Source of the DNA: a virus | IMG/VR virus record: IMGVR_UViG_3300048999_000192 | Coordinates: 91,099 to 155,098 of that record | Direction: 5' to 3' (one strand) | Length of the DNA: 64,000 nt | Shown here: positions 1 through 64,000 of the stretch, one piece after another | Layout of the letters: every line of letters starts with the position of its first letter | Position numbering within the stretch: the stretch's first letter is position 1 | The notes under the pieces: generated by a model | Database searches by the model: none | Seen by the model: only the letters and a program-made list of their open reading frames with translations | Told to the model about the DNA's origin: nothing | Made by a program: the position numbers and the translations under genes

Positions 1-8
1 CCTGGGTC

Positions 9-425
9 GTGGCGCACCGTAAGGCGGCCAAGGCCCTGAACAAGCCCGAGCTGATGAAGCGCATCAGCATCCACGAGCGCGTCACCCGCCGCTTCGCCCG
101 CAAGAACCCCAGCGCTCTGGTGCGGGGCTTCTACGTGCAGGCGGGGACGTCCACCGACCTGCTGACCATGGGCCCTGGCGCGAGCCCGGACCCGATGGGC
201 GGCACGCCGATCAATGGGCCCGGCACCCCGCCGCCCATGGAAGGCGGCACCGACCCGGCGCGGCCGGGTGGGCCCGCGATGTACAACGGCGCGCCGCCGT
301 ACGGCTCGCCGGTCGCTCCGGACCCGGTGATGGGCCAGCAGGGCACGCCGGACGCCGCGCAGCGCCAGGCGGCGTTCCGCACGGTCGTCCAGGCCGAGCT
401 CAAGAAGATGCAGGAGGCATCGTGA
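9..425 (+). CDS. Head-region protein, possibly 5'-truncated
   Basis: The 138-residue frame has a basic helical first half (about residues 1-45, rich in K/R) and a second half dominated by Pro, Gly and Met (about 55-120). The frame stays open to the window edge and the GTG at 9 has no visible ribosome-binding site, so the true start probably lies upstream. Its stop overlaps the GTG of the next gene, which implies translational coupling. It sits ahead of other head-region genes, so a virion or head-assembly role is inferred from context only. I do not recognise the family. Confidence 0.6.
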   Translation: MAHRKAAKALNKPELMKRISIHERVTRRFARKNPSALVRGFYVQAGTSTDLLTMGPGASPDPMGGTPINGPGTPPPMEGGTDPARPGGPAMYNGAPPYGSPVAPDPVMGQQGTPDAAQRQAAFRTVVQAELKKMQEAS

Positions 426-1696
426 CGACCGATCAGTTCGCGTCCCTGTGGACCGAGGCCTCCCGGGACGTGGAGCGCGAGAACGCGCTGCGTGCCGAGG
501 CCCTGGCCAGTGCCAAGCTGGGCGCGGTTTGGCCCTTCTTCGCCCTGGCGCAGTCCAAGCCGGAGCTGGAGCATCGCAAGGCGCTGGCACGTGAGTCCCT
601 GGAGGAGATCGCGGCCAGCACCGGCCTGCCGCTGGCCCGCATCGCCGAGATCATCGACCAGCACTTCACCCTGCTCGCCGAGGCCCGCATGTCCAAGCAG
701 GCCGAGGAAGAGGAGGGCGGCCAGTGGGAGGTCGTCGACAAGGCTACGGACGCAAAGGTCGCAGGCCCTTTCGATGATCGGGAGAAGGCACAAGAGGCCA
801 TCGCGGACAACGACTCCGGGCTGCCTTCTTCCGAGCTGAAGATCGTGCCGGTGAACGAGTCCGAGGACGAGGGCGAGGAGAAAGAGGCCAGCCTCCGTCA
901 CCAGGCCATCCCCGAGGGCGAGAACATCCTGGCCGAGACGGTCAACGACGCCTCTGGTGCCTTCCCGGCCTCGGTCGAGAAGCTGCCCGAGCACGATGAG
1001 GGCCCGGACGCCAACATCCCGCCGGAGGCCTACTCCACGGTCAGCATGCCCCAGCCGGGCGACTCGGGTGCGAGCAACCCGCAGTCCATGGCGGTCAAGA
1101 TCGACATGAGCGTGGCCGAGGCGCGCAAGATCATGCAGCTCGCACTCACCGGCAGTCGTAAGACCGCCGTCGGCGAGTACGTCGACCCGTCCCAGCAGCA
1201 GGGTCAGCAGGCCCCGATGCCGGACGCGCCGGAGTCGGCCACCGGGATGGACACCGGCATGCCGCCGGAGGGCCAGCCGACTCCGGGCCAGGATCCGGGT
1301 GGCCAGGTCGCCACCGACCCCTACCCGATGACCACCAAGCCCGCCCAGCAGCCTGGCGCGCCGGGCGGCGGCGGGGACATGGGCGGGGACACCGAGGGGG
1401 ACGGCGGAGACCCCGTCTCGGACCAGATCGACCAGGTCACCTCGGCGATTCGCAGGGACAACCCCGGGGTCAGCACGTCGGTCGCCAGGCGGGTCGCCCG
1501 CCAGGCCGTGGCCAAGATGCTGACGGCCGCCGGGAGCGACGGGATCGACTACACCCACCCGACGATCCCCAAGGCCGCCCCGGCGGGCGGCGAGGAGGAC
1601 GAGGACGAGAGCCTGGCCGGTCACGCCGCCGAGACGGCCGGAGCCGGTGCCGCCCTGAAGGTCCTGCCCAAGGTTCTTCCGCTACTCGCCCTGTAG
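422..1696 (+). CDS. Acidic head-associated protein, unknown function
   Basis: This 424-residue protein starts at a GTG that overlaps the previous stop by 4 nt. Residues 1-100 are helical. An acidic middle follows (about 95-200, with E/D runs), then a Pro/Gly/Gln-rich low-complexity linker (about 255-330), a short helical segment with basic residues (about 335-375), and a hydrophobic alanine/leucine tail. The pattern of helical segments joined by acidic low-complexity stretches resembles scaffold-like or virion-internal proteins of large actinophages, but no catalytic motif is visible. The assignment to head morphogenesis is inferred from position. Confidence 0.6.
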   Translation: MTTDQFASLWTEASRDVERENALRAEALASAKLGAVWPFFALAQSKPELEHRKALARESLEEIAASTGLPLARIAEIIDQHFTLLAEARMSKQAEEEEGGQWEVVDKATDAKVAGPFDDREKAQEAIADNDSGLPSSELKIVPVNESEDEGEEKEASLRHQAIPEGENILAETVNDASGAFPASVEKLPEHDEGPDANIPPEAYSTVSMPQPGDSGASNPQSMAVKIDMSVAEARKIMQLALTGSRKTAVGEYVDPSQQQGQQAPMPDAPESATGMDTGMPPEGQPTPGQDPGGQVATDPYPMTTKPAQQPGAPGGGGDMGGDTEGDGGDPVSDQIDQVTSAIRRDNPGVSTSVARRVARQAVAKMLTAAGSDGIDYTHPTIPKAAPAGGEEDEDESLAGHAAETAGAGAALKVLPKVLPLLAL

Positions 1697-1704
1697 GAGA
1701 TGAC

Positions 1705-2193
1705 GTGCTCGACGGACTGACCGTGGCCTATGCCGGGCAGCCGGGTGACCTCCAGCCCGGGGACCGTGGTGAGGTGCTCAGCGCCGACTATCAGTACGCC
1801 CACGTGCTTTGGCACACCGGGGCGCTGACCGGTCAGGTCCGTCTGCACGACACCGGTGATCTCGACCTGAGCCCCTCCATGGTCTCGCCGGTCGCCCGCC
1901 ATATCGAGGCGAGCCTGGACGACTCCCTGGAGGTCGGCTCGATCGAGATCACCTCGGCCCGCCAGACCTATGACTCCTCAGGCCCGGCGGGCGTACTGGA
2001 GCAGATGTCGCTGGGCGGCCAGCTCGACCAGCTCTCCGACATCGGGGACGAGGTCTACACTCTCGTGACGAGCCGGGTCAGGACGAGCCCGTACGTCCGC
2101 ACCATCACGGCCCAGCTCGATGAAGAAGAGGCCGAAGAGGTCGTGCGGATGACCTCGGCCGCGTTGCTCCAGGGCCTGCTGGCCGAGGAGTAG
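1705..2193 (+). CDS. Hypothetical protein
   Basis: The 162-residue product starts at GTG 1705, nine nucleotides after the previous stop, with the purine-rich GGAGATGAC just upstream. The first 50 residues look like a small beta-barrel: alternating hydrophobics with a GD-x-G-E-V-L motif, as in KOW/SH3-like folds. The rest is helical, and the last 25 residues are acidic (EEEAEE). It closes the first structural-type gene cluster. Function is not recognised; an SH3-like N-terminus is only a guess from the strand pattern. Confidence 0.6.
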   Translation: MLDGLTVAYAGQPGDLQPGDRGEVLSADYQYAHVLWHTGALTGQVRLHDTGDLDLSPSMVSPVARHIEASLDDSLEVGSIEITSARQTYDSSGPAGVLEQMSLGGQLDQLSDIGDEVYTLVTSRVRTSPYVRTITAQLDEEEAEEVVRMTSAALLQGLLAEE

Positions 2194-2217
2194 CGCCCGA
2201 TCTCCCCCGGAGGACCT

Positions 2218-2373
2218 ATGACCAAGTGCATGTACGACAGCTCGATCACCTGCGGCAAGAACTGCAGCAACTGCCCCGGCGGTCGGGCGCGGGTGCAGGT
2301 CGTCCCGTATCGCAAGTCGCGCTGGAGCATCGACGCCGTCTGCGTCGAGGTGGGCGTGTTCGAGCTCCGCTAG
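2218..2373 (+). CDS. 51-aa Cys-rich peptide with DUF397-like core
   Basis: The start ATG at 2218 has an AGGA ribosome-binding site 5-8 nt upstream. The N-terminal half holds four cysteines (C4, C12, C16, C19), a possible metal site. The C-terminal half carries Y-R-K-S-R-W-S (31-37) and C-V-E-V (42-45). R-K-S-x2-S followed by C-V-E-V is the core signature of DUF397 (Pfam PF04149), a family of small actinobacterial proteins usually paired with XRE-type regulators such as WhiJ-like proteins. The C-terminal half of a normal DUF397 (R-D-S-K and a conserved Trp) is absent. The next gene carries the same motif, so a tandem duplication is likely. A role in modulating host regulators is inference. Confidence 0.65.
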   Translation: MTKCMYDSSITCGKNCSNCPGGRARVQVVPYRKSRWSIDAVCVEVGVFELR

Positions 2374-2382
2374 GCTCGGGTC

Positions 2383-2472
2383 ATGATCGTCATCACCGAA
2401 CCGTTCCGCAAGAGCGAGATCTCCTCCCAGGGCGCTGACTGCGTCGAGGTGGCTCGCGCCGAAGTACGCTGA
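2383..2472 (+). CDS. 29-aa DUF397-core peptide, probably leaderless
   Basis: The 29-residue product reads F-R-K-S (8-11), S-S (14-15) and C-V-E-V-A (20-24), which matches the N-terminal core of DUF397 and little else. No Shine-Dalgarno is visible. A TAGGCT hexamer (2371-2376), whose TAG is the stop of the preceding gene, lies exactly 6 nt before the ATG, so an mRNA starting at the A of ATG is plausible. A strong terminator follows 9 nt after the stop, making this a discrete unit. It is very short, but motif, promoter-like box and terminator all fit a real gene. Binding to a host DUF397-partner regulator is inferred. Confidence 0.55.
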   Translation: MIVITEPFRKSEISSQGADCVEVARAEVR

Positions 2473-2481
2473 CGAGCGGTT

Positions 2482-2540
2482 GAGCCGTCCTCCTGCCTTT
2501 GTGCCTGCGTCAGGGAGGGCGGCTCAATCATTTTATTTTC
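2482..2540 (+). terminator. Rho-independent terminator
   Basis: The arms at 2482-2495 and 2511-2525 pair almost perfectly (GAGCCG on the outer end), followed by a T-rich run. It ends the DUF397-peptide unit. The sequence just after the stem is repeated after the next terminator. Confidence 0.85.
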
Positions 2541-2570
2541 TTCCCCTCTGGTGTTCCACTCCAGGTTTTC

Positions 2571-2594
2571 TTGGAGTAACGTGGCTGAAGCCAC
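2571..2594 (+). promoter_or_regulatory. Phage promoter P1 (TTGGAGTAACGT)
   Basis: TTGGAG is followed by a -10-like TAACGT (2577-2582), about 28 nt before the next ATG. The predicted transcript start region forms a small hairpin, GTGGC-tgaa-GCCAC (2581-2594). The same TTGGAGTA block recurs at 3052 and, on the minus strand, at 61460-61451, each time ahead of a small gene. There is no clear -35 hexamer. Confidence 0.6.
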
Positions 2595-2609
2595 GATCGA
2601 AAGGACACC

Positions 2610-2963
2610 ATGGAGACCGTTCCCCACATCGTCGACAGCCTCGCCGTCGAGCGGAAGATGGACATGGTCATCGACGTCTCCGGCCAGCCGGACGTCACCG
2701 ACACCATGAACCGCCGCAAGGTCCTCCCGCAGAAGCTGCTCCTCACCTATCGCCAGGAGGGCCTGGACGTCCCCGTCTCCCTGTGGCACGTGATCGTGCG
2801 CGGCCCCCTCCGCCTCAGCGCGGGCACCCTGTCCAAGGTCACCACGCACGACGTCAACAGCTACTTCTGGAAGCTGGAGGCGGACGAGCTGGAGGAGCTC
2901 GACCATCGGTTCCCGGCCTGGGTCCGGGCGCTGGTGGAGGAGTACTGGCCCGCCACCATCTGA
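2610..2963 (+). CDS. Hypothetical protein in early-type unit
   Basis: This 117-residue protein has an ATG start with GAAAGGAC just upstream. It looks like a mixed alpha/beta protein with a helical C-terminus containing several acidic residues and aromatic W/Y (about 85-115). It stands alone between promoter P1 and a strong terminator, so it is its own transcription unit, unlike the polycistronic virion genes. No catalytic motif or transmembrane segment is seen. The family is not recognised; a non-structural, early role is inferred from the promoter class. Confidence 0.65.
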   Translation: METVPHIVDSLAVERKMDMVIDVSGQPDVTDTMNRRKVLPQKLLLTYRQEGLDVPVSLWHVIVRGPLRLSAGTLSKVTTHDVNSYFWKLEADELEELDHRFPAWVRALVEEYWPATI

Positions 2964-2975
2964 GCCATCCCTGGA

Positions 2976-3022
2976 GATCGGCCCCCGCTACCGTCCGGCG
3001 GGGGCCGATCATTTTATTTTCT
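2976..3022 (+). terminator. Rho-independent terminator
   Basis: Perfect stem GATCGGCCCCCGC (2976-2988) with its complement at 2998-3010, followed by ATTTTATTTT. The downstream stretch is nearly the same as that after the terminator at 2482-2540, so a terminator-promoter cassette appears duplicated. Confidence 0.9.
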
Positions 3023-3050
3023 TCCCTCAGGTGGTTCCCTCCCCACAATC

Positions 3051-3080
3051 CTTGGAGTAGGGTGGGGGTACACACCGAGA
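3051..3080 (+). promoter_or_regulatory. Phage promoter P2 (CTTGGAGTAGGGT)
   Basis: CTTGGAG (3051-3057) and TAGGGT (3058-3063) match P1 in order and spacing. The start codon of the next gene is 34 nt further on. GGTG and CACC near the predicted 5' end can form a short hairpin, as at P1 and P3. Confidence 0.6.
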
Positions 3081-3096
3081 GAAGGGGCCACAAAAG

Positions 3097-3318
3097 ATGG
3101 CGAACCTGAGCCGGAAGAACTACACCGAGATCGCCGAGGCCGTCGGCATCGAGCGTCGCGCGGTGAGCGCCAGTGACCGCGAGGGCTACACCCGCGAGGA
3201 GGTCGCCGAGATGCTCGACGCGATCTCGACCCGCCTCGCCCGCGCGATGACCGGCACCAACGCCCAGTTCAACCGCCCCCGCTTCCTGGAGGCCTGTGGC
3301 GTGGAGGAGGGCAAGTGA
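3097..3318 (+). CDS. Small hypothetical protein
   Basis: The 73-residue product starts at ATG 3097, with AGAGAAGGGG 12-21 nt upstream (a rather long spacing). It is helical throughout. It begins with a segment that looks like a short DNA-contacting or protein-binding helix pair (about residues 5-35) and ends with F-N-R-P-R-F-L-E-A-C-G-V, a C-terminal pattern I associate with small phage-encoded proteins of unknown function. It is the first gene of a five-gene run (3097-4504) under promoter P2 and overlaps the next gene by 4 nt. Confidence 0.65.
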   Translation: MANLSRKNYTEIAEAVGIERRAVSASDREGYTREEVAEMLDAISTRLARAMTGTNAQFNRPRFLEACGVEEGK

Positions 3319-3692
3319 GCTCCATCGTCATCGAGGTCCCCGAGGACCTGGAGACCGTCCTGGTCGAGGACCTGTTCCGCATCCAGGACGAGGACACCCG
3401 CCACGCGATGGTGCACAAGCGGGCGAACAACCCCGACCTGTGCCCCGAGTGCCGGGCCTATGTCCAGGCGATGCGCCAGGTGATCGAGACCCGGCGGCTC
3501 TCCCCCAAGGGTCAGGCGATCGAAACGGCCGCCATCGCGCTCTACCGCCAGGAGGTCGGCTTCGAGTCCTTCGCCGCCGCCAGCCGGGTGTGGTCGTACC
3601 GTGCGGACCAGCACGAGGCCTACCGCAGCCGGGCTCGCGAGATCTTCACCCTCACCGACCCCATCTTCCCGATCTACCGCGCGGAGGACTGA
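3315..3692 (+). CDS. Hypothetical protein with C-x2-C pair
   Basis: This 125-residue protein starts at a GTG overlapping the previous stop (GTGA). Residues 38-41 contain C-P-E-C, half of a possible zinc site; no second cysteine pair follows, so metal binding is doubtful. The rest is mostly helical with many Arg, Ala and aromatic residues. Tight coupling to the genes on both sides places it in the small-gene operon under promoter P2. I do not recognise the family. Confidence 0.65.
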   Translation: MSSIVIEVPEDLETVLVEDLFRIQDEDTRHAMVHKRANNPDLCPECRAYVQAMRQVIETRRLSPKGQAIETAAIALYRQEVGFESFAAASRVWSYRADQHEAYRSRAREIFTLTDPIFPIYRAED

Positions 3693-3694
3693 TC

Positions 3695-3943
3695 ATGAAG
3701 ACCACCGAGACCCCCGCCCAGCGCCCGCTCCGCGAGATCGCCGCCGAGATCAAGGAGAACTGGAAGAACGTCTACTTCGGCGCGGTGCCCTACCTGGACG
3801 CCATGGGCGGGCTGGAGGCGATCGACGGCTACTTCGGGGTCGATGACGCCCGCACGATCGTCCGCTACTTCCTCTCCAACGCCGCCACCTGGCGGGGTGA
3901 GACCGCCCGCCGCGTCAAGGCCGAACTAAAGGCGATGCTCTGA
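3695..3943 (+). CDS. Small hypothetical protein
   Basis: The 82-residue product is read from ATG 3695, two nucleotides after the previous stop. An earlier in-frame start at 3296 would overlap the whole upstream gene, so 3695 is preferred. The sequence is helical, with a Y-F-G-A-V-P-Y-L-D-A-M segment (about 27-37) followed by G-L-E-A-I-D-G-Y-F-G-V. R-E-I-A-A-E-I near the N-terminus suggests an amphipathic helix. It resembles small phage proteins of unknown function that occur in early gene blocks. Confidence 0.6.
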   Translation: MKTTETPAQRPLREIAAEIKENWKNVYFGAVPYLDAMGGLEAIDGYFGVDDARTIVRYFLSNAATWRGETARRVKAELKAML

Positions 3944-3945
3944 TC

Positions 3946-4257
3946 ATGGAAAAGTTCCTCAAGCTCCAGCCCTCCCCGCGTGTCGACAACATCGTGGACG
4001 GCCACGAGATGACCCAGCTCCCCTACCCGTTCTTCGTCGAGCAGGACGGCACCGTCCTGCATCCCGACACCGTGCAGGCGGTGCGGGCGCTGGGCTTCCA
4101 GACCGACCTGGCCCGGCACGAGGTCGACCTTCTCTGGGATGAGATCTGGGAGCACCCGGAGCTGGCCGTCGGCAAGTACCTGGTCTCCACTACCCCCGAC
4201 GGCGGCATGGGTGTCCACACCATCGCCATCGACACCGCCGAATTCATCGGGGGGTAG
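3946..4257 (+). CDS. Hypothetical protein
   Basis: The 103-residue protein begins at ATG 3946, two nucleotides after the previous stop. It is a mixed alpha/beta sequence with an acidic, Trp-containing helix (about residues 64-76) and a final beta-like segment with alternating hydrophobics. No motif I can name is present. Spacing and co-direction put it in the same small-gene operon as its neighbours. Confidence 0.6.
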   Translation: MEKFLKLQPSPRVDNIVDGHEMTQLPYPFFVEQDGTVLHPDTVQAVRALGFQTDLARHEVDLLWDEIWEHPELAVGKYLVSTTPDGGMGVHTIAIDTAEFIGG

Positions 4258-4261
4258 CGCC

Positions 4262-4504
4262 ATGATCGAGCTGGAGATCGGGGAGGAGGTCGAGATCTAC
4301 TTCGACAACTACAACCGTTACTCCGACCCCACTCTGGAGGGGATCGGCACGGTGACCAAGGTCGTCAAGGGCAGCGTGTTCATCGAGTGGCCGTCGGGAC
4401 AGATCAAGTTCTCCCGCACCTTCCAGCGCAGCCAGGACGCCTACCAGGGCCGGTTCTTCCGCAAGGCGGACCAGAACGTTCGCTTCGCCCAGCATCGCGG
4501 CTGA
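4262..4504 (+). CDS. Small beta-barrel-like hypothetical protein
   Basis: The 80-residue product uses ATG 4262, four nucleotides after the previous stop. Alternating hydrophobic strands and a G-x-G-T-V-T-K-V-V-K-G-S-V-F-I-E-W run (about 30-47) fit an SH3- or KOW-like small barrel; the C-terminus is basic and aromatic. It ends the operon started by promoter P2, and a large hairpin follows. Fold assignment is inference from strand pattern, and function is unknown. Confidence 0.6.
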   Translation: MIELEIGEEVEIYFDNYNRYSDPTLEGIGTVTKVVKGSVFIEWPSGQIKFSRTFQRSQDAYQGRFFRKADQNVRFAQHRG

Positions 4505-4516
4505 CAAGCTGTCCAC

Positions 4517-4554
4517 GAGCCCCACCACACCCCGAAAGGGTGGAGGTGGGGCTT
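4517..4554 (+). promoter_or_regulatory. Start-proximal double hairpin (divergent copy)
   Basis: Outer stem GAGCCCCACC (4517-4526) pairs with 4545-4554. Inside it, CACCC pairs with GGGTG around the pentaloop CGAAA. The architecture matches the GAAGA-loop elements found before other structural genes, and the GTG start of the next gene follows 13 nt after the inner stem. It may also act as a terminator for the upstream operon, although no T-run follows. Confidence 0.55.
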
Positions 4555-4555
4555 C

Positions 4556-7500
4556 GTGCGTCCTGGGGAAGAGTCGGCTCGGTCCGACGCTGGCAAGCAG
4601 ACCGTCTGGCCGGTCGCTGTCGGCGGCGGCCTGGTGGACATGTGCGCCCACCACAAGACGATCCACGAGGGGCACTCCAACCTCGCCAACCAGATCGCCG
4701 CCCAGACCGGCCTGGCGCAGGAGGAGCACGAGGAGCTCACCCCGCACACCGGCACCTGCGTGGAGTGCAAGCGCCGCGCGGGCAAGGGCGAGCTGATGCA
4801 CTCGCTCGACTCGGCGCTGCCGACCGGATATCGCAAGAAGCAGGATCAGAGCGACCGTACGCCCCGCAGGCCGTTCGAGCCGGGCAAGACCCGCACCAAG
4901 CCCCTGGAGCCCCTCCCGCCGTCTCTGAACGCCGTGCAGGCCTCCTCCGAGGAGATGCGCCCGCTGCCGGGAGCGCTCTACCACGTCACCACGGCCCGGG
5001 ACGCGGTGCTGGCCCACGGCCTGAAGAACCGCACCGAGCTCGGCCAGCAGTACGGCCACGGCCTCGGTGGCGGCCGGGACGACACGATCTCCCTGACGAC
5101 CCACCGGCCGACGGCCGAGCACCTGCTGCACTCCCTGCACGAGTACCACGACGTGCTCAACGGCAAGATCAAGCTGGCCGACCTGAAGGAGAAGGCCCGG
5201 CAGGGAGTCGGGGCCGAGAAGCCCTATGACTACATGCTGAAGGACCACGCTGACGAGGATCTCGCCGCCGCCGACAAGGGCCGGGCGATCGAGCACCGGA
5301 TGCACGACCGCTCCGAGGTGGGCGAGGACTGGAAGCCCCTGGACGAGGGCATGCATGGCACCGGCCCCCAGGGGGAGTACCACCTCCACATGGCCTGGGA
5401 CCGGCCGCTGGACCGCTCGGAGCTGCTCCACAAGCGTGATGACGTCTACAAGAAGTTCTCCTGGGGGCGTCAGGGCGCGGGTGGTCACCCCGACCCCCTG
5501 TTCATCGCCAACGACCCCGGCGAGTTCGTCAAGAAGGACCCGGGCCAGTTCGCCCTGATGCACGTGCGCCCTCACGAGGGAGCGCACGGGATCCAGATGA
5601 ACGACCGCACCGAGGGCACCGACGCGGGGGAGTGGCGGGCGCTGTCGGGCAAGGATCTCCACGTCGTGCACCACGAGGGCCGAGAGGCCATCACGCCCCG
5701 TACGGCCGCCGCTGACCACCACGTCTTCTATCACGTCACGGACAATCCGAACTTCGAGCTGAGCACCACCCACCGGCCGCACCTGAACCTGGAGGGCGGT
5801 GAGGACGAGCACCGCGAGCCAGGCATCCACATGGCTGACCACGAGGGCATCAACCGCTGGATGGGCACCGGCGGGTACATCAGGCCGTACATGGTGGAGC
5901 TGCACGCCCACCCCGAGCTCGACGACCACCCCGACACCGAGCACGGCTTCGCCCGCGAGCGTTACGTCCCGGCCAAGCACTACGACAAGCTGAAGGTCCA
6001 CCGCGTGATCCCGCTCGACGCCTGGGACCGCGAGCAGGGCGGTTATGGCCACATGGAGCAGTCGCTGGGCTCGGAGTACGACACCGGCGCGCCCATCGCC
6101 AGCTCACACGAGGACCGGCCCTACCGGCCCCGGACGCCCTACACCGGCCCGGACGCCCGCGAGATGACACCGGAGCAGCACCAGCACCACACCGACCGCT
6201 ACGACCGGTTCATGAGCGACCGCATCAGCCGTCAGGCCGCCTCGTATCCGATCAAGTACACCCGAATGACCCAGAACGGGTACGAGGACGTCGAGGACGA
6301 GATCGAGGGCCCGCTGTTCCACGGCAGCCGCTCCAAGCGCCTGCAGCCGGGCGACATGATCACCAAGGGCCGCAAGACCAATCCCTGGGGCGACCAGGGC
6401 CCCAAGAGCCAGACGGTCCACTTCACCGTGCACCACGACACCGCGCGGGACTACGCCGACCAGGCGGGCGGCCACGTCTATGAGGTCGAGCCGACGGGGG
6501 AGTTCAAGCACGACTACTCCGGCGGCGACTTCAAGACCGCGCACCCGCTGCGCGTCGTGCGCATGGTGCCGCGTTCGGAGTGGGAGGCCTCCAAGGAGGC
6601 CAGCCGCCGTACGGCCATGACTCCGGAGCGCCGCGCCGAGATCGAGCGCATCCGGCAGGAGCGCAAGAACCGTCCCCGCCGCCCGGCCGGTCAGCCGCGC
6701 GCCGACGCGTTCTCGCACCTGTTCACGCCGATCCCCGAGCACGAGCTGGAGGAGCAGCGCCAGGCGCGTATGCCCAAGCCCGAGCCGATCAACGACAAGA
6801 CCTACTCGATCGGCGACGTCAGCAAGCACTACGAGTGGGAGGGCTTCGACCCGTACGAGATCGAGCACCTCGTGCATCACCCGGAGCACGCCCAGTTCAC
6901 CCACGAGGACGTGCCGGTGCACAGCCTGCGCCACATCACCGAGCACGGCGAGCTCGTCAAGCCGCCGTCCTACCGCGACATCGCCGACCAGGGGGATGAC
7001 GAGCAGGAGCGGCTCGGGGAGCTGGAGCGCGGGCACGACGACGGCGCCCACATCCCGCCCATCGTCGTCGTCCGCCACGGCGAGCACCACATCATCGCCG
7101 ACGGCTCCCACCGGGCGGCCATCGCGGCCGAGCGCGGCCACACCCACATCCCGGCCTTCGTCACCGAGCGGACGATCATGCCCAAGACCGGTCGCATGGG
7201 CGATGGCGGCCCCGACCCATTCGAGCGTACGGCCGCGATGCACAACCCCAACGCCAAGGCGGGGCAGGCCGAGGACGAGTGGTACCACGGCAGCCCGCAC
7301 GACTTCGACAGCTTCAGTGACACCGGGTCAAGTAACGACACCGAGGACCACGTCAACCACTGGAACGTGCTCCTGGGCAACCACTTCACTGCGACCCACA
7401 ACGTGGCGCATGACTTCAGCCTGGGCCTGCACCACGCCTCGGACGCGAACGGCAACGACGACGCCGAGGAGCCGCTGGGCCACGTCATCCACGCCAGGCT

Positions 7501-9211
7501 GCACATCAAGCGGCCCAAGGTCTACAAGTCCGAGCACGACATGGACCAGGAGGTCCACGAGCACGAGGTGAAGCGCGGCAACCTGCTCGACCCGCACCTG
7601 CCCGAGACGCCGCACGAGGACGCCGACGATGACGAGTGGGACGACTACTACGCCGACGCCGGGCACGCGCGGGTCTACCGGGGTGACAGCCATGGGCCCT
7701 TCGGCCCGAACGAGCCGGACCCGAACGTGGCTCACGGCTTCCACCCCAAGGCGACCGGCTGGCTGAACCACCACCCGGACAAGGAGGGCATCGCCGCCCG
7801 CCACAAGGCCCGGCTGATCAAGCAGGGCTACGACGGCATCGTCTACGGCAATGAGTTCGAGCGGGCCGACGCCGGGGGCAAGGAGAAGTCCGCCATCGCC
7901 TTCCATCCGCATCAGGTCGAGATCACCCAGCACCACTACGGCCGCACCGGCCAGTGCCTGAACCCCGAGGAGTGCGCCCGGCAGCGCGCGGCCGACCACG
8001 ACCCGGGCCAGCTCGCGCTACCCATGGAGCACACTTCGGCCCTGACGGCGGGCGGCGTCAGCCGTCTCGCACTGCCGCTTCCGGCGGAGTGCTGGAGCCG
8101 GTACCGCTCGACTCTGGGCGACCGTACGGCCTCCTGGGACGACGATGACGAGTGGAGCGAGGACGAGACCTTCCACTGCCCGGCGTGCGGCGAGGACCAT
8201 GAGGACGAAGAGACGCGCGACAACCACATGATGGCCCATACCGACTGGGACAGGGTGCATCCCAAGCTTCCCGACACCCTGCACCGGGGCATGGCCGTCT
8301 CGCTGCCGGACGAAGTCCATGACGTCGTCCACGATGAGTCGCGGCCGTCGGCCGAGCGGGCGCAAGCGCTGGCCGACCACGTCAAGAAGCGTGGGCTGGG
8401 CATGCACTTCACGGACGACAAGCAGCAGGCCGCGCACTACTCGCACGTCTACCACCAGCCTGGCGACACCCACGTGATCGTGCACTCGCGCAAGCCGGAC
8501 ATGCATCACATCGAGACCGACCCCGGTGAGCTCGAATCCCAGCAGGTCATCGGTTATGGCCAGCACGATGACAACGAGATCCCGATTCGCTCCGGCGCGC
8601 CCGTGCACGCCACCGGGATCTCCTGGAAGCACGAGGATCCCAAGGCCGACTGGCATACGCACAACTTCGGAAGGTCCATGGAAATGACCGCGATGCGCAA
8701 GCAGGCCCACGACAGCGGTGACGGTCAGCGGATCTTCCACTGCCCGTTCTGCGGTGCTGGCCAGGTGATCGCCCGTTCGGACGGCACCACCGAGTGCGAG
8801 TTCTGCCACCAGGCCTTCACGGTCCAGGTGCAGCCGCAGTTCAACAGCTTCCCGCAGACCGACCCGACCACCGGCCTGCCGATCATGATCCCGGGCATGC
8901 CGGGCCAGATCGATGCCCCTGGCACGCCGCCAGGGGCTCCAGGAGGCGCTCTGCCGCCCGGAGCGGACGAGGAGTCGGACAACCCGTTCGCGGCCGACAG
9001 CGGTGACGAGAGCGGCCCTCCCGGGGCCGATGACGGTGGGGACGACTCCGGCGATGGCGGGGACGATAACAAGCCGGACTTCCTGAAGGGCTCCAGCTTC
9101 CGGACGGCCTCGGGCGACCTGCTCACCGAGGCGGCCTACACCCGCCACCTCGCGCTGCGCTTCTCGGCCAACCCTGAGAAGATGATCGAACTGCTGCGGA
9201 GCGGGCGATGA
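4556..9211 (+). CDS. Giant virion-type multi-ADP-ribosyltransferase protein with ParB-like domain
   Basis: This 1551-residue protein lies between early genes and the portal, where proteins packaged in the head and injected with DNA often lie. Visible domains in order: ART-like 1 (about 140-375, Y-H at 142-143); ART-like 2 (about 390-500, F-Y-H-V-T at 391); Arr-like (about 585-680, F-H-G at 588-590, V-E-P-T-G, D653; the usual second-motif Tyr is replaced by H622); ParB/sulfiredoxin-like (about 745-875, D-G-S-H-R at 849-853); ART-like 4 (about 905-1125, Y-H-G-S at 910, late G-Y-D-G-I-V-Y); a C2H2 finger (C1208, C1211, H1224, H1228); ART-like 5 (about 1240-1360, L-H-R-G at 1242, late T-G-I-S-W); a zinc ribbon (C1396, C1399, C1414, C1417); then a Pro/Gly/Asp-rich tail. 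The GTG start has GGAGG 9 nt upstream inside the hairpin; ATG 4640 is an alternative start. Host-protein modification after injection, as for T4 Alt, is inference. Confidence 0.75.
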   Translation: MRPGEESARSDAGKQTVWPVAVGGGLVDMCAHHKTIHEGHSNLANQIAAQTGLAQEEHEELTPHTGTCVECKRRAGKGELMHSLDSALPTGYRKKQDQSDRTPRRPFEPGKTRTKPLEPLPPSLNAVQASSEEMRPLPGALYHVTTARDAVLAHGLKNRTELGQQYGHGLGGGRDDTISLTTHRPTAEHLLHSLHEYHDVLNGKIKLADLKEKARQGVGAEKPYDYMLKDHADEDLAAADKGRAIEHRMHDRSEVGEDWKPLDEGMHGTGPQGEYHLHMAWDRPLDRSELLHKRDDVYKKFSWGRQGAGGHPDPLFIANDPGEFVKKDPGQFALMHVRPHEGAHGIQMNDRTEGTDAGEWRALSGKDLHVVHHEGREAITPRTAAADHHVFYHVTDNPNFELSTTHRPHLNLEGGEDEHREPGIHMADHEGINRWMGTGGYIRPYMVELHAHPELDDHPDTEHGFARERYVPAKHYDKLKVHRVIPLDAWDREQGGYGHMEQSLGSEYDTGAPIASSHEDRPYRPRTPYTGPDAREMTPEQHQHHTDRYDRFMSDRISRQAASYPIKYTRMTQNGYEDVEDEIEGPLFHGSRSKRLQPGDMITKGRKTNPWGDQGPKSQTVHFTVHHDTARDYADQAGGHVYEVEPTGEFKHDYSGGDFKTAHPLRVVRMVPRSEWEASKEASRRTAMTPERRAEIERIRQERKNRPRRPAGQPRADAFSHLFTPIPEHELEEQRQARMPKPEPINDKTYSIGDVSKHYEWEGFDPYEIEHLVHHPEHAQFTHEDVPVHSLRHITEHGELVKPPSYRDIADQGDDEQERLGELERGHDDGAHIPPIVVVRHGEHHIIADGSHRAAIAAERGHTHIPAFVTERTIMPKTGRMGDGGPDPFERTAAMHNPNAKAGQAEDEWYHGSPHDFDSFSDTGSSNDTEDHVNHWNVLLGNHFTATHNVAHDFSLGLHHASDANGNDDAEEPLGHVIHARLHIKRPKVYKSEHDMDQEVHEHEVKRGNLLDPHLPETPHEDADDDEWDDYYADAGHARVYRGDSHGPFGPNEPDPNVAHGFHPKATGWLNHHPDKEGIAARHKARLIKQGYDGIVYGNEFERADAGGKEKSAIAFHPHQVEITQHHYGRTGQCLNPEECARQRAADHDPGQLALPMEHTSALTAGGVSRLALPLPAECWSRYRSTLGDRTASWDDDDEWSEDETFHCPACGEDHEDEETRDNHMMAHTDWDRVHPKLPDTLHRGMAVSLPDEVHDVVHDESRPSAERAQALADHVKKRGLGMHFTDDKQQAAHYSHVYHQPGDTHVIVHSRKPDMHHIETDPGELESQQVIGYGQHDDNEIPIRSGAPVHATGISWKHEDPKADWHTHNFGRSMEMTAMRKQAHDSGDGQRIFHCPFCGAGQVIARSDGTTECEFCHQAFTVQVQPQFNSFPQTDPTTGLPIMIPGMPGQIDAPGTPPGAPGGALPPGADEESDNPFAADSGDESGPPGADDGGDDSGDGGDDNKPDFLKGSSFRTASGDLLTEAAYTRHLALRFSANPEKMIELLRSGR

Positions 9212-9378
9212 AGGTCTGGGTCCTGGTCGACTTCACCGGCCCCTCCGGCCAGCGGTACACCAAAGGCAGCCAGCTCACCCTCCCCAATGACACGCCCGAG
9301 CAGCAGGCCTACGTCTCGTCACTGATCCGCTACGGCATCGTGACGACGGCCAAGCCCGCGACAGGAGCCACCACGTGA
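9208..9378 (+). CDS. Small hypothetical protein before portal
   Basis: The 56-residue product begins at ATG 9208 inside the stop of the giant ART protein and ends in the GTG of the portal gene, so it is coupled on both sides. It is beta-rich with a final G-I-V-T-T stretch and a short Ala/Thr tail. Its layout (short strand, Y-x-K-G-x-x-L, helix ending the domain) resembles the 87-residue protein at 23546, suggesting a related small head-accessory fold. Function is unknown. Confidence 0.6.
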   Translation: MKVWVLVDFTGPSGQRYTKGSQLTLPNDTPEQQAYVSSLIRYGIVTTAKPATGATT

Positions 9379-11573
9379 CCGACGACTTCGCGAACCGCAT
9401 CGCCGGTGTCCAGAGCGCCATGAAGGCCAAGTCCCCGTTCTCTCGTAAGCGGGCGCAGGACACCGGCACCGGCGAGGCGGCCGAGATGCGCCGCAACCGC
9501 GCCGTGAACAAGAAGGTCGCCGCCGCAGGGTCCGGCAGCGACATCTCCTTCGCTACCGGCCGCCCGAGAGATCCCCTTTTCTACTGGAAGCAAAATAACC
9601 TTCCATATGACTTCGGTAAGCATGAGGAGCTGCGGAAGGTAAGAGCATTCTGTCGCCTTCTGTACCAGACTGACTCAATTATCGGTTCGGCGATCGACAT
9701 CTACTCCAAGTGGCCGCTGATCGGCATGGAGCTGTCGTGCAAGGACCAGAAGCTGACCGACTTCTACACCAACCTTTTCGGATTCGGTGAGGACGCCGAC
9801 GACAGCTCGCTCGACTACGAGGCCTTCCTGCCCCGCGTCGGCCGGGAGTACTGGACCGTCGGTGAGGCGTGGCCATTCGCCACGTTCAACCCGATGCTCG
9901 GTGTCTGGGAGGACGAGGAGCTCCTGCAGCCGGACGACGTCGATGTCCAGCGCAGCCCGTTCCTGAAGGACCCGAGGTTCTTCATCCGGCTGCCCGAGAC
10001 CATCCGCCGCCTGATGCAGACCCGCCAGCCAGCCTGGGAATACAACAAGCTGATGCAGGCGTATCCCGAGCTGGTCAACTACACCCACGAGAACCAGCTC
10101 ATGCCGGTCTCCAACATCCTGCTGCAGCAGATCAAGTTCGAAGGCGACACGTTCAACCCGCGCGGTGTCCCGCTGCTGACCCGCGCCATGCGCCCGGTGA
10201 TGCAGCAGGAGATGCTCAACGCGGCCATGGACGCCATCGCCGACCGGATGTACACCCCGCTCATCCTGGTCAAGCTCGGCGCGTCCGCCTCTGACCTGGG
10301 CACCAACGCCCCGTGGATCCCGACCGGTGATGACCTCGCCGATTTCGAGGAGGCGCTGGACGCGGCGCTGGCCGCCGACTTCCGCGCGCTGATCTACAAC
10401 TTCGCGATCGACATCGAGTCCGTGTTCGGCCGGGAGCAGATGCCCGACCTGACGCCGGACTTCGAACGACTCGAAGACAAGATCCTCCAGACGTTCGGCC
10501 TGTCCCGGACACTCCTGACCGGTGCCTCGGCCGGTGAGACCTACGCCGCCGACGCGCTGAACCGCGACCTGATCACCCAGCTCCTGACGCACTACCAGAA
10601 GCTGATCAAGCATCACTGGCGGCAGCGGGCGCTGGTCGTCGCCGAGGCCCAGGAACATTTCGACTATGACGTCCGCAATGGGAAGCGCTACGTCAAGATG
10701 GAAGAAATCCTCGAAGTCGACGAGGAGACCGGCGACGAGCGCATCATCGAGCAGCCCAAGCTGCTGATCCCCGACCTGCACATGCAGACGATGAACCTGC
10801 GGGACGAGGAGCAGGAGCGCCAGTTCATGGAGGCGCTGCGTCAGGGCGGCGTGCCGATCTCCATGAAGACCAGGGTCCGTAACCTCCCGATCGACCTGGA
10901 CGAGGAGATCGAGCGCAGCCAGGAGGAGGCCGTCCAGCTCATCGTCTCCGAGGCCGAGACCCGCAAGCGTGCCTACCAGGCGCTGCGCAACAACGGCCTG
11001 CCGATCCCGGACGACCTGCGCACCGAGTTCGAGGCCCTCGCCCAGCAGGCGCAGCAGCCCAGCCCGGCACTGTCGGCTGGCCAGCCGCAGATGATCCCCC
11101 AGCTCGGCCAGGACCCGCAGGCCGCCGACACGCCCAACCTCGCCCCGACGCAGCAGGACTTCCAGAACGACCCGCAGGACGAGTCCTCGGTGATGGCCCC
11201 GGTCATCCCGATGCCGATGGCTCCCCCGGGCGGAGAGGAAGAGGGCGACGCCCGGCCGGAGGAGTCCGACGAGGAGCGCGACGGCATGCCCACCTCGGCC
11301 GTGCTCTACCGGAAGGCCCAGAGCATGCGCACGGTGGCGGCCACCCGGCACGCCGACGTGGTCGAGGCCGAGCAGAAGCTGGCCCGCGAGCAGGCCTGGG
11401 CCGAGTGGGAGGTCAATCGCGTCGAGGCCGCCGCCAACGGCACCGACATGCCCGCGACGCCGCCAGAGGACCTGACCGCCTACACGGTGCCCGCCCAGAT
11501 GCGCGGCCCGATGCACATCGGCCAGCGGCGCAACCTCGATCGGGACTGGAAGGCCGCGCTCGACGACGACTGA
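9375..11573 (+). CDS. Portal protein
   Basis: The 732-residue product has portal-type features: an N-terminal basic tail, a core with D-x-I-I-G-S-A-I-D-I-Y (about residues 98-108), a wing/stem region with long helices (about 270-470), and an acidic low-complexity C-terminus (about 540-640) with a further helical segment to the end. The portal forms the dodecameric ring at one capsid vertex through which DNA is packaged and the tail attaches. Start GTG 9375 overlaps the preceding stop. Size, position and sequence style match myovirus-type portals of large actinophages. Confidence 0.85.
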   Translation: MTDDFANRIAGVQSAMKAKSPFSRKRAQDTGTGEAAEMRRNRAVNKKVAAAGSGSDISFATGRPRDPLFYWKQNNLPYDFGKHEELRKVRAFCRLLYQTDSIIGSAIDIYSKWPLIGMELSCKDQKLTDFYTNLFGFGEDADDSSLDYEAFLPRVGREYWTVGEAWPFATFNPMLGVWEDEELLQPDDVDVQRSPFLKDPRFFIRLPETIRRLMQTRQPAWEYNKLMQAYPELVNYTHENQLMPVSNILLQQIKFEGDTFNPRGVPLLTRAMRPVMQQEMLNAAMDAIADRMYTPLILVKLGASASDLGTNAPWIPTGDDLADFEEALDAALAADFRALIYNFAIDIESVFGREQMPDLTPDFERLEDKILQTFGLSRTLLTGASAGETYAADALNRDLITQLLTHYQKLIKHHWRQRALVVAEAQEHFDYDVRNGKRYVKMEEILEVDEETGDERIIEQPKLLIPDLHMQTMNLRDEEQERQFMEALRQGGVPISMKTRVRNLPIDLDEEIERSQEEAVQLIVSEAETRKRAYQALRNNGLPIPDDLRTEFEALAQQAQQPSPALSAGQPQMIPQLGQDPQAADTPNLAPTQQDFQNDPQDESSVMAPVIPMPMAPPGGEEEGDARPEESDEERDGMPTSAVLYRKAQSMRTVAATRHADVVEAEQKLAREQAWAEWEVNRVEAAANGTDMPATPPEDLTAYTVPAQMRGPMHIGQRRNLDRDWKAALDDD

Positions 11574-11582
11574 TGCTGTGCG

Positions 11583-11617
11583 GCCTCCCTCCTGCCATCC
11601 GAAGAGGCGAGGGAGGC
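11583..11617 (+). promoter_or_regulatory. Start-proximal GAAGA hairpin
   Basis: Perfect outer stem GCCTCCCTC / GAGGGAGGC (11583-11591 with 11609-11617) enclosing CC-GAAGA-GG-CGA. The 3' arm contains the likely ribosome-binding site, 4 nt before the ATG, so folding could hide it. Confidence 0.7.
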
Positions 11618-11621
11618 TCAC

Positions 11622-14600
11622 ATGCGGATGCAGCGTACGGCCCGGCAGCACACCACGCTCCAGGCGACGGCAGGGGTCAACAGCGAGGACTACTTTGACT
11701 TCCGGCCCAAGCAGCGGGTGATGACGGCCGACGGGTACCCGGGCCGCGTCGAAGCCGTGCACGATGGCCCGCACGCCGGGAGCGAGGCGTACGAGGTCGT
11801 CCTGGACGGCGGCATGGGCGGTGGGCTGTACGCCTCCAGCCAGCTCCACGCGCTCGCTGACGACGCTCACACGGCCGCCGGGGACTACCCCGAGCTGGAG
11901 GACGTCCTCTCCGCCCGGCCCGACCCGGCCAAGCAGGTCGTGATGGCCAAGAAGGCCGCGCGCAAGAGGGCGTCGACCCTCCCCGACGATCACCCCGACA
12001 AGGTCTACCTCCGCTTCGGCCACTGGCCGAAGAACGAGCGTTCCGCGAATGGCGTCACGGGCCACCCAGAGGACGGGGTGAGCGTCTACGACCTTGACCA
12101 CAAGGGCGAGCCCATGGACCCGGACCCCAACCTCAGCCGGGGCCACGAGCATGACGAGTCTTGCGATCCGGACTGCGATCTCGATAGCTGGAACGAGGAC
12201 TACGGCAACGACACCCGCGAGGAGATGAACGGCCGGGTCTATCGCGCGGAGAAGGCGCGGGCCAACGGTCACGACTACCGGGGCGAGGTCGGCCACCTGG
12301 TCAAGGGCAAGATGACGGGCATCGGCCACGATGGTGAGCCGCTGCTGAACAACGTCAAGCGCGTCGGTGACTGGATCGACCACCGGCACATGTTCATCCC
12401 GACGGCGAGCCCGCACCGGCTGGCCAGGGGTGAATACGACGAGGACTACGAGCCGCCGTCGTCCAAGCTGGCCACCACCCAGAACGGCACCCGGATCGAC
12501 GGCCACGGTGAGGCCCCGCACGAGGTGCGCGCCAAGGACCCCAACGGCTACGACGCCAAGAGCACCGAGGGCGACCCGGACCCGCTCATGTCCAAGCCGC
12601 TGACCAAGAAGGACGAGGTCGGCGCGCACGGGGGCGAGCTCGGCAAGGGGATGTCCGGCGTCTCCTTCGAGGGCGCGATGTCCCCCATGCAGAAGCAGAA
12701 GATCGAGGACCGCGAGGACGCCCGGCAGGACGTGGTCGATCAGCATTCGCAGGTGAACGACGCCCGGCGCGACCGCACCGACGTCGGCGACGTCCAGCGG
12801 GTCGAGGACCCGGCGTACGCCAAGTACCTGCAGTCCCTGAACGCGCTCACCGTACGGGCCGACTGGGACGACCCGGAGCACGGCGCGGAGTGGCGGCGTC
12901 CCTGGGACGTGATGCCCGTCCACCACGACGACGGCCGCTGGCACGACCCCGAGCTGGACAAGAACTACGAGCACGACACGGCCGAGCCTGAGGCCGACGA
13001 CTCCTCCACGGCCCACGCCGCGCACCTGCACCTGCCGAACCCGGAGGAGGACCCGGACGCGCTGGCCAGCCACATGGTCGACGCACACGGCTACGACCTG
13101 GACAAGGTCAAGCAGATGATGATGGTCCACCGGCTGATGAGCGGCCAGCACGAGATGGACCACGAGACCGAGCCGGGTGGCATGGGCCTGCACCCCGACG
13201 ACTTCTCCCTCCCGCACGACCACCCGGACCGCTGGCTGGAGCACGGGTCGATCCCGGGGCCGGAGGGCGGCGTCGAGCAGGCCGGAGCCCGTGGCGACAC
13301 CGGCCACGCGCTCGACAGCAGCAGGCCGTTCGAGCTCAAGCCCTGGCATATGAACTACTCGCTGAGCTCGCTGGCCGACCCGTACGCCCTGGTCGCCTCG
13401 GCCGCCCAGGACCGGGACCTGGGATTCCAGCTCACCGCCGCCTGGACCGACGTTCGCAACAAGGCCAAGCGGATCCGGTCAGAGGGCAAGGTCAGGATCA
13501 CCCTGGCCAGTGACGGCCTGGTGGCTGGTGAGGTGCAGGGGGACCACCAGACGTATGAGACCGGCATCCAGCGCCTGCCCGGCTCCCGCCACGGCGTGGC
13601 CACCTGGAGCTGCGGCTGTAAGTGGGGCGCCTACCACTGGGGCGCCAGCGACGACTTCAGCCGCTTCGCCGGTCGGATGTGCTCTCACGCCCTGGCCCTG
13701 CAGTACGAGGCCCAGAGTCGGGGGATGTTCGGCAAGACCGTCGAGGTCGACACCTCCAAGCCGGACTGGGTGCCGCCGCGCGTGGTGGTCAAGTACAACC
13801 CCGACACCGGCCACAGCGACTTCGCCAAGTCCTCCTCACTGGTCACCCCCGAGCTGTCCCCGCTGCAGATCTTCTGCGCGTACGCGGGCAACGACGGGGA
13901 GACCGCCGACCAGATCACCTGCCTGCTGCACACGGCCGGGCTGGTCGAGGGGTACTCCAACAGCCCGTGGGGCGAGCCGATCGCCGAGGTGCCGCCCAAG
14001 CCGTACGGGGCGACCCAGCCCGCCAACAAGTGGGAGGACCCGGGCAGCGCCGGGTTCCTCGCCACGCCCGACCCCGAGGACTGGGGCGGTCTGGGGCAGA
14101 ACAACCAGATGTACTCCACGTCCAGCCTGGACGAGGCGGTGTTCGAGCCCGTCCTGGCCAGTCCCCAGGGGGCGTATGAAGATCAGGACAGTCCTGCCGA
14201 TCCGGAGGGCCTGGAAGCGACCCTGCACGACACTCCCGAGCCAGCTCTTCCCGAGACCGACGGCGGCCGGGAGGACATGGTCGGCGAGCACGCCGAGGAC
14301 CTCACGCCGGACGACCAGTCGATGATGACGGTCGGCAACCAGATGGGCGGGGCCGACGAGGTCCTGGACGAGACCCAGAACACCACCCCGCAGGACCTGG
14401 ACGACGTCGTGGCGCGCTTCCAGGCCTCCGCCGGGGCCAAGGCCATCATGGCCGACGCCGGGACTCCCAGCGGGCCTGCAGCGCGCGAGGGGGCCTCCGC
14501 CGCGCCCTCGGACGGCGACATCGCCGCCCACGCGCGCCAGGTGCTGGCCCTGAAGGCCTTCAGCCCGGCCGAGCAGGCCTCCCTGATCAACGAGGGCGTC

Positions 14601-14690
14601 GGGGAGCGCGCGGCCAACTTCGACAAGCTCGACATCGCCGGGACGCACTACGCCGACCTGGACGACGAGGACGACACATGGCTGAGCTGA
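11622..14690 (+). CDS. Large head-region protein with SWIM zinc finger
   Basis: This 1022-residue protein follows the portal. The N-terminal 100 residues look like a small beta domain (G-Y-P-G-R-V-E-A-V). A long His/Asp/Pro-rich, mostly disordered middle follows (about 110-570). A SWIM-type zinc finger, C-x-C-xn-C-x-H, is clear at C664, C666, C687 and H689, preceded by strands. The C-terminal 250 residues are acidic and low-complexity, then helical. SWIM fingers bind nucleic acid or protein in other families. A virion-internal or packaging-accessory role is inferred from position. The 3' end overlaps the next gene by 13 nt. Confidence 0.7.
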   Translation: MRMQRTARQHTTLQATAGVNSEDYFDFRPKQRVMTADGYPGRVEAVHDGPHAGSEAYEVVLDGGMGGGLYASSQLHALADDAHTAAGDYPELEDVLSARPDPAKQVVMAKKAARKRASTLPDDHPDKVYLRFGHWPKNERSANGVTGHPEDGVSVYDLDHKGEPMDPDPNLSRGHEHDESCDPDCDLDSWNEDYGNDTREEMNGRVYRAEKARANGHDYRGEVGHLVKGKMTGIGHDGEPLLNNVKRVGDWIDHRHMFIPTASPHRLARGEYDEDYEPPSSKLATTQNGTRIDGHGEAPHEVRAKDPNGYDAKSTEGDPDPLMSKPLTKKDEVGAHGGELGKGMSGVSFEGAMSPMQKQKIEDREDARQDVVDQHSQVNDARRDRTDVGDVQRVEDPAYAKYLQSLNALTVRADWDDPEHGAEWRRPWDVMPVHHDDGRWHDPELDKNYEHDTAEPEADDSSTAHAAHLHLPNPEEDPDALASHMVDAHGYDLDKVKQMMMVHRLMSGQHEMDHETEPGGMGLHPDDFSLPHDHPDRWLEHGSIPGPEGGVEQAGARGDTGHALDSSRPFELKPWHMNYSLSSLADPYALVASAAQDRDLGFQLTAAWTDVRNKAKRIRSEGKVRITLASDGLVAGEVQGDHQTYETGIQRLPGSRHGVATWSCGCKWGAYHWGASDDFSRFAGRMCSHALALQYEAQSRGMFGKTVEVDTSKPDWVPPRVVVKYNPDTGHSDFAKSSSLVTPELSPLQIFCAYAGNDGETADQITCLLHTAGLVEGYSNSPWGEPIAEVPPKPYGATQPANKWEDPGSAGFLATPDPEDWGGLGQNNQMYSTSSLDEAVFEPVLASPQGAYEDQDSPADPEGLEATLHDTPEPALPETDGGREDMVGEHAEDLTPDDQSMMTVGNQMGGADEVLDETQNTTPQDLDDVVARFQASAGAKAIMADAGTPSGPAAREGASAAPSDGDIAAHARQVLALKAFSPAEQASLINEGVGERAANFDKLDIAGTHYADLDDEDDTWLS

Positions 14691-15121
14691 CGCACGGGAC
14701 CGAGGTCCCGCTGGAGCAGCTTCCCCAGGTGGTCGACGGGGTGGAGTTCACCCCGGTCACCCAGGCCGAGGTCGCCGAGCTCGACCCGTTCGGCGACGGC
14801 AAGCGCATCACGGTCGACCGGCCCGTCAACGTCAGCCAGCTCATGGACGAGATCCGCGAGGCCACCGGCGTCCAGGTGAGCATCTCGATGATCTGGCCCG
14901 AGGGGGCGGAGAAGGGCACCCTGTTCGTCTCGCCGGGGGACGCGGTCGACGGCCGCACCGTGGCGGGCAAGATCCGGACGCACGAGCCGGACGATCTGTA
15001 CGGGCTCAGTGAGACCGACCGGGCCCTCGCAGAAGTGATGAATAAGGTCCGTAGTGGCAAATCGCTTACGGACGCCGAAAGGGACATGGCACTTCTGGCA
15101 CTGAGCCGGAGGGGGCGGTGA
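14678..15121 (+). CDS. Hypothetical protein coupled to SWIM protein
   Basis: The 147-residue protein begins at ATG 14678 inside the end of the previous gene, in another frame. It has a beta-rich first part, a central alpha/beta segment (about 45-90) and a helical, charged C-terminus. No catalytic motif is apparent. Overlap with the SWIM-finger gene suggests co-translation and perhaps a shared complex. The codon bias matches the head-gene block. Confidence 0.6.
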   Translation: MAELTHGTEVPLEQLPQVVDGVEFTPVTQAEVAELDPFGDGKRITVDRPVNVSQLMDEIREATGVQVSISMIWPEGAEKGTLFVSPGDAVDGRTVAGKIRTHEPDDLYGLSETDRALAEVMNKVRSGKSLTDAERDMALLALSRRGR

Positions 15122-15188
15122 TCCCTGTGATTCAGGGTATGAGAGCAACGAAGAGATGAGCATCTAGTCAACGTGTGAGGGGGTAAAG

Positions 15189-15356
15189 ATGCTTGGCCTG
15201 ATCCTAGTGATCATCGCTGGCCTGCTGACCATTCTCGACATGGTTCTGCGCCACCCGAACTACCGTTCCGGCGCGCCGTATTGGCTGCTCGACGTGGCGC
15301 TCCTTCTCGTCATTGTCGCGCTGCTGGTCGGCGTGAAAGTTATCCCTCTGAACTGA
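15189..15356 (+). CDS. Two-TM small membrane protein, holin candidate
   Basis: The 55-residue product has two hydrophobic stretches (about residues 2-20 and 33-52) joined by a short polar loop with R-H-P-N-Y-R, consistent with a class II holin-like hairpin. A GAGGGGG stretch lies upstream of ATG 15189. It opens a run of four small membrane or coiled-coil genes (15189-16458). Holins control the timing of lysis by forming membrane holes, but this assignment rests only on topology and clustering. No endolysin gene lies beside it. Confidence 0.6.
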   Translation: MLGLILVIIAGLLTILDMVLRHPNYRSGAPYWLLDVALLLVIVALLVGVKVIPLN

Positions 15357-15360
15357 CCCC

Positions 15361-15696
15361 ATGATTCCCGACATCCTTCTGGCGGCCGTGACCACGGCAC
15401 CCACTGGCCCGACCGGCCCCGACATCATCACCCTCCTGACGGGGGCCGGTCCGGCCGGTGTCATGCTGCTGCTCTTCGTGATGGGGCTTGTCTACTCTAA
15501 GAAGTCCTACGAGGAGCTGGCTGCCGACAGGGACTACCTGCGGGAGTCTCTGTTGAAGGAGCAGGAAGCCCACCGTGACACCCGAGAGGCGCTCATCAAG
15601 GCAGGAACGCGGGCCGACGCCGCCGTTGAGGCAGCCAACATGGCCAACAGCATTCTTGCCGGATTCCAGCGTAGGCTCCCAAGCAAGGACGACTGA
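15361..15696 (+). CDS. Single-TM coiled-coil membrane protein
   Basis: This 111-residue protein has a short N-terminal Thr/Pro-rich segment, a transmembrane helix (about residues 24-45, ending V-Y-S-K-K) and a long charged coiled coil (about 48-95), then a basic tail. ATG 15361 follows the previous stop by 4 nt and lacks a good ribosome-binding site, suggesting translational coupling. One-TM proteins with a cytoplasmic coiled coil accompany holins in many actinophages; spanin-like or holin-accessory roles are possible but unproven. Confidence 0.6.
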   Translation: MIPDILLAAVTTAPTGPTGPDIITLLTGAGPAGVMLLLFVMGLVYSKKSYEELAADRDYLRESLLKEQEAHRDTREALIKAGTRADAAVEAANMANSILAGFQRRLPSKDD

Positions 15697-15712
15697 CTAC
15701 AGGTACCCCGAT

Positions 15713-15925
15713 ATGAAACTCTTCCACCGCAAGGACCGTACTCCGTCACCCGAAGTACGTGCTGCGGTCGAAGCCGCCGAAAAATCGGCTCTTCGGGCTC
15801 GTGCCGATCTTGAAGAGCAGGAACAAAAACTGGCAGAGTCGCGTCATATCATTGACACCATGAGGGCTCGCAACATCGCGAATCATTATGATGAGATGGT
15901 CGAGAATTACCTGAGGACACAGTGA
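15713..15925 (+). CDS. Small coiled-coil protein of lysis-region type
   Basis: The 70-residue product is read from ATG 15713. It starts with a basic patch (M-K-L-F-H-R-K-D-R), followed by an Ala/Glu-rich coiled coil and a closing N-H-Y-D-E-M-V-E-N-Y-L motif. Short proteins with a basic head, heptad helix and terminal N-H-x2-E pattern are common next to membrane genes in mycobacteriophages and relatives, without an assigned function. The stop overlaps the next start (TGATG). Confidence 0.55.
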   Translation: MKLFHRKDRTPSPEVRAAVEAAEKSALRARADLEEQEQKLAESRHIIDTMRARNIANHYDEMVENYLRTQ

Positions 15926-16458
15926 TGAAAAAGAGGCTCCGGAGATCGCTCCGGAAACTGTCGTCGGGAGTACGGAGAGTCACCCGGCCGGTTTTCGCAT
16001 GGGTGCAGCGTCACCCCGCCCTCACCATCGTGATCCTGTTCTTCGTTACTCTCAATGTTCGTCTCGCTACGGACTGGCAGGGCGGGTCGGAATTCACCCA
16101 TCTGCATTACCGGCTGCTGCTCTGGCTCTCGATCCTTCCCGGCACGCTCGCCAGTGGCTCGTTCATCGCCATGCACCGGCCGAGCAAGTGGCTGGACAGC
16201 ACGGCGATCAATGCCTCGGGCTGGCTGATCATCGTCTTCCTGTTCTACGCCCGCTCGCTGGTCACCCTGATCACCCAGAAGACGGTGGTCTGGCGCGGCA
16301 TGCCGAACGCCCTGTGGGCCATCGGCATCGTGCTGGTGATCGACTACCTGCTCATCCTGCGGCTGCTCTCGTTCATGAAGTACCGCCGGGCGTTCCGCCG
16401 CCGCCAGGCCGAGCTGGAGCGCGAACTCATCGAGCAGGGCATCGTTCCCGCAGAATGA
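15925..16458 (+). CDS. Four-TM membrane protein
   Basis: The 177-residue product has a very basic N-terminus (about 1-28), then four hydrophobic segments at about 31-48, 64-83, 97-116 and 129-148, and a charged helical C-terminus. A GTG one codon upstream (15922) is an alternative start, but the TGATG overlap favours ATG 15925. It ends the membrane cassette; a promoter for the next module follows at once. The role is unknown; holin, membrane anchor or exclusion protein are all possible. Confidence 0.6.
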   Translation: MKKRLRRSLRKLSSGVRRVTRPVFAWVQRHPALTIVILFFVTLNVRLATDWQGGSEFTHLHYRLLLWLSILPGTLASGSFIAMHRPSKWLDSTAINASGWLIIVFLFYARSLVTLITQKTVVWRGMPNALWAIGIVLVIDYLLILRLLSFMKYRRAFRRRQAELERELIEQGIVPAE

Positions 16459-16480
16459 TTTTAAAATCTTCTGGACCTCT

Positions 16481-16520
16481 CCAAGCTTCCTTGGTAGAGT
16501 GGGGTCATCAGCAAGACCCC
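16481..16520 (+). promoter_or_regulatory. Phage promoter P3 with CCAAG-N4-CTTGG palindrome
   Basis: CCAAGCTTCCTTGG (16481-16494) is followed directly by a -10-like TAGAGT (16495-16500). The presumed transcript begins in or near a hairpin, GGGGTC-N8-GACCCC (16501-16520). The same 14-nt palindrome occurs at 18276-18289. ATG of the next gene is 20 nt after the hairpin. Confidence 0.65.
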
Positions 16521-16539
16521 ACGACGAGAGGTCCCGAAG

Positions 16540-17148
16540 ATGAGCTTCACCTGCGGCCACTGCTCCAGCAAGACCGACAAGATCAAGCACGAGACCGTCG
16601 CTGAGGTCTTCGCCTGCTCCCAGCGCCCCCGCACCCTCCAGAGCGTGGCCACCGGCCAGCAGGAGGTGCGCGTGCAGCCCGCCGGAACCACGGTCCGCCC
16701 GGCCGCGCCCGCCAAGAGCTCCTCGGCCATCACGGTCACCCAGGGCGTCTTGCACGAGGGCTACTTCACTGTGGTCTTCGCCGAGGACGACCGCATCACC
16801 CTGCGGGTCCGCCGCCAGCGCAGCAACGCGAAGTTCCGCCCCGGCGACCTGCTCGTCTCCTACCTGAACGGCTCGAACAACGAGGACGACTACGTCAAGT
16901 TCGCCGGGGTCGAGGAGACCAAGCAGGGCACCAGCCTGAAGGTCTGGAGGCGCTTCGCCGACAACGAGCGGCTCTCCGAGGCGCTGAAGGTCCTGGCGGG
17001 CGACCCCCAGGCCGCCGCCAAGGCGTTCGCGGTCGAGTCCGACCACTGCTCCAAGTGCGGCCTGCTCCTGACCGTCCCCCAGGGCCCTGACAACCCCTAC
17101 CGCGACCAGGGCTACGGCCCCAAGTGCGGCGCCGACATCTTCGGCTGA
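16540..17148 (+). CDS. Zinc-binding protein, DUF6011-like C-terminus
   Basis: The 202-residue product has C-G-H-C at 5-8, a beta-rich middle (about 62-140), and a C-terminal C-S-K-C-G-L-L-L then G-Y-G-P-K-C-G pattern. This fits a compact zinc site like that of DUF6011, small phage and actinobacterial proteins with C-x2-C and G-x-G-P-x-C. The middle resembles an OB or small barrel. It is the first gene after promoter P3, so it is likely early and non-structural. Metal binding is inferred from spacing; function is unknown. Confidence 0.65.
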   Translation: MSFTCGHCSSKTDKIKHETVAEVFACSQRPRTLQSVATGQQEVRVQPAGTTVRPAAPAKSSSAITVTQGVLHEGYFTVVFAEDDRITLRVRRQRSNAKFRPGDLLVSYLNGSNNEDDYVKFAGVEETKQGTSLKVWRRFADNERLSEALKVLAGDPQAAAKAFAVESDHCSKCGLLLTVPQGPDNPYRDQGYGPKCGADIFG

Positions 17149-17157
17149 TCCCCAAGC

Positions 17158-17188
17158 GGGGGCCGCCGACCGGGCGGCCCCCTTCTCC
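17158..17188 (+). terminator. GC-rich hairpin, terminator or attenuator
   Basis: A 10-bp perfect stem, GGGGGCCGCC / GGCGGCCCCC, with a 5-nt loop, followed by a short TTCTCC. It lies between the P3-driven gene and the next one, so it could thin out transcription within the module. Confidence 0.65.
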
Positions 17189-17208
17189 CCCGAGGAAGGA
17201 CCCACCCC

Positions 17209-17613
17209 ATGTCCCACCCGACCGAGCCCGCTTACGCCGCCGCCCTGCACACCCTCTTCGACCACGTGGCCGACCTGGAGGCCTCCTGCGCGCAGGCGGG
17301 CAAGGAGGCCCTCGCGTCCGACGACCCGGCCGAGACGGCCGTACTGCAGGAGGACTTCTACCGGTTCGACGCGGCGGCCAAGGCGGTCGGCGAGGCGATC
17401 CGGCGCGTCATGCGCAACGACACCGCCCGCCGGGAGCCCGGCCTGCGTGCCGCCCAGCGGTTCGCCATCGTCAACCACCACTTCGACGTCAGCATGGCCT
17501 CCGCGCGCAAGAGGGCCGCTGCGCTCGCCGAGACGTTCTGCAACTGCGACGACCCGAACACCCCGCCCTGCATCATCGCCGGGCACTCCGCCGACCGGAA
17601 GGTCAACGCCTGA
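17209..17613 (+). CDS. Helical hypothetical protein
   Basis: This 134-residue protein, starting at ATG 17209 after a CGAGGAAGGA ribosome-binding site, is almost all helical and rich in Ala and Arg. It ends with a Cys-containing segment (C-N-C and a later Cys, about 115-125), which could bind a metal but lacks a standard spacing. Its stop overlaps the start of the next gene (TGATG). No family is recognised. It is part of the small non-structural island. Confidence 0.6.
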   Translation: MSHPTEPAYAAALHTLFDHVADLEASCAQAGKEALASDDPAETAVLQEDFYRFDAAAKAVGEAIRRVMRNDTARREPGLRAAQRFAIVNHHFDVSMASARKRAAALAETFCNCDDPNTPPCIIAGHSADRKVNA

Positions 17614-17843
17614 TGAAGCCCCAGAGGACCTGCTACCGCGAGGACACCGTCAAGGAGATGCTCGCCGAGCTCGCTCCCCCGGTGCCCGGTCACCCCTCGA
17701 TCCTCACCCTCGACATCGAGCGGGGGGAGTGCGCCTGGAACCCGGCGACGACCAAGGACCGGCCGATCGTCGGCCCGAAGGTGGTCACCTACATGGTGCA
17801 TTCCGACGGCGGCATCGACGTGTCGACCCGGCCCGCCGGATGA
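17613..17843 (+). CDS. Small hypothetical protein
   Basis: The 76-residue product is read from ATG 17613, overlapping the preceding stop; longer in-frame readings would run through other genes. It has a helical N-terminus and a beta-like second half with I-L-T-L-D-I-E and V-V-T-Y-M-V. No known motif is present. Tight coupling to the previous gene suggests a shared role. Confidence 0.55.
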   Translation: MKPQRTCYREDTVKEMLAELAPPVPGHPSILTLDIERGECAWNPATTKDRPIVGPKVVTYMVHSDGGIDVSTRPAG

Positions 17844-17863
17844 TCATCTTCTAAGATGGGGGC

Positions 17864-18049
17864 ATGCCTCCCATCTCCCCGATGAAGCTGTCTTTGCTCG
17901 CGCACCCCGCCGAGAAAGTGGACGGGGTGCGCTTGCGCGTCCACCTGATGGAGCAGCACGGCTGGAGCGTGGCCATGGTGCTCAGCCGTCGTTTCGACGA
18001 GGATTACCTCCAGTCAGAACACCAGAAAGCGCACGAGACGAAGTCCTGA
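17864..18049 (+). CDS. Small hypothetical protein, probably leaderless
   Basis: The 61-residue product begins at ATG 17864. A TAAGAT -10-like box (17852-17857) lies exactly 6 nt before the ATG and there is no ribosome-binding site, so the mRNA likely starts at the start codon. The protein is short, alpha/beta in pattern, with V-R-L-R-V-H-L-M and a charged, His-rich tail. Function is unknown. It may be co-expressed with the next gene, which starts 5 nt after its stop. Confidence 0.55.
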   Translation: MPPISPMKLSLLAHPAEKVDGVRLRVHLMEQHGWSVAMVLSRRFDEDYLQSEHQKAHETKS

Positions 18050-18054
18050 AGATC

Positions 18055-18270
18055 ATGAGCGTCCCCGCCGTAGACCTGTTCAACGCCGCCGTCCCGCTCG
18101 ACTACTGCGACATGTGCGGTGCCCCCGTGTTCGTCGCCGAGCTCTACAAGGGCAAGCTCGTCTGCTCGATGAGCTGCCAGACCGACGTCGACCGGCGCGT
18201 GGTGCGCCCCGACCCGGTGACCCAGACGATCGACGCCTGGTGCACCAACCTCCCGCGCCGCCTGCGCTAG
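18055..18270 (+). CDS. Small zinc-finger protein
   Basis: This 71-residue protein has C-D-M-C (18-21) and a later C-S-M-S-C (37-41) at a spacing typical of a treble-clef or ribbon zinc site, with a short strand pair between them. ATG 18055 is 5 nt after the previous stop. Such small zinc proteins often bind nucleic acids or host proteins, but no specific family is recognised. Promoter P4 follows. Confidence 0.6.
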   Translation: MSVPAVDLFNAAVPLDYCDMCGAPVFVAELYKGKLVCSMSCQTDVDRRVVRPDPVTQTIDAWCTNLPRRLR

Positions 18271-18275
18271 CTCTA

Positions 18276-18302
18276 CCAAGCTTCCTTGGAGTGGTCTAGA
18301 CT
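18276..18302 (+). promoter_or_regulatory. Phage promoter P4 with palindrome
   Basis: The same 14-nt palindrome as P3 (CCAAGCTTCCTTGG, 18276-18289), followed by AGTGGTC and a -10-like TAGACT (18297-18302). It ends about 31 nt before the next ATG. The -10 position is shifted relative to P3, so the palindrome may be an operator rather than part of the core promoter. Confidence 0.55.
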
Positions 18303-18333
18303 GGCGGAAACCCTCTCTCCCCGAAGGAGACCC

Positions 18334-18837
18334 ATGGAGATCGCTGCGATCCCCGGATTCAGGCTGAATTCGTGGGGCAGCTCGACCTTCCCGTACTACC
18401 GCGCCACCGGCGTGATGGACGGGCAGGCGGTCGAGTTCACCTACCAGCGCGGCGTGGCCAAGCTGGAGATCGAAGGCACCAAGGTCAAGATCCGCAAGAC
18501 CTACAGCTCCCCTGACTTCGAGCCGCAGGACGACGGCGACTACCAGACCCACCTGGATTTCACCGAGCTCTCCACCCTGCTGGAGGTCATGGTCCCGGAG
18601 CTGCGCACGCGCTCGGCCGAGATCATGAGCGTCAATGGCATCGTCGAGATCAAGGACTTCCTGAGCGAGGTGTCCGCCTACGGCGCCGAGCTCTCCGAGG
18701 AGAGGCACGACGGCTGTGCCTGCTCCAGCGGGATGCGGATGGACATCGGCCCGGTCTCGACCCGCCGGTACCTGACCAACTGGGCGCACCGCCGCTGGAT
18801 GGAGGAGCACGGCGACTACGCCGATCTGGATGACTAG
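18334..18837 (+). CDS. Hypothetical protein under promoter P4
   Basis: The 167-residue product starts at ATG 18334 after GAAGGAGA. It is beta-rich at first (about 10-55), then helical, with a C-x-C pair (about 125-130) and a C-terminal basic helix containing W and H. It has its own promoter and is followed by a terminator, forming a single-gene unit. I do not recognise the family; the position at the end of the small-gene island suggests a non-structural role. Confidence 0.6.
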   Translation: MEIAAIPGFRLNSWGSSTFPYYRATGVMDGQAVEFTYQRGVAKLEIEGTKVKIRKTYSSPDFEPQDDGDYQTHLDFTELSTLLEVMVPELRTRSAEIMSVNGIVEIKDFLSEVSAYGAELSEERHDGCACSSGMRMDIGPVSTRRYLTNWAHRRWMEEHGDYADLDD

Positions 18838-18920
18838 GTGCGTGACGTCCTGAGAGCCTTCAGGTAGCTTTGGGGGAGAGCACCGATCGACCCGCCCCCG
18901 GGTCCGGCTGTGCACCCCCA

Positions 18921-18954
18921 GAAGAGCCCCTGCCACCCCCGGCAGGGGCTCTTC
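18921..18954 (+). terminator. Strong GC-rich terminator hairpin
   Basis: A 14-bp perfect stem, GAAGAGCCCCTGCC paired with its complement around a 6-nt loop. The U-tract is poor. It separates the P4 unit from the capsid gene block and argues against any start for the next gene upstream of it. Confidence 0.8.
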
Positions 18955-18964
18955 GCTGTGCAGG

Positions 18965-18998
18965 CCCCTCTCACCCCGAGGAAGAGGTGACAGAGGGG
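18965..18998 (+). promoter_or_regulatory. Start-proximal GAAGA hairpin
   Basis: Outer stem CCCCTCT / AGAGGGG (18965-18971 with 18992-18998), inner CACC / GGTG, and the conserved GAAGAGGTGA at 18981-18990. The ATG of the protease-scaffold gene follows 14 nt after the core; the 3' outer arm contains the ribosome-binding site. Confidence 0.7.
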
Positions 18999-19004
18999 AA
19001 GGTC

Positions 19005-22000
19005 ATGCTGCGGAAGATCGCGACGCTGGAAACGCTGGAGGCGTACCGGGTCCCGGCGCACGCCGACGCACGCGCCCTGCGCAAGGCCGCCCACCGGGTG
19101 AGCTTCGAGTACACCCCCCGCCCGGGGTACCTCTACGTGCGTTCGCGGGCCATCAGCTCCCGGTGCAACGACAACTTCGACGAGTTCCCAGCCGAGGAGA
19201 TCGCGAAGGCCTACGCGACCTTCAAGGGCAAGCCGGTGTTCGTCAACCACCACAACGACGACCACCGGCGGATGCGTGGCGTGATCATCGACGCCGCACT
19301 GCATCAGGATCGCAACCCCGACGGCACCCCGGACACCTGGGCCGAGGTCCTGATGGAGGTCGACGCCAAGACCTTCCCCAAGCTCGCCAAGGCGATCCTG
19401 GCCGGTGAGGTCGACCGTACGAGCATGGGCTGCGACGTCCAGCTCTCGGTCTGCTCGGCGTGCGGCAACAAGGCCACCAACCCGGCGGAGTACTGCCAGC
19501 ACATCCCGGCCATGAAGGGCCAGCGCATCTTCCGCGCCACCGCCTCCGGCCAGCGCGAGGGGCACCTGGTCCGGGAGATCTGCTACGGCCTGGGCTTCTT
19601 CGAGAACTCCCTGCTCGTCGAGGAGCCCGCCGACCCCACCGCCTACTTCCTCGGCGTGGACGACCGTGGCATGAGGGCGACGGCCACTCAGCACGGCGAA
19701 GAGCCGCCCGGATGGATCAACGACGTCAAGGACCAGGCGGATGAGCTGGCGAGCCGTAACGGCCACAGCATCTCCTGGAAGTACCGAGGCGAGCCCCAGT
19801 GGAAGAGCAGCTCGGGTTACGTCGCAGGCTGGCAGGGCGAATGCGCCAACGATGGGTGTGATGCTCCGGCCAGTCAGACCAGCCGGGCTCACACGGACAA
19901 GGTCCGCACCATCAGCATCCGCGAGGACCAGCCCGGCGAGCTGAAGGACATGATGCCGCCGTTCCTGCGGCGACGCTGCAAGGGGACCACGGTGGAGTCC
20001 AGCCGGAAGACGGCGGCCGAAGATCACTGGGCCATGCCGATCTTCCAGCACTTGAAGGACGCGCACGGCCTGGATGACGATCAGATCGCCGAGGGCATGC
20101 TCGCCGCCGGAGCCGAGCCGAACATGAACCAGGGCATCAAGCTCGACCATCTGTTCCACGCCCACAAGAACCTGCACGGCGGGGACTACCAGACACCGAC
20201 CGGCGCGCAGCGGCACGGGCACACCCCCGAGGACCCGCTGATCTCCAGCGAGTTCAGGCCCTCACGCATGCAGATGAATCAGTCGGAGATCTACAACGAC
20301 AAGCCCGCCTGGGGACCGAGGAGTCTCGGCCCGTACCGGATGCGGGCGGACGAATACGGCGATTTCAAGCCTCTTCGGCAGTCGCAGAACGCCAAGACGG
20401 CCGACGTCCGCCACAACCCGCAGTACGAGGGCACCCATTGCCTGATGTGCGGCGACCCGGTTCGCTGGAATTCCAACCCGGCCAAGCAGAGCCTGCCCAG
20501 CGGGGGCTGGTACCACCACGACAGCATCAAGCGCGATCACCACGCGCTCCCGGCTGACCCGGAGGCCGTGATGAACGACGTCCCTCGCCAGGACGCCCAG
20601 CGAGACCAGATCGACGCGCAGATCCGCGAGCAGTACGGCTTCGGCCCCAAGCGGCACAAGGACATGCCGCTGGACCCCTTCGTATCCGCCTACGCGCCCG
20701 AGCTGGACGAACTCGGCCCGGTCGAGGCCGCCGCCGGTCCGAAGTACCCCGACCCGGCCGATCACCCGTTCTTCAAGAAGAACCCGATCAACCATCAGCA
20801 CATCGTCGACACCTACAACGAATCCGACGAGGGCACGCGGGCGCAGGGCAAGCGCTGGTACCCCGACGCGCACATCCTGGCCAAGGCGATCGACCCCGAG
20901 GGCAACGCGGCGCGCGGCGCTGGCGTGCTGTCGGCCTACTCCCCACAGACCTCCTGGCCGGTCAACGCCATGAACGCCGCCCGGTCCCTGCAGCGTGGCA
21001 AGGCCATGCAAAAGGGCGAGGGCCAGATCATGGCCAGTCACGCCAAGAGCGCCCAGCGCATCATCGAAGGCGAGCACCACAGCGACGTCTTCAAGGGCCC
21101 CAAGATCCGGGCGTTCGCCCACCTGATCGAGCACGGCGGTGATGACCACTCCGTCGTGGTCGACCGGCACGCGCTCTCGGTGGCCATGGGCAAGCGCGTC
21201 AGCAAGGACGACCTCGCCGACGCGCCGCTGAGCACCCCGCACTACTACGGCCACGTCGAGCGGGCCTACCAGGACGCGGCCAAGCAACTGTCCGGCCAGC
21301 ACGGTGAGACGATCCACCCGCACGAGGTGCAGGCGACCACCTGGCTGCAGCAGCAGAAGCGCAACGCGGTCGACAACGAGACCGCCCGGGGCGGCCAGGG
21401 CAAGGGCCTGATCACCCGGGACAAGAACGACTGGCGCGACTGGGAGAACTACCACCAGAAGAACCACCCGGACCTGCCCAAGAGCCTGCACACCACCAAC
21501 CCGCACGCCCCCAAGACCGAGGCGATGCGCAAGGGTGCGCCGTTCGCGGGCTATGAGGACTTCGCGGCGTGTGTCGCGGCCAACCAGGACAAGGACGACC
21601 CCGAGGCCTACTGCGGCTCGATCAAGCACAAGGTCGAGGGTGCCCAGCACACCGCCGCGCACAGGGTCTACGTCGACCAGGCCGAGGGCAGTCACGGCCG
21701 GATGGTCACCTTCAGCGGCGAGGACAAGGGCGGCTACCTCAGCCGGGGCGACGGCACGTGGATGGCCGAGAACGACAACGGCTCGGTGGTGCACGAGCAC
21801 CGCGACCACAAGCGGGCCCTGCGCGGCCTGGCCGATCACTACGGCCTGACCGGCGATCTCGACGTCGAGTACACACACGAGGGCACCGGGAACAGGAAGA
21901 ACTTCACCGTCCCGGGCAAGACGGCCGCGCTGAACGACGTCGTGGCCCCGCCCGAGGTCGACACGCTGCGGGATGAGGAGTGCCCGGTCTGCGGTGAGGT

Positions 22001-23522
22001 CGAGGTCTACGACGGGGAGCGGTGCCCGGTCTGCGGGTTCGTCGCGCCGCCGGAGATGTTCCGCGACCCGGACCTGGAGATGGCCAAGTCGATCGACCTG
22101 CGTCAGGACCAGCAGGCGCAGGCCGGTGACCCGGCGCCAGGCCAGGCCAACCCGGACGTGCCCGGTGGCGGCCTGGTCGACCCGTCCCAGCTCGGCGATG
22201 ACCCGCTGGCCGACCAGCTCCAGCATCCGGACCAGCTCGGCCCGAATGGCGAGATGGGCGAGCCCGGTACGCCAGGCGACGGCACGCCGGACCTGTTCTG
22301 CCCCGCCTGCGGCGAGGGCTTCGACGCGGGCCAGCCGATGACCACCGATGGTGACCCCGCCACGCTGGACGCCAGCGGCCCGGCCGAGGGCACCCCGTGC
22401 CCGAACTGCGGGATGTCCACCCTGCTCTCCCCGAACGACATGGAGGGCATGGGCATCGGCCCCGACGGCGAGCAGGCCGTCGCTGAGGAGGCCGAGGAGA
22501 TGGGCGACCGGCCGATGGATGCCGGAACCCCCGAAGAGGACCCGGAGGCTCCCCAGGAGGGTGAGGGGCCGCCAGAGCAGCAAGAGGAGGAGGGGCCGCC
22601 GACCGAGGAGGACGACGATTCCGACGAGCCTGCTGTGGACGAGGACGACCAGCCCTCGAAGAAGCGAGACGACAAGAATGCAAAGGGAGCGTCCATGAGC
22701 AAGTCCGTCGAGGCGGCGCTGGCGGCGAACACGGCCGCTGTCGGTAGCCTCATGCGCGAGCTGCGCATCGTCCGAGCGCAGAACGACCTGATCGCCAAGG
22801 CAGCCGGTCTGGAGGGCGAGTTCTCCGAGATCCGCCGTCAGGCCGACATCAACAACCCGGCCAGCCCCGTGCCGGACCCGGGCGAGCAGGCCCCGTCCGA
22901 GACCACGGAAGAGGCGGTCACCCCTGAGGCGGCCGACGACCCGCAGCGTCCCGGCATGACCCCGGGCTCTGTCGGCGGTGTCCCGGCCGAGCAGGTCGAC
23001 ACCCCGCTGCGCCCTGGCGTCACCCTCCCGGCGGCACCGGCCACCAACCTGGTCGACGTCACCGCGCCGGTCGCGGGCACCAACACCGGCGAGCTCTCGC
23101 CGGAGCAGACCCGCATCGAGACCGACGTGCGCGTGGGCGACCCGATGGCGAACGCGAACAGCGACGAGTCCAAGATGTTCCCGTGGACCATCGGTGCTCA
23201 GAACGCCAACCGGACCATGGCCTCCATGCGTCTGGCCGAGCTGCGCATCGCGGCCAACCTCGCCCCTGCGGGCGACCGGTTCGCGCTGGCGGCCTCGATC
23301 GAGACCGACGCCAACCTCCCGGACGCCGCCCTGGCGACCGAGATCCGCACCCTGGAGGCCGTCTCCCGTACGGCCGCCCGCCAGCCGCGCCCGACCAACC
23401 TGGTCCCGCGTGCGGCGGCCACCGAAGGCCGTACGGCCCCGAGCCTGGCTCCCCAGCCGGTCGGTGCCCCGGTCGGCGGCGGCGGGTACGACGACACGGC
23501 CGACTCCGACCTGTTCTTCTGA
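19005..23522 (+). CDS. Prohead protease-scaffold polyprotein with HhH-glycosylase-like insert
   Basis: This 1505-residue protein starts at ATG 19005 (GAGGGGAAGG upstream); earlier in-frame starts would read through a terminator. The N-terminal domain (about 30-260) looks like a phage capsid maturation protease, with conserved H82-H83 and S140 in T-S-M-G as likely catalytic residues and a C-x2-C pair at 150/153. A large insert follows: a domain at about 630-790 has L-S-A-Y-S-P-Q near 641 and V-V-V-D-R-H at 717-722, resembling the HhH-GPD DNA glycosylase signature. Next come G-Y-E-D-F-x2-C and A-Y-C-G-S-I, zinc ribbons (C993-C1010 and C1099-C1135), an acidic linker and a helical scaffold-like C-terminus from about 1231. 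It is upstream of decoration and capsid genes, as expected. Protease role is fairly sure; glycosylase similarity is inference. Confidence 0.75.
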   Translation: MLRKIATLETLEAYRVPAHADARALRKAAHRVSFEYTPRPGYLYVRSRAISSRCNDNFDEFPAEEIAKAYATFKGKPVFVNHHNDDHRRMRGVIIDAALHQDRNPDGTPDTWAEVLMEVDAKTFPKLAKAILAGEVDRTSMGCDVQLSVCSACGNKATNPAEYCQHIPAMKGQRIFRATASGQREGHLVREICYGLGFFENSLLVEEPADPTAYFLGVDDRGMRATATQHGEEPPGWINDVKDQADELASRNGHSISWKYRGEPQWKSSSGYVAGWQGECANDGCDAPASQTSRAHTDKVRTISIREDQPGELKDMMPPFLRRRCKGTTVESSRKTAAEDHWAMPIFQHLKDAHGLDDDQIAEGMLAAGAEPNMNQGIKLDHLFHAHKNLHGGDYQTPTGAQRHGHTPEDPLISSEFRPSRMQMNQSEIYNDKPAWGPRSLGPYRMRADEYGDFKPLRQSQNAKTADVRHNPQYEGTHCLMCGDPVRWNSNPAKQSLPSGGWYHHDSIKRDHHALPADPEAVMNDVPRQDAQRDQIDAQIREQYGFGPKRHKDMPLDPFVSAYAPELDELGPVEAAAGPKYPDPADHPFFKKNPINHQHIVDTYNESDEGTRAQGKRWYPDAHILAKAIDPEGNAARGAGVLSAYSPQTSWPVNAMNAARSLQRGKAMQKGEGQIMASHAKSAQRIIEGEHHSDVFKGPKIRAFAHLIEHGGDDHSVVVDRHALSVAMGKRVSKDDLADAPLSTPHYYGHVERAYQDAAKQLSGQHGETIHPHEVQATTWLQQQKRNAVDNETARGGQGKGLITRDKNDWRDWENYHQKNHPDLPKSLHTTNPHAPKTEAMRKGAPFAGYEDFAACVAANQDKDDPEAYCGSIKHKVEGAQHTAAHRVYVDQAEGSHGRMVTFSGEDKGGYLSRGDGTWMAENDNGSVVHEHRDHKRALRGLADHYGLTGDLDVEYTHEGTGNRKNFTVPGKTAALNDVVAPPEVDTLRDEECPVCGEVEVYDGERCPVCGFVAPPEMFRDPDLEMAKSIDLRQDQQAQAGDPAPGQANPDVPGGGLVDPSQLGDDPLADQLQHPDQLGPNGEMGEPGTPGDGTPDLFCPACGEGFDAGQPMTTDGDPATLDASGPAEGTPCPNCGMSTLLSPNDMEGMGIGPDGEQAVAEEAEEMGDRPMDAGTPEEDPEAPQEGEGPPEQQEEEGPPTEEDDDSDEPAVDEDDQPSKKRDDKNAKGASMSKSVEAALAANTAAVGSLMRELRIVRAQNDLIAKAAGLEGEFSEIRRQADINNPASPVPDPGEQAPSETTEEAVTPEAADDPQRPGMTPGSVGGVPAEQVDTPLRPGVTLPAAPATNLVDVTAPVAGTNTGELSPEQTRIETDVRVGDPMANANSDESKMFPWTIGAQNANRTMASMRLAELRIAANLAPAGDRFALAASIETDANLPDAALATEIRTLEAVSRTAARQPRPTNLVPRAAATEGRTAPSLAPQPVGAPVGGGGYDDTADSDLFF
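22695..23522 (+). other. Possible internal start for separate scaffold protein
   Basis: An in-frame ATG at 22695 (residue 1231 of the polyprotein) is preceded by AAAGGGAG at good spacing. Translation from here would give a 275-residue acidic-to-helical scaffold protein sharing the polyprotein C-terminus, as Nu3 does within the lambda C gene. This is inferred from the ribosome-binding site and the domain break. Confidence 0.5.
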
Positions 23523-23545
23523 TCGGAATCGGGTAGGAGGTCGCC

Positions 23546-23809
23546 ATGCAGAAGGTAACGATCAAGTCGGGCGCGAAGAACGTCGTGCTGCCCGACGGCA
23601 AGATGTACCAGGCGGGCGACACTGCCGTGCTCACCGACGAGGAGGCCTCCCAGCTCACCTCGGACGTGGTCACGAACTACCTGACGGCGGCTCCGGTCGC
23701 GGCCAGCGTCGGCGATGTCGACTCCCCGCAGAACGAGGCCACCGTGATCGGCGACGTCAGCTCGGAGTACGAGTCGAACAAGCCCACCAAGGACACCACC
23801 TACGGCTGA
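23546..23809 (+). CDS. Small head-accessory protein
   Basis: The 87-residue product has an AGGAGG ribosome-binding site before ATG 23546. It is a small beta protein with V-L-P-D-G-K-M-Y-Q-A-G-D-T (about residues 14-26), followed by a helix and a flexible polar tail. Its position between protease-scaffold and decoration protein is typical of small head accessories. The specific function is not recognised. Confidence 0.6.
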   Translation: MQKVTIKSGAKNVVLPDGKMYQAGDTAVLTDEEASQLTSDVVTNYLTAAPVAASVGDVDSPQNEATVIGDVSSEYESNKPTKDTTYG

Positions 23810-23831
23810 CCCTCCGGAGGATGGTGACGCG

Positions 23832-23871
23832 AACGGCCCGGCGGGCTTGGGGAGAGGACCGCCGGGCCGTT
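23832..23871 (+). terminator. Terminator hairpin
   Basis: A 13-bp perfect stem, AACGGCCCGGCGG with its complement at 23859-23871, followed by a short T-containing run. It may adjust expression of the capsid genes relative to protease-scaffold. Confidence 0.8.
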
Positions 23872-23906
23872 TCGCATTTCCGGGGTGATCGGCTTGCTGT
23901 CAAAAC

Positions 23907-23941
23907 GGCCTCCGGAGCAGCCTGAAGAGGTGAAGGAGCCC
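23907..23941 (+). promoter_or_regulatory. GAAGA hairpin before decoration/capsid genes
   Basis: GAAGAGGTGA at 23924-23933 is enclosed by a 7-bp outer stem with one mismatch (GGCCTCC against GGAGCCC). It is further from the next start (73 nt) than the other copies. Confidence 0.55.
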
Positions 23942-24006
23942 GTCTCGCATCGGACATACGAGCGGACGGCAAAGTTGTCCGATAAGAAGAGATGGGAGGT
24001 GCAGGG

Positions 24007-24546
24007 ATGCTGCGGACTCGGCTGAATAACTCGTACATCAAGCGGACGATTCGACCGCTGTACGGGTTCACTCAGGCCACGCCCCAGAGCGTCTTCCTGG
24101 ACCCGTCGTGGGATCGCTCCACGCCGATCTACCCGGGCATGGCGCTGGTCAAGACGACCGGCGACCAGGTCACGCTGTGCGGTGCAGGTTCCGGTGCGGG
24201 TGGGGTTGGCACGGCTGCCAACAACATCCCGGTCGGCCTGTGCGGCCACTACATCGGTGGCGACGGCATTGACGAGCTGCTCGACGTCGGCATGAACATG
24301 CTGGCGAACTGGGTGCTCGCCCCCGACGCTCAGTTCGAGATCCTCGCCCCGGCGTTCGACACCACGGCCGACTGGGCCGGGGCGGACAACGGCGACGGCA
24401 CCGAGGACCTGATCTACGTCGCCACGGCCGCCGGATTCATCGGGAAGCTCACGCTGACCGGTGTCCACTCGCCGACGACCGCGCCGGTGGCGCGCCTCGT
24501 CAAGGCGAACTCCGCGACCAAGATCACGATTGCGGGGGTCCGATGA
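24007..24546 (+). CDS. Putative capsid decoration protein
   Basis: The 179-residue product is started at ATG 24007, seven nucleotides after GGGAGG; ATG 23992 is an alternative. It is beta-rich, with P-G-M-A-L-V-K (about 31-37) and a central G-L-C-G-H-Y segment, and lacks catalytic motifs. Lying directly upstream of the major capsid gene, with a 4-nt overlap, it occupies the usual place of a head-decoration protein that stabilises the expanded shell. The assignment depends on context and composition. Confidence 0.6.
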   Translation: MLRTRLNNSYIKRTIRPLYGFTQATPQSVFLDPSWDRSTPIYPGMALVKTTGDQVTLCGAGSGAGGVGTAANNIPVGLCGHYIGGDGIDELLDVGMNMLANWVLAPDAQFEILAPAFDTTADWAGADNGDGTEDLIYVATAAGFIGKLTLTGVHSPTTAPVARLVKANSATKITIAGVR

Positions 24547-25538
24547 GCAGCTACCTGATGCCGTCGGCAAACGGCAGCCTGCGCGGCAAGGTCGCGAAGA
24601 AGTCTGACGACTACGTCGGCCAGATCCTGGCGCGGCGCGAGGGTGGGGCAGGCCCCCTCTCGCACCAGGCCAAGGTCCAGAAGATGGCCATGATCCTCAA
24701 CGACGAGGTCAACGGCTTCCGCCGCCTCGGCGTCGGGATGGTGGGGCCCATCCAGCTCAAGCTGCGCTACCAGGGCATCACCCGGAACGTTCTCGTCGAG
24801 GACGCCGTCACCCCCGGCACGCCGGTGGAGTACGACGTCTGGGACGACCTCGGCCAGGCGTACCTGATGTCGGGCACGGAGGGCGAAGTTCGCGTAACGC
24901 CCTTCGAGGGCAAGAGGATCCCGGTGCGCTTCTGGCGCATCGCGAGCCGCCCGGCGATCCGCAAGGAAGACCTCTACTACCTGCGGATCAACGCCGTCGA
25001 GCAGGCCCAGGACGAGACCAAGCAGGCCATCCTGAAGGCGGAAGACTCCCGCCTCCTGGTGCTCCTGCAGGCCGCCGTGACGGACTACGCGTCGCGCCCG
25101 GACCACACGGTCACGCCCAACCACAACATCACCGAGGCGTCGGGCTACCTGACCCCGGGCTCGCTGTACAGCGCGGTCGCGATGACCGACATGCACGAGC
25201 TCCAGTCGGCCCGCATCCTCATCAACCCGTTCGACTTCCGCGACCTCTACCGGTGGGACATCAACGCCACCGGCTGGGCGTTCAAGGACCGGGTGGTCGC
25301 CGGTGAGACCATCACGTCGTTCGGTGAATTCCAGATCCAAAGGTCGATCATCGTCCCCCAGGGGAAGATCTTCCTGACCCCGGAGCCCAATTTCCTGGGC
25401 GTCTTCCCGGTGCTCTACTCGCTCGATGTCGAGGAGAACCACCACGTGGAAGCGTTCTGGAAGGGATGGGTCTTCGACGAGATGGTCTCCATGGCCATTC
25501 TCAACCCGCGCGGAATCGCGACCATCACCAAGTCCTGA
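24543..25538 (+). CDS. Major capsid protein
   Basis: This 331-residue protein has the HK97-type major capsid layout: a short N-terminal arm with S-Y-L-M-P-S, an E-loop-like segment (about 65-110), a spine helix region (about 145-185) and a beta-rich A/P-domain ending. N-P-F-D-F-R-D-L near 225 and the closing N-P-R-G-I-A-T-I-T fit capsid proteins of large myovirus-type actinophages. It overlaps the decoration gene and is followed by a strong terminator, consistent with high independent expression. Confidence 0.85.
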   Translation: MSSYLMPSANGSLRGKVAKKSDDYVGQILARREGGAGPLSHQAKVQKMAMILNDEVNGFRRLGVGMVGPIQLKLRYQGITRNVLVEDAVTPGTPVEYDVWDDLGQAYLMSGTEGEVRVTPFEGKRIPVRFWRIASRPAIRKEDLYYLRINAVEQAQDETKQAILKAEDSRLLVLLQAAVTDYASRPDHTVTPNHNITEASGYLTPGSLYSAVAMTDMHELQSARILINPFDFRDLYRWDINATGWAFKDRVVAGETITSFGEFQIQRSIIVPQGKIFLTPEPNFLGVFPVLYSLDVEENHHVEAFWKGWVFDEMVSMAILNPRGIATITKS

Positions 25539-25552
25539 TTCGCGCAATTCTT

Positions 25553-25589
25553 CAGAACGGCTCCCGGCTCCTGTCGGGGGCCGTTCTGC
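25553..25589 (+). terminator. Terminator after major capsid gene
   Basis: Stem CAGAACGGC plus CCC pairs with 25577-25588, with one G-T wobble. It ends or thins capsid transcription. The next 120 nt hold no gene that I can support. Confidence 0.8.
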
Positions 25590-25718
25590 ATGTGCGAGCA
25601 GGGTTGAGCCCAGCGAAGGGATGAGCCGGGTCACGTCCCCGTCCCCGGCCGATACGCCGCCCGTTCCGTGCACCCCCGTCGCGGGGCGGGCGGCCCCCTC
25701 CTGCTCGATGCGCCCTCC

Positions 25719-25738
25719 GGCCGCCGAAGAGGTGAGCC
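25719..25738 (+). promoter_or_regulatory. GAAGA hairpin before head-fibre gene
   Basis: GGC-CGCC-GAAGA-GGTG-A-GCC: a compact 7-bp stem with one bulged A around the GAAGA loop. ATG 25760 follows 24 nt after the core. Confidence 0.7.
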
Positions 25739-25759
25739 AGCCGTCGTAGGAGGAGACCC

Positions 25760-26542
25760 ATGCCGATCCCCAGCCATCACAACCCAGGGGATGCGGGGCA
25801 CGCCGCCGACCACAACGCGATCGTTGACACGCTGACGAGCCAGGCAGGGGCGATCTCGACCCTGCAGAGCACGACCGTCGGCCTGTTCTACGTGGCGGGC
25901 GGCAACGTCACCAACATCGCCGACGGCACCACGACGTTCTCGCGCATCAACCTGCCGACCGGTGATCGTTCCAGCGCGGCCGACACCGTCCAGTACTACC
26001 ACGGATCGAACAAGATCTCCTGGTTTGACGGCTATGGGCGCTTCCGCACCAAGACCGACGACCCGACCCACGTCCCCTCTGTCATCGACTCCGCCAGCGG
26101 CCAGACGGCGAACCTGGGCGAGTGGCGCGTCAACGGCGTCCTGAAGGCCAATGTCGACGCCAACGGCAACCTGGCGGCGACCAACGTCGGCTGGGGAGCC
26201 TGGACGGCCCTCACGCTCGCCTCGGGCTACAAGCGGAACCCCGACTTCGGCAATGCCATCCAGTACCGGATCAGCAAGGCGGGCGACGAGGTCCAGCTCC
26301 GGGGCAACATCGTCAAGACGAGCGGGGCCGACTTCTCCAGCAGCCCCTCCCAGATCGCCACGCTGCCCGCCGGGCTGCCCGCCCCGCCCAGCCACGTGTA
26401 CAAGGTCTGCGCTGCCCAGTTCTCCGGTACCGAGCATTCCATCCGGGCCGAGGTGCACGCGGACAAGACGCTCTGGATCTACTACGGCTACACGCCGAAC
26501 TGGATCTCGATCGACGGGCTGTCCTACTCGCCGCTGTCGTAG
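25760..26542 (+). CDS. Head fibre or minor virion protein
   Basis: The 260-residue protein starts at ATG 25760 with GTAGGAGGAGA upstream. Its N-terminus has G-D-A-G-H-A-A-D-H-N-A-I-V-D, an attachment-type motif also seen at 29759. A short coiled coil (about 28-40) and a beta-rich fibre body follow, ending in a jelly-roll-like domain (about 150-260). Proteins of this build decorate the head or form short fibres. No enzymatic motif is visible. Confidence 0.65.
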   Translation: MPIPSHHNPGDAGHAADHNAIVDTLTSQAGAISTLQSTTVGLFYVAGGNVTNIADGTTTFSRINLPTGDRSSAADTVQYYHGSNKISWFDGYGRFRTKTDDPTHVPSVIDSASGQTANLGEWRVNGVLKANVDANGNLAATNVGWGAWTALTLASGYKRNPDFGNAIQYRISKAGDEVQLRGNIVKTSGADFSSSPSQIATLPAGLPAPPSHVYKVCAAQFSGTEHSIRAEVHADKTLWIYYGYTPNWISIDGLSYSPLS

Positions 26543-26598
26543 CGGGTAGCCGGGCTGAGAAGGTGTGACAAGGACTCGATTTCCTCCAGGAGGACCCC

Positions 26599-27153
26599 AT
26601 GCAGTTCGGCGGCACGGTGATGGCTCGCAACCTGATGGACGGCCCGACCGTCCTCTCCAGCGACCCCAAGGGCACCTTCGAAGTCCGTTGGGAGGGCAGG
26701 GGCGACCGGAACGGCGGCGACATCCAGTACATCCCGGATGAGATGCTGCGCATCCCGGCGTTCGCCCGTGCGGTCAAGCTGGGCGTCATCGAGATCGCCA
26801 ACCCGGAGGAGAACCCGGAGCTGCTGTCGGCCCTGGACAAGCAGGCGGCGGCGTTCCACCGGCTCCAGGAGAAGGCCCAGGAGGACATCCGGGCCACGAT
26901 CGACGACACCAAGGGCCGGGAGATGGTGATGCTCTCCTGCGTCGGCCCCTCGGCCAAGGGTCAGGGCGAATGCGGCGAGCTCGTCTCGATGTATGAGACC
27001 GAGAAGAACGAGAACCCGCCGCTGTGCCACCGCCACACCAACCTCGCATCGGAGTTCGTGCCGGTGAACGAGGGCCAGGACGAGCGCGAAAACAAGAAGG
27101 TCCGGTGGATCCGGGGCGTCATGAGCGACACCCCCATCGGCCTGCAGGTCTAA
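26599..27153 (+). CDS. Virion-region protein with Cys/His cluster
   Basis: This 184-residue protein starts at ATG 26599 after AGGAGGA. A helical middle (about 70-110) is followed by a Cys/His cluster: L-S-C at about 114-116, G-E-C-G near 127 and L-C-H-R-H near 143-147, a plausible zinc site of C-x-C-C-H type. The last 35 residues are charged. It lies among head/neck proteins, so a structural or connector role is inferred. The family is not recognised. Confidence 0.6.
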   Translation: MQFGGTVMARNLMDGPTVLSSDPKGTFEVRWEGRGDRNGGDIQYIPDEMLRIPAFARAVKLGVIEIANPEENPELLSALDKQAAAFHRLQEKAQEDIRATIDDTKGREMVMLSCVGPSAKGQGECGELVSMYETEKNENPPLCHRHTNLASEFVPVNEGQDERENKKVRWIRGVMSDTPIGLQV

Positions 27154-27168
27154 GGAGGAAAGAGCCTC

Positions 27169-28164
27169 ATGTCCGACGAACGAGCGAAGCAGGACGCGGA
27201 GTTCGAGGAGGGTGCCCGGCAGGAGCCGGACGCCGCTCCCGCTGACGACCGTCCCCGCCACGTCCCCGACCCGACCGCGATGACCGGGAACCTGGACACC
27301 AGTGGCACCGGCGGCGCGGGTGGGCACTCCGAGCTGCGCAACATCGCGCCGATCTTCGACGTGGCTGAGGCTCACGACATGGCGTACGCCGCACGGGCGG
27401 TCGACCCCAACGACGACTCGGCCTCCTCGGACCACGTCACGGTCTTCACCGGCCTGTCGGTCGTGCAGGGCGACCCCGAGGGCGACCGCCAGCGGGTCAC
27501 CGACCGCGCCGCGCGGGCGCAGGAGCGCCTGAAGGACAACCCACTGGGCCGCAACCTGGACGACCGTGGCACCTACGTCCACGATCGTCGTGCGCGCGAC
27601 GAGCGCGCCTGGCAGGCCTCGGTCTCGGACATGGGCCCGGCGATCGTCATCGGCCCGCAGGAGCTCGGCGAGGCCCCGGCCGCGCCCAACTCCGTCATCG
27701 ACAACCGGCCGGAGGACGAGCGCTCTCCGGAGGGCGTGCCGACTCAGGAAGGCGCGCGGGAAGAGGACGACGCCGACCGCGAGCACGAGCGTCTGGAGGC
27801 CGAGCAGGCCCAGGGCGTCCAGGAGAACCGCGAGCGGATGAACGAGCAGGAGGCGGAGCAGGCGACCGCCGACGCCGACGCTCAGGAGCCCGTCACGGTC
27901 CAGGGTGAGGACGTCCAGCCCGAGGCCCCGGAGGAGACCCCCGAGCCCGCCAGCGAGCCGGAGAGCGAGCCTGAGGCCCCCGGCCCGAAGTCGGAGGAGC
28001 CGCACGCTCCGACCTCGGACGTGAAGGCCCCGAACAAGGCCAGCTCCAAGACCGAGTGGGTCGAGTGGGCCGTGGCCTGCGGAGCCGACCGCGAGGAGGC
28101 GTCGAACATGACCCGCCTCGAACTGATCAGCAACTACTCCAAGCTCCGGCCGAACGAGAGGTAA
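27169..28164 (+). CDS. Acidic virion-associated protein with SAP-like C-terminus
   Basis: The 331-residue product (AGGAGGAAA upstream) is acidic, with long E/D/P-rich low-complexity stretches (about 175-285). The final 45 residues contain a compact helical unit, W-V-E-W-A-V-A-C-G-A then M-T-R-L-E-L-I, resembling small SAP or Rho-N-like helix-extended-helix domains that bind nucleic acids or proteins. N-L-D-T-S-G-T-G-G near residue 43 is similar to motifs in the next gene. Role inferred: flexible virion component. Confidence 0.6.
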   Translation: MSDERAKQDAEFEEGARQEPDAAPADDRPRHVPDPTAMTGNLDTSGTGGAGGHSELRNIAPIFDVAEAHDMAYAARAVDPNDDSASSDHVTVFTGLSVVQGDPEGDRQRVTDRAARAQERLKDNPLGRNLDDRGTYVHDRRARDERAWQASVSDMGPAIVIGPQELGEAPAAPNSVIDNRPEDERSPEGVPTQEGAREEDDADREHERLEAEQAQGVQENRERMNEQEAEQATADADAQEPVTVQGEDVQPEAPEETPEPASEPESEPEAPGPKSEEPHAPTSDVKAPNKASSKTEWVEWAVACGADREEASNMTRLELISNYSKLRPNER

Positions 28165-28170
28165 CGAGTC

Positions 28171-29757
28171 ATGGCGGACACTCCTGCCAGCAACGTTGAC
28201 ACCGAGGGCGCATACGGCCACTCGGGCGCGGTGCCGGTCGGTACGGCGGCGACCAGTGGGAGCAACGCCGACACCGAGGGCACCACGCCGGGAGGCGCGC
28301 CGAACCCGGCGCCCCCGGCGGCGACCAACGTCGACACCTCTGGCACCAACAGCCCGAACGACCCGGCGAACTACCACCCGACCAGCGTGCTGGTGACCGG
28401 CAACCCGGACACGGCCAGCTCGGACGGGAACATCATCCGCCAGGCCAACCCGGTCTACCGGGCCCCGGCGGCGTACGTGGCGGCGGGCACGACCGACACC
28501 ACCCGTACGGACACGCTCGGCGTGGGCCCGGCTCCGGCCGAGACCCAGAGCCTGTACGCGGGCAACCAGGACGTCACCCAGATCGGCGCGGGCACCACGG
28601 CCAAGACGGTGACCGAGAACCTGACCCTGGACCTGACCGGCCACACCCTGACCAAGGCGGGCGTCGTCCCGGCGGCCACCGTGACCGTGGTCAACAAGGG
28701 CCAGATCCTCACGGTCACCGACGAGTCGCACGTGCTCTCGGGCCTGGCCGCCTTCACCGTCACCAACAACGGTGTGACCGACCTCCCGGCCGCCGTGACG
28801 ATCAAGAAGGGTGCGACCCCGCTCGTCCAGGGCGTCGACTACACCATCGTCGGCACCGGCTCGGCGGGCACCGCGAACTACACCATCACGCCGATCGACA
28901 GCGCGACGGTCAACTCCGGTGACACCTTCCTGGTCAGCTATCACTACGGCAACGCGAAGTACTTCGCCAACGCCACGCTGACCGCGACCACGGACTACAC
29001 CAAGACCTACACCGGTGACGGTCCGAGCACCGCGCTGAAGATCACCCGCGTCAACACGGCCGCCAGCACCAACGGCGACACCGTGGCGGTGACCTACAGC
29101 TACGGCGACAACCAGTACTGGGGCTCCAACCCGCCCACCACGGTGCCGGGCGCGCCGACCATCGGGGCGGTCGCGGCCAAGAACCTCGCGGTCACGGTCA
29201 ACTGGACGGCCCCGAGCGGCAACACCGACATCACGTCCTACGTGGTCCAGTGCGTCCCGGGCTACGGCACCAAGTACGCACCGGCCAACGCCACGAAGAT
29301 CGACTTCACCCAGCTCCAGGCGGGGGTGCCGTACCAGTTCCAGGTGGCGGCGATGAACGCCCGGGGCATCGGGGCCTACTCGGCGCTGAGCTCGGCCGCG
29401 ACCCCGCGCAACGACTACGCCAACCCGACCTACAAGGTGGTCGACGAGAGCCACGTGCTGTCGGGTCTGGCCGCCTTCGCGGTGACCAACAAGGGCGTGA
29501 TCGGCGACCACACCGCCGTGACGATCAAGAAGGGGGCCACCCCGCTCGTCGAGACGACGGACTACACCATCGCCTTCACCGGCGTGGGCAGCCAGCGAGT
29601 CGCGACGATCACCCCGATCGACTCGGCCACGGTCAACAGCGGGGACACCTTCCTGGTGTCGTACTCCTACGCCACCACGGACCCGCTGAACACCGTCAAC
29701 CCGATCTACCTGCCGGACGGAAGCGTCAAGGCGGGCACCGGGCTGGGGCCGTCCTGA
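28171..29757 (+). CDS. Virion surface protein with FN3 and repeated Ig-like domains
   Basis: This 528-residue protein has a disordered N-terminus with repeated N-x-D-T motifs, then a beta domain at about 181-260 whose signature (D-E-S-H-V-L-S-G-L and later D-S-A-T-V-N-S-G-D-T) is repeated at about 423-502. Between them is a fibronectin type III domain (about 326-410, with V-P-G-A-P-T and Y-Q-F-Q-V-A-A-M-N). Such domains on capsids or tails are thought to give weak adhesion to cell-surface glycans. The repeated domain also resembles an insert in the tail sheath. It is coupled closely to the next two genes. Confidence 0.75.
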   Translation: MADTPASNVDTEGAYGHSGAVPVGTAATSGSNADTEGTTPGGAPNPAPPAATNVDTSGTNSPNDPANYHPTSVLVTGNPDTASSDGNIIRQANPVYRAPAAYVAAGTTDTTRTDTLGVGPAPAETQSLYAGNQDVTQIGAGTTAKTVTENLTLDLTGHTLTKAGVVPAATVTVVNKGQILTVTDESHVLSGLAAFTVTNNGVTDLPAAVTIKKGATPLVQGVDYTIVGTGSAGTANYTITPIDSATVNSGDTFLVSYHYGNAKYFANATLTATTDYTKTYTGDGPSTALKITRVNTAASTNGDTVAVTYSYGDNQYWGSNPPTTVPGAPTIGAVAAKNLAVTVNWTAPSGNTDITSYVVQCVPGYGTKYAPANATKIDFTQLQAGVPYQFQVAAMNARGIGAYSALSSAATPRNDYANPTYKVVDESHVLSGLAAFAVTNKGVIGDHTAVTIKKGATPLVETTDYTIAFTGVGSQRVATITPIDSATVNSGDTFLVSYSYATTDPLNTVNPIYLPDGSVKAGTGLGPS

Positions 29758-29758
29758 C

Positions 29759-29965
29759 ATGCCCGTCACCGTTCCCGGCCATGCGTCCGAGGGGGCATCG
29801 GGGCACATCGCCGATCACAACACGATCGACGATGCCCTGACGGCCCTCTCGGCCTCGGTCGACGACCTGGACGACCGCATGCCGCCGGGCAAGATCACTG
29901 TGTCCGACACCGAGCCCTCCTCGCCCGCCGTGGGCGATCTGTGGTTCGACACCTCCGGAGCCTGA
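29759..29965 (+). CDS. Short fibre-attachment protein
   Basis: The 68-residue product starts at ATG 29759, overlapping the upstream stop. It has the G-H-I-A-D-H-N-T-I-D-D attachment motif found in the N-terminus of the 25760 protein, followed by a short coiled coil and an S-P-x-V-G-D-L-W-F-D-T-S tail typical of phage fibre linkers. It looks like an isolated fibre base, perhaps partnering the next protein or left behind after fibre-domain exchange. Confidence 0.6.
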   Translation: MPVTVPGHASEGASGHIADHNTIDDALTALSASVDDLDDRMPPGKITVSDTEPSSPAVGDLWFDTSGA

Positions 29966-29969
29966 CGCG

Positions 29970-31916
29970 ATGTCCAACCTGTTCGAGACGACCTTCGAGT
30001 CCGGCAGTGACGGAGCGACGATCGTCCCGGGCAGCGAGGGCTTCGACTCCAGCACCGGCACCTGCTCCTACACGGCGCAGACGGCCGCGCACGGGCAGTA
30101 CTCGGCCAAGATCGAGCCGACGGGGAACGTCGGTCACCTGCAGTGGAACGCCGGGAGCTACCTGAGCGGCGATGTGTGGGGCCGGGCCTACCTGCGGGTG
30201 GCCTCGGCCCCGGCCGACTGGTTCCACGCGATCAGCTTCTTCGACGGCGGCAGCCAGAAGGCCTCCATCGTCTTGACGGCCGATAACCGGGTGGCGCTGC
30301 GCAACTCCTCGGTGAACGTCGACCGCGTCACGACCGGCGGCGGCGCGTGGGCCCCGACCACCTGGATCCGCATCGAGTGGAAGATCAACGCTCCCACCGA
30401 CGCCTTCGAGGCCTGGATCTACGCGACCGACCCGGACGGCACTACCGAGGACGCTCACATCGTCGTGCCGGGGGGCACCGGCATCCCCCAGTGGCAGTTC
30501 ATCCGGTTCGGCATCAACGCCGCCACCGGCCACCCGGTGAACGTGCTGTACGACAACCTGGCGATCAGCCAGACGGGCAAGATCGGCCCGAGCGATCCGG
30601 ACCCGGACCCCACGCCGCCCGCGCTGGTGAGCGCCTGGGTCGGCGGGGTGGACTCCAGCACGGCCCAGATCGCCTTTCAGCTCGCCAACACCACAAACGC
30701 CCAGGTGGCCTATGCGGTCGACCCCGGCACCGGTGACCCGCTGACGGGCACACCTTCGACCACCCCGACACTGGCGGTGACCAGCGAGGGATACGGGCAG
30801 CTCGCCCTGTCGGGTCTGACCGCCGACACCGACTACGTCTACGGCCTGATCGCCGATGGCGGGCTGCTGGCCGACCGGGGGCACTTCTCGACGATGCCGC
30901 GCGGGCAGGCCGACTTCATGGTGGCCTTCTCCAGCGCGCAGGCCGACGCCAGTGACCACGCGGTCTTCGACACGATCCGGGGCGAGAGTCCCAAGGTCTT
31001 CTTCCACCTCGGGGACCTGTACGCCACGACGCTGGCGACCAACGACGCCGTGGCCGCCCGCGCCAAGTACGCGGCGCAGCTCGCCGCCGGGACCGGGCGC
31101 TTCCGCCACCTGACCAAGGACGTCCCCGTCGACTACGTCTGGGGCACGGCCGACTGGGGCGGCGCGCACTCCGACGGCACCTACACGGCCGCCTCAGCCC
31201 TCCTGAGCGCCTACCAGACCGTGGTCCCCTCCTACCCCCTCATCGACGCCAACAGCGCGCTCTACCACGCTGTGACGATCGGGCGGGTCCAGTTCCTCGT
31301 GCTCGACGTCCGCTCGCGCCGGAGCACCGGGACGATCCTGGGCGCGGACCAGAAGGCCTGGCTCAAGACCCAGCTCAGCTCGACCAGCCAGCCGGTCAAG
31401 GTCATCGTCTGCCCGATCCCCTGGCGGGCCGGTACCGAGTGGGACGACGCCCCCGCCGAGCTCACCGAGCTGAACGCCTACATCACCGACAATGCCATCA
31501 CCAACGTGGCCATGCTCGGGGCGGCCTATGCGGTCGCCGCCGACTCCGGCGCGAACTCCTCGGTCAACCGGGCCAACCTGCTCGCGGGCGCGCTGGACGG
31601 TACCGGCGTGGCGGCGGCGGGGACCTGGAGTGTGGGCAACCACGCCAACGCGGCCGGAGCCGGGCAGTACGCTCTGCTCTCGGTGACCGATACCGGCACG
31701 CACATCACTTTGACGTACTCCGGGCGGAATCAAGCTGATAGCGTCCAGGTCGGTCCGTACAACGTCGTCTTCACGATCGAGGCGAGCGACGTCCCGCAGA
31801 CCAAGAAGTGGAACGGGACCGACTGGGTTCTCTTCCAGCCACGCGCCTACCTGGACAGCACATGGGAACCCGTGCCGGTGAAGTACTACGACGGGAGCGC
31901 GTGGCAGTCCCTTTGA
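29970..31916 (+). CDS. Virion protein with LamG-like and degenerate PhoD-like domains
   Basis: The 648-residue product begins with a concanavalin/LamG-like beta domain (about 5-205). A short Pro/Asp linker leads to an FN3-like segment (about 213-305) and a PhoD-type metallophosphatase-like domain (about 310-600). F-H-L-G-D-L-Y keeps the metal-site Asp (D349), but the usual W-D-D-H position reads W-G-T-A-D-W (391-396) and the L-S-G-D-x-H position reads L-G-A-A-Y-A (516-521). The V-L-D-x-R-S and W-L motifs of the family remain. It therefore looks like a pseudo-enzyme reused for binding. It lies among fibre genes; surface adhesion is inferred. Confidence 0.65.
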   Translation: MSNLFETTFESGSDGATIVPGSEGFDSSTGTCSYTAQTAAHGQYSAKIEPTGNVGHLQWNAGSYLSGDVWGRAYLRVASAPADWFHAISFFDGGSQKASIVLTADNRVALRNSSVNVDRVTTGGGAWAPTTWIRIEWKINAPTDAFEAWIYATDPDGTTEDAHIVVPGGTGIPQWQFIRFGINAATGHPVNVLYDNLAISQTGKIGPSDPDPDPTPPALVSAWVGGVDSSTAQIAFQLANTTNAQVAYAVDPGTGDPLTGTPSTTPTLAVTSEGYGQLALSGLTADTDYVYGLIADGGLLADRGHFSTMPRGQADFMVAFSSAQADASDHAVFDTIRGESPKVFFHLGDLYATTLATNDAVAARAKYAAQLAAGTGRFRHLTKDVPVDYVWGTADWGGAHSDGTYTAASALLSAYQTVVPSYPLIDANSALYHAVTIGRVQFLVLDVRSRRSTGTILGADQKAWLKTQLSSTSQPVKVIVCPIPWRAGTEWDDAPAELTELNAYITDNAITNVAMLGAAYAVAADSGANSSVNRANLLAGALDGTGVAAAGTWSVGNHANAAGAGQYALLSVTDTGTHITLTYSGRNQADSVQVGPYNVVFTIEASDVPQTKKWNGTDWVLFQPRAYLDSTWEPVPVKYYDGSAWQSL

Positions 31917-31928
31917 TGAAGGAGCTGC

Positions 31929-32156
31929 ATGAGCATCACCGACATCCCCAGCGATGAGGACATCACCGAGATGGTCCAGGGTCTGCCCTCCTGGAATCCC
32001 CCGAAATTCGAGCTGCCGTTCAACGAACCCGACCCGGCCGAGGCCCCGGTCCAGTGGCACGAGCCGGTCCGCTCAGAGGTCACCGTCCCCGTGCAGAGCG
32101 TCACCCTCCCCGCGATCCCCGACGGCTGGGGTGCCACCTTCGAGCTCCCGGCGTAG
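31929..32156 (+). CDS. Short proline-rich hypothetical protein
   Basis: The 75-residue product, starting at ATG 31929 after AAGGAGCTGC, is acidic and rich in Pro, Glu and Trp, with a repeated pattern of P-x-W and V-T-V-P. It is probably extended or disordered with short strands. It follows the PhoD-like virion protein by 12 nt and precedes a terminator, so it closes a small operon of surface proteins. No family is recognised. Confidence 0.5.
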   Translation: MSITDIPSDEDITEMVQGLPSWNPPKFELPFNEPDPAEAPVQWHEPVRSEVTVPVQSVTLPAIPDGWGATFELPA

Positions 32157-32191
32157 GCTGAGCCCGCGCGTTCTCGCTGCAGTGCCCGATG

Positions 32192-32229
32192 ACACGACCG
32201 CCGTTCCCTCGCCGGGGCGGCGGTCGTGT
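32192..32229 (+). terminator. Terminator-like hairpin
   Basis: A 12-bp perfect stem ACACGACCGCCG with its complement at 32218-32229, loop 14 nt, no U-tract. It separates the surface-protein operon from the fibre/connector genes. Confidence 0.7.
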
Positions 32230-32245
32230 GCTGTCCGGCCCCTGG

Positions 32246-32270
32246 CCCGCACTCTGAAGAGGTGAAAGGG
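32246..32270 (+). promoter_or_regulatory. GAAGA core with weak stem
   Basis: The exact 10-mer GAAGAGGTGA (32256-32265) is present with only a 3-bp possible outer stem. The GTG of the next gene follows after 33 nt. This is the weakest structural match of the set. Confidence 0.45.
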
Positions 32271-32298
32271 ATCCACCTCTGCCCGACTGGAGTGACCT

Positions 32299-32952
32299 GT
32301 GTCGACCTCCTCACCGAAACTGCTGCTGAAGCGGCCGGACGGCACTGACCCGTTCCTGCGGCAGGACTTCGTAGACAACTGGAACAAGATCGACGCCGCG
32401 CCGGGCATCTACGTCTGCGACTCCACCACGCGCCCGAGCTGGGCCAGCGCGCAGGCGGGCCGGATGATCTTCCTGACCGACTGGAAGCAGCTCCAGTACT
32501 GGGACGGCTCGTCCTGGAACAACGAGCGCACGGCGGTCCCGTTCTTCGCCGGTGGCGCGATCTTCGACGCCACGGTGGGCAAGAACGCCACCCCGGTCTA
32601 CAACATCGTCAACATCACCACGCCGCGCCCGGCCACCTTGGCGATCATGATGTCGGCCACGGTCTCGTGCGACTCCCGGTTCACCCAGGACGTCTACTTC
32701 CGGGCCAACGTGGACGGCGGGGACCTGCTGCTGGGCGGCTACTCCGACGCCATCCGCTTCACCGGCAAGAGCGACGACAGCTCGGCCGACATGAAGATGA
32801 CCGTCACCGCGCTGGCCCAGGCCACCGTCACCGCCGGATCGCACTCGCTCAAGGGCAAGTTCACCATCGGCACCTACAACACCTCGGTGATCATCCGGGG
32901 TATCAAGACCCTGGCCTTCCTCGGGACGTACAACAGCTCCCAGGTGCTCTGA
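32299..32952 (+). CDS. Minor fibre or virion protein
   Basis: The 217-residue protein starts at GTG 32299. Its first 40 residues (K-L-L-L-K-R-P-D-G-T then N-W-N-K-I-D) match the style of fibre N-termini that dock on the virion. A short strand with Q-Y-W-D-G-S-S-W and a compact beta-sandwich tip (about 80-217) follow. No enzyme motif is present. It lies between surface proteins and the head-tail connector; receptor binding or decoration is inferred. Confidence 0.6.
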   Translation: MSTSSPKLLLKRPDGTDPFLRQDFVDNWNKIDAAPGIYVCDSTTRPSWASAQAGRMIFLTDWKQLQYWDGSSWNNERTAVPFFAGGAIFDATVGKNATPVYNIVNITTPRPATLAIMMSATVSCDSRFTQDVYFRANVDGGDLLLGGYSDAIRFTGKSDDSSADMKMTVTALAQATVTAGSHSLKGKFTIGTYNTSVIIRGIKTLAFLGTYNSSQVL

Positions 32953-32962
32953 GAGGTCCTCC

Positions 32963-33856
32963 ATGCCGATCGACGACGACCTGATCGACTGGCGGCAGCG
33001 CCGGTACGTCAGTCAGTACGACACCCCGACCATCGGCCTGATCACTCACGCCGCCGGGGTGCCGACCGATGCCGACGGCGCGGTCACGGCCGAGCTCGTC
33101 CAGCAGCACGCCGACGGCACGACGACCAACATCCGCAGCTACGCGGCCAACCGGACCGACGTCGGCACGTACGAGGTCGTGCTGCTCTCGGCGGACACAG
33201 CCACCGCCGGGGACTACGCCCTGGAGTGGAGCTGGACCCAGTCCGCCATGGCCAACGCCTACGTCGTCTACATGGTCTTCGGCCAGGCCAACCCGGATTA
33301 TGACTTCCTGCCCGAGGACATCCGGGGCGTGGTCGACGAGGTCTACCTGCGGTTCGCCGACTGCTTCGATTCGCCCATGGGCGGCCCCAACTTGCAGACC
33401 TACTACCAGAGCCACTACTCACGCGGCCGGATCGCCCAGCTCACCAAGATCGGTCTGGGGCGGCTGAACACGATCGCCCAGCCGCACCAGACCTACACGG
33501 TCGATGGGGTCGGCGGGACGAAGTTCCCGGTGGCGCAGTGGGGCGCCCTGCTCTCGATGGCCGGGTACGTCGAGTGCCTGAAGCACCTGTGCCGCTCCTA
33601 CGTCGAGCAGCCGATGGTCCAGGGCGGCAACATCACCAGGCTGGACCGGCGGGACTACCTGCAGCGCTGGCAGTCCATCCTCCAGATGGAGGAGGACACG
33701 CTCAAGAGCGAGCTCGACACCTTCAAGCTGGCGAACATGGGCTTCGGCTCCCCGCGCGTGCTCGTGTCCGGCGGCGTGTACGGACGGTACGGGCCGACCC
33801 GTCTGGCCGGTTCTGTCGCTGCCCGCCCGAGGTACTACTACCGCTTCTACGGCTAA
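32963..33856 (+). CDS. Head-tail connector or neck protein
   Basis: This 297-residue protein has an Ig-like beta domain at the N-terminus (about 15-115, with T-Y-E-V-V-L and D-Y-A-L-E-W-S-W), then a helical domain (about 125-265) with D-F-L-P-E-D-I-R-G-V-V-D and a long Y-L-Q-R-W-Q helix, and a basic aromatic tail. The order, downstream of capsid genes and upstream of tail completion proteins, fits a head-tail adaptor. The assignment is by size and position; no single motif decides it. Its stop overlaps that of a convergent gene. Confidence 0.6.
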   Translation: MPIDDDLIDWRQRRYVSQYDTPTIGLITHAAGVPTDADGAVTAELVQQHADGTTTNIRSYAANRTDVGTYEVVLLSADTATAGDYALEWSWTQSAMANAYVVYMVFGQANPDYDFLPEDIRGVVDEVYLRFADCFDSPMGGPNLQTYYQSHYSRGRIAQLTKIGLGRLNTIAQPHQTYTVDGVGGTKFPVAQWGALLSMAGYVECLKHLCRSYVEQPMVQGGNITRLDRRDYLQRWQSILQMEEDTLKSELDTFKLANMGFGSPRVLVSGGVYGRYGPTRLAGSVAARPRYYYRFYG

Positions 33857-34086
33857 TCGTCGCTCTCTGCTGCTTTGCGATCCATTTCGCGCTTCTCGGT
33901 GCGTGCTGCCATATACGACGCGAAATGGCCCTGGATATTCGCCCATACCGACATCAGGGCGATCCAGAGCACGCTGTCCTTCCAGAACAGCAAAGTGGGG
34001 ATAATCGCGATCGTCCAGACGATAACGAAGATTAGATGGAATCTGCGCAAAAAGGCAGAAACGCGGTCTTTACCGTCCTCGCTCAT
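33853..34086 (-). CDS. Reversed two-TM membrane protein, probably leaderless
   Basis: The only minus-strand gene inside the late block. The 77-residue product has two hydrophobic helices (about 17-34 and 37-54, with S-V-W-A-N-I-Q-G-H) and a charged C-terminus; similar small membrane proteins occur in many actinophages, without known function. Its stop overlaps the stop of the convergent connector gene (CTAA). On the minus strand TATAGA ends 6 nt before the ATG with no ribosome-binding site, so the message is probably leaderless. It is noticeably less GC-rich than its neighbours, which suggests acquisition as a moron. Confidence 0.6.
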   Translation of the reverse strand: MSEDGKDRVSAFLRRFHLIFVIVWTIAIIPTLLFWKDSVLWIALMSVWANIQGHFASYMAARTEKREMDRKAAESDD

Positions 34087-34145
34087 GCTTTGTCTATACC
34101 CAGGGATTCTTGCCAATCCCCGCCGCGCGCTGCCCAGATGCCAGG

Positions 34146-34169
34146 CTCCCCGCCGGAAGAGGTGAGGAG
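34146..34169 (+). promoter_or_regulatory. GAAGA hairpin before connector-fibre gene
   Basis: CTCC / GGAG outer stem with GCC / GGT inner pairing around GAAGAGGTGA (34156-34165). ATG 34178 is 12 nt beyond the core. Confidence 0.6.
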
Positions 34170-34177
34170 GTGCCGGG

Positions 34178-35137
34178 ATGACGCATAGGCCGACGGTGTA
34201 CTGGTCACGCGACCGCGAGAACTGGGCGGTGACCCAGGAGCGCGACCGCCACAACCAGGTCCTGTGGGAGTACGGCGAGCTCGCCATCTTCGTCTTGCTC
34301 TGGCACCTGGAGGACTTCAACGCCGGGCTCGTCGAGCGCTGCTCGACCTGCTACCTGGCCGTCAACCCGATCGCTGAGGCGTACGGCCAGGGCGACCAGT
34401 ACCGGTGCCCCGACTGCTACGGCACCACCTTCGAGGGCGGCTACAAGGCGATCATCGTCCGGCCGACCCTGTTCTCCGACACGGACAAGGACCAGAAGGC
34501 CCACTCGCGCGGCCAGGTCAACTCCGACGAGGTGGACATCGAATCCACCGCCGACTTCAGGATCCGTACCGGCGACTACTGCGTCCGGGCCACCGGCGAC
34601 CGCTTCTACCTGCGCGTGCCCGCGCGGGTGACCTTGCGAACCGGCTTCGGGGTGCCCTGGCAGACCAACTCGGCCATCACCTACAGCCACGCCCGCGCGG
34701 TGATCGAGGATCCGGCCGACGCCAGCTACATCATCCCGCCGGACAACGACCGCGCGCACGACATCCTCGTGGCCGTCTCACGGCTCCCGCTGAGCTACCA
34801 CCAGTACGAGGACATCCGCGCCCCCCTCATCCCCGAGGACCCGGCCGACACCGGAGGAGACGACGCCGCCATGCAGGAGATCATCCAGGTGCAGGGCCCC
34901 CAGGGCCCCGCAGGCCCGGCCGGGCCGACCGGCCCGAGTGGCGGCCAGTTCGTCTTCCACCAGTCCGTCGCCGCCTCGGTCTGGACCATCAGCCACGGTA
35001 TGGGCTACTTCCCGGCGGGGGTCATGGTCATCGACTCCGGCGGCACCGAGGTCGAGGGGCTCGTCTCGTACCCCGACGCCAACACCACCGTCATCACGTT
35101 CAGCGCGCCCTTCGCGGGCACCGCCTACCTGAGCTAA
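34178..35137 (+). CDS. Zinc-containing connector protein with collagen-like fibre tail
   Basis: The 319-residue product has a helical N-terminus, a zinc-ribbon pattern (C-S-T-C near 56-59 and C-P-D-C near 77-80) and an alpha/beta domain (about 85-225). Then comes a short collagen-like repeat (G-P-Q-G-P-A-G-P-A-G-P, about 238-248) and a C-terminal beta tip (about 253-319). The first part resembles a head or neck structural protein, while the end is a typical phage fibre with Gly-x-y repeats. It looks like a fusion of connector and adhesion modules. Start ATG 34178 has GAGGAGG upstream. Confidence 0.65.
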   Translation: MTHRPTVYWSRDRENWAVTQERDRHNQVLWEYGELAIFVLLWHLEDFNAGLVERCSTCYLAVNPIAEAYGQGDQYRCPDCYGTTFEGGYKAIIVRPTLFSDTDKDQKAHSRGQVNSDEVDIESTADFRIRTGDYCVRATGDRFYLRVPARVTLRTGFGVPWQTNSAITYSHARAVIEDPADASYIIPPDNDRAHDILVAVSRLPLSYHQYEDIRAPLIPEDPADTGGDDAAMQEIIQVQGPQGPAGPAGPTGPSGGQFVFHQSVAASVWTISHGMGYFPAGVMVIDSGGTEVEGLVSYPDANTTVITFSAPFAGTAYLS

Positions 35138-35147
35138 GGAGCCCCGC

Positions 35148-36188
35148 GTGGCCGCCAAGAAAGTCCTGGTTCCATACGACTTCAACCAGAACGAGGTCCA
35201 GAACGCCGTCATCCAGCAGCTCGGGACCGACCCCGGCTCGCCGGTCAACGGCCAGATCTGGGTCAACACCACCGGCAATGTCCTGAAGGTCCGCATCAAC
35301 GGCGCGACCATCAGCCTGGGCCGTCTGGACCAGATCAGCGTGCCGTCGGCCTCGGTCGACATGAACAGCCAGCGGATCACCGGCCTGGCCGACCCGAGCG
35401 GCAATCAGGACGCGGCCACGATGGCCTACGTCACGGCCGCCATTGCGGCCGTCGCCGGGGGTACGGAGTGGAAGCCAGAGGCCAAGCTCGCGACCGCTGC
35501 GGCCCTGGCGGCCAACACCTACAACTCGGGTGCCAAGACCCTCACCGGGAACGCCAACGGGGCTCTCACGGTCGACGGGGTGGGCGTCACGGCCGCCGAC
35601 CGCATCCTGGTCAAGGACGAGGTCACCGGATCGCACAACGGCCTCTACACCGTCACGAACGCGGGCTCCGGCGGCGCGCCCTACGTCCTGACCCGGACGA
35701 CCGATGCCGACTCCAGCGCCGAGCTCAACAACGGCCTGATCATCCCGATCACCTCGGGCACGGCGAACGCCAACACCCTGTGGGTCCTGACGACCACCAG
35801 CATCACGCTGGACACCACGGCGCTGAGCTTCTCCCACATTCCGCTGGCGGGCTATACCGCCGGTACGGCGCTGACCCTGACCGGCAACCAGTTCAACGTC
35901 ACCACGGTGCCGATCGCCAACGGCGGCACCAACGCCACCTCGGCGGCCAGCGCGCGGGCGAACCTGGGCACTGTCGGCAAGTACAACACCACCGGCCCAG
36001 GTTCCAGCGGCACCGCCTGGACCGTGACCCACAACCTCGGCACCACCGAGGTGGTCTACATGCTGAGGGCGGCGAGCGGGGACGCGGAGGTCGTGGCCGA
36101 CGTCGTGGTGACCGACGCCAACACCCTGACGGTCAACTTCGGCGCGAGCGTCACGTTCAGCGCCTACAAGATCGTCGTGATCGGCTGA
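35148..36188 (+). CDS. Tail fibre-like protein
   Basis: The 346-residue protein (GTG 35148, AAGGAG upstream) has classic fibre traits: an N-terminal attachment segment with G-Q-I-W-V-N-T-T-G-N, then D-M-N-S-Q-R-I-T-G-L-A-D-P (about 67-79) and Y-V-T-A-A-I-A-A, and beta-repeat shaft sequences rich in Thr, Gly and Asn. It ends with I-A-N-G-G-T-N-A-T-S followed by a small C-terminal tip that resembles the tip of the previous protein (W-T-V-T-H-N-L-G). The tip homology suggests domain exchange between adjacent fibres. Confidence 0.7.
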   Translation: MAAKKVLVPYDFNQNEVQNAVIQQLGTDPGSPVNGQIWVNTTGNVLKVRINGATISLGRLDQISVPSASVDMNSQRITGLADPSGNQDAATMAYVTAAIAAVAGGTEWKPEAKLATAAALAANTYNSGAKTLTGNANGALTVDGVGVTAADRILVKDEVTGSHNGLYTVTNAGSGGAPYVLTRTTDADSSAELNNGLIIPITSGTANANTLWVLTTTSITLDTTALSFSHIPLAGYTAGTALTLTGNQFNVTTVPIANGGTNATSAASARANLGTVGKYNTTGPGSSGTAWTVTHNLGTTEVVYMLRAASGDAEVVADVVVTDANTLTVNFGASVTFSAYKIVVIG

Positions 36189-36189
36189 C

Positions 36190-36690
36190 ATGGGCTCTCG
36201 ATTCGATACGCCGCTGAACCTGCTGCAGGTGGCCTCGCCGTCCAACCCGGCGGCGGGGTACTCCAAGCTGTTCTTCAAGACCGGTGACCAGCTCTTCTGG
36301 CGTAACTCCTCCGGCACGGAGAAGCAGATCACGCCACAGATCGCGTTCGCCTTTTCTTACACCGGCACGCTGGCAGTGACGACGGGCGTGCACCGCCTCT
36401 ACAACGACTCCGGCGGCACCCTGACGATTCAGGGCGTACGGATCTCGGTGGGCACTGCGCCCACAGGCTCAACGATCCTGTGCGATTTCAACATTGACGG
36501 CACGACGATCTTCAGCACTCAGGGCAACCGTCCGTCCGTTGCGATCTCGGCCAGTCCGCCGACTTCGGGCAAGGTCACCAACTTCAACACCACCACGATT
36601 TCAAACGGCAGCTACTTCACCGTGGACATCGACCAGGTGGGCTCAACCGTGCCAGGAGCTAACCTCACTGCTCAGATTCTGTGCGGGTGA
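36190..36690 (+). CDS. Small fibre or tip protein
   Basis: The 166-residue product, starting at ATG 36190 inside the preceding stop, opens with an attachment-like segment (S-P-S-N-P-A-A-G-Y-S-K-L-F-F-K, about 16-30) and W-R-N-S-S-G-T-E. A beta-sandwich domain of about 120 residues rich in Thr, Ser and Gly follows. It is typical of a trimeric fibre tip or C-terminal domain encoded separately. Function inferred as receptor binding or decoration. Confidence 0.6.
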   Translation: MGSRFDTPLNLLQVASPSNPAAGYSKLFFKTGDQLFWRNSSGTEKQITPQIAFAFSYTGTLAVTTGVHRLYNDSGGTLTIQGVRISVGTAPTGSTILCDFNIDGTTIFSTQGNRPSVAISASPPTSGKVTNFNTTTISNGSYFTVDIDQVGSTVPGANLTAQILCG

Positions 36691-36693
36691 GCC

Positions 36694-37395
36694 ATGAGGA
36701 TCTCCTATGTCGGCGGAGATGCGGGGTGGGGCAACAACACCGTCACCTTCGACGTCTCTACGGACTTCGTTGTCTGGCCGACCGTGCAGCCAGGCGATTT
36801 CGCGCTGCTCGCGTGGAACTACCAGAACACGGCGACACCGACCACCCCGACGGGGTTCTCGCAGATCGACTACCAGATTCAGGGCAGCGAGGGGGCTTCG
36901 GTCTACGGGAAGGTCTGCACGGGTAGTGAGAGCGGAAATATCGTCCTTGTGAACTCGACGAGCATTCAGAACAAACAGGGTGCAGTGCTCGCCGTCTATC
37001 GGGGCACCCATAAGACATCGCCGGTACTGGCGGCAGATTTCACCGAGGCGGGTGGGTCTGTAACGGCGAATACCCATGCCGCCCCGTCGGAGACGCTCAA
37101 CGTATCGGACTGTGCTGTAGCGACGTTCTTTGCTGAGAGGGCTTCTCCATCATCCACGGTAGTGACTCCGCCGTCGGGATACACGACACGTCAATCTAAT
37201 GCTGGGCAACTGGTCGGTAGCGGCAGTTCCTCTATCGCCCTGGCGGACGATGGTCTGGCCACCAATCGAGCGAGCGGAGCCTCCGTCTCACCAGGCAACT
37301 GGGTGGGCAACCAGAGCGTGTTCAGTGGAGTCTGGATGGCCTGGACGATTTTGCTCCGCCCGGCCGAATACGAGGGATGGGGAGTGGACCTGTGA
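36694..37395 (+). CDS. Putative surface protein, lower-GC gene
   Basis: This 233-residue beta-rich protein starts at ATG 36694. It contains W-x-N-N-T-V-T-F and a long jelly-roll-like pattern of alternating strands without enzyme motifs. Codon usage shows more A/T in third positions than most neighbours (runs such as TCTAATGCTGGGCAACTGG), suggesting recent acquisition. It follows the small fibre protein and overlaps the next gene by 4 nt. Similar stand-alone beta proteins in phages are usually fibres or surface decorations. Confidence 0.55.
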   Translation: MRISYVGGDAGWGNNTVTFDVSTDFVVWPTVQPGDFALLAWNYQNTATPTTPTGFSQIDYQIQGSEGASVYGKVCTGSESGNIVLVNSTSIQNKQGAVLAVYRGTHKTSPVLAADFTEAGGSVTANTHAAPSETLNVSDCAVATFFAERASPSSTVVTPPSGYTTRQSNAGQLVGSGSSSIALADDGLATNRASGASVSPGNWVGNQSVFSGVWMAWTILLRPAEYEGWGVDL

Positions 37396-38063
37396 GCCTG
37401 CTCTGGAAGTCGGCGGCCTGGTGGAACACCGACCCGGACGACGTGGATGAGTATGAAGAGGGCCTGCGCGACCCGGAGGAGACCGGTAAGGAGCGCGGGC
37501 AGCGCTACGTGTCCCACGTGGTCGACCGGCACAACGTGAGCCGTACGCAGGCTCAGACGGCCCTGCGGCACGTGATGCGCCACCATGACAGCGACGCGAT
37601 CTCTCAGTCGCCGATGGACTACGGCTTCGCCAGCGCGGGCAACCAGATGGGCCACTACTCCCCGGCGATGACGCGCAAGCTGATGGACCCCAAGACCTGG
37701 GAGGGCCGCCCGGTCCAGCAGGTCCCGCTGGACCAGCCGCTCCATGCCAGCCAGAACTTCATCCGTCCCAAGTCCATCGCGCACAACCTCTTCCACCCCG
37801 GCAAGCGGCAGCCGGACTACCAAGACGAGGCCGTCGGCGACCCCGACCACGACCCCGACTGGGACCGGGACGAGGAGGAGTCGAGCGAGGGCGAGTCGCC
37901 GCAGGAGCGCGAACTCCACAAGAACGTCTTCTTCATGAAGCGCAAGAGCGGGCGGATGGAGGTCGTGGACGGGCATCACCGGGTGGCCACGGACATGCTG
38001 CTCGGCAAGTCGCACACCCCTGGCATCGTGATCCACGAGCACGAGCTCAACCAAGGAAGCTAG
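37392..38063 (+). CDS. ParB/sulfiredoxin-like protein
   Basis: The 223-residue product starts at GTG 37392, overlapping the upstream stop. A helical N-terminal part (about 20-95) is followed by an acidic linker and a C-terminal ParB/Srx-type segment: V-V-D-G-H-H-R-V-A-T at about 191-200, where D-G-H-H-R is the nucleotide-binding signature, then a strand with H-T-P-G-I-V-I. The N-terminus (M-S-L-L-W) is shared with the 38296 protein. A DNA- or nucleotide-related role is likely, but the actual activity (nuclease, CTPase or kinase-like) cannot be read from the sequence. Confidence 0.65.
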   Translation: MSLLWKSAAWWNTDPDDVDEYEEGLRDPEETGKERGQRYVSHVVDRHNVSRTQAQTALRHVMRHHDSDAISQSPMDYGFASAGNQMGHYSPAMTRKLMDPKTWEGRPVQQVPLDQPLHASQNFIRPKSIAHNLFHPGKRQPDYQDEAVGDPDHDPDWDRDEEESSEGESPQERELHKNVFFMKRKSGRMEVVDGHHRVATDMLLGKSHTPGIVIHEHELNQGS

Positions 38064-38071
38064 GAGTCGCC

Positions 38072-38299
38072 GTGACCGTCCTCAACCCGAGCGAACTGGA
38101 GCTCCGGGGCGGCTACCATCCGCCGTCCTCGCCGGAGAAGGCCAAGTACCACTCCGACATCCGGGAGGTCTATCTCGCGACCGCCCGCGTGCTGAACGAG
38201 ATGCTGCCGCCGTGCCGGGAGTCCGAGCTCGCGCTGGAGCACCTGCTCGACTACTCGCTGATGCTGGCCAACGCCGCAGCCGCCCGGAGGGTGCCATGA
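38072..38299 (+). CDS. acb2: Acb2-type cyclic-nucleotide sponge (anti-CBASS)
   Basis: The 75-residue product carries the Acb2/Vs.4 family pattern: Y-H-P-P (15-18), K-Y-x3-I-R (25-31), P-x-x-R-E (46-50), L-A-L (53-55) and a closing N-A-A-A-A-R (67-72) on two helices. Acb2 proteins bind cyclic di- and trinucleotide messengers made by CBASS (and some type III CRISPR) systems and so block effector activation. The size is right for the family, whose members form hexamers. Start GTG 38072 follows TAGGAG. It sits between two ParB-like genes within late neck genes and overlaps the next gene by 4 nt. Identification rests on motif match by eye but is quite specific. Confidence 0.8.
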   Translation: MTVLNPSELELRGGYHPPSSPEKAKYHSDIREVYLATARVLNEMLPPCRESELALEHLLDYSLMLANAAAARRVP

Positions 38300-38631
38300 G
38301 CCTGCTCTGGGTCCACGCCAACACCGGCACGCGTATGGTGCCGGTGCACGAGGTCATGGGTTACCAGCCGACCGACTTCCCCACGTGGAAGGAGGTCCAC
38401 GACAACTTCTACTGGGACCACCCCACGATGAAGAACTTCGTCAAGCACATCGGCGAGCACGGGGTGAAGAAGCCCATCCGGGTGGACTACGAGAACGACC
38501 CGCCGACGGTCGAGAACGGCCATACCCGCGCGCTGGCGGCGCAGAAGGCGGGCCTGAGCCACATCCCGGTCAAGCAGTACGAGTGGCCAGGGGACATCGA
38601 CGAGGACGACCGGGAGGGGTACGGGGGCTGA
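38296..38631 (+). CDS. ParB/sulfiredoxin-like small protein
   Basis: This 111-residue protein overlaps the Acb2-like gene (ATGA). I-R-V-D-Y-E-N (about 59-65) and V-E-N-G-H-T-R-A-L-A (72-81) followed by H-I-P-V match the compact ParB/Srx fold, with E-N-G-H-T-R in place of D-G-H-H-R. Its M-S-L-L-W start is shared with the 37392 protein, suggesting that the two arose by duplication around the Acb2-like gene. A role with nucleotides or DNA ends is inferred from the fold. Confidence 0.65.
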   Translation: MSLLWVHANTGTRMVPVHEVMGYQPTDFPTWKEVHDNFYWDHPTMKNFVKHIGEHGVKKPIRVDYENDPPTVENGHTRALAAQKAGLSHIPVKQYEWPGDIDEDDREGYGG

Positions 38632-38634
38632 GCC

Positions 38635-39333
38635 ATGCTGAGCGAGACCGCTGAGCTCCGGATCTCCGAAACTCCGGACCGGCTGATCATGCTGGTGCCG
38701 AACCTCAGCGGCGCCAGGGCGCGCTCGATCGCTAACGCGGCCGTACGGGAGGCCCGGCGCAAGATGCCCAAGCTGAGCGGGCAGGCGGCCAGCCGGATCT
38801 TCCCTATCTACGGCAAGGGCTACTTCGGCATCGGCTTCCTGGACTCCTACGTCTGGTTCCAGGAGAACGGCATCCGCCCGTTCACCATGTACAACCTGCA
38901 GGGCAAGACCATCCCGATGTGGGTCAACGACCCGACCGGCACGCAGCGTCAGCGCAATCCCAAGGCCAAGACCCGCGTCACCATGTCCGGCGTCACGCAG
39001 GTGCTGATCTTCCGCCGGGTCGCCCAGGTCGGCCAGACCAAGACGGTGAAGCGCAGGAGCCGTCTGACGGGCGCGGTGGAGTCGGTCTCGGTGCCAGCCT
39101 CCTACCCGGGCGCGCCAGGACGCATCGGCCGCCGTGAGGCCGCCGCGCCCCTCACCACGCCGGGCAAGACCGGCGGGCAGATCGCCGCCGGGAACGTCGG
39201 CGTACGGTGGCGGCACCCTGGCCTCGCCCCGCGCAAATTCTTGAACAACAGCCTGACGATGGCCGCACAATGGCACGGTATTCTGCCAATTCGGATTTAT
39301 GTGGCAGATAGGAATTGGAGGGCGAGGTTCTGA
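38635..39333 (+). CDS. Neck or tail-completion protein
   Basis: The 232-residue product resembles the HK97 gp10-like class of small neck proteins. An N-terminal strand-helix pair contains A-R-S-I-A-N-A-A-V-R-E-A-R (about 30-42), and a G-Y-F-G-I-G-F-L-D-S-Y-V-W-F-Q-E segment follows. A basic low-complexity stretch (about 95-185) precedes a closing W-R-H-P-G-L-A-P-R-K-F. The W-x-H-P-G and R-K-F ending is typical for these proteins. ATG 38635 is 3 nt after the previous stop. Confidence 0.65.
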   Translation: MLSETAELRISETPDRLIMLVPNLSGARARSIANAAVREARRKMPKLSGQAASRIFPIYGKGYFGIGFLDSYVWFQENGIRPFTMYNLQGKTIPMWVNDPTGTQRQRNPKAKTRVTMSGVTQVLIFRRVAQVGQTKTVKRRSRLTGAVESVSVPASYPGAPGRIGRREAAAPLTTPGKTGGQIAAGNVGVRWRHPGLAPRKFLNNSLTMAAQWHGILPIRIYVADRNWRARF

Positions 39334-40001
39334 TGTATCTGACACATATGAAGGCGATGATCGTCGGGGCGATCAAGGAGACCTTCGACTCGCAGTACCC
39401 GGTCGCCCGATTCCGCGATGTCTGGACCAGCATCGAATATCCGATCCAGAGGCAGAACTACCCCGGCATCTGGGTCGACTACGAGGACGCCCGGCCGCTG
39501 GAGATCGCTGGCATCGACCACAAGGAGGTCGACCCGGACGGGCGGCCGTACACCCGGTGGAAGTTCGGCGGGCACGCCACCTTCACCATCGCGGCCATGA
39601 CCTCGCTGGAGCGGGACACGCTCTATGACGAGATGGTGCGCGTGATCGCCTTCGGGCGGCAGAACGCGGCCACCAGCCGATTCCGGACCTTCATCGAGAA
39701 CAACGAGCTGATCGCCACGAACTTCGACTTCGACACGATCCAGCCGGGCGGCAACGCGGCGGCCCCGGGTACCCCCTGGGGCAGCGACGAGATCATCTAC
39801 GAGAAGTCCTTCTCGATGCAGGCCATCGGGGAGTTCACCGTCGACCCGGACGACGTCACGCTCATCCCGCTGAGCGCGATCATCGTCACCGGCCGCCAGG
39901 GCGGCACCGAGGACGATCCGATCGCCGAGCAGAGCGTCACGATCGATCAGAACGCCAGCGACGACCCCAACTACCCGGTCGGCGCAGGGGAGTGGGTGTA
40001 G
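39333..40001 (+). CDS. Tail completion or terminator protein
   Basis: This 222-residue protein starts at ATG 39333 (TGATG overlap; GGAGGGCGAGG upstream). It has an alpha/beta N-terminal part (about 1-60) with Y-P-G-I-W-V-D-Y, a helix with D-T-L-Y-D-E-M-V-R, and a C-terminal extension with repeated D-D-P. Located directly before the tail sheath, it occupies the usual place of the tail terminator or completion protein that caps the tube and joins it to the neck. Fold and role are inferred. Confidence 0.65.
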   Translation: MYLTHMKAMIVGAIKETFDSQYPVARFRDVWTSIEYPIQRQNYPGIWVDYEDARPLEIAGIDHKEVDPDGRPYTRWKFGGHATFTIAAMTSLERDTLYDEMVRVIAFGRQNAATSRFRTFIENNELIATNFDFDTIQPGGNAAAPGTPWGSDEIIYEKSFSMQAIGEFTVDPDDVTLIPLSAIIVTGRQGGTEDDPIAEQSVTIDQNASDDPNYPVGAGEWV

Positions 40002-40010
40002 GTCCTGCTG

Positions 40011-40060
40011 TCCCTTACCGCTCCCGGACCACCGAAGAGGTGAGCCGGAGCGGTAAGGGA
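40011..40060 (+). promoter_or_regulatory. GAAGA hairpin before tail sheath (best copy)
   Basis: A 14-bp perfect outer stem (TCCCTTACCGCTCC, 40011-40024, with 40047-40060) encloses an inner stem CACC-GAAGA-GGTG. The sheath GTG starts 2 nt after the outer stem, so the hairpin covers the whole ribosome-binding region. Confidence 0.8.
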
Positions 40061-40062
40061 GA

Positions 40063-41595
40063 GTGTCCGAATTGGTAGATTTCACGCGGTACCAGCCTCC
40101 GGGCGTGTACGTCAGCGATGTCTCGCAGCCGCTCGTCAGCAATGCGGGCGTCCCGCAGGCCATCGCCTGCATCGTGGGGCCCGCGCTGGGCTCCACCACG
40201 GCGACCGAGTCGGTGGTGATCGACGCCGACGAGGCCGCGACGCTGACGGCACGCGGCATCTTCACCACGCCGGTGAGCGGCCCACCGGCCATCGCGGCCC
40301 CCGTGGTCAAGAAGCTCGACGGCACCCTGCTGGCGGTCGACACCGACTATGAGTTCTCCGTGGACGCCTCCGCCCCAGGCGGCGCCGCCAACGCGGTGAC
40401 CTCGATCGTCCGGGTGGCCGACTCGACGAACGTCGCCGACGGCGACACCGTCTCGATCACCTACAGCTACGCCGACGCCGACTACTACCAGCCCAAGGTG
40501 TTCGAGGACTACGCCTCGCTGGTCTCGACGTACGGCCTGCCGATGACGTCCACGCCCCCGAGCAACCCCAATGACAGCCAGGTGGTCTCGCCGCTGGCGA
40601 TGGGCGCGCTGATGGCCTTCCAGAACGGGGCCACCCAGCTCATCACCGTGGCGCTGAGCCCCTCAGACGGCACCCTGCAGCAGCAGTTCAACGCGGCGTA
40701 CGGCCGGATCGCGACGAACTACAACACCGCGATCATCACGCCGGTCTTCGTGGACGACCTCACCGTCAACACCGGCACCGTCGCCCAGCTCACCACGACG
40801 CTCGCGCAGGACCTGGAGTCCCACTGCGTGAACGCCTCGGCCGACGGATACCCGCGCATCGGAATCTTCGGCGCCTCGCGCAACTACAGCGAGACCGACC
40901 AGGCCTACGACGCCTTCGCCGCCGCGATCGACAACAAGCGGATCATGCTGGCGTACCCGAACCGGCTGCAGGTCTTCAACGGCTCGACGAATCAAATCAC
41001 GGAGGTCGGCGGCTGTTTCCTGGCCGCCGCCATGGCGGGCCTGCTGAGCTCCCTGCCGACCAACCGGGGCCTGACCAAGCAGACGATCGTCGGCTTCGCC
41101 GGGCTGTCTGCGCCGATCGCCCAGAAGATGACCAAGCTCTTCCGGGACACCCTGAGCCGCTCGGGCGTCGCGGTGGTCGAGGTCAACCGGCTGAGCCAGA
41201 TGATCGTGCGCCACGGCGTGACCACCGACATGACCTCGCTGACCACCCGCGAGGTCAGCCTGGTGCGGATCGCCGACGGCCTCTTCGAGCTCGTGCAGCT
41301 CGGCATGGAGGGCGCGCAGCTCATCGGCGAGGCGATCACCGCCGACACGGTCGTCCAGGTCAAGGGGGCCCTGTCCTCGCTCCTGGAGCAGGCCAAGATC
41401 TCCGAGCTGATCGTTGACTATGCCGACCTGCAGGTCCGGCAGCAGATCTACCCGAGCGGTGACCCCTCGGTCATCGACTGCAAGTTCTCGTACCAGCCTG
41501 CTGTGCCCCTGAACTACATCACCGTGCAGTTCTCGGTGGACCTGCAGTCAGGCGACGTCGGCGACACCACCGCGCTGGCGGCGGCGAGCGCCTGA
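40063..41595 (+). CDS. Tail sheath protein
   Basis: The 510-residue product begins with the sheath N-terminus Y-Q-P-P-G-V-Y-V-S-D (10-19), contains a beta insert (about 51-141) related to the Ig-like repeats of the 28171 protein, then the sheath core with N-D-S-Q-V-V-S-P-L-A, a Rossmann-like middle and a C-terminal domain with Y-x-D-L-Q-V-R. The sheath subunits surround the tail tube and contract on infection, so the phage is a myovirus. Start GTG 40063 directly follows the large hairpin; no other good start is near. Confidence 0.9.
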   Translation: MSELVDFTRYQPPGVYVSDVSQPLVSNAGVPQAIACIVGPALGSTTATESVVIDADEAATLTARGIFTTPVSGPPAIAAPVVKKLDGTLLAVDTDYEFSVDASAPGGAANAVTSIVRVADSTNVADGDTVSITYSYADADYYQPKVFEDYASLVSTYGLPMTSTPPSNPNDSQVVSPLAMGALMAFQNGATQLITVALSPSDGTLQQQFNAAYGRIATNYNTAIITPVFVDDLTVNTGTVAQLTTTLAQDLESHCVNASADGYPRIGIFGASRNYSETDQAYDAFAAAIDNKRIMLAYPNRLQVFNGSTNQITEVGGCFLAAAMAGLLSSLPTNRGLTKQTIVGFAGLSAPIAQKMTKLFRDTLSRSGVAVVEVNRLSQMIVRHGVTTDMTSLTTREVSLVRIADGLFELVQLGMEGAQLIGEAITADTVVQVKGALSSLLEQAKISELIVDYADLQVRQQIYPSGDPSVIDCKFSYQPAVPLNYITVQFSVDLQSGDVGDTTALAAASA

Positions 41596-41626
41596 GACCG
41601 CGAGCGGATCAGAGAGGAGCTGAGCG

Positions 41627-42130
41627 GTGCCGAACACCAAGGTCAGAGTTGTCGGATCGGGATTCACGACCTTCAATTACAATGGCAAAGCGATTGCCTT
41701 TTGCGAGGGCGTGGAGGACTCTGGCCAGCGCGCGTTCAGCGACATCGGCCAGCCCTACCAGTTCATCCACCCGCTGGGGTACACCCACCCGGTGGAGATC
41801 GCCACCTCGCGCGTGCTCGCGGGCGGCACGCTGATGCTGACCATTCGCGAGCTGTGGGCGGCGCCGGTCTGGCAGCAGCTCGCCGGACTGGCGAATTCCA
41901 ACAACATCGTCGACATCTTCGCCGCTTTGGCCAAGAACCCGGCGTACGTCACGTGCCAGACCATCATCAAGCCCGCTGGCACGGAGAGCACTCCATCGGC
42001 CTGGCGTGGGAAAACTTACCAAAACTGCGTCATTGTGGATATCAATGACGGAGACACGATCACCGTCGGCGCCCTGGCTGTGACCAAGGGCATCACGGTG
42101 GCGTACACCCACTCAACCGCGCTGAAGTAG
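41627..42130 (+). CDS. Tail tube protein
   Basis: This 167-residue beta-rich protein directly follows the sheath, as tail tube proteins do. It starts at GTG 41627 with GAGAGGAGC upstream. The pattern of strands around a central helix-poor core, V-E-I-A-T-S-R-V-L-A-G-G-T-L and the closing I-T-V-A-Y-T-H fit myovirus tube proteins, which stack as hexameric rings to form the DNA channel. Assignment rests on position and size plus strand pattern. Confidence 0.8.
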   Translation: MPNTKVRVVGSGFTTFNYNGKAIAFCEGVEDSGQRAFSDIGQPYQFIHPLGYTHPVEIATSRVLAGGTLMLTIRELWAAPVWQQLAGLANSNNIVDIFAALAKNPAYVTCQTIIKPAGTESTPSAWRGKTYQNCVIVDINDGDTITVGALAVTKGITVAYTHSTALK

Positions 42131-42141
42131 GAGAGGAACAC

Positions 42142-42429
42142 ATGTCCGACCCGACCCTGACCCTGACCGCCGACAAGGCGGTCTACGTCGCTGGCGAGAC
42201 CATCACCGTCTCGGCCGCCTACACCGATGAGGCGACCGAGTCCGAGACCCTCACGATCTCGGGCACGGCCACCGACTCGGCGGGCAACACCGTCACGGCC
42301 ACCACGGTGGTCACGGTGAACAGCCAGACGCCGCAGCACATGGACGTCACCGTCACCGACAACGACGACCGCACCTACGCCAAGACGGACGACCAGCCGG
42401 GCGTGGCGACCTTCACCACCACGGCCTGA
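42142..42429 (+). CDS. Small Ig-like virion protein
   Basis: The 95-residue product is a single Ig-like beta domain: L-T-L-T-A-D-K-A-V-Y (5-14), G-E-T-I-T-V-S-A, and a Thr-rich second half. AGGAGAGG lies upstream of ATG 42142. It lies between the tube and the glycosidase-like protein, whose N-terminus also has an Ig-like segment (I-S-G-V-A-T-D), so the two may interact or share origin. Such stand-alone Ig domains decorate virions and bind glycans weakly. Confidence 0.6.
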   Translation: MSDPTLTLTADKAVYVAGETITVSAAYTDEATESETLTISGTATDSAGNTVTATTVVTVNSQTPQHMDVTVTDNDDRTYAKTDDQPGVATFTTTA

Positions 42430-42432
42430 CCC

Positions 42433-43368
42433 ATGCCGCTCAAGCCGCTGACCATCAGCGGTGTCGCGACGGACGCGGAAGGCCGGTCGGTCTCCGCGTC
42501 CGTTTCGGTCACCGTCAACGAGCCGACGCTGTTCGGCAGCTCCATCGTGACCAGCGACGGGGTCAACCACTATGACGCGTTCGACGCGATGTTCGGCGAC
42601 ATCAAGATCGACCGGACCTACAACGCGCTGAACGCCAGCCCGCCGAAGTACCAGAGCACCTGGGCGGCTCAGGACGTCAGCCACAACGCGGCCTCGGCCA
42701 CGAGCTTCAAGTACAACCCGGCCGACGTGCTGTCCGGCTCCAAGGACACGGTCCTGAACAGCTTCTTCTCCACGCTCAAGCCGGGGAAGACCCGCTGGTG
42801 GACCTACTGGCACGAGCCGGACGGGGAGATCTACGGGAGCCCGCAGAAGTTCACGGCCGCCGACTACCGGGCCGCGTTCGTCCACATCAACGTGCTGGCC
42901 GAGGCGCACGTCCCGGCAGGTGTGGACGCTCGGGCGTTCCTGTGCGTCGAGGAGTACTCGATGCGCCCGGCCAACGCCAAGGGCCCGGCCACGCCCCGGC
43001 CGCTGGACAGCTTCTATCCCGGCGACTTCATCCAGTCCGTCGGGTTCGACGTCTACAGCGGCTGGAACGAGTCGAGCCCGTACACGCTCACGCCGTCGGC
43101 GCAGTTCGACAAGCTCTTCAGCCTGGCCGCCGCGCTGGGCAAGCCGCTCTGCATTCCGGAGTTCGGCACGCAGGCCACCCCGCCGACCGGCGTCACCATG
43201 ACGCGGGCGCAGTGGATGACCAACGCGCTGCGCTACCTGAGGCCGCACGCCGACCAGATCTCCTGGATCTGCTGGTGGAACGATGGCTTCGCCGACCTGA
43301 CCGGCGATTCCGCTGCCAGCACCATCTGGAAGAACATGTGCCTGAACGGCTGGAACGGAACGCCCTGA
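42433..43368 (+). CDS. Virion-associated glycoside hydrolase (GH26-like)
   Basis: The 311-residue protein has a short Ig-like N-terminus (about 3-35) and a TIM-barrel-like domain. W-H-E-P-D-G-E (126-132, E128 as proposed acid/base) and C-I-P-E-F-G-T-Q (240-247, E243 as proposed nucleophile) are spaced and placed as in clan GH-A beta-glycosidases such as GH26. Strands with S-V-G-F-D-V-Y and I-S-W-I-C-W-W-N also fit. It sits between tube and chaperone genes, so it is probably carried on the virion to cleave cell-surface polysaccharide. The substrate cannot be predicted. Confidence 0.65.
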   Translation: MPLKPLTISGVATDAEGRSVSASVSVTVNEPTLFGSSIVTSDGVNHYDAFDAMFGDIKIDRTYNALNASPPKYQSTWAAQDVSHNAASATSFKYNPADVLSGSKDTVLNSFFSTLKPGKTRWWTYWHEPDGEIYGSPQKFTAADYRAAFVHINVLAEAHVPAGVDARAFLCVEEYSMRPANAKGPATPRPLDSFYPGDFIQSVGFDVYSGWNESSPYTLTPSAQFDKLFSLAAALGKPLCIPEFGTQATPPTGVTMTRAQWMTNALRYLRPHADQISWICWWNDGFADLTGDSAASTIWKNMCLNGWNGTP

Positions 43369-43484
43369 TGAAGGTCACCATCACCGCCTCCGGGGTGCTC
43401 GCCGACGGGGCCACGGCCACGGGGTCGGTGGTGGTGGACGTTCGGGACGATCGGTACACCGATCTCTACGAGGAAAGATTTTAA
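43368..43484 (+). CDS. 38-aa peptide with Ig-like strand pattern
   Basis: A tiny frame beginning at ATG 43368 (TGATG overlap) and ending two bases before the chaperone gene start. It reads as V-T-I-T-A-S-G-V then S-V-V-V-D-V-R, which resembles half of the Ig-like domains encoded just upstream; it may be a remnant or a real small protein. The short stop-to-start distance suggests it is translated. Its GATTTTAAAAT end is unusually AT-rich for this genome. Confidence 0.4.
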   Translation: MKVTITASGVLADGATATGSVVVDVRDDRYTDLYEERF

Positions 43485-43485
43485 A

Positions 43486-44016
43486 ATGACTGACTCTCTC
43501 CCCACCCCGGAAGGCACGCCGCTCGCCGACGGCGAGACCGAGCGTGCCCCCGCCGTCTTCGACGAGCGATACAAGGAGGCCTTCCACGGCCTCGCCTTCC
43601 TCGGCAAGCTGTCCGAGACCTTCGAGTGGTTCGGCCACAAGATCATCATCCGGACCCTGAACACGGACGCCGAGCTCGCGCTGGCTCAGGTGATCAAGCC
43701 CTGGGAGAACACGAGCTTCTATCAGCGCGCCTACATCGCCGCCGTGGTCGCCTGCGCGGTCGAGACGGTCGACGGCAAGGGTCTGCCGACGCCGCTCGGC
43801 GAGGAGGACAACACCTACGCCTGGGCGCAGCTCCGCTTCGACTACGTCAAGGCCCGGTGGTTCCGGCCGACGATCGACACGATCTACGGCAAGTACCTGG
43901 AGCTGGAGGGACGCGCCCGAGAGGCGGAAGAGGAGCTGGGAAAAGCCTGGGGCCAGGCGGCCCCGACCCCTGGCTCGAACGAGAGCTCCGCCATCTTGAG
44001 CGACGAGGGCTTCTAG
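43486..44016 (+). CDS. Tail assembly chaperone, short form
   Basis: The 176-residue product is the first of the two tail chaperones that, in long-tailed phages, precede the tape measure gene and coat it during tube assembly. It is mostly helical with W-F-G-H-K-I-I-I-R-T-L and an A-Q-V-I-K-P-W-E-N-T-S segment (about 67-77). A heptamer G-GGA-AAA near its end allows shift to the -1 frame, giving the longer fused product; without the shift, translation ends at 44016. ATG 43486 is the only sensible start. Confidence 0.85.
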   Translation: MTDSLPTPEGTPLADGETERAPAVFDERYKEAFHGLAFLGKLSETFEWFGHKIIIRTLNTDAELALAQVIKPWENTSFYQRAYIAAVVACAVETVDGKGLPTPLGEEDNTYAWAQLRFDYVKARWFRPTIDTIYGKYLELEGRAREAEEELGKAWGQAAPTPGSNESSAILSDEGF

Positions 44017-44399
44017 CCGGGCGTGGCCGGTCGCGGGTCCAGGATCTGGGCCTGCGGATCCTGGCCTACTTCGACTACCAGGCCAAGCAGGAGCGCGAGA
44101 CCGAGGACCGGATGGAGCGCATCAAGCTGGCCCTGGTCAGCTCTGGGCGCATGACCCCGGCCGAGGCCTTCCCCGACCTGTTCACCGAGGACACCACACC
44201 CCGGGACGACTCCGAGGTGGACTTCGACTACTCCGGCGTCCAGTGGGAGTCGCCGAGCGATGTGGGCGAGGCCGAGTACGACAAGGTGATGGCCGCGCTG
44301 AGAGACAACGCCACGTTCACTACCCGAGACGCCTCCGGGACCACCGAAGGGGTGAAGACCGAGCTCCCAGCGGAGCCTGACGACACGGAGTGGATCTGA
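43486..44399 (+). CDS. Tail assembly chaperone, frameshifted long form
   Basis: The fused protein is read in frame to about 43943, then in the -1 frame from S-L-G-P-G-G to the stop at 44399, about 304 residues. The added part contains a charged helix, Q-A-K-Q-E-R-E-T-E-D-R-M-E-R, and an acidic, Asp-rich C-terminus. The long form is made in minor amounts and binds the tape measure protein, as lambda GT does. The last codons overlap the tape-measure ATG and include a CACC-GAAGG-GGTG element at 44342. Frame geometry and context make this quite certain. Confidence 0.8.
43938..43944 (+). other. Programmed -1 ribosomal frameshift site
   Basis: G-GGA-AAA in the zero frame of the chaperone gene, of X-XXY-YYZ type and one base different from the lambda G/GT slippery site (GGGAAAG). 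The stop of the zero frame lies about 70 nt downstream and the -1 frame stays open to 44399. Confidence 0.8.
44342..44354 (+). promoter_or_regulatory. GAAGG variant of start-proximal hairpin, inside coding sequence
   Basis: CACC-GAAGG-GGTG, with GAAGGGGTGA differing by one base from the common 10-mer. It lies in the tail of the chaperone coding region, 44 nt before the tape-measure ATG, with only a poor outer stem. Confidence 0.4.
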
Positions 44400-46777
44400 T
44401 GACGACGCCGAACCCGCCGAGTCGTCCAGACCAGGCCGTGTCCAAGGAGAGCTCGGTCAACATGGCCGAGGCGCTGGACTCGCTGACCCAGAACATGGCG
44501 GCGCTGAACGAGACCATGCGCCGTACAGCCGAGGAGATCTCGGCCACCCTGGACATCCAGGGGCGCACCGGTTACGGGCCGGACACCCAGCTCGCCTACC
44601 AGGCGCGCCAGCGGGTCGGCCAGAAGACGCCGGAGATCACCACCCAGGCCCTCGGCAACATGCGCCAGCAGTTCGGCATCACCAACGACCTGACCTTGGG
44701 CATGACCCGGCTGGACCCGACCCAGGCCAGCACCTCGATCGGGCACGCGCGGGCGTACGCGGCCCAGCGCATCGGCGAGGCGATCGGCGGGACGCTGTAC
44801 TCCTCCGGCCCGCCGCCGGGACAGCCGACCTCTACCGGCAGCGGGCCCTCTCGCGGCTCTCAGGGCCCTCCGGCGGGCGGTACGACCTCTGGTGGGGCTC
44901 CACCGGGTGGAGGCGCTCCTGGCGGCTCTGGCGGCCCCCCGAGCATGCCGCCGTCCGGCACCCTGCCCCGCTCCCAGCCGACGCCTGGGCGCAGCCCGGC
45001 CATGCAGGCGCTGGGGGCGCGCATCGCGACCTCGGGCGGGCAGACCGACAAGCTGATGCACGCGGCCAAGCACCTGCCCGTGGTCGGCCTCGCCGCCGAC
45101 GTCGCCGGGCGGGCGGGCCACACCTATCTGGACCAGCGTGAGAAGGGCCGCAACTACCAGGAGATCGAGGGCGGGACGAACCTGTCCGCCCAGCGCGAGC
45201 GCGGGCACGAGGAGGTCTACCGCCTCGGGATGGGCTTCGGCATGTCCGAGGAGGCCTCCCGGCAGGCCTTCTACGGGGTGACCGAGCTCGGCTACAACCG
45301 GCGCGGCGACTCCGGCTCGATCCAGAACCGGCAAGGCGCCCTGAACTTCGCATATCACAACTACAACGCCCGGGGCATGGACGTCGGGGAGTCCCTGCAG
45401 GTCCTGCAGACGGCCAGCCAGAACGCCACGGTGACCTTCAAGGGCCTCTCGGACGCACTGAAGGACGTCAGCGACACGGCGGGCTCGGCGGGCGTCAACG
45501 CCAAGCAGATGCGCCAGCAGTTCGATGCCGTCCTGGGCACCGCCATCCAGCAGGGTGCCGGGCCGGGGTCGACCTCCCTGGCGCGCACGATCACCAGCAC
45601 CCAGGCCTCCTACGGCAAGTCCTTCTCCAACCAGTCCTTCGCCGGGCAGCTCGGCTCGACCGAGATGTACATGATGGCGGGCCAGTACGGGATCAACCCG
45701 GGGCAGGCGCAGCAGATCCAGCGGACCAATCCGCAGGAGTACACCCGCATGCTCACCGGCAACAACAGCCGGGTGATCCAGTCGCTGCAGGGGATGACGC
45801 CCGAGGCGATGAGCGACCTGAAGGCGATCATCCAGAAGTACGGCGGCCAGGGGACGATGGACGCCCAGAAGGCCACGATCGTCGGCAATGAGTGGCTGAA
45901 CAAGTGGCAGGGCCGCAACGCGATCGACCTGAACGTCTGGTCCCAGCTCATCAACCAGATGACCGGCCTGCAGCTCGACAACAACACGGTCATGCAGTGG
46001 GTCGTCCAGCAGGTGAGCGGCAACACCGAGGCCGCCCACGCCGCCACCCAGCAGAGCGCGGGCGTGGCCAAGGTCGCCTCCGACCAGTACGGCAACCTCA
46101 CCAAGGGCACCGGCGGGGCCGACACCGGCAAGACGGGCCTGTACCAGGACCCGAACACCTCCTCCGGCGGCAAGGGCGCCGGGGAGAAGGCCCACACCAT
46201 GCAGTCCGGACCGCTACGTGACCTGAAGGACATCAACGCAGGTCACCACTGGTACGGGACCAAGGCGGCCAACAAGGCGGCCGAGCAGTACATCGGCACC
46301 GTCAGCAAGAACAAGCAGCGCGACCCGATCATGGAAGCGCTGCTGCAGAACGTCAAGGATCCCAACAACACCCACGTGCAGGTCACCACCAAGTCCGGCA
46401 CCCGGGTGGTCTCCTTCGCCGACGCGGTGAAGTACTTCCCGAACGAGCTCACCAGCGGCAACGCCCAGTTCGTGGACGGCCCGCAGGCCGGGCGCGGGGT
46501 CAGCGAGCTCACCGGCGGCAACGTCGACACCACCCGCGACACCTCCGGGGAGATCAAGTCCGACCAGGGCGGCAAGGTCGGCACGAGCCTGAGCGACTGG
46601 CAGAAGAAGCACCCGGCCAAGAAGTCCGGGGCCACCCCGCAGGCCGTGACCGTCGGCCTCACGGCCGAGGCGCAGCGGCTCCTGCAGCTCCTGCCGAACA
46701 ACAACAACCCGGCCGCCGCCTCCGGCAGCCCGCCGCAGAACCCCTACCCGAGCCAGGCGAGCCGGGGTGGTAACTGA
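44399..46777 (+). CDS. Tape measure protein
   Basis: The 792-residue product directly follows the frameshifted chaperones, as expected. It is largely helical, with an N-terminal coiled coil (about 10-60), a Gly/Pro/Ser-rich linker (about 135-205), long Gln/Ala/Asn-rich helical regions and a Pro/Asn-rich C-terminus. Tape measure proteins set tail length and line the tube; this size implies a tail of moderate length. ATG 44399 overlaps the previous stop, and the in-frame GTG 44390 is less likely. No transglycosylase or peptidase motif is present; those lie in the hub protein. Confidence 0.85.
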   Translation: MTTPNPPSRPDQAVSKESSVNMAEALDSLTQNMAALNETMRRTAEEISATLDIQGRTGYGPDTQLAYQARQRVGQKTPEITTQALGNMRQQFGITNDLTLGMTRLDPTQASTSIGHARAYAAQRIGEAIGGTLYSSGPPPGQPTSTGSGPSRGSQGPPAGGTTSGGAPPGGGAPGGSGGPPSMPPSGTLPRSQPTPGRSPAMQALGARIATSGGQTDKLMHAAKHLPVVGLAADVAGRAGHTYLDQREKGRNYQEIEGGTNLSAQRERGHEEVYRLGMGFGMSEEASRQAFYGVTELGYNRRGDSGSIQNRQGALNFAYHNYNARGMDVGESLQVLQTASQNATVTFKGLSDALKDVSDTAGSAGVNAKQMRQQFDAVLGTAIQQGAGPGSTSLARTITSTQASYGKSFSNQSFAGQLGSTEMYMMAGQYGINPGQAQQIQRTNPQEYTRMLTGNNSRVIQSLQGMTPEAMSDLKAIIQKYGGQGTMDAQKATIVGNEWLNKWQGRNAIDLNVWSQLINQMTGLQLDNNTVMQWVVQQVSGNTEAAHAATQQSAGVAKVASDQYGNLTKGTGGADTGKTGLYQDPNTSSGGKGAGEKAHTMQSGPLRDLKDINAGHHWYGTKAANKAAEQYIGTVSKNKQRDPIMEALLQNVKDPNNTHVQVTTKSGTRVVSFADAVKYFPNELTSGNAQFVDGPQAGRGVSELTGGNVDTTRDTSGEIKSDQGGKVGTSLSDWQKKHPAKKSGATPQAVTVGLTAEAQRLLQLLPNNNNPAAASGSPPQNPYPSQASRGGN

Positions 46778-47484
46778 TGGGCTCTGCCTCCCTGGGCTTC
46801 GCAGGTGGGCCCGCGATCAACTTCCGGATCGACCCGGACTCGGTCGACTGGAACTGGAAGATGCAGACCTCGGTCACGCCGACGATCGGCGGCCGGGTCA
46901 TCCAGGTGTGCGGTGCGACCCTGTCCGACCTCACCATCAGCGGCTCGTTCGGCCAGAGCCACGGGGACGGGCCGGACGGGGAGTCCTGGCTGCAGGCCGA
47001 GGCCTTCTTCAAGAAGATCCGGGACATGATGGAGTGGCAGTCCCGGGACGCCACCGACCCCGGCAAGATGCAGCCGCCCGGGGTCTTCACCTACAGCCCG
47101 CGCAACTGGAAGTTCGCGGTCTACGTCAAGGACCTGACCGACCCCGAGGGCGGCGGCTCGGTCACTCACACCACGGGCAAGTTCTCCTACCACTACTCCC
47201 TGACGTTGTTCATCGTCGAGGAGATGTCGGACGCCCTGGTCAAGGCAGGCACCAGCCACGGGGTCCTGAGCGCGGCCAAGGCCAAGGCGATCGATGACTA
47301 CCTCGCGCGCATCAACGACGGGATCGGCTGGCACTTCAGCCAGTACAACGGCTCGACGGACTACGCGGGCAAGAAGTACTCCGAGCCCAAGGTGCCCGAC
47401 GCCTCTGGCAACCAGCCCGGCACGACCACGCCATCCACCCCACCGGCGAGCTCGGGCAACGAGCCCGGCACGACGACCCCCTAG
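46777..47484 (+). CDS. Baseplate or distal tail protein
   Basis: This 235-residue protein follows the tape measure (TGATG overlap). It has a beta-rich core with V-T-P-T-I-G-G-R-V-I-Q-V, a charged helix at about 75-95, a strand pair W-K-F-A-V-Y-V-K, and a flexible Thr/Pro C-terminus with repeated P-G-T-T-T-P. Position right after the tape measure and size suggest a component of the hub or tube initiator, like gp48/gp54 or distal tail proteins. The specific role is inferred. Confidence 0.65.
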   Translation: MGSASLGFAGGPAINFRIDPDSVDWNWKMQTSVTPTIGGRVIQVCGATLSDLTISGSFGQSHGDGPDGESWLQAEAFFKKIRDMMEWQSRDATDPGKMQPPGVFTYSPRNWKFAVYVKDLTDPEGGGSVTHTTGKFSYHYSLTLFIVEEMSDALVKAGTSHGVLSAAKAKAIDDYLARINDGIGWHFSQYNGSTDYAGKKYSEPKVPDASGNQPGTTTPSTPPASSGNEPGTTTP

Positions 47485-47489
47485 GAGGC

Positions 47490-47708
47490 ATGATGCCCAA
47501 CCAGCGACCGGTCTGGAGCGCTGACTGCGCCGTCTCGATGCCCGAGCCGACGGGCGACGAGGTCATCGTGGCCATGTACGGGTTCGGCATGAGCCAGTAC
47601 CGGCTCGTCCATGACATCTCCAGCGCGGAGTACGAGGAGCTGCGCGTCGTCGTCGGCAGCCCGCACGACCCGTCGCTGACCCAGGCTCCCGGCGATCGGG
47701 GGGTCTGA
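47490..47708 (+). CDS. Small baseplate-region protein
   Basis: The 72-residue product has two consecutive ATGs; the second (47493) is better spaced from AGGAGG. It is alpha/beta with V-I-V-A-M-Y-G-F-G-M-S-Q-Y (about 26-38) and an acidic middle. It is coupled to the next gene by overlap. Function is unknown; a small structural or chaperone role in baseplate assembly is possible. Confidence 0.55.
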   Translation: MMPNQRPVWSADCAVSMPEPTGDEVIVAMYGFGMSQYRLVHDISSAEYEELRVVVGSPHDPSLTQAPGDRGV

Positions 47709-48382
47709 TGGCCGAGCGGCAAGGGCTGAACTGCACGCTGAGCTACTCGCGCGGCAGCACCAACAACACCTACAAGGTCCGGGCGACTGTCGTGACCCAC
47801 GGCACGCAGCAGATCGCCGAGGAGTCGCACGCCCGCACGCACCGGGCCTTCTACCCGCACCGGTCCGCGCCCCAGCGGTTCGCTGTCACCGTCCAGGCCA
47901 AGGGCTGGAGCGAGCGCCGGGACCTGATGAACTGGCTGGGCTCCTACGGGGAGTACATGGTCGACCCGGATCTGTCGGCCAGCGTCTACCCGGCCATGAC
48001 GGTGCTGATCCCCTCCCGAGAGTTCACCGGCATCGGGGTGCTGCTGGAGGGCTATGGCTGGGGCGACCACATCGGCTCGATGGTCTTCGAGCACAACCTG
48101 GTCTTCGAATCCTCGGTGGATCCTGGGCAGACGAAGCAGCCCAATACCTCTACCGTCGATAACAAATGGGAAGCGTTCACCCAAGATCAGGCGATCCAGT
48201 ACTTCTACCCATTCGGGACGCAGCTTTCCGGCAATGACGCCCCCGGCGGCAATTACGACAAGATCGTTTACCCTGGCGATCCAGGCAGTTTCAATGACAC
48301 CTGGAACGAGGACGCGTCCGGCATACCTGGCGGCGGCGCGACTCAGGGCGGCGAAGGCAACCCGAATCAGCCCACCGGATAG
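47708..48382 (+). CDS. Baseplate or tail-tip protein
   Basis: The 224-residue protein has N-terminal strands (L-N-C-T-L-S-Y-S-R, Y-K-V-R-A-T-V-V-T-H), a beta-rich core with F-A-V-T-V-Q-A-K-G-W, a Y-x-V-D-P-D-L segment and a Pro/Asn/Gly-rich C-terminal tail. It resembles tube-like or LysM-domain-less hub proteins that sit between the tape measure and the hub in myoviruses. No catalytic motif is seen. Start ATG 47708 overlaps the previous stop. Confidence 0.6.
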   Translation: MAERQGLNCTLSYSRGSTNNTYKVRATVVTHGTQQIAEESHARTHRAFYPHRSAPQRFAVTVQAKGWSERRDLMNWLGSYGEYMVDPDLSASVYPAMTVLIPSREFTGIGVLLEGYGWGDHIGSMVFEHNLVFESSVDPGQTKQPNTSTVDNKWEAFTQDQAIQYFYPFGTQLSGNDAPGGNYDKIVYPGDPGSFNDTWNEDASGIPGGGATQGGEGNPNQPTG

Positions 48383-48390
48383 GGGGACCG

Positions 48391-50970
48391 ATGTCTACGC
48401 TTATCTACTCGCCTGGGGTAAAGGTCTACATTCAGACCGAAAAGAAGGGCACGCTGGACATCAGCGACGACCTGACCCGGGGCACCCTCGTCCGCCGATC
48501 CGATGGCGTCTCCACATTCCAGTTCGGCCTGCAGAACGCCCGGCGTAAGTACGACGGGGTGTTCGCGCCGAACGACCGCATCGTGGTCATGATGAAGCGC
48601 TTCTCCTGGCTGCGGGTCTTCACCGGTTACCTGAACTCGGTGCCGCTGGTGACCGGCTGGCCGATGGAGGTGACCTTCAACGCCTCGTGCTCGCTCAAGC
48701 GGCTGCAGTACTGGTTCTGGGACCCGGGCCTGTCGGCCAGCCAGACGATGGTCGCCAACGCGATCACCGCCGTGAAGAAGGACAACGACAACGGCGACGC
48801 GGGCGTGACCAACGCGGTGCTGACGATCCTGAACTCGGTCGTCGGCTGGCCGGAGGAAAAGGTCCATATCGCAGGCATCCCGCCGAATTGGTTCAAGTTC
48901 GCCGAGAAGATCGCCAAGGACGTGGACGCCAAGGCCGAGGAGGCCGACGCCATCGCGGCGCAGTTCTACGACATCCTCGGCGGGGCGGGCTCGGTCGGCG
49001 GGGCGTCCGGCGGCATCGGCGGCCTGTTCAACGGCACGCTCAAGCCCGGCAAGTACGGTAACGAGACGCTGAACGCCTCTCAGCTCGCGATCATCAAGAC
49101 GATCTACAACGCGGGCAGCCAGGACGGCATGTCCAAGCACGTCATCTCGGCGGCGTTCTGCGCCGGGCGCGCGGAGTCGGACTTCAACGCCACGGTGGTC
49201 AACTCGATCGGCGCGACCGGCCTGTTCCAGATGCGGCCGTCGATGGGCTGGGGCACGAGCGCGCAGTGCAAGGACCCCGTCTACGCCAGTCACAAGTGGT
49301 TCTCGGTCGCCAAGAAGATCAAGAGCCGCGAGACGATGACCTACGGCCACCTCGCGCAGGCGGTGGAAAGGTCCGGGGACTCCTCAGGCGGGATTTACCA
49401 GCGCTGGGCCCCGATGGCCGACGCCCTGTACGCGGCGCTGGCGGCCGGATCATCGGCCGCGACCACGCCGAACACCAACCCCGGGAACGTCGGGCAGGCT
49501 GTCGGCGCGGCCGTGGCCTCGGCTGTCGGCGCTGCCACGGGGAAGGCCACCGGCCTGAAGCTGGTGCAGACGGCCCTGAACCTGATCAAGGTCAACCCCC
49601 ACATTCCCTACCGTGAGGGTGGGGACAGCCCGCCGAGCACCAAGCCCCAGAACGTCCGCTATCTGGACTGCAGCTCCTTCACCCAGTGGGTCTACTACCA
49701 GACCCTGGGCTCATTGCACGGCTTCCCGCGTACGGCCGACGTCCAGGCGGGGTACTGCGGCGCGCACGGCAAGATCCTCACGCCAGGCTCGGCGATGAAG
49801 ATCCGGGGCGCGCTGATGTTCTGGGACAACAACGGGAAGGCGTACGCCACCAAGAGCGGCTTCGGCCACGCCTCTCACGTCGAGATGTCCATCGGGGACG
49901 GCACCCACACGGTGGGCAGTCACCACTCCGGCACCTACGCTTCGGTGGTCAATACCAAAGGATTTTGGCATATCGGTGGATTGCTCCCGAATATCGACTA
50001 CTCCGCCGATGGCGGCGGCGTGGGCGTGGACTTCGGCGGCAGCGGGGATGACGCGGCCGGAGCGACCGGCGGCGTGCAGCTCTCCACCGGTGCCCAGCAG
50101 CCCTGGTACAACCCCAACGACGAGTTCGACAAGATGTTCGGCAACAACCCCTGGGTGCCGCAGTACAACGTGGACTCGGCCGAGTCTGAGGCTCTCGTGG
50201 GCATCCGGGCGCTGCTGAACGACCAGCCGCTCCTGCCGTACATCAAGAACCTGATGAACTCGACAATGCGCTCATTCAGCAGCGCGCCGAACGGCGACCT
50301 CATCGCCTGGTTCCCTGATTACTATGGGATTTGGGGCACCTCGGCATCTATGGTCATCGAGCCGATCGAGCTACAAGACTTCTACGTCGAATGGTCGGAC
50401 GACTTCTTCGTCACGCACCAGTTCACGGTGGCCCCGCGCGGCCAGCAGGGGCTCGATCTGCTCTCGGGCGAGGTGAACCCGAACAGCCCGCTGCAGGCGG
50501 TCACGACCCTGGGCATCGCCACGATCGATATCCCCTCGATCATGTATGCCCTGTTCGGTCTGGAGCCGTCGGCTGACGCCGCCCAGAAGTTCATTGCCTA
50601 CATCTACAAGCGCTTCGGTGCACGGCCGGACTTCCAGCAGATGCCGGGCGTTACGGGCCCGCGCGGTGAGTTCTTCAGCGCGATCTTCCTCTTCATGCGG
50701 CAATGGGCCTATCAGTACAACGCGGACGTTCCGATCACTTTCATGCCGGAGCTATGGCCGGGAATGAACATCAAGGTCCCCGCATTCGACTTCCAGGCCT
50801 ATGTGACCACGGTGACCCATAACTTCCAATTCGGGGACAACCCGAGCTTCACCACCACGGCCAACATCGCCGCGCCCGCGCGCCTGAGTCAGAAGGGCTC
50901 GGGCAATCTGATCGGCCTGCCGATCGCAGGCGGACTGGGCAACACGGACGCGGCAGTCGGAGGAAAATGA
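48391..50970 (+). CDS. Baseplate hub with lytic transglycosylase and NlpC/P60 domains
   Basis: This 859-residue protein is a hub (gp27-like) with inserted muralytic modules. Residues 1-120 are beta-rich hub domain. An SLT-like transglycosylase domain spans about 225-360 (likely E262 in A-E-S-D-F, then G-L-F-Q-M-R-P). An NlpC/P60 peptidase domain spans about 395-540 (C427 in L-D-C-S-S-F, H496 in S-H-V-E-M). The C-terminal third returns to hub-like beta structure. It would cut both glycan strands and peptide stems locally while the tail passes the wall. Gene order and both active sites make the call firm. Confidence 0.85.
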   Translation: MSTLIYSPGVKVYIQTEKKGTLDISDDLTRGTLVRRSDGVSTFQFGLQNARRKYDGVFAPNDRIVVMMKRFSWLRVFTGYLNSVPLVTGWPMEVTFNASCSLKRLQYWFWDPGLSASQTMVANAITAVKKDNDNGDAGVTNAVLTILNSVVGWPEEKVHIAGIPPNWFKFAEKIAKDVDAKAEEADAIAAQFYDILGGAGSVGGASGGIGGLFNGTLKPGKYGNETLNASQLAIIKTIYNAGSQDGMSKHVISAAFCAGRAESDFNATVVNSIGATGLFQMRPSMGWGTSAQCKDPVYASHKWFSVAKKIKSRETMTYGHLAQAVERSGDSSGGIYQRWAPMADALYAALAAGSSAATTPNTNPGNVGQAVGAAVASAVGAATGKATGLKLVQTALNLIKVNPHIPYREGGDSPPSTKPQNVRYLDCSSFTQWVYYQTLGSLHGFPRTADVQAGYCGAHGKILTPGSAMKIRGALMFWDNNGKAYATKSGFGHASHVEMSIGDGTHTVGSHHSGTYASVVNTKGFWHIGGLLPNIDYSADGGGVGVDFGGSGDDAAGATGGVQLSTGAQQPWYNPNDEFDKMFGNNPWVPQYNVDSAESEALVGIRALLNDQPLLPYIKNLMNSTMRSFSSAPNGDLIAWFPDYYGIWGTSASMVIEPIELQDFYVEWSDDFFVTHQFTVAPRGQQGLDLLSGEVNPNSPLQAVTTLGIATIDIPSIMYALFGLEPSADAAQKFIAYIYKRFGARPDFQQMPGVTGPRGEFFSAIFLFMRQWAYQYNADVPITFMPELWPGMNIKVPAFDFQAYVTTVTHNFQFGDNPSFTTTANIAAPARLSQKGSGNLIGLPIAGGLGNTDAAVGGK

Positions 50971-52394
50971 TGCAGGCAGCCAAGACGGTCAACCCGCTCA
51001 CCAACTCGATCGGCTTCAACGTCCGCCGGGTCAGGGTGACGCAGGTCGACCCCGCTCAGGGCATCGCGCTGGCCGTGGACGAACTGAACGTGGAAGTGAC
51101 GCTGCCTCTGTACGTCACGCGGGCCGCCGCTCGCCCGCCGCAGCCAGGCGAGATCTGGCTGATCGACCAGGCATTGGGCCTGTGGACCTTCGCCGCCCTG
51201 GTCGGCACCGTGGCGAACACCTCCGTCGTCACCACCCTGGACGACCTGGCGAACGTCAGCGCCCCGTCGCCCTCCAACGGACAGATCCTGCGCTACAACT
51301 CCGCGACCACCCTGTGGGAGGCCGTCACGAACCCGGGGCCCAATCCCTGGGTCTGGAATATCACCGATGGCCTCAATGACGGCCTCACGATCAATGGCAC
51401 GTCGGGCACGCTCAAGCAGATCCTCCTGATCAAGGACTATCTAGGAGCGCCGATTTTCGGCGTCGGTCACGTCGGCGGAGCAGCGGTGTACGGCGACCAC
51501 CTGAAGGTCTTCGCGCCCGGGGTGGGCTTCGTCAACACCTTCGACGTCGACCCCACTGGAAAGGTCACCATCTCGGGCGCTGGTCAGCTCCAGATCGGTA
51601 GCACCGTCCTCAACGAGGCCGATATCCAGAATCTGCACAGCCATGCCGGGACCAATCCATGGCTGTTCATCCAGACGGACATCGCTCAGGACGGCATGAT
51701 CGTCCGGGGTGCGGGTGGGTCGCTGAACACGATCTTCGGCGTGGAAGACGGCGGCAGCAACCTCATCATGAACGTCTCGCCGCTGGGCGGCGTCGGCGTG
51801 TTCGGCAACCAGTTCCGCGTGTTCACTGGCGTGTTCGGCAGCGCCAACGTCATCCTCGATCCCTCGGGCACCGTCACCGTCAACGGCACCGGGACGCTCA
51901 CTCTTGGCGCGCAGACACTCACCGCGTCCGATATCGCCGCCCTGCACAGCGGTGCTCTACCCATGCCGTCGCTGTCGGTCTATCGGAGCGCGGCCCTGTC
52001 TTTGACCGGCACGTCGCTGACCACCGTGTCCTGGGACGCCGAGGAGTGGCAGGACAACGTCGCGACGAACGCGATGCACAACACGGCCTCGAACTCCAGC
52101 CGCCTCATCGCTCCGACTGCAGGCAAGTACGACCTGTGCGCATGCCTCCAGGTGGTCTCGAACGCCTCGGCCCCCTACCTGACGATCCAGGTCAAGAAGA
52201 ACGGGACGACCGTCTTGCGCACCAAGAGCATGACCGGCACGGTCAGCCAGGTGAACAGCGTCGACATCAACACCCGGCTGAAGCTCAGCGCCAACGATTA
52301 CGTGGAGATCCTCGTCTCCAGCACGGTGTCCGGTCAGGCGCTGACGGTCGGCTCCAGCACGTGCTTCGCCAGTCTGGCATTCGCGTCCGCATAG
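50967..52394 (+). CDS. Baseplate spike or fibre protein with TNF/C1q-like tip
   Basis: The 475-residue product has an N-terminal OB-like domain (about 18-85, V-R-V-T-Q-V-D-P-A and P-G-E-I-W-L-I-D), typical for spike proteins (gp5/gp45-like). A repetitive beta shaft follows with repeated I-F-G-V and V-F-G-N segments (about 130-335), and then a C-terminal domain (about 345-475) with the Y-R-S-A-A-L-S-L and I-A-P-T-A-G-K-Y pattern of TNF/C1q-like receptor-binding heads. ATG 50967 or 50970 can serve as start. It follows the hub gene with overlap; it may be central spike plus cell-surface probe. Confidence 0.65.
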   Translation: MMQAAKTVNPLTNSIGFNVRRVRVTQVDPAQGIALAVDELNVEVTLPLYVTRAAARPPQPGEIWLIDQALGLWTFAALVGTVANTSVVTTLDDLANVSAPSPSNGQILRYNSATTLWEAVTNPGPNPWVWNITDGLNDGLTINGTSGTLKQILLIKDYLGAPIFGVGHVGGAAVYGDHLKVFAPGVGFVNTFDVDPTGKVTISGAGQLQIGSTVLNEADIQNLHSHAGTNPWLFIQTDIAQDGMIVRGAGGSLNTIFGVEDGGSNLIMNVSPLGGVGVFGNQFRVFTGVFGSANVILDPSGTVTVNGTGTLTLGAQTLTASDIAALHSGALPMPSLSVYRSAALSLTGTSLTTVSWDAEEWQDNVATNAMHNTASNSSRLIAPTAGKYDLCACLQVVSNASAPYLTIQVKKNGTTVLRTKSMTGTVSQVNSVDINTRLKLSANDYVEILVSSTVSGQALTVGSSTCFASLAFASA

Positions 52395-52403
52395 CTGTCC
52401 GCG

Positions 52404-52439
52404 CCTCCCTGCCGACGCCGAAGAGGTGAGGCGGGGAGG
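52404..52439 (+). promoter_or_regulatory. GAAGA hairpin before baseplate wedge genes
   Basis: A 10-bp outer stem CCTCCCTGCC / GGCGGGGAGG with one G-T wobble encloses CGCC-GAAGA-GGTG. The GGGGAGG arm is also the ribosome-binding site of the next gene (ATG 52445). Confidence 0.75.
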
Positions 52440-52444
52440 TGTGG

Positions 52445-52873
52445 ATGAAGACGCTGGCGCTCCAGAGCGGCGACCTGGTGATCGGCCAGGCCGGGCACAA
52501 GACGATCACAGGGCTGTCCAAGATCCGGCAGGACCTCGCGCTGGCTCTCGGCGAGGAGCTCGGCAACGACCGGTTCCATCCGCAGTGGGGGTCAACGCTG
52601 CCGAAGTTCGTCGGCCTGCCGATCACCGTCGACACCAACATGCTCGTACGGTCCGAGATCGCCCGGGTGATCCAGGCCTACATCAGCGTCCAGCAGAACG
52701 AGGTCGTCAACGACTCCCTGGCGGCCAGCCGGACGCGGTACTCCACCTCGGACGTGGTCGCTCAGGTGACCCGCGTCGACACCACCGTCAGCTACGACAC
52801 CATCCGGGCCCAGGTGACCCTGCGTACGGTCTCCCAGCAGGATGTCTCGATCAACCGGACCCTGACCCTGTAG
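52445..52873 (+). CDS. Baseplate wedge protein, gp25-like
   Basis: The 142-residue product fits the T4 gp25/GPW family: G-L-S-K-I-R-Q-D-L (about 23-31), then a short helix, P-Q-W-G-S-T-L-P-K-F (about 46-55), an R-S-E-I-A-R-V-I-Q-A-Y helix, and a terminal strand region. gp25 initiates sheath polymerisation at the baseplate. ATG 52445 has a well-spaced GGGGAGG; GTG 52439 is less likely. The next gene is the J-like wedge, the usual neighbour. Confidence 0.8.
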   Translation: MKTLALQSGDLVIGQAGHKTITGLSKIRQDLALALGEELGNDRFHPQWGSTLPKFVGLPITVDTNMLVRSEIARVIQAYISVQQNEVVNDSLAASRTRYSTSDVVAQVTRVDTTVSYDTIRAQVTLRTVSQQDVSINRTLTL

Positions 52874-52882
52874 GAGCTGGCA

Positions 52883-54715
52883 TTGGCAACGCAAACGGAC
52901 ATCGTCTCCCAGATGCGTACCGCTCTGGCGGTGACGGATCCTGACCTGGACACCTCCACCGGATCGGTCACGCGCAAGATCCTGGACGTCGTCGGCGAGG
53001 TCGTCTCCGAGGCCTATATCGACAGCCACCTGCTGACCTACCAGTACGACATCGACTCCAAGGTGGACGCCGACCTGGACGCTTTCGTCCAGCTCTTCGG
53101 CCTGGCGCGGTACGCCGCCCGGCGCGCCACCGGCACGATCACCTTCACTCGCACGGTGGCCACCGAGCTCGCCGTGGTGCCGATCAACTCCCAGATCAAC
53201 TCCACCAGCACCGACGTCCAGACCGGCGACGCGATCAGCGTGCTCACGCTGTCCACCGGCATCATGGACGTCGGGGACCTCACGGTCGCCATCCCGGTCC
53301 AGGCCATCCAGGCGGGGCCGGACGGGAACCTGCCCGCCGGGTCGCTGACCCTGATCTCCACGCCGGTCACCGGCGTGACCTCGGTGACGAACGTCAACGC
53401 GCTGTCCGGCGGCGCGTTCCAGGAGACCGATTCGGAGCTCCGCGACCGCTGGAAGAAGACCGTCTTCCGCTCGATGGCGGGCACCGAGTCGATGTTCCTG
53501 GGCATCGCCGTCAACGACCCGGACTGCCCCAACGCCAACGTCGTGGGGGCCACCAAGCGCCGTCGGGAGCAGGTGCAGGTGGCGAGCGGGGTTGCCCAGT
53601 CCACGGCCGCCGACGTCTTCTACACCTACGCCAGCGGGCAGATGGTCGGCAAGGACATCGACAACGGCGACATGGCCATCCCGGGGATCCACTACACCTG
53701 GGACACCTCGGTCACCCCGCCGCGCATCGTCGTGCTCGACACGGCCGGGTATCCCGACGGCACCCTGCTCGACCTGGACTACGCCTACGTACCGATGGCC
53801 AGTCGCAACAGCCCCACCGACGCGATCACCAACCGGGTCGACGTCTGGTGCAAGGGCACCCGCTCGATCGAGGCCAGCCAGAGCGTGGTCTTCCGCAACA
53901 CCCTGCTGTTCAACTCCACCGGCGGCAGCGCCATGAACAGCAACAACTTCATCCGCCCCGACGGCTCCACGCCGACGGTCGGCAACGTCTTCATCCCGCT
54001 GGCCTTCGGGCCGATCATCACGGTGCCGCCGACCCTGGTCATCGGGGCCACCACGTACGGCCTGGTGACACCGGCCCACGCCTTCGGGTCGAGCTCGGGC
54101 GGGATCACCTACGCCTACCAGATCGTGCACGACGACACCGCGTATGGCTGGGGCCCGAACAGCCGCTTCGGCCTGGAGTGGCTGGCCGCTTCCCAGCCCG
54201 CCGCCAACAGCGTCTTCAGCCTGGCCGCCGACTACAACTACAACGACGTGCCGATGGCCATCCAGCGCGAGACCGACCGCTGGAAGCTGGCCGGGACCGA
54301 CATCATGGTCCACCAGGCCAAGAACGTCTTCCTGAAGTTCAACCTGGCGGTCATCTACGACTTCCGGGTGGACCAGGGGGTCACCGCCCAGGCGATCGAC
54401 ACGGCGATCTCGGCCTTCCTCGAAAGCCTCGGCTTCGACGCGGTGGTGCAGGCCTCGGACATCCTCTCGGTGGTGCACGCGGTGCCGGGTGTGGACTCGG
54501 TGCGCTTCCTGCACGGGGACGACATCAGCGGCTACGTCTCCGGCACGCCGAACATCTACACGGTCGGCATGCAGAAGATCGTCAACGGCACCGTCGTGGC
54601 CAGCTACGTCGACACCGACGGCCGGGCCAAGGACGTCATCCTCGGCGACGACGAGGTGCCCGCCTTCGGGCTGACCTTCAAGATCGCCAAGGCCGAGAAC
54701 ACCTGGACCCCGTGA
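52883..54715 (+). CDS. Baseplate J-like (gp6-type) wedge protein
   Basis: This 610-residue protein starts at TTG 52883 with AGGAGC upstream. It has the J-family N-terminus (D-P-D-L-D-T-S-T-G-S-V-T-R-K-I) and core features: G-T-I-T-F-T-R, A-G-P-D-G-N-L-P-A-G-S-L-T (about 144-156) and G-G-x-x-x-E-T-D-S-E-L-R-D-R (about 176-189). Several beta-insert domains follow, with the A-V-P-G-V-D-S-V-R-F closing region. It forms the wedge ring that dictates baseplate conformation. Larger than minimal P2 gpJ because of inserted domains. Confidence 0.85.
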   Translation: MATQTDIVSQMRTALAVTDPDLDTSTGSVTRKILDVVGEVVSEAYIDSHLLTYQYDIDSKVDADLDAFVQLFGLARYAARRATGTITFTRTVATELAVVPINSQINSTSTDVQTGDAISVLTLSTGIMDVGDLTVAIPVQAIQAGPDGNLPAGSLTLISTPVTGVTSVTNVNALSGGAFQETDSELRDRWKKTVFRSMAGTESMFLGIAVNDPDCPNANVVGATKRRREQVQVASGVAQSTAADVFYTYASGQMVGKDIDNGDMAIPGIHYTWDTSVTPPRIVVLDTAGYPDGTLLDLDYAYVPMASRNSPTDAITNRVDVWCKGTRSIEASQSVVFRNTLLFNSTGGSAMNSNNFIRPDGSTPTVGNVFIPLAFGPIITVPPTLVIGATTYGLVTPAHAFGSSSGGITYAYQIVHDDTAYGWGPNSRFGLEWLAASQPAANSVFSLAADYNYNDVPMAIQRETDRWKLAGTDIMVHQAKNVFLKFNLAVIYDFRVDQGVTAQAIDTAISAFLESLGFDAVVQASDILSVVHAVPGVDSVRFLHGDDISGYVSGTPNIYTVGMQKIVNGTVVASYVDTDGRAKDVILGDDEVPAFGLTFKIAKAENTWTP

Positions 54716-56049
54716 TGGCAGACAACGCAGGGCTGATCCAGCAGTCGAGCACGATCTTCGACTGGCCCGATACTCCGGTCGCCTCGCTCCTGCAGCTCCA
54801 GACGAGCCCGTCCGCGCCGCTGCCGGTCGACCTGTCCACCACCACGGGCCTGCTCTCGCCGGACGTGCCGACCGTCACCCGGCTGAGCCACTTCCCGGAG
54901 GACCTGTACGACCTGACCGACGGCAGCCACCTGGTGCGCTTCCTGAAGACGATCCTGGGCGACGCCGGGGCCGGGCAGCTCCGTAAGCGCCAGCTCGTCG
55001 CGCGCCTGCAGACGATGCTGAACAGCACGCACTTCTATGACCTGGACGCCTTCTACGGGTCACTGTTCGGGGTCAACCGGGGGATCACCGGCGCGCTGCC
55101 GGTCAACCCCTACACCGACACCGCCACGGCGGACGGCTGGGACGAGATCTCCACGATCGACGCCGACTTCCGGGAGAAGCTGCTCCGGCTGGCGCGGGCC
55201 ATCACCATGGGAGGTACCCCGCTGGGCCTTCAGGCGATGGCTGAGGCCCTCACGGGGGTGGACTGTGACATCTACGAGGTCTACGCCCTCATGGACGCTC
55301 AGGGGAGCTCTGAGGGCGGCAACACCTGGGACGAACTGGAGAGCGACTTCGCCACCTGGGACGCCACCGAGGGCGGGCAGCTCTGGAGCGACATGGAGGG
55401 GCGGCAGACCTTCGGCAACATGGGGATCGACTGCCGTAACGAGGTGGTCGTCCGGCCGAAGAAGGTCTACGACAACACCCCGGACAGCCTGCGTGAGCGG
55501 GCGGACGACACCCGGGGGATCCTGCGCGTCCTGGAGGTGCTCAAGCCCTCCTTTGCCCTGCTGTCGGTGGACTCCTCCGGCGTCGGCGTGCACGCGGAGG
55601 CCTCGATCGCCACGATCTCCTCACCCTCGAACTACTGGGAGATCTCGGCCCGGGTGATCCCCAAGGACGAGCTGAAGAGCTGGTACAACAAGGTCCTGGA
55701 CGCCTATGACCACCGGGCGAACCCCCAGGGCATCGACTCGGCCCAGCCGCAGCCACCGTTCACAAACACACAAGGCCAGCAGTTCAGCCAGGTCTCCCAG
55801 GTCGTCTCGGCGACCGCGCAGGAGACCGACATGGAGCTGACCAAGTCGCAGAACTTTGACAAGGTCAAGATCCTGAACTCGGTCGACTATGACATCGTTC
55901 ACTTCCCGGACGGCAAGATCCAGACCTACCTCCCGAGCTACGCCGTGATCGACCCGAAGCGGGCCTCAGCGGCCCGTACGGCCTCGGACGGCGTCATGAT
56001 CGCCGCGCCCTACTCCGGCACCCGCAACACCGTTCCGACGGCAGGATGA
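54715..56049 (+). CDS. Baseplate wedge or tail protein following J
   Basis: The 444-residue product begins at ATG 54715 in the stop of the J-like gene (GTG one codon upstream is an alternative). It is helical early (L-Y-D-L-T-D-G-S-H-L-V-R-F-L-K), includes F-Y-D-L-D-A-F-Y-G-S-L-F-G-V and a G-T-P-L-G-L-Q-A-M-A motif, and a W-D-E-L-E type insert (about 205-225) that recurs in the next protein. The place corresponds to P2 gpI-like baseplate proteins, which bridge to fibres. Confidence 0.7.
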   Translation: MADNAGLIQQSSTIFDWPDTPVASLLQLQTSPSAPLPVDLSTTTGLLSPDVPTVTRLSHFPEDLYDLTDGSHLVRFLKTILGDAGAGQLRKRQLVARLQTMLNSTHFYDLDAFYGSLFGVNRGITGALPVNPYTDTATADGWDEISTIDADFREKLLRLARAITMGGTPLGLQAMAEALTGVDCDIYEVYALMDAQGSSEGGNTWDELESDFATWDATEGGQLWSDMEGRQTFGNMGIDCRNEVVVRPKKVYDNTPDSLRERADDTRGILRVLEVLKPSFALLSVDSSGVGVHAEASIATISSPSNYWEISARVIPKDELKSWYNKVLDAYDHRANPQGIDSAQPQPPFTNTQGQQFSQVSQVVSATAQETDMELTKSQNFDKVKILNSVDYDIVHFPDGKIQTYLPSYAVIDPKRASAARTASDGVMIAAPYSGTRNTVPTAG

Positions 56050-56052
56050 GGC

Positions 56053-59000
56053 ATGGCTGACCCCATTGACGTCCCGACGCCGCCACCGGGCTATCTCTCC
56101 ACGCCGAGCATGGCCCCGCTGACGGTCGACGGTCTCCCGCTGGCCGACGCCACCGGCGCGCTGCTGTCCACCCCGTCCACCCCGGGGCAGCAGCAGGCCG
56201 AGAGCCAGCGATTCTGGTCGACGCCGCCGCGCCCGCTCGGCGACCCGCACGACGAGGTCCTGCTGATCAAGCTGGCCAAGCCGACGCAGATCAACTACAT
56301 CGAGCTCGACCTACCGCACTTCCCGCATCATTTTTATATCTTCTACTGGGAACCGACCAAGAAGGCCTGGCTGGAGATCCAGGCGCAGCCGAACAAGTAC
56401 TCGGTGCGCTTCTACATCGACGGGGCGGTGCCGCAGGTCATCGGCCCGGCCAACGTGATGCAGGCACACCAGCACCCCAGCCACTACGGGGCGGACCACT
56501 GGGTGCACTACTCGGCCGACCTGGTGCCCTTCACCGCCACCAAGCTCCGGCTGTCCGGCAACCGCAACTTCGGCTCGACCAAGGGCGGCCCGGTCGACGT
56601 CCACGGCAGGCCTGCCAACTACGCCCTCGGCGTGCGCAACCTGGACTTCGGCACCCGCATCCTGAGCAGGCAGGATGTGCCGCTGACCGACCGCGACCCG
56701 GACATCATCACCGAGCGTGAGTCCTTCACGGTCGTCACGGACATCGCGGGCAGCCCGGTCGAGCTGTCCATGCGCGAGAACCGCGCGAGCGACCTGATCC
56801 TGGGGCGGATGTGGAAGTGCGAGCCCCAGCCCTTCTCCTACGCCGTCATCCCGCTGTACGTCGATGCCCGCGACCCCCAGGGCAACCCGCAGGTCATCGA
56901 CCGGTTCTACCTGAACCCGATCACCTCCGGCGTACGGGTCAATCTCTACTACTCCGAGACCCCGCCGGACGCGAGTGACTTCGACGCCGAGGACACGCCG
57001 CTGACGTTCCCGCTCACCCGCCAGGCGGGCCAGGGCATCCCCACGCTCGACAGCGACGGCCTGGCCTTCCCGGACAAGATCGCCTACATCGACGTCAGCA
57101 ACCAGGCGATGCAGTGGGACCCGACCAAGCCGTTCTGGGTCGGCGTGGACATCCAGCCGCAGTTCAACAGCTCCGCCACCACCGATCACGTCATCTGGGA
57201 CGCCGGGCCCTTCTCGCTGCTCTGGCGCGACCAGGAGTGGACTCTGGCCTTCGACGACGGCTACCTGACGCTGCCGCCGTATGACCACCAGATCAACCAG
57301 CACCTGCAGTTCGTGATCGGCTACGACGGCCAGCAGGTCAGCTTCTACTCGCCCGAGGGCGGGGTGATCCTGCTCCCGGCCACGATCGAAGACCTGACCG
57401 TGGCGGCCATCCGCTTCGGCGCGGAGGAGGGCTTCACCGACGAGGACCTGATCATCACCGGCGACTACCGGCTGCACTCCTTCGTGCTGAAGAAGGAGTC
57501 GCTGCCCTTCATCTCCGGTCCCGGCGGGATCGAGGTCCCCCAGCCGGTCGCCGACTTCATCTCCGACCCGGCCGCGTACGTGCTCAAGGCCCCGTACGCC
57601 GGGCAGGACACCGGCTCGACCAAGAACTCCCTGCTGCGCTTCGGCCTGCAGTTCGTGATGGGCACCCCGGAGAACGGGATCAACCCCTGGGGCTTCGTCG
57701 GCGGCCCCGACAACGTCTACGACGACGTGGTCTGGACCCCGATCAACCGGGACTTCACGCTGGCCAAGGGGTTCATGCAGTTCAATCCCACCCGCGCGGC
57801 CTGCTTCAAGTTCGAGTTCACCAACCTGCAGCCGCAGCCGTACGAGGTCTACCAGCCCAAGACCACCAAGGTGCAGGTCTTCCCCTCGGCCATCGTGGCG
57901 AGCTCCACGCCGACCCAGCCCTCCGGGGACTCCGGCGCGGGCAGCTCGGGCCTGATCGCCAACAACGACGCGGTCCACCCGCTGCAGTACGCCGACGCGA
58001 TCCGGCTGCGCTACACCGCGCCGACGCAGACCGCCCTGGGCGGTCTCCCGCCGACCGAGGCCATGTACGCCACCGACCCGGCGACCGCCCAGCGCCTCGC
58101 CCAGTACGGGGGCATGTACCACTTCCAGCCCTGGCAGCCGCCCGCGACCACCCCCCGCTTCAACACCACGGCCAGCCACTACTACGAGACCGTGGACGTC
58201 GTCCAGAACAGCCGGGTGGCCTACTTCGTCGCCCTGTCCGGCCTGAGCATGTACCGGGTCGACTACGCCACCGACGACGACACCGACCAGTACCTGGAGA
58301 CCTTCGGCGACCTGCTGCACGTCGCCTCCTCGAACTGGCCCTGGCAGCCGGGCGCGCTGTCGACCCCGGCGGACATCGCCGCGCCGGTGACGGCCACCTC
58401 GGTGGTCTTCCCCTCGCGCCGGAAGGTGCGCGGGATCCAGTTCGCCAGCCAGCAGAGCTCGGCGGTCCAGCTCCTGATCGACCCCGACTTCGACGATCCG
58501 GAGCTGCGCGCCTGGTCACCGGTCGGGGACATCGCCCCGCTGGAGCTGAGTGAGGACTTCAACGCCTCGGTCGGATCCACGGTCAAGATCCAGCGCGAGT
58601 CCGGCATCGACAACTGGGCCGACATGGAGGCCAACTGGGCATCCTGGGACGAGCTGGAGGCCTCCATCGCCGGGGACACCCGGCCGAACTGGAATGACCT
58701 GGAGGTCGACACCGAGGGCGGCACCGTCGGCGGGGTCGTCTACGGGGCCAACGTCGAGACGACCAAGGCGGGCCGCCTGTACGCCGCCGCGCGGGTCTAC
58801 ACCGACGTGCCCCTGACCGAGCCACTGGTCCTGCAGATCCTGGACGAGTCCGGCACCGTGCTGGCCGAGGCCGAGCGCACGGTCACCGGCGGCCACGTCA
58901 CCGAGTGGTACGTGGGCTACACGATCGGCGAGGGCGGCGGGACCGAGTCCGAGACCTGGGACGAGATCGAGGCCTCCAACGCCAGCCCGAGCCTGCCCAA

Positions 59001-59748
59001 CTACAACGACCTGGCCATCCAGACCTGGGACACGGTCGACACCACCGAGCTCCCGCTGGGCACCAAGGTCTCGGTGCAGCTCCTGCAGCGCGGCTCGACC
59101 ACCGACACCTTCTTCGTCGACAACCTGTCCCTGTTCGAGGACGCGATCGTCTGGGAGTTCTCCAACGACGGCGGGGCGAACTGGTGGCCGGTCTATGACA
59201 TCCGGAACGACCCGCACGGGGTCTTCATCTTCCCGGATCCGACCACCCCGACGATCTCCACGGGCACCCAGCTCATGTGGCGGGTCACTGGCTACCGGCC
59301 CTACCTGCACGTGAACAGCCTGGCCATCCGCCCCTGGTACGGGTCCCTGCCGCTCGGGGTGCCGCACCGGGAGCCGGGCATGGGCGGGCCGAACATGAAC
59401 CCGACCGACCACTTCCCCCCGGTCGAGCAGGACCCGCGCTGGCAGGCCTGGCATGAGCCGGTGCCCCAGGACTGGTGGTTCGTCCAGCGGCAGCTCCTGC
59501 TGCTCGGGCGCCCCTACATCCCGGTGGACACCTCCACGCCGAGCTCGCGGGCGAACGTCTGGCTCAACCCGGACGGCCTCGTGCCGATCCCGCCGGTCAC
59601 GCCGCCCGACGACAGCCCGCCGCCCGACGAAGAGCACATCGGCCCGGAGATCTACATCGACATCTACGGCGACCCGTACACCGGGACCTACGGTCCGGAA
59701 GCGGGCGGGGGCACCTACACCGATAACTACGGGAACGGGACATACTGA
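56053..59748 (+). CDS. Large baseplate or fibre-network protein
   Basis: The 1231-residue protein is nearly all beta structure, built of several sandwich-like domains: an F5/8-like region at about 75-200 (I-N-Y-I-E-L-D-L-P), LamG/jelly-roll-like regions at about 310-480, and domains with W-D-E-L-E and W-D-E-I-E repeats (about 850-1000). A Pro/Gly/Tyr-rich C-terminus with repeated Y-G and Y-T units follows. It probably links the baseplate to fibres or binds cell-surface sugars. No catalytic signature is visible. It overlaps no gene upstream, but its end overlaps the next start. Confidence 0.6.
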   Translation: MADPIDVPTPPPGYLSTPSMAPLTVDGLPLADATGALLSTPSTPGQQQAESQRFWSTPPRPLGDPHDEVLLIKLAKPTQINYIELDLPHFPHHFYIFYWEPTKKAWLEIQAQPNKYSVRFYIDGAVPQVIGPANVMQAHQHPSHYGADHWVHYSADLVPFTATKLRLSGNRNFGSTKGGPVDVHGRPANYALGVRNLDFGTRILSRQDVPLTDRDPDIITERESFTVVTDIAGSPVELSMRENRASDLILGRMWKCEPQPFSYAVIPLYVDARDPQGNPQVIDRFYLNPITSGVRVNLYYSETPPDASDFDAEDTPLTFPLTRQAGQGIPTLDSDGLAFPDKIAYIDVSNQAMQWDPTKPFWVGVDIQPQFNSSATTDHVIWDAGPFSLLWRDQEWTLAFDDGYLTLPPYDHQINQHLQFVIGYDGQQVSFYSPEGGVILLPATIEDLTVAAIRFGAEEGFTDEDLIITGDYRLHSFVLKKESLPFISGPGGIEVPQPVADFISDPAAYVLKAPYAGQDTGSTKNSLLRFGLQFVMGTPENGINPWGFVGGPDNVYDDVVWTPINRDFTLAKGFMQFNPTRAACFKFEFTNLQPQPYEVYQPKTTKVQVFPSAIVASSTPTQPSGDSGAGSSGLIANNDAVHPLQYADAIRLRYTAPTQTALGGLPPTEAMYATDPATAQRLAQYGGMYHFQPWQPPATTPRFNTTASHYYETVDVVQNSRVAYFVALSGLSMYRVDYATDDDTDQYLETFGDLLHVASSNWPWQPGALSTPADIAAPVTATSVVFPSRRKVRGIQFASQQSSAVQLLIDPDFDDPELRAWSPVGDIAPLELSEDFNASVGSTVKIQRESGIDNWADMEANWASWDELEASIAGDTRPNWNDLEVDTEGGTVGGVVYGANVETTKAGRLYAAARVYTDVPLTEPLVLQILDESGTVLAEAERTVTGGHVTEWYVGYTIGEGGGTESETWDEIEASNASPSLPNYNDLAIQTWDTVDTTELPLGTKVSVQLLQRGSTTDTFFVDNLSLFEDAIVWEFSNDGGANWWPVYDIRNDPHGVFIFPDPTTPTISTGTQLMWRVTGYRPYLHVNSLAIRPWYGSLPLGVPHREPGMGGPNMNPTDHFPPVEQDPRWQAWHEPVPQDWWFVQRQLLLLGRPYIPVDTSTPSSRANVWLNPDGLVPIPPVTPPDDSPPPDEEHIGPEIYIDIYGDPYTGTYGPEAGGGTYTDNYGNGTY

Positions 59749-61067
59749 TGACCGATCGCGCGCACTGCTACCGGCTCATCCAGGACGCGGCCGGGGACCT
59801 GCAGCCCAACTCCGTGATCCGGGTGCTCCAGCCGGGGACCGAGACGCTGATCTCCGACCCGCTGTACCCCGACAACGCCACGGTCAGCTCGATGACCAAC
59901 CCGTTCATCTCGGTGGACGGCACGCTGAACTTCTACCTGGACGTGCCGCAGCGGGTCCGGCTCGGGGTGACCAAGCCGGGCAGCGACGAGATCTTCTTCG
60001 ACGACGTCGACATCCTGCTGGACTCCAACGCCTCGATCGACCAGTCTCACACCGGCGCGGGCACCAACTCCACCACGGTGGGCACGACCGCGACCTCCAC
60101 CGGCGCGGGCGCGGCCTCCTTCGGCAACTCCGCCTCGGCCGACGGCAGCGAGGCGACGGCGGTCGGCCATTCCGCCGACGGGGAGGGCAGCAACTCCGTC
60201 GCGGTGGGCTCAGCGGCCGTCAGCACGGGCACAGGCGGCACCGCAGTGGGAAAGGGTGCCGTGGCCTCGGCCACGGGCGCGGTGGCCGTAGGGACGCTCT
60301 CAACGGCTTCTGGCAACAACGCCGGGGCGCATGGGGACAACGCGGTGGCCTCCGCCCAGCAGAGCACCGCCGTCGGCTCGGGCACCACGGCCAGTCACGT
60401 GCACTCCACCGCCGTCGGCGCGCAGGCGGCCACCACCGAGACCAAGCAGGTCATGCTCGGCCAGCCGGGCGACTTCGTGGAGATCCCCAACTTCATGACC
60501 CTGAAGTCGATCCCCGGCGGGATCAAGTACCGGGCCTACGTCCGTGACGATGGCACGTTCAGCCTGCGCTACCACTACCCGCTCGACGCGGTGAACCTGC
60601 TCACTACCGGCAGCCACGACGACGACTTCGAAGGTTCCAACGGCTCCTGGGCGGCCACGGCGGGCGCGATCACCAACAGCTCGACGTTCTTCTACGCCGG
60701 GGCGAGCTCGATGAAGATGACCGCCTCGGCCCTGAGCAGCCTCGCCACCTCGCTCAAGGTGGCCGCCGTGGCCGGGCACACCTACATCGGCAAGGCGCAG
60801 ATGTACCGGCACTCCGGTGACGGCACCGCCCCGACCCACTTCCAGGCCTGGCTGCTCTTCTACGACGCCAGCAACGCCCTGATCGGCTCGGCGGTGGCCG
60901 GTCCGGCCCAGACCATCGTCAACGACACCTGGTTCCCGGCCGACATCCGGGCGGTCGCACCGACCCTGACCACCCAGGTGGCCCTGCGCGTCGGTGTGGG
61001 CACCGGAGAGGGCCTGAGCGGCACGATCTGGTACGCCGACGCCGCCGGGATCTTCGACCTCGGCTGA
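59748..61067 (+). CDS. Receptor-binding tail fibre with YadA-like beta-roll
   Basis: This 439-residue protein has an attachment domain (about 1-95, with V-D-G-T-L-N-F-Y-L and P-Q-R-V-R-L-G), followed by a repeat region (about 115-225). There, units such as A-T-A-V-G, S-V-A-V-G, G-T-A-V-G and A-V-A-V-G recur every 14-16 residues, the pattern of YadA/Hep-Hag trimeric adhesin heads. A neck segment (about 235-260) and a C-terminal CBM-like jelly roll (about 295-439) follow. It is the last rightward gene and most likely the distal adhesin. TGATG overlap with the previous gene. Confidence 0.75.
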   Translation: MTDRAHCYRLIQDAAGDLQPNSVIRVLQPGTETLISDPLYPDNATVSSMTNPFISVDGTLNFYLDVPQRVRLGVTKPGSDEIFFDDVDILLDSNASIDQSHTGAGTNSTTVGTTATSTGAGAASFGNSASADGSEATAVGHSADGEGSNSVAVGSAAVSTGTGGTAVGKGAVASATGAVAVGTLSTASGNNAGAHGDNAVASAQQSTAVGSGTTASHVHSTAVGAQAATTETKQVMLGQPGDFVEIPNFMTLKSIPGGIKYRAYVRDDGTFSLRYHYPLDAVNLLTTGSHDDDFEGSNGSWAATAGAITNSSTFFYAGASSMKMTASALSSLATSLKVAAVAGHTYIGKAQMYRHSGDGTAPTHFQAWLLFYDASNALIGSAVAGPAQTIVNDTWFPADIRAVAPTLTTQVALRVGVGTGEGLSGTIWYADAAGIFDLG

Positions 61068-61074
61068 GCATGAC

Positions 61075-61106
61075 GAAGGGCCCCTCCCGTGGAAGAGGGG
61101 CCCTTC
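61075..61106. terminator. Bidirectional terminator between convergent blocks
   Basis: GAAGGGCCCCTC (61075-61086) pairs perfectly with 61095-61106. It separates the rightward virion operon from the leftward small genes. U-tracts are weak on both strands. Confidence 0.8.
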
Positions 61107-61118
61107 GCGTTCGGTGGG

Positions 61119-61418
61119 TCAGGCGTGGTCGCGGACCAGGACCGGGATGGTGTCCTGGGGCTCCTTGGGCGGGGCGACCGGCTTGACGCTGATGAAGGCG
61201 ATCTCGGCGAAGTTCACGATGATCATGTGGCCGGTCGCCTTGCCCTCGTTGTCGAAGTCGCTGAAGGCGTCGACCGTCTTGGACCGCAGGCTCTCGGTGA
61301 GTTCGCGCTGAGCCGCGCCGACGGACTCCCAGCGGGCGCTCATGAAGTACTGCCGGTTGCCCTTGGGGGTGATGAGTTCGACGAACAGAACCGTGGGGTT
61401 CTGCTTGGCAATGGTCAT
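61119..61418 (-). CDS. Hypothetical protein, leftward block
   Basis: The 99-residue product (minus strand, ATG at 61418 with GAAGGAGAG upstream) has alternating strands and a central amphipathic helix (A-A-Q-R-E-L-T-E-S-L-R-S-K) and M-I-I-V-N-F-A-E-I-A-F-I-S-V-K, consistent with a small alpha/beta sandwich. It is under its own promoter (P5). Family not recognised; likely non-structural. Confidence 0.65.
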   Translation of the reverse strand: MTIAKQNPTVLFVELITPKGNRQYFMSARWESVGAAQRELTESLRSKTVDAFSDFDNEGKATGHMIIVNFAEIAFISVKPVAPPKEPQDTIPVLVRDHA

Positions 61419-61447
61419 AAAGCTCTCCTTCGGGGTGAGATCGACCT

Positions 61448-61470
61448 AGCCTACTCCAAGGAATCCCGGA
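61448..61470 (-). promoter_or_regulatory. Phage promoter P5, leftward copy
   Basis: On the minus strand: GATTCCTTGGAG followed by TAGGCT (61453-61448). It shares CTTGGAGTAGG with P2. The start codon is 30 nt beyond the -10 box, and the box overlaps the stop of the upstream gene. Confidence 0.6.
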
Positions 61471-61669
61471 GTACTACCCCGCGCAGCATCATGACGTGGC
61501 GCTCCCAGGGGATGCCGAACTTCTCATCCCAGCGCTCGTCCGGCCGGGTCCGCCCGAACGGCATGCCGCACTGGCACCGGCCGAAGAACTCGCAGTCGCC
61601 GTACTCGATCACCAGCGCGTGGCCGCCCTCCCAGAAGGTCAGCGGTAGCGGCTCCTCCTCAGCGGGCAT
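61451..61669 (-). CDS. Small Cys-rich protein, possible zinc site
   Basis: The 72-residue product starts at the ATG at 61669 (GGAGGAGC upstream). Longer in-frame readings would cover another gene. It has C-E-F-F-G-R-C-Q-C-G (about 26-35) and W-E-R-H (about 54-57), which could form a C-C-C-H zinc site seen in small actinobacterial and phage proteins. It overlaps the upstream gene by 11 nt. Function is unknown. Confidence 0.6.
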   Translation of the reverse strand: MPAEEEPLPLTFWEGGHALVIEYGDCEFFGRCQCGMPFGRTRPDERWDEKFGIPWERHVMMLRGVVLRDSLE

Positions 61670-61841
61670 CGCGCTCCTCCCGCATGCGACGGGTCTCCTC
61701 GCGGATCTCGGCCGCTTCGGCCAGCCGCTCGCGGGTGAGGCGCATGTTCCGCCGGATGTCCCGGTAACACCACAGTACGAAGACGAAGCCGCCCAGCGCG
61801 ATGGTGCCGCCGACGACACCGATCCATGCCCAAATATCCAA
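61659..61841 (-). CDS. Single-TM protein with basic coiled coil
   Basis: The 60-residue product starts at TTG 61841 with GAGGAGG well placed. A transmembrane helix spans about 5-24, followed by a strongly charged amphipathic helix (R-D-I-R-R-N to the end). Earlier in-frame starts would cross a terminator hairpin. The topology recalls accessory lysis or exclusion proteins, but no family is certain. Confidence 0.6.
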   Translation of the reverse strand: MDIWAWIGVVGGTIALGGFVFVLWCYRDIRRNMRLTRERLAEAAEIREETRRMREERDAR

Positions 61842-61861
61842 TGATCCTCCTCGGGGAAACA

Positions 61862-61894
61862 CGAAGGCCCGAGCGTCAGCGGCTCGGGCCTTCG
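61862..61894. terminator. Terminator hairpin
   Basis: CGAAGGCCCGAGC paired with its complement around a 7-nt loop. It lies just upstream of the 61841 start on the minus strand, so for that gene it acts as a leader attenuator or as the end of an upstream transcript. Confidence 0.75.
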
Positions 61895-61990
61895 ATCGTG
61901 ACCCTGGCGCGGCCCCTCCGGGGAGGGTCTCCATCCGGCCAGGGCTCCAACAATACTTGGTAGCAGGTGGACCCGCAAGGGGAACGAAGA
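61895..61990. other. Non-coding stretch between two terminators
   Basis: No credible open frame. It includes a CCCTCC / GGAGGG-type hairpin around 61915-61930 and, on the plus strand, CTTGGTAGCAG (61958-61968), resembling promoter P3 but lacking the final T. A short untranslated RNA ending at either terminator is possible. Confidence 0.4.
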
Positions 61991-62027
61991 GAAGGGCCCG
62001 GTCCGAAGACCGGGCCCTTCTTCCCCT
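61991..62027. terminator. Terminator beside tRNA
   Basis: GAAGGGCCCGGTC-cgaa-GACCGGGCCCTTC followed by TTCCCC on the plus strand. On the minus strand it lies about 48 nt downstream of the tRNA 3' end and probably ends that transcript. Confidence 0.8.
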
Positions 62028-62067
62028 CAGCTCCCCCGAAGAGCTAGAGATCGGCACCTAGTGCCAG

Positions 62068-62141
62068 TGGCGCGAGCGGGATTCGAACCCGCGACCTTTG
62101 GGTTATGAGCCCAACGAGCTCCCGAGCTGCTCTATCGCGCT
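62068..62141 (-). tRNA. tRNA-Met(CAT), initiator type
   Basis: Minus-strand cloverleaf of 74 nt without encoded CCA: a six-pair acceptor stem plus an unpaired first position (A1 against C72), D-stem GAGC/GCTC with A11-T24, anticodon loop CTCATAA (anticodon CAT) and T-arm GCGGG-TTCGAAT-CCCGC. Three consecutive G-C pairs in the anticodon stem (29-31 with 39-41), the unpaired 1:72 and A11-T24 are the recognised identity features of bacterial initiator tRNA, so this is formyl-Met initiator rather than elongator or Ile2. The exchanged mismatch (A-C instead of C-A) is unusual. Confidence 0.85.
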
Positions 62142-62155
62142 GCGCCCAGGGTACC

Positions 62156-62518
62156 TCATACGCGGATCACGGTGTTCTTTTTGGTGGCCAGCGCCTGATT
62201 CGACTTGGAAGTGGCGGGGCCGCCCGGGGCCGGGCCGTCGGGATTGGTCTTCCCGAGGATCCGCAGGGCCTTGGCGATGCCGCCCGCGAGATCAACATCC
62301 TCGTCATCGACGACCAGGCCCATCCGGAATCCATCCCACCGGCCGCGTTGGGTCTGGCGGGCCTCGATCGTGAAAACGCAGTGCTGGCCAGCGCCGTTGA
62401 TCTTGTCGATCTCCAGGTTGGCGCAGCCCGGCTCGGGGTGGGTGATCTCCACGTCGAGGCCGCGCGAGCGCAGGATGCCTGCCTGGTGGAGGAGGAACGC
62501 GGGGGTGTCAGCGGTCAA
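62156..62518 (-). CDS. Hypothetical protein upstream of tRNA
   Basis: The 120-residue product starts at TTG 62518 with AGGAGG upstream. It is alpha/beta with D-V-E-I-T-H-P-E-P-G-C-A-N-L-E-I (about 22-37) and E-A-R-Q-T-Q-R-G-R-W-D-G-F (about 52-64), ending in a disordered Pro/Gly/Ser tail. No catalytic motif is clear. It lies 15 nt ahead of the tRNA on the same strand, so the two are probably co-transcribed. Confidence 0.6.
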   Translation of the reverse strand: MTADTPAFLLHQAGILRSRGLDVEITHPEPGCANLEIDKINGAGQHCVFTIEARQTQRGRWDGFRMGLVVDDEDVDLAGGIAKALRILGKTNPDGPAPGGPATSKSNQALATKKNTVIRV

Positions 62519-62583
62519 GAGAGCCTCCTAGATGACGTCGGGGCGGCAGGATCGCTCCCACCGCCCCGCACGTACACGGTACG

Positions 62584-63516
62584 TCAGGGGGTGTTCGGCT
62601 TCCCGACGTAGAGGGTGCAGGACTTGCCGCCCTGCTGGCACTCCCGGATGGTGTCCTGGAGGCCCAGCCAGTACTCCGCCTGGGAGCCGTAGAGCTTCTT
62701 GGCAGCCGCCAGCCGCTTGGCGTTGACGGCGGCGGCCTGCTCGGCGGCCACCTGCTGGTCGTACTGCTGCTCGATCGTCTTGGACGTCGGGGCCATGGCC
62801 GTGAAGTGGATCTGCGGGACACCGCAGGTCTTCTCGTCCGAGCCCGTCGAGCAGAGCCAGTTGATCTTCAGGCCCGAGGTCTCCTGCAGCGCGGTCGGGA
62901 ACTGCGCCGAGACGGCCTTGTCGAGGTCCGGCCAGCCACCCAGCGTCCAGGTGTTCGGGCCGAACTTGCCCTTGTTGGCCGGGTTCTCCATGACCTCCTG
63001 GAAGGCACGGTCGATGGCCGGGCCGACCTGCTCCTTGAGCATCTCGTTCCAGCCCGGGTCCGAGCTCTTGGCCTTACCCGAGTTGTCGCTGTTCTCCTGC
63101 GGGGAGGTCTCCGCGCAGCCGTACTTCAGGCACAGCTTGGCGAACCACTCCTTCATCACGTCGGCGTTCTGGTTGAGCTGGAAGGGCATCGTCGAGTAGG
63201 CGTACACCGGCGTGCCGGGGCTGTTGGCATCCCCCTGGAGCTTGGTGCCCTGGGAGGTGTCCCGGTCCCCGTCGTGGCCGGTGATGTAGTTGCGCGCGTT
63301 GCAGGGGAAGTACCAGGCGATCTCCTTGTCGCCTTTGCCCACCTTGTCGCCGGGGGCGACGATGCGCTTCACGTCCTGCTTGTCTCCGAACCCGCGCCCC
63401 GTGACGGCGGCGCACTGCCCGATCGAGGGCGTGGCGTTGGAGAAACAGGCGGTGAGCAGGGGGCTGGCGGCGACACACGCCACCGCCAGGCCTGCGACCT
63501 TGATCTTGGTCTTCAT
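62584..63516 (-). CDS. SPFH-like lipoprotein
   Basis: The 310-residue product has a lipoprotein signal: positive N-terminus, hydrophobic core and lipobox L-L-T-A-C (C24). The mature part resembles an SPFH/band-7-type protein common in large Streptomyces phages: G-F-G-D-K-Q-D-V-K-R-I, W-Y-F-P-C-N-A-R-N-Y-I, M-P-F-Q-L-N-Q-N, and a C-terminal Ala-rich helix (about 250-285). Several cysteines could form disulfides. Phage lipoproteins on the outer face of the membrane often act in superinfection exclusion, but this is inference. ATG at 63516 has AAAGG upstream. Confidence 0.7.
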   Translation of the reverse strand: MKTKIKVAGLAVACVAASPLLTACFSNATPSIGQCAAVTGRGFGDKQDVKRIVAPGDKVGKGDKEIAWYFPCNARNYITGHDGDRDTSQGTKLQGDANSPGTPVYAYSTMPFQLNQNADVMKEWFAKLCLKYGCAETSPQENSDNSGKAKSSDPGWNEMLKEQVGPAIDRAFQEVMENPANKGKFGPNTWTLGGWPDLDKAVSAQFPTALQETSGLKINWLCSTGSDEKTCGVPQIHFTAMAPTSKTIEQQYDQQVAAEQAAAVNAKRLAAAKKLYGSQAEYWLGLQDTIRECQQGGKSCTLYVGKPNTP

Positions 63517-63542
63517 CCGTGCCTTTCTTCGGGAGAGGACTT

Positions 63543-63836
63543 TCAGGTCAGCTCGGCAGCCTTACGCCTGGCCGAGTACAGCGCCTCCGAGACCTCATTC
63601 GGCATGGTCTCGTAGGTGAGCGGGTTGGCCGCGATCTCGCCGATCATCAGTGTGACGGCGTCGATGTTGGCCTGCGCGCCGGAGATGAGCTTGTAGGTCC
63701 GCGCCTCGATCTCCTTGCGCTGGGCGTTCCACAGGCGCATACGGGAGAGCCCCACGATCACGGCCCAGACGATCAGGACGAGCCCGACGACGCAGACCGC
63801 GATCAGGGGAAAGGTGGTCTCAATGGCGTATTGCAT
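63543..63836 (-). CDS. Single-TM membrane protein
   Basis: The 97-residue product has an N-terminal transmembrane helix (about 9-31, V-C-V-V-G-L-V-L-I-V-W) followed by a charged helical cytoplasmic part with R-K-E-I-E-A-R and a C-terminal A-R-R-K-A. GAGGGG precedes the ATG (at 63836). It is the first gene of the leftward block and 26 nt ahead of the lipoprotein gene, suggesting a common membrane function. Confidence 0.65.
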   Translation of the reverse strand: MQYAIETTFPLIAVCVVGLVLIVWAVIVGLSRMRLWNAQRKEIEARTYKLISGAQANIDAVTLMIGEIAANPLTYETMPNEVSEALYSARRKAAELT

Positions 63837-63853
63837 GACCCCTCTTGGATGTG

Positions 63854-63909
63854 GAGGAGGCCACCCCGGTTCCGGCCCCAGCTAAGCTCCCGGAACCGGA
63901 GCGACCTCC
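63854..63909. repeat. Inverted repeat upstream of leftward block
   Basis: CCGGTTCCGG (63866-63875) pairs perfectly with 63890-63899, with the outer arms GGAGG/CCTCC extending it. Read leftward it precedes the first gene of the block by 17 nt, so it may be an upstream terminator or regulatory hairpin. A separate 8-nt inverted pair, AAGGTGCA (63913-63920) and TGCACCTT (63982-63989), lies beyond. No gene is seen in 63837-64000. Confidence 0.5.
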
Positions 63910-64000
63910 GCGAAGGTGCAAGTACGGACGGTCCACGCTCCGGGTAACCCCCCGGAAACCCCAAAGCCGTCCCGTCTCAAATGCACCTTGTCTGGATAGC

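Follow-up and report, generated by a model that had tools for sequence, protein, structure and literature searches.

Between the tail tube and tail assembly chaperone genes of a contractile-tailed virus lies the gene for a genuine GH26-like glycosidase that is probably active, an unusual genomic place for such an enzyme. There can be high confidence in its glycosidase fold and active site, and the protein is likely to be active; as a GH26-like protein of clan GH-A, it would be expected to function as GH26 enzymes do. The overall reading proposed here, that of a virion-associated, active, retaining endo-glycosidase of GH26-like type, with its docking site left open, has about an even chance of being correct.

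The window, meaning the whole stretch of DNA that was analysed, is the final 64 kb of a virus record 155,098 bases long, and all virus positions refer to it. The virus is related to Myrna/Phabba-type actinophages, and its host is probably actinobacterial. The presence of a sheath gene (Table 1) implies a contractile tail; the sheath protein has ~32% identity to that of Phabba/Myrna, and matches 214 phage records, each at <60% identity, most being from Mycobacterium phages, with some from Gordonia and Rhodococcus phages. A megablast search of positions 38000-58000 against phage records returned no match. The position of the tube frame matches the gene order around the annotated tail tube gene of Rhodococcus phage E3, and, with a chaperone gene downstream, the enzyme lies between tube and chaperone as had been proposed in an earlier note made from this DNA. 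The virus also encodes baseplate proteins (phrog_2669/GPW_gp25 and Baseplate_J) and, downstream of the enzyme, a 795-aa tape-measure-like protein with a weak PhageMin_Tail match. The chaperone gene contains an in-frame GGGAAAA heptamer at 43938, from which the -1 frame is open to 44399, resembling the programmed frameshift of lambda G/GT. Elsewhere, a 528-aa protein upstream of the tail genes (28171-29757) contains an fn3 domain (E 4.4e-12) and weakly matches CBM_X2, and an 859-aa tail protein (48391-50970) has weak phage-lysozyme and NlpC/P60 matches, making it a possible second envelope-cutting enzyme.

Table 1. Features in and around the interval between the tube and chaperone genes, in window positions
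Feature	Position	Strand	Basis or remark
Tail sheath protein	40063..41595	+	phrog_2839, E 4.9e-65
Tail tube protein	41627..42130	+	phrog_2756 virion structural protein, E 5.5e-32
ORF1, 95 aa, Ig-like	42142..42429	+	sequence, model strands, weak Pfam
TGA CCC, sole break between ORF1 and enzyme, same frame	42427..42432	+	sequence
GH26-like glycosidase gene, 311 aa	42433..43368	+	
Half Ig-like unit of enzyme, aa 6-30	42448..42522	+	
Stable RNA hairpin, 28 nt past TGA	42458..42514	+	z -4.4
Catalytic (beta/alpha)8 domain, aa ~31-311	42523..43365	+	AlphaFold and VIA
E128, predicted acid/base; directly follows strand 4, within WWTYWHEP	42814..42816	+	
E243, predicted nucleophile, strand 7	43159..43161	+	
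ORF3, 38 aa, half Ig-like unit	43368..43484	+	TGATG: start codon overlapping the stop of the enzyme
Tail assembly chaperone, first frame	43486..44016	+	phrog_2792, E 2.5e-14; -1 continuation to 44399

The enzyme gene is an intact 311-codon frame (protein P0001), and its codon usage is that of coding sequence in its own frame only (0.43, against -1.04 and -0.78). Three frames between tube and chaperone are supported in this way, namely ORF1, P0001 and, weakly, ORF3, which has a coding-like GC3 of 0.84. In an AlphaFold model of moderate confidence (pTM 0.71, mean pLDDT 67.8, with residues 62-84 and 131-137 below 50), eight barrel strands occur in order, with E128 immediately following strand 4 and E243 sitting on strand 7. 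These are the places at which clan GH-A enzymes carry their acid/base and nucleophile Glu, respectively. Structure prediction had been named in the earlier note as a check on the fold, and the (beta/alpha)8 barrel is retained in this model. The best Foldseek rows were CtLic26 (E 4.4e-11 and 3.5e-10), as were all of rows 1-7 in VIA (Z 18.5-19.4, rmsd 3.2-3.6, 241-249 residues aligned), with GH5 and other clan GH-A rows coming next at Z about 17, some two Z units lower. Among viral models, the best Foldseek matches were hydrolases of Lactobacillus phage Bacchae and Pseudomonas phage POR1, with TM-scores, taken by query length, of 0.55 and 0.40; other BFVD rows, luciferase-like ones included, were dismissed as common barrels.

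Searched singly, P0001 had no match in Pfam, PHROGs, NCBIfam or PDB sequences, nor among phage records by tblastn to E 10, and scans of viral_contigs, one of them using the sheath, found no relative. Scanning species genomes yielded 21 pattern matches, five of which encode relatives, all in actinomycete MAGs. Within the class concerned, the single protein matched 8 of 148 sampled genomes (best E 1.4e-23) and the small profile A1 matched 25 of 246, both samples being even draws centred on a genome already matching, rather than whole classes. The closest sequences are actinomycete GH26-like proteins at ~25-32% identity, and in a tree the phage gene sits beside an actinomycete clade (L003/L019/L021, with L005 also a member; support 98/96) on a long branch (1.64). 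The L003 locus, from an actinomycete MAG, carries three tandem GH26-like paralogues (7251-12714) with GT28, sulfotransferase-like and MatE genes nearby, and may serve a surface polysaccharide.

The predicted catalytic Glu pair is conserved across these relatives. Only four columns are invariant (G35, E128, Y208 and E243) in the 14-row alignment A4, which consists of 13 bacterial rows picked by hand plus the phage protein. A wider alignment began with 35 frames from both strands, leaving 32 bacterial domains once duplicates were dropped: E128 is Glu in all 31 relatives covering it and E243 in 31/32, the exception being Asp in L007, while Y208 is Tyr in 32/32 and D206 is Asp in 31/32. The two Glu residues are present at the numbers given in the earlier note, and its proposal of a clan GH-A glycosidase with an intact catalytic pair is borne out by both fold and conservation. 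The residue preceding E128, H127, is His in 26 of the 31 covering relatives; a His preceding the acid/base Glu is a sign of GH26, and it is present in the phage protein. Pfam Glyco_hydro_26 (PF02156) is matched at E 0.01 by eight of the 14 rows of A4, the phage row not being among these, and it matched neither the phage protein, at E 1, nor anything else in the virus record. The protein is therefore described as GH26-like, and is not filed as a plain member of GH26. Profile A1 alone reached GH26 at only E 0.077; the A4 profile finds CtLic26 at E 7.4e-49, along with many GH26 mannanases and xylanases, and as A4 includes rows that themselves match PF02156, this link at E 7e-49 shows kinship via intermediates.

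The enzyme is flanked by Ig-like pieces. ORF1 contains one Ig-like unit (aa ~4-60) followed by a 35-aa tail; the Ig-like neighbour starting at 42142 had been recognised in the earlier note, and this identification holds, with weak Pfam matches below cut-off only (Filamin 0.0054, MG2 0.0059) and five strands modelled at low confidence. Searched against phage records, ORF1 had no match at E 1. Residues 6-30 of the enzyme align with the second half of the ORF1 unit (score 72 against a shuffle mean of 21.6, equalled in 0/1000 shuffles), and, judged by sequence, this half is paralogous to ORF1. The Ig-like N-terminus previously attributed to the enzyme is thus Ig-related, but is half a domain rather than a whole one. 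Two features go beyond that earlier description: ORF1 and the enzyme share a frame across a single TGA, and a third, half-Ig ORF lies downstream, as ORF3 weakly repeats the Ig half (6/1000 shuffles against ORF1, 1/1000 against the enzyme).

This stop-codon arrangement is the most unusual feature of the locus. ORF1 has its own ATG and a Shine-Dalgarno-like GGAGAGG, 11 nt past the tube stop, and the enzyme ATG, 3 nt past the ORF1 stop, is without a Shine-Dalgarno sequence. Starts of this kind recur in the window: at least four others, at 15361, 29759, 36190 and 38635, lie 1-4 nt past a TGA and have no obvious Shine-Dalgarno sequence, and coupled re-initiation is therefore the default reading; that the enzyme is made by such translational coupling we consider fairly probable. 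The Ig-like ORF1 would be translated first, with ribosomes that end at its TGA re-initiating at the enzyme ATG to yield a lower level of enzyme, and ORF3 would follow through TGATG coupling. The hairpin beyond the TGA ranks third among 55 post-stop windows, with 5/1017 windows as low, and a two-hairpin fold starting further upstream is an alternative of near-equal energy. Very stable RNA hairpins also occur at or near gene ends elsewhere in the window (15721, 25501, 40002 and 52381; z -5 to -7), and are possible terminators.

In the role proposed here, the Ig-like pieces would dock the enzyme on the outer surface of the virion, the sheath, baseplate or head being likelier sites than the buried tube, and the docked enzyme would cut beta-linked polysaccharides of the host surface or biofilm during approach. 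Whether the enzyme is part of the virion is a balanced question, and that it acts on a glycan of the host envelope is equally finely poised. With both sheath and baseplate present, an enzyme bound to the tube would be buried in the uncontracted tail, such that the realistic placements are display on the sheath, baseplate or head, or a free enzyme after lysis. As the enzyme N-terminus is not strongly hydrophobic, it lacks the usual export signal, and exit in virions or at lysis is possible. The gene is packed among tail genes with 3-nt and overlapping spacing; this coupling, the Ig-like pieces and the missing export signal favour a virion location, and the earlier idea of a tail-decorating depolymerase is a plausible conjecture. 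There is precedent for such modules in mycobacteriophage Douge, where Ig-like domains of the tube and capsid bind LAM/AM fragments (PMC13033339), and in the 936 phages, which have carbohydrate-binding TpeX extensions on the major tail protein (PMC6669499); many sheath proteins also carry extra Ig-like domains (PMC9230969).

The main competitor to virion association is that the gene is cargo (a moron) for a glycosidase that would be expressed late, together with the tail genes, and set free by lysis to loosen capsule or biofilm, which we regard as a minority prospect, at roughly one chance in four. It draws on the varied content of this slot: in ten of the phage records matched by the sheath, the slot holds 16 genes in all, and no annotation there names an enzyme; the nine slot proteins that were scanned, those other than seven of 26-67 aa, gave no glycosidase match, with five instead matching DUF7251 (PF23909), four above cut-off and that of Skog below. 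Hence the slot is variable, the enzyme occurs in this virus alone among those compared, and its gene may be an accessory unrelated to tail structure. The L003 and L005 relatives, long proteins that have an N-terminal extension and match CBM_4_9 weakly, resemble extracellular bacterial enzymes, and another phage record, GX15bay, encodes a GH26-like 'endoglucanase' next to glycosyltransferase genes, both of which suit a free enzyme; the flanking Ig-like pieces and the tight coupling to tail genes better fit a structural role.

Readthrough of the TGA is a possible alternative to re-initiation, joining ORF1 and the enzyme through UGA-C into one 408-residue protein, with Ig, Ig and GH26 parts on a minority of copies. 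UGA-C is a leaky stop, and frameshifts add Ig or CBM domains in SPP1 and 936 phages. The shared frame, with coding signal on either side of the TGA, the enzyme ATG without a Shine-Dalgarno sequence, the paralogous half-Ig directly past the stop, and the strong hairpin are all in keeping with this. Nevertheless, TGA is the commonest stop here (40/60 called genes), similar TGA-adjacent starts recur in the window, the 35 aa preceding the stop align with the first half of ORF1 no better than shuffles (p 0.57), the Ig parts of a modelled fusion have pLDDT of 44-67, and the hairpin is modest under synonymous codon resampling (14/1000 as stable; 8/294 genome windows as low), making a fusion protein unlikely. 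Slightly less likely again is a graded display, in which mostly Ig-like ORF1 is translated, and either UGA readthrough or re-initiation puts the enzyme on a minority of copies; the Ig-like domain split by the stop would then act as a docking joint, setting the dose of enzyme along the exterior of the contractile tail. Least credible is that the barrel binds carbohydrate but has lost catalysis, or that the gene is decaying: the long branch is consistent with this, and the TGA within the Ig region could have arisen by nonsense mutation or, the record being metagenomic, by misassembly, but both Glu residues, D206, Y208 and G245 are retained, and the intact frame has a strong coding signal.

If the preferred reading, of an active enzyme carried on the virion, is true, then a GH26-type enzyme joins the tail-associated sugar-active modules already known, and does so in a group of phages confronted with complex actinobacterial envelopes. 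It may aid passage of the virus through the host's sugar coat, and could become a tool for envelope glycans that have received little study. In the open-licence literature searched, binding modules are described at a place adjacent to the tail tube and no enzyme is, there was nothing on GH26 as a phage depolymerase, mentions of GH26 with phages being incidental by title, and no paper on DUF7251 was found. In the GX15bay locus (L051 6993-10776), the GH26-like 'endoglucanase' is accompanied by a 'mannanase', next to a family 2 glycosyltransferase, and further glycosyltransferase genes lie beyond.

The best fold match, the Clostridium thermocellum GH26 lichenase CtLic26 (PDB 2bvd, 2cip, 2vi0 and 2bv9), has the (beta/alpha)8 barrel in common with the phage enzyme (2bvd: Z 19.4 over 242 residues at 3.2 A), and its His-Glu 108-109 and Glu222 fall in the same profile columns as H127-E128 and E243; residues 109 and 222 are its catalytic residues. 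The two differ in loop lengths and have 18-20% identity. The actinomycete GH26-like proteins (L003, L005, L019, L021 and others) share WWTYWHEP, or close variants, with the phage enzyme, but are longer, with a weakly CBM-like N-terminus in L003 and L005 where the phage enzyme has its half-Ig. The DUF7251 proteins of Ceeclamvirinae and Skog, like the enzyme, sit in the tube-chaperone slot, but are without a glycosidase-family match. TpeX of the 936 lactococcal phages (PMC6669499) likewise links a carbohydrate-active module to the major tail protein and includes an Ig-like domain; it differs in belonging to siphophages, arising by frameshift fusion, and being a binding module instead of an enzyme. 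An Ig-like or carbohydrate-active module adjoining the tube gene is common to this locus and the SPP1 gp17.1*/TpeX type, whereas the frameshift fusion to the tube protein is replaced here by an ORF1 with its own start.
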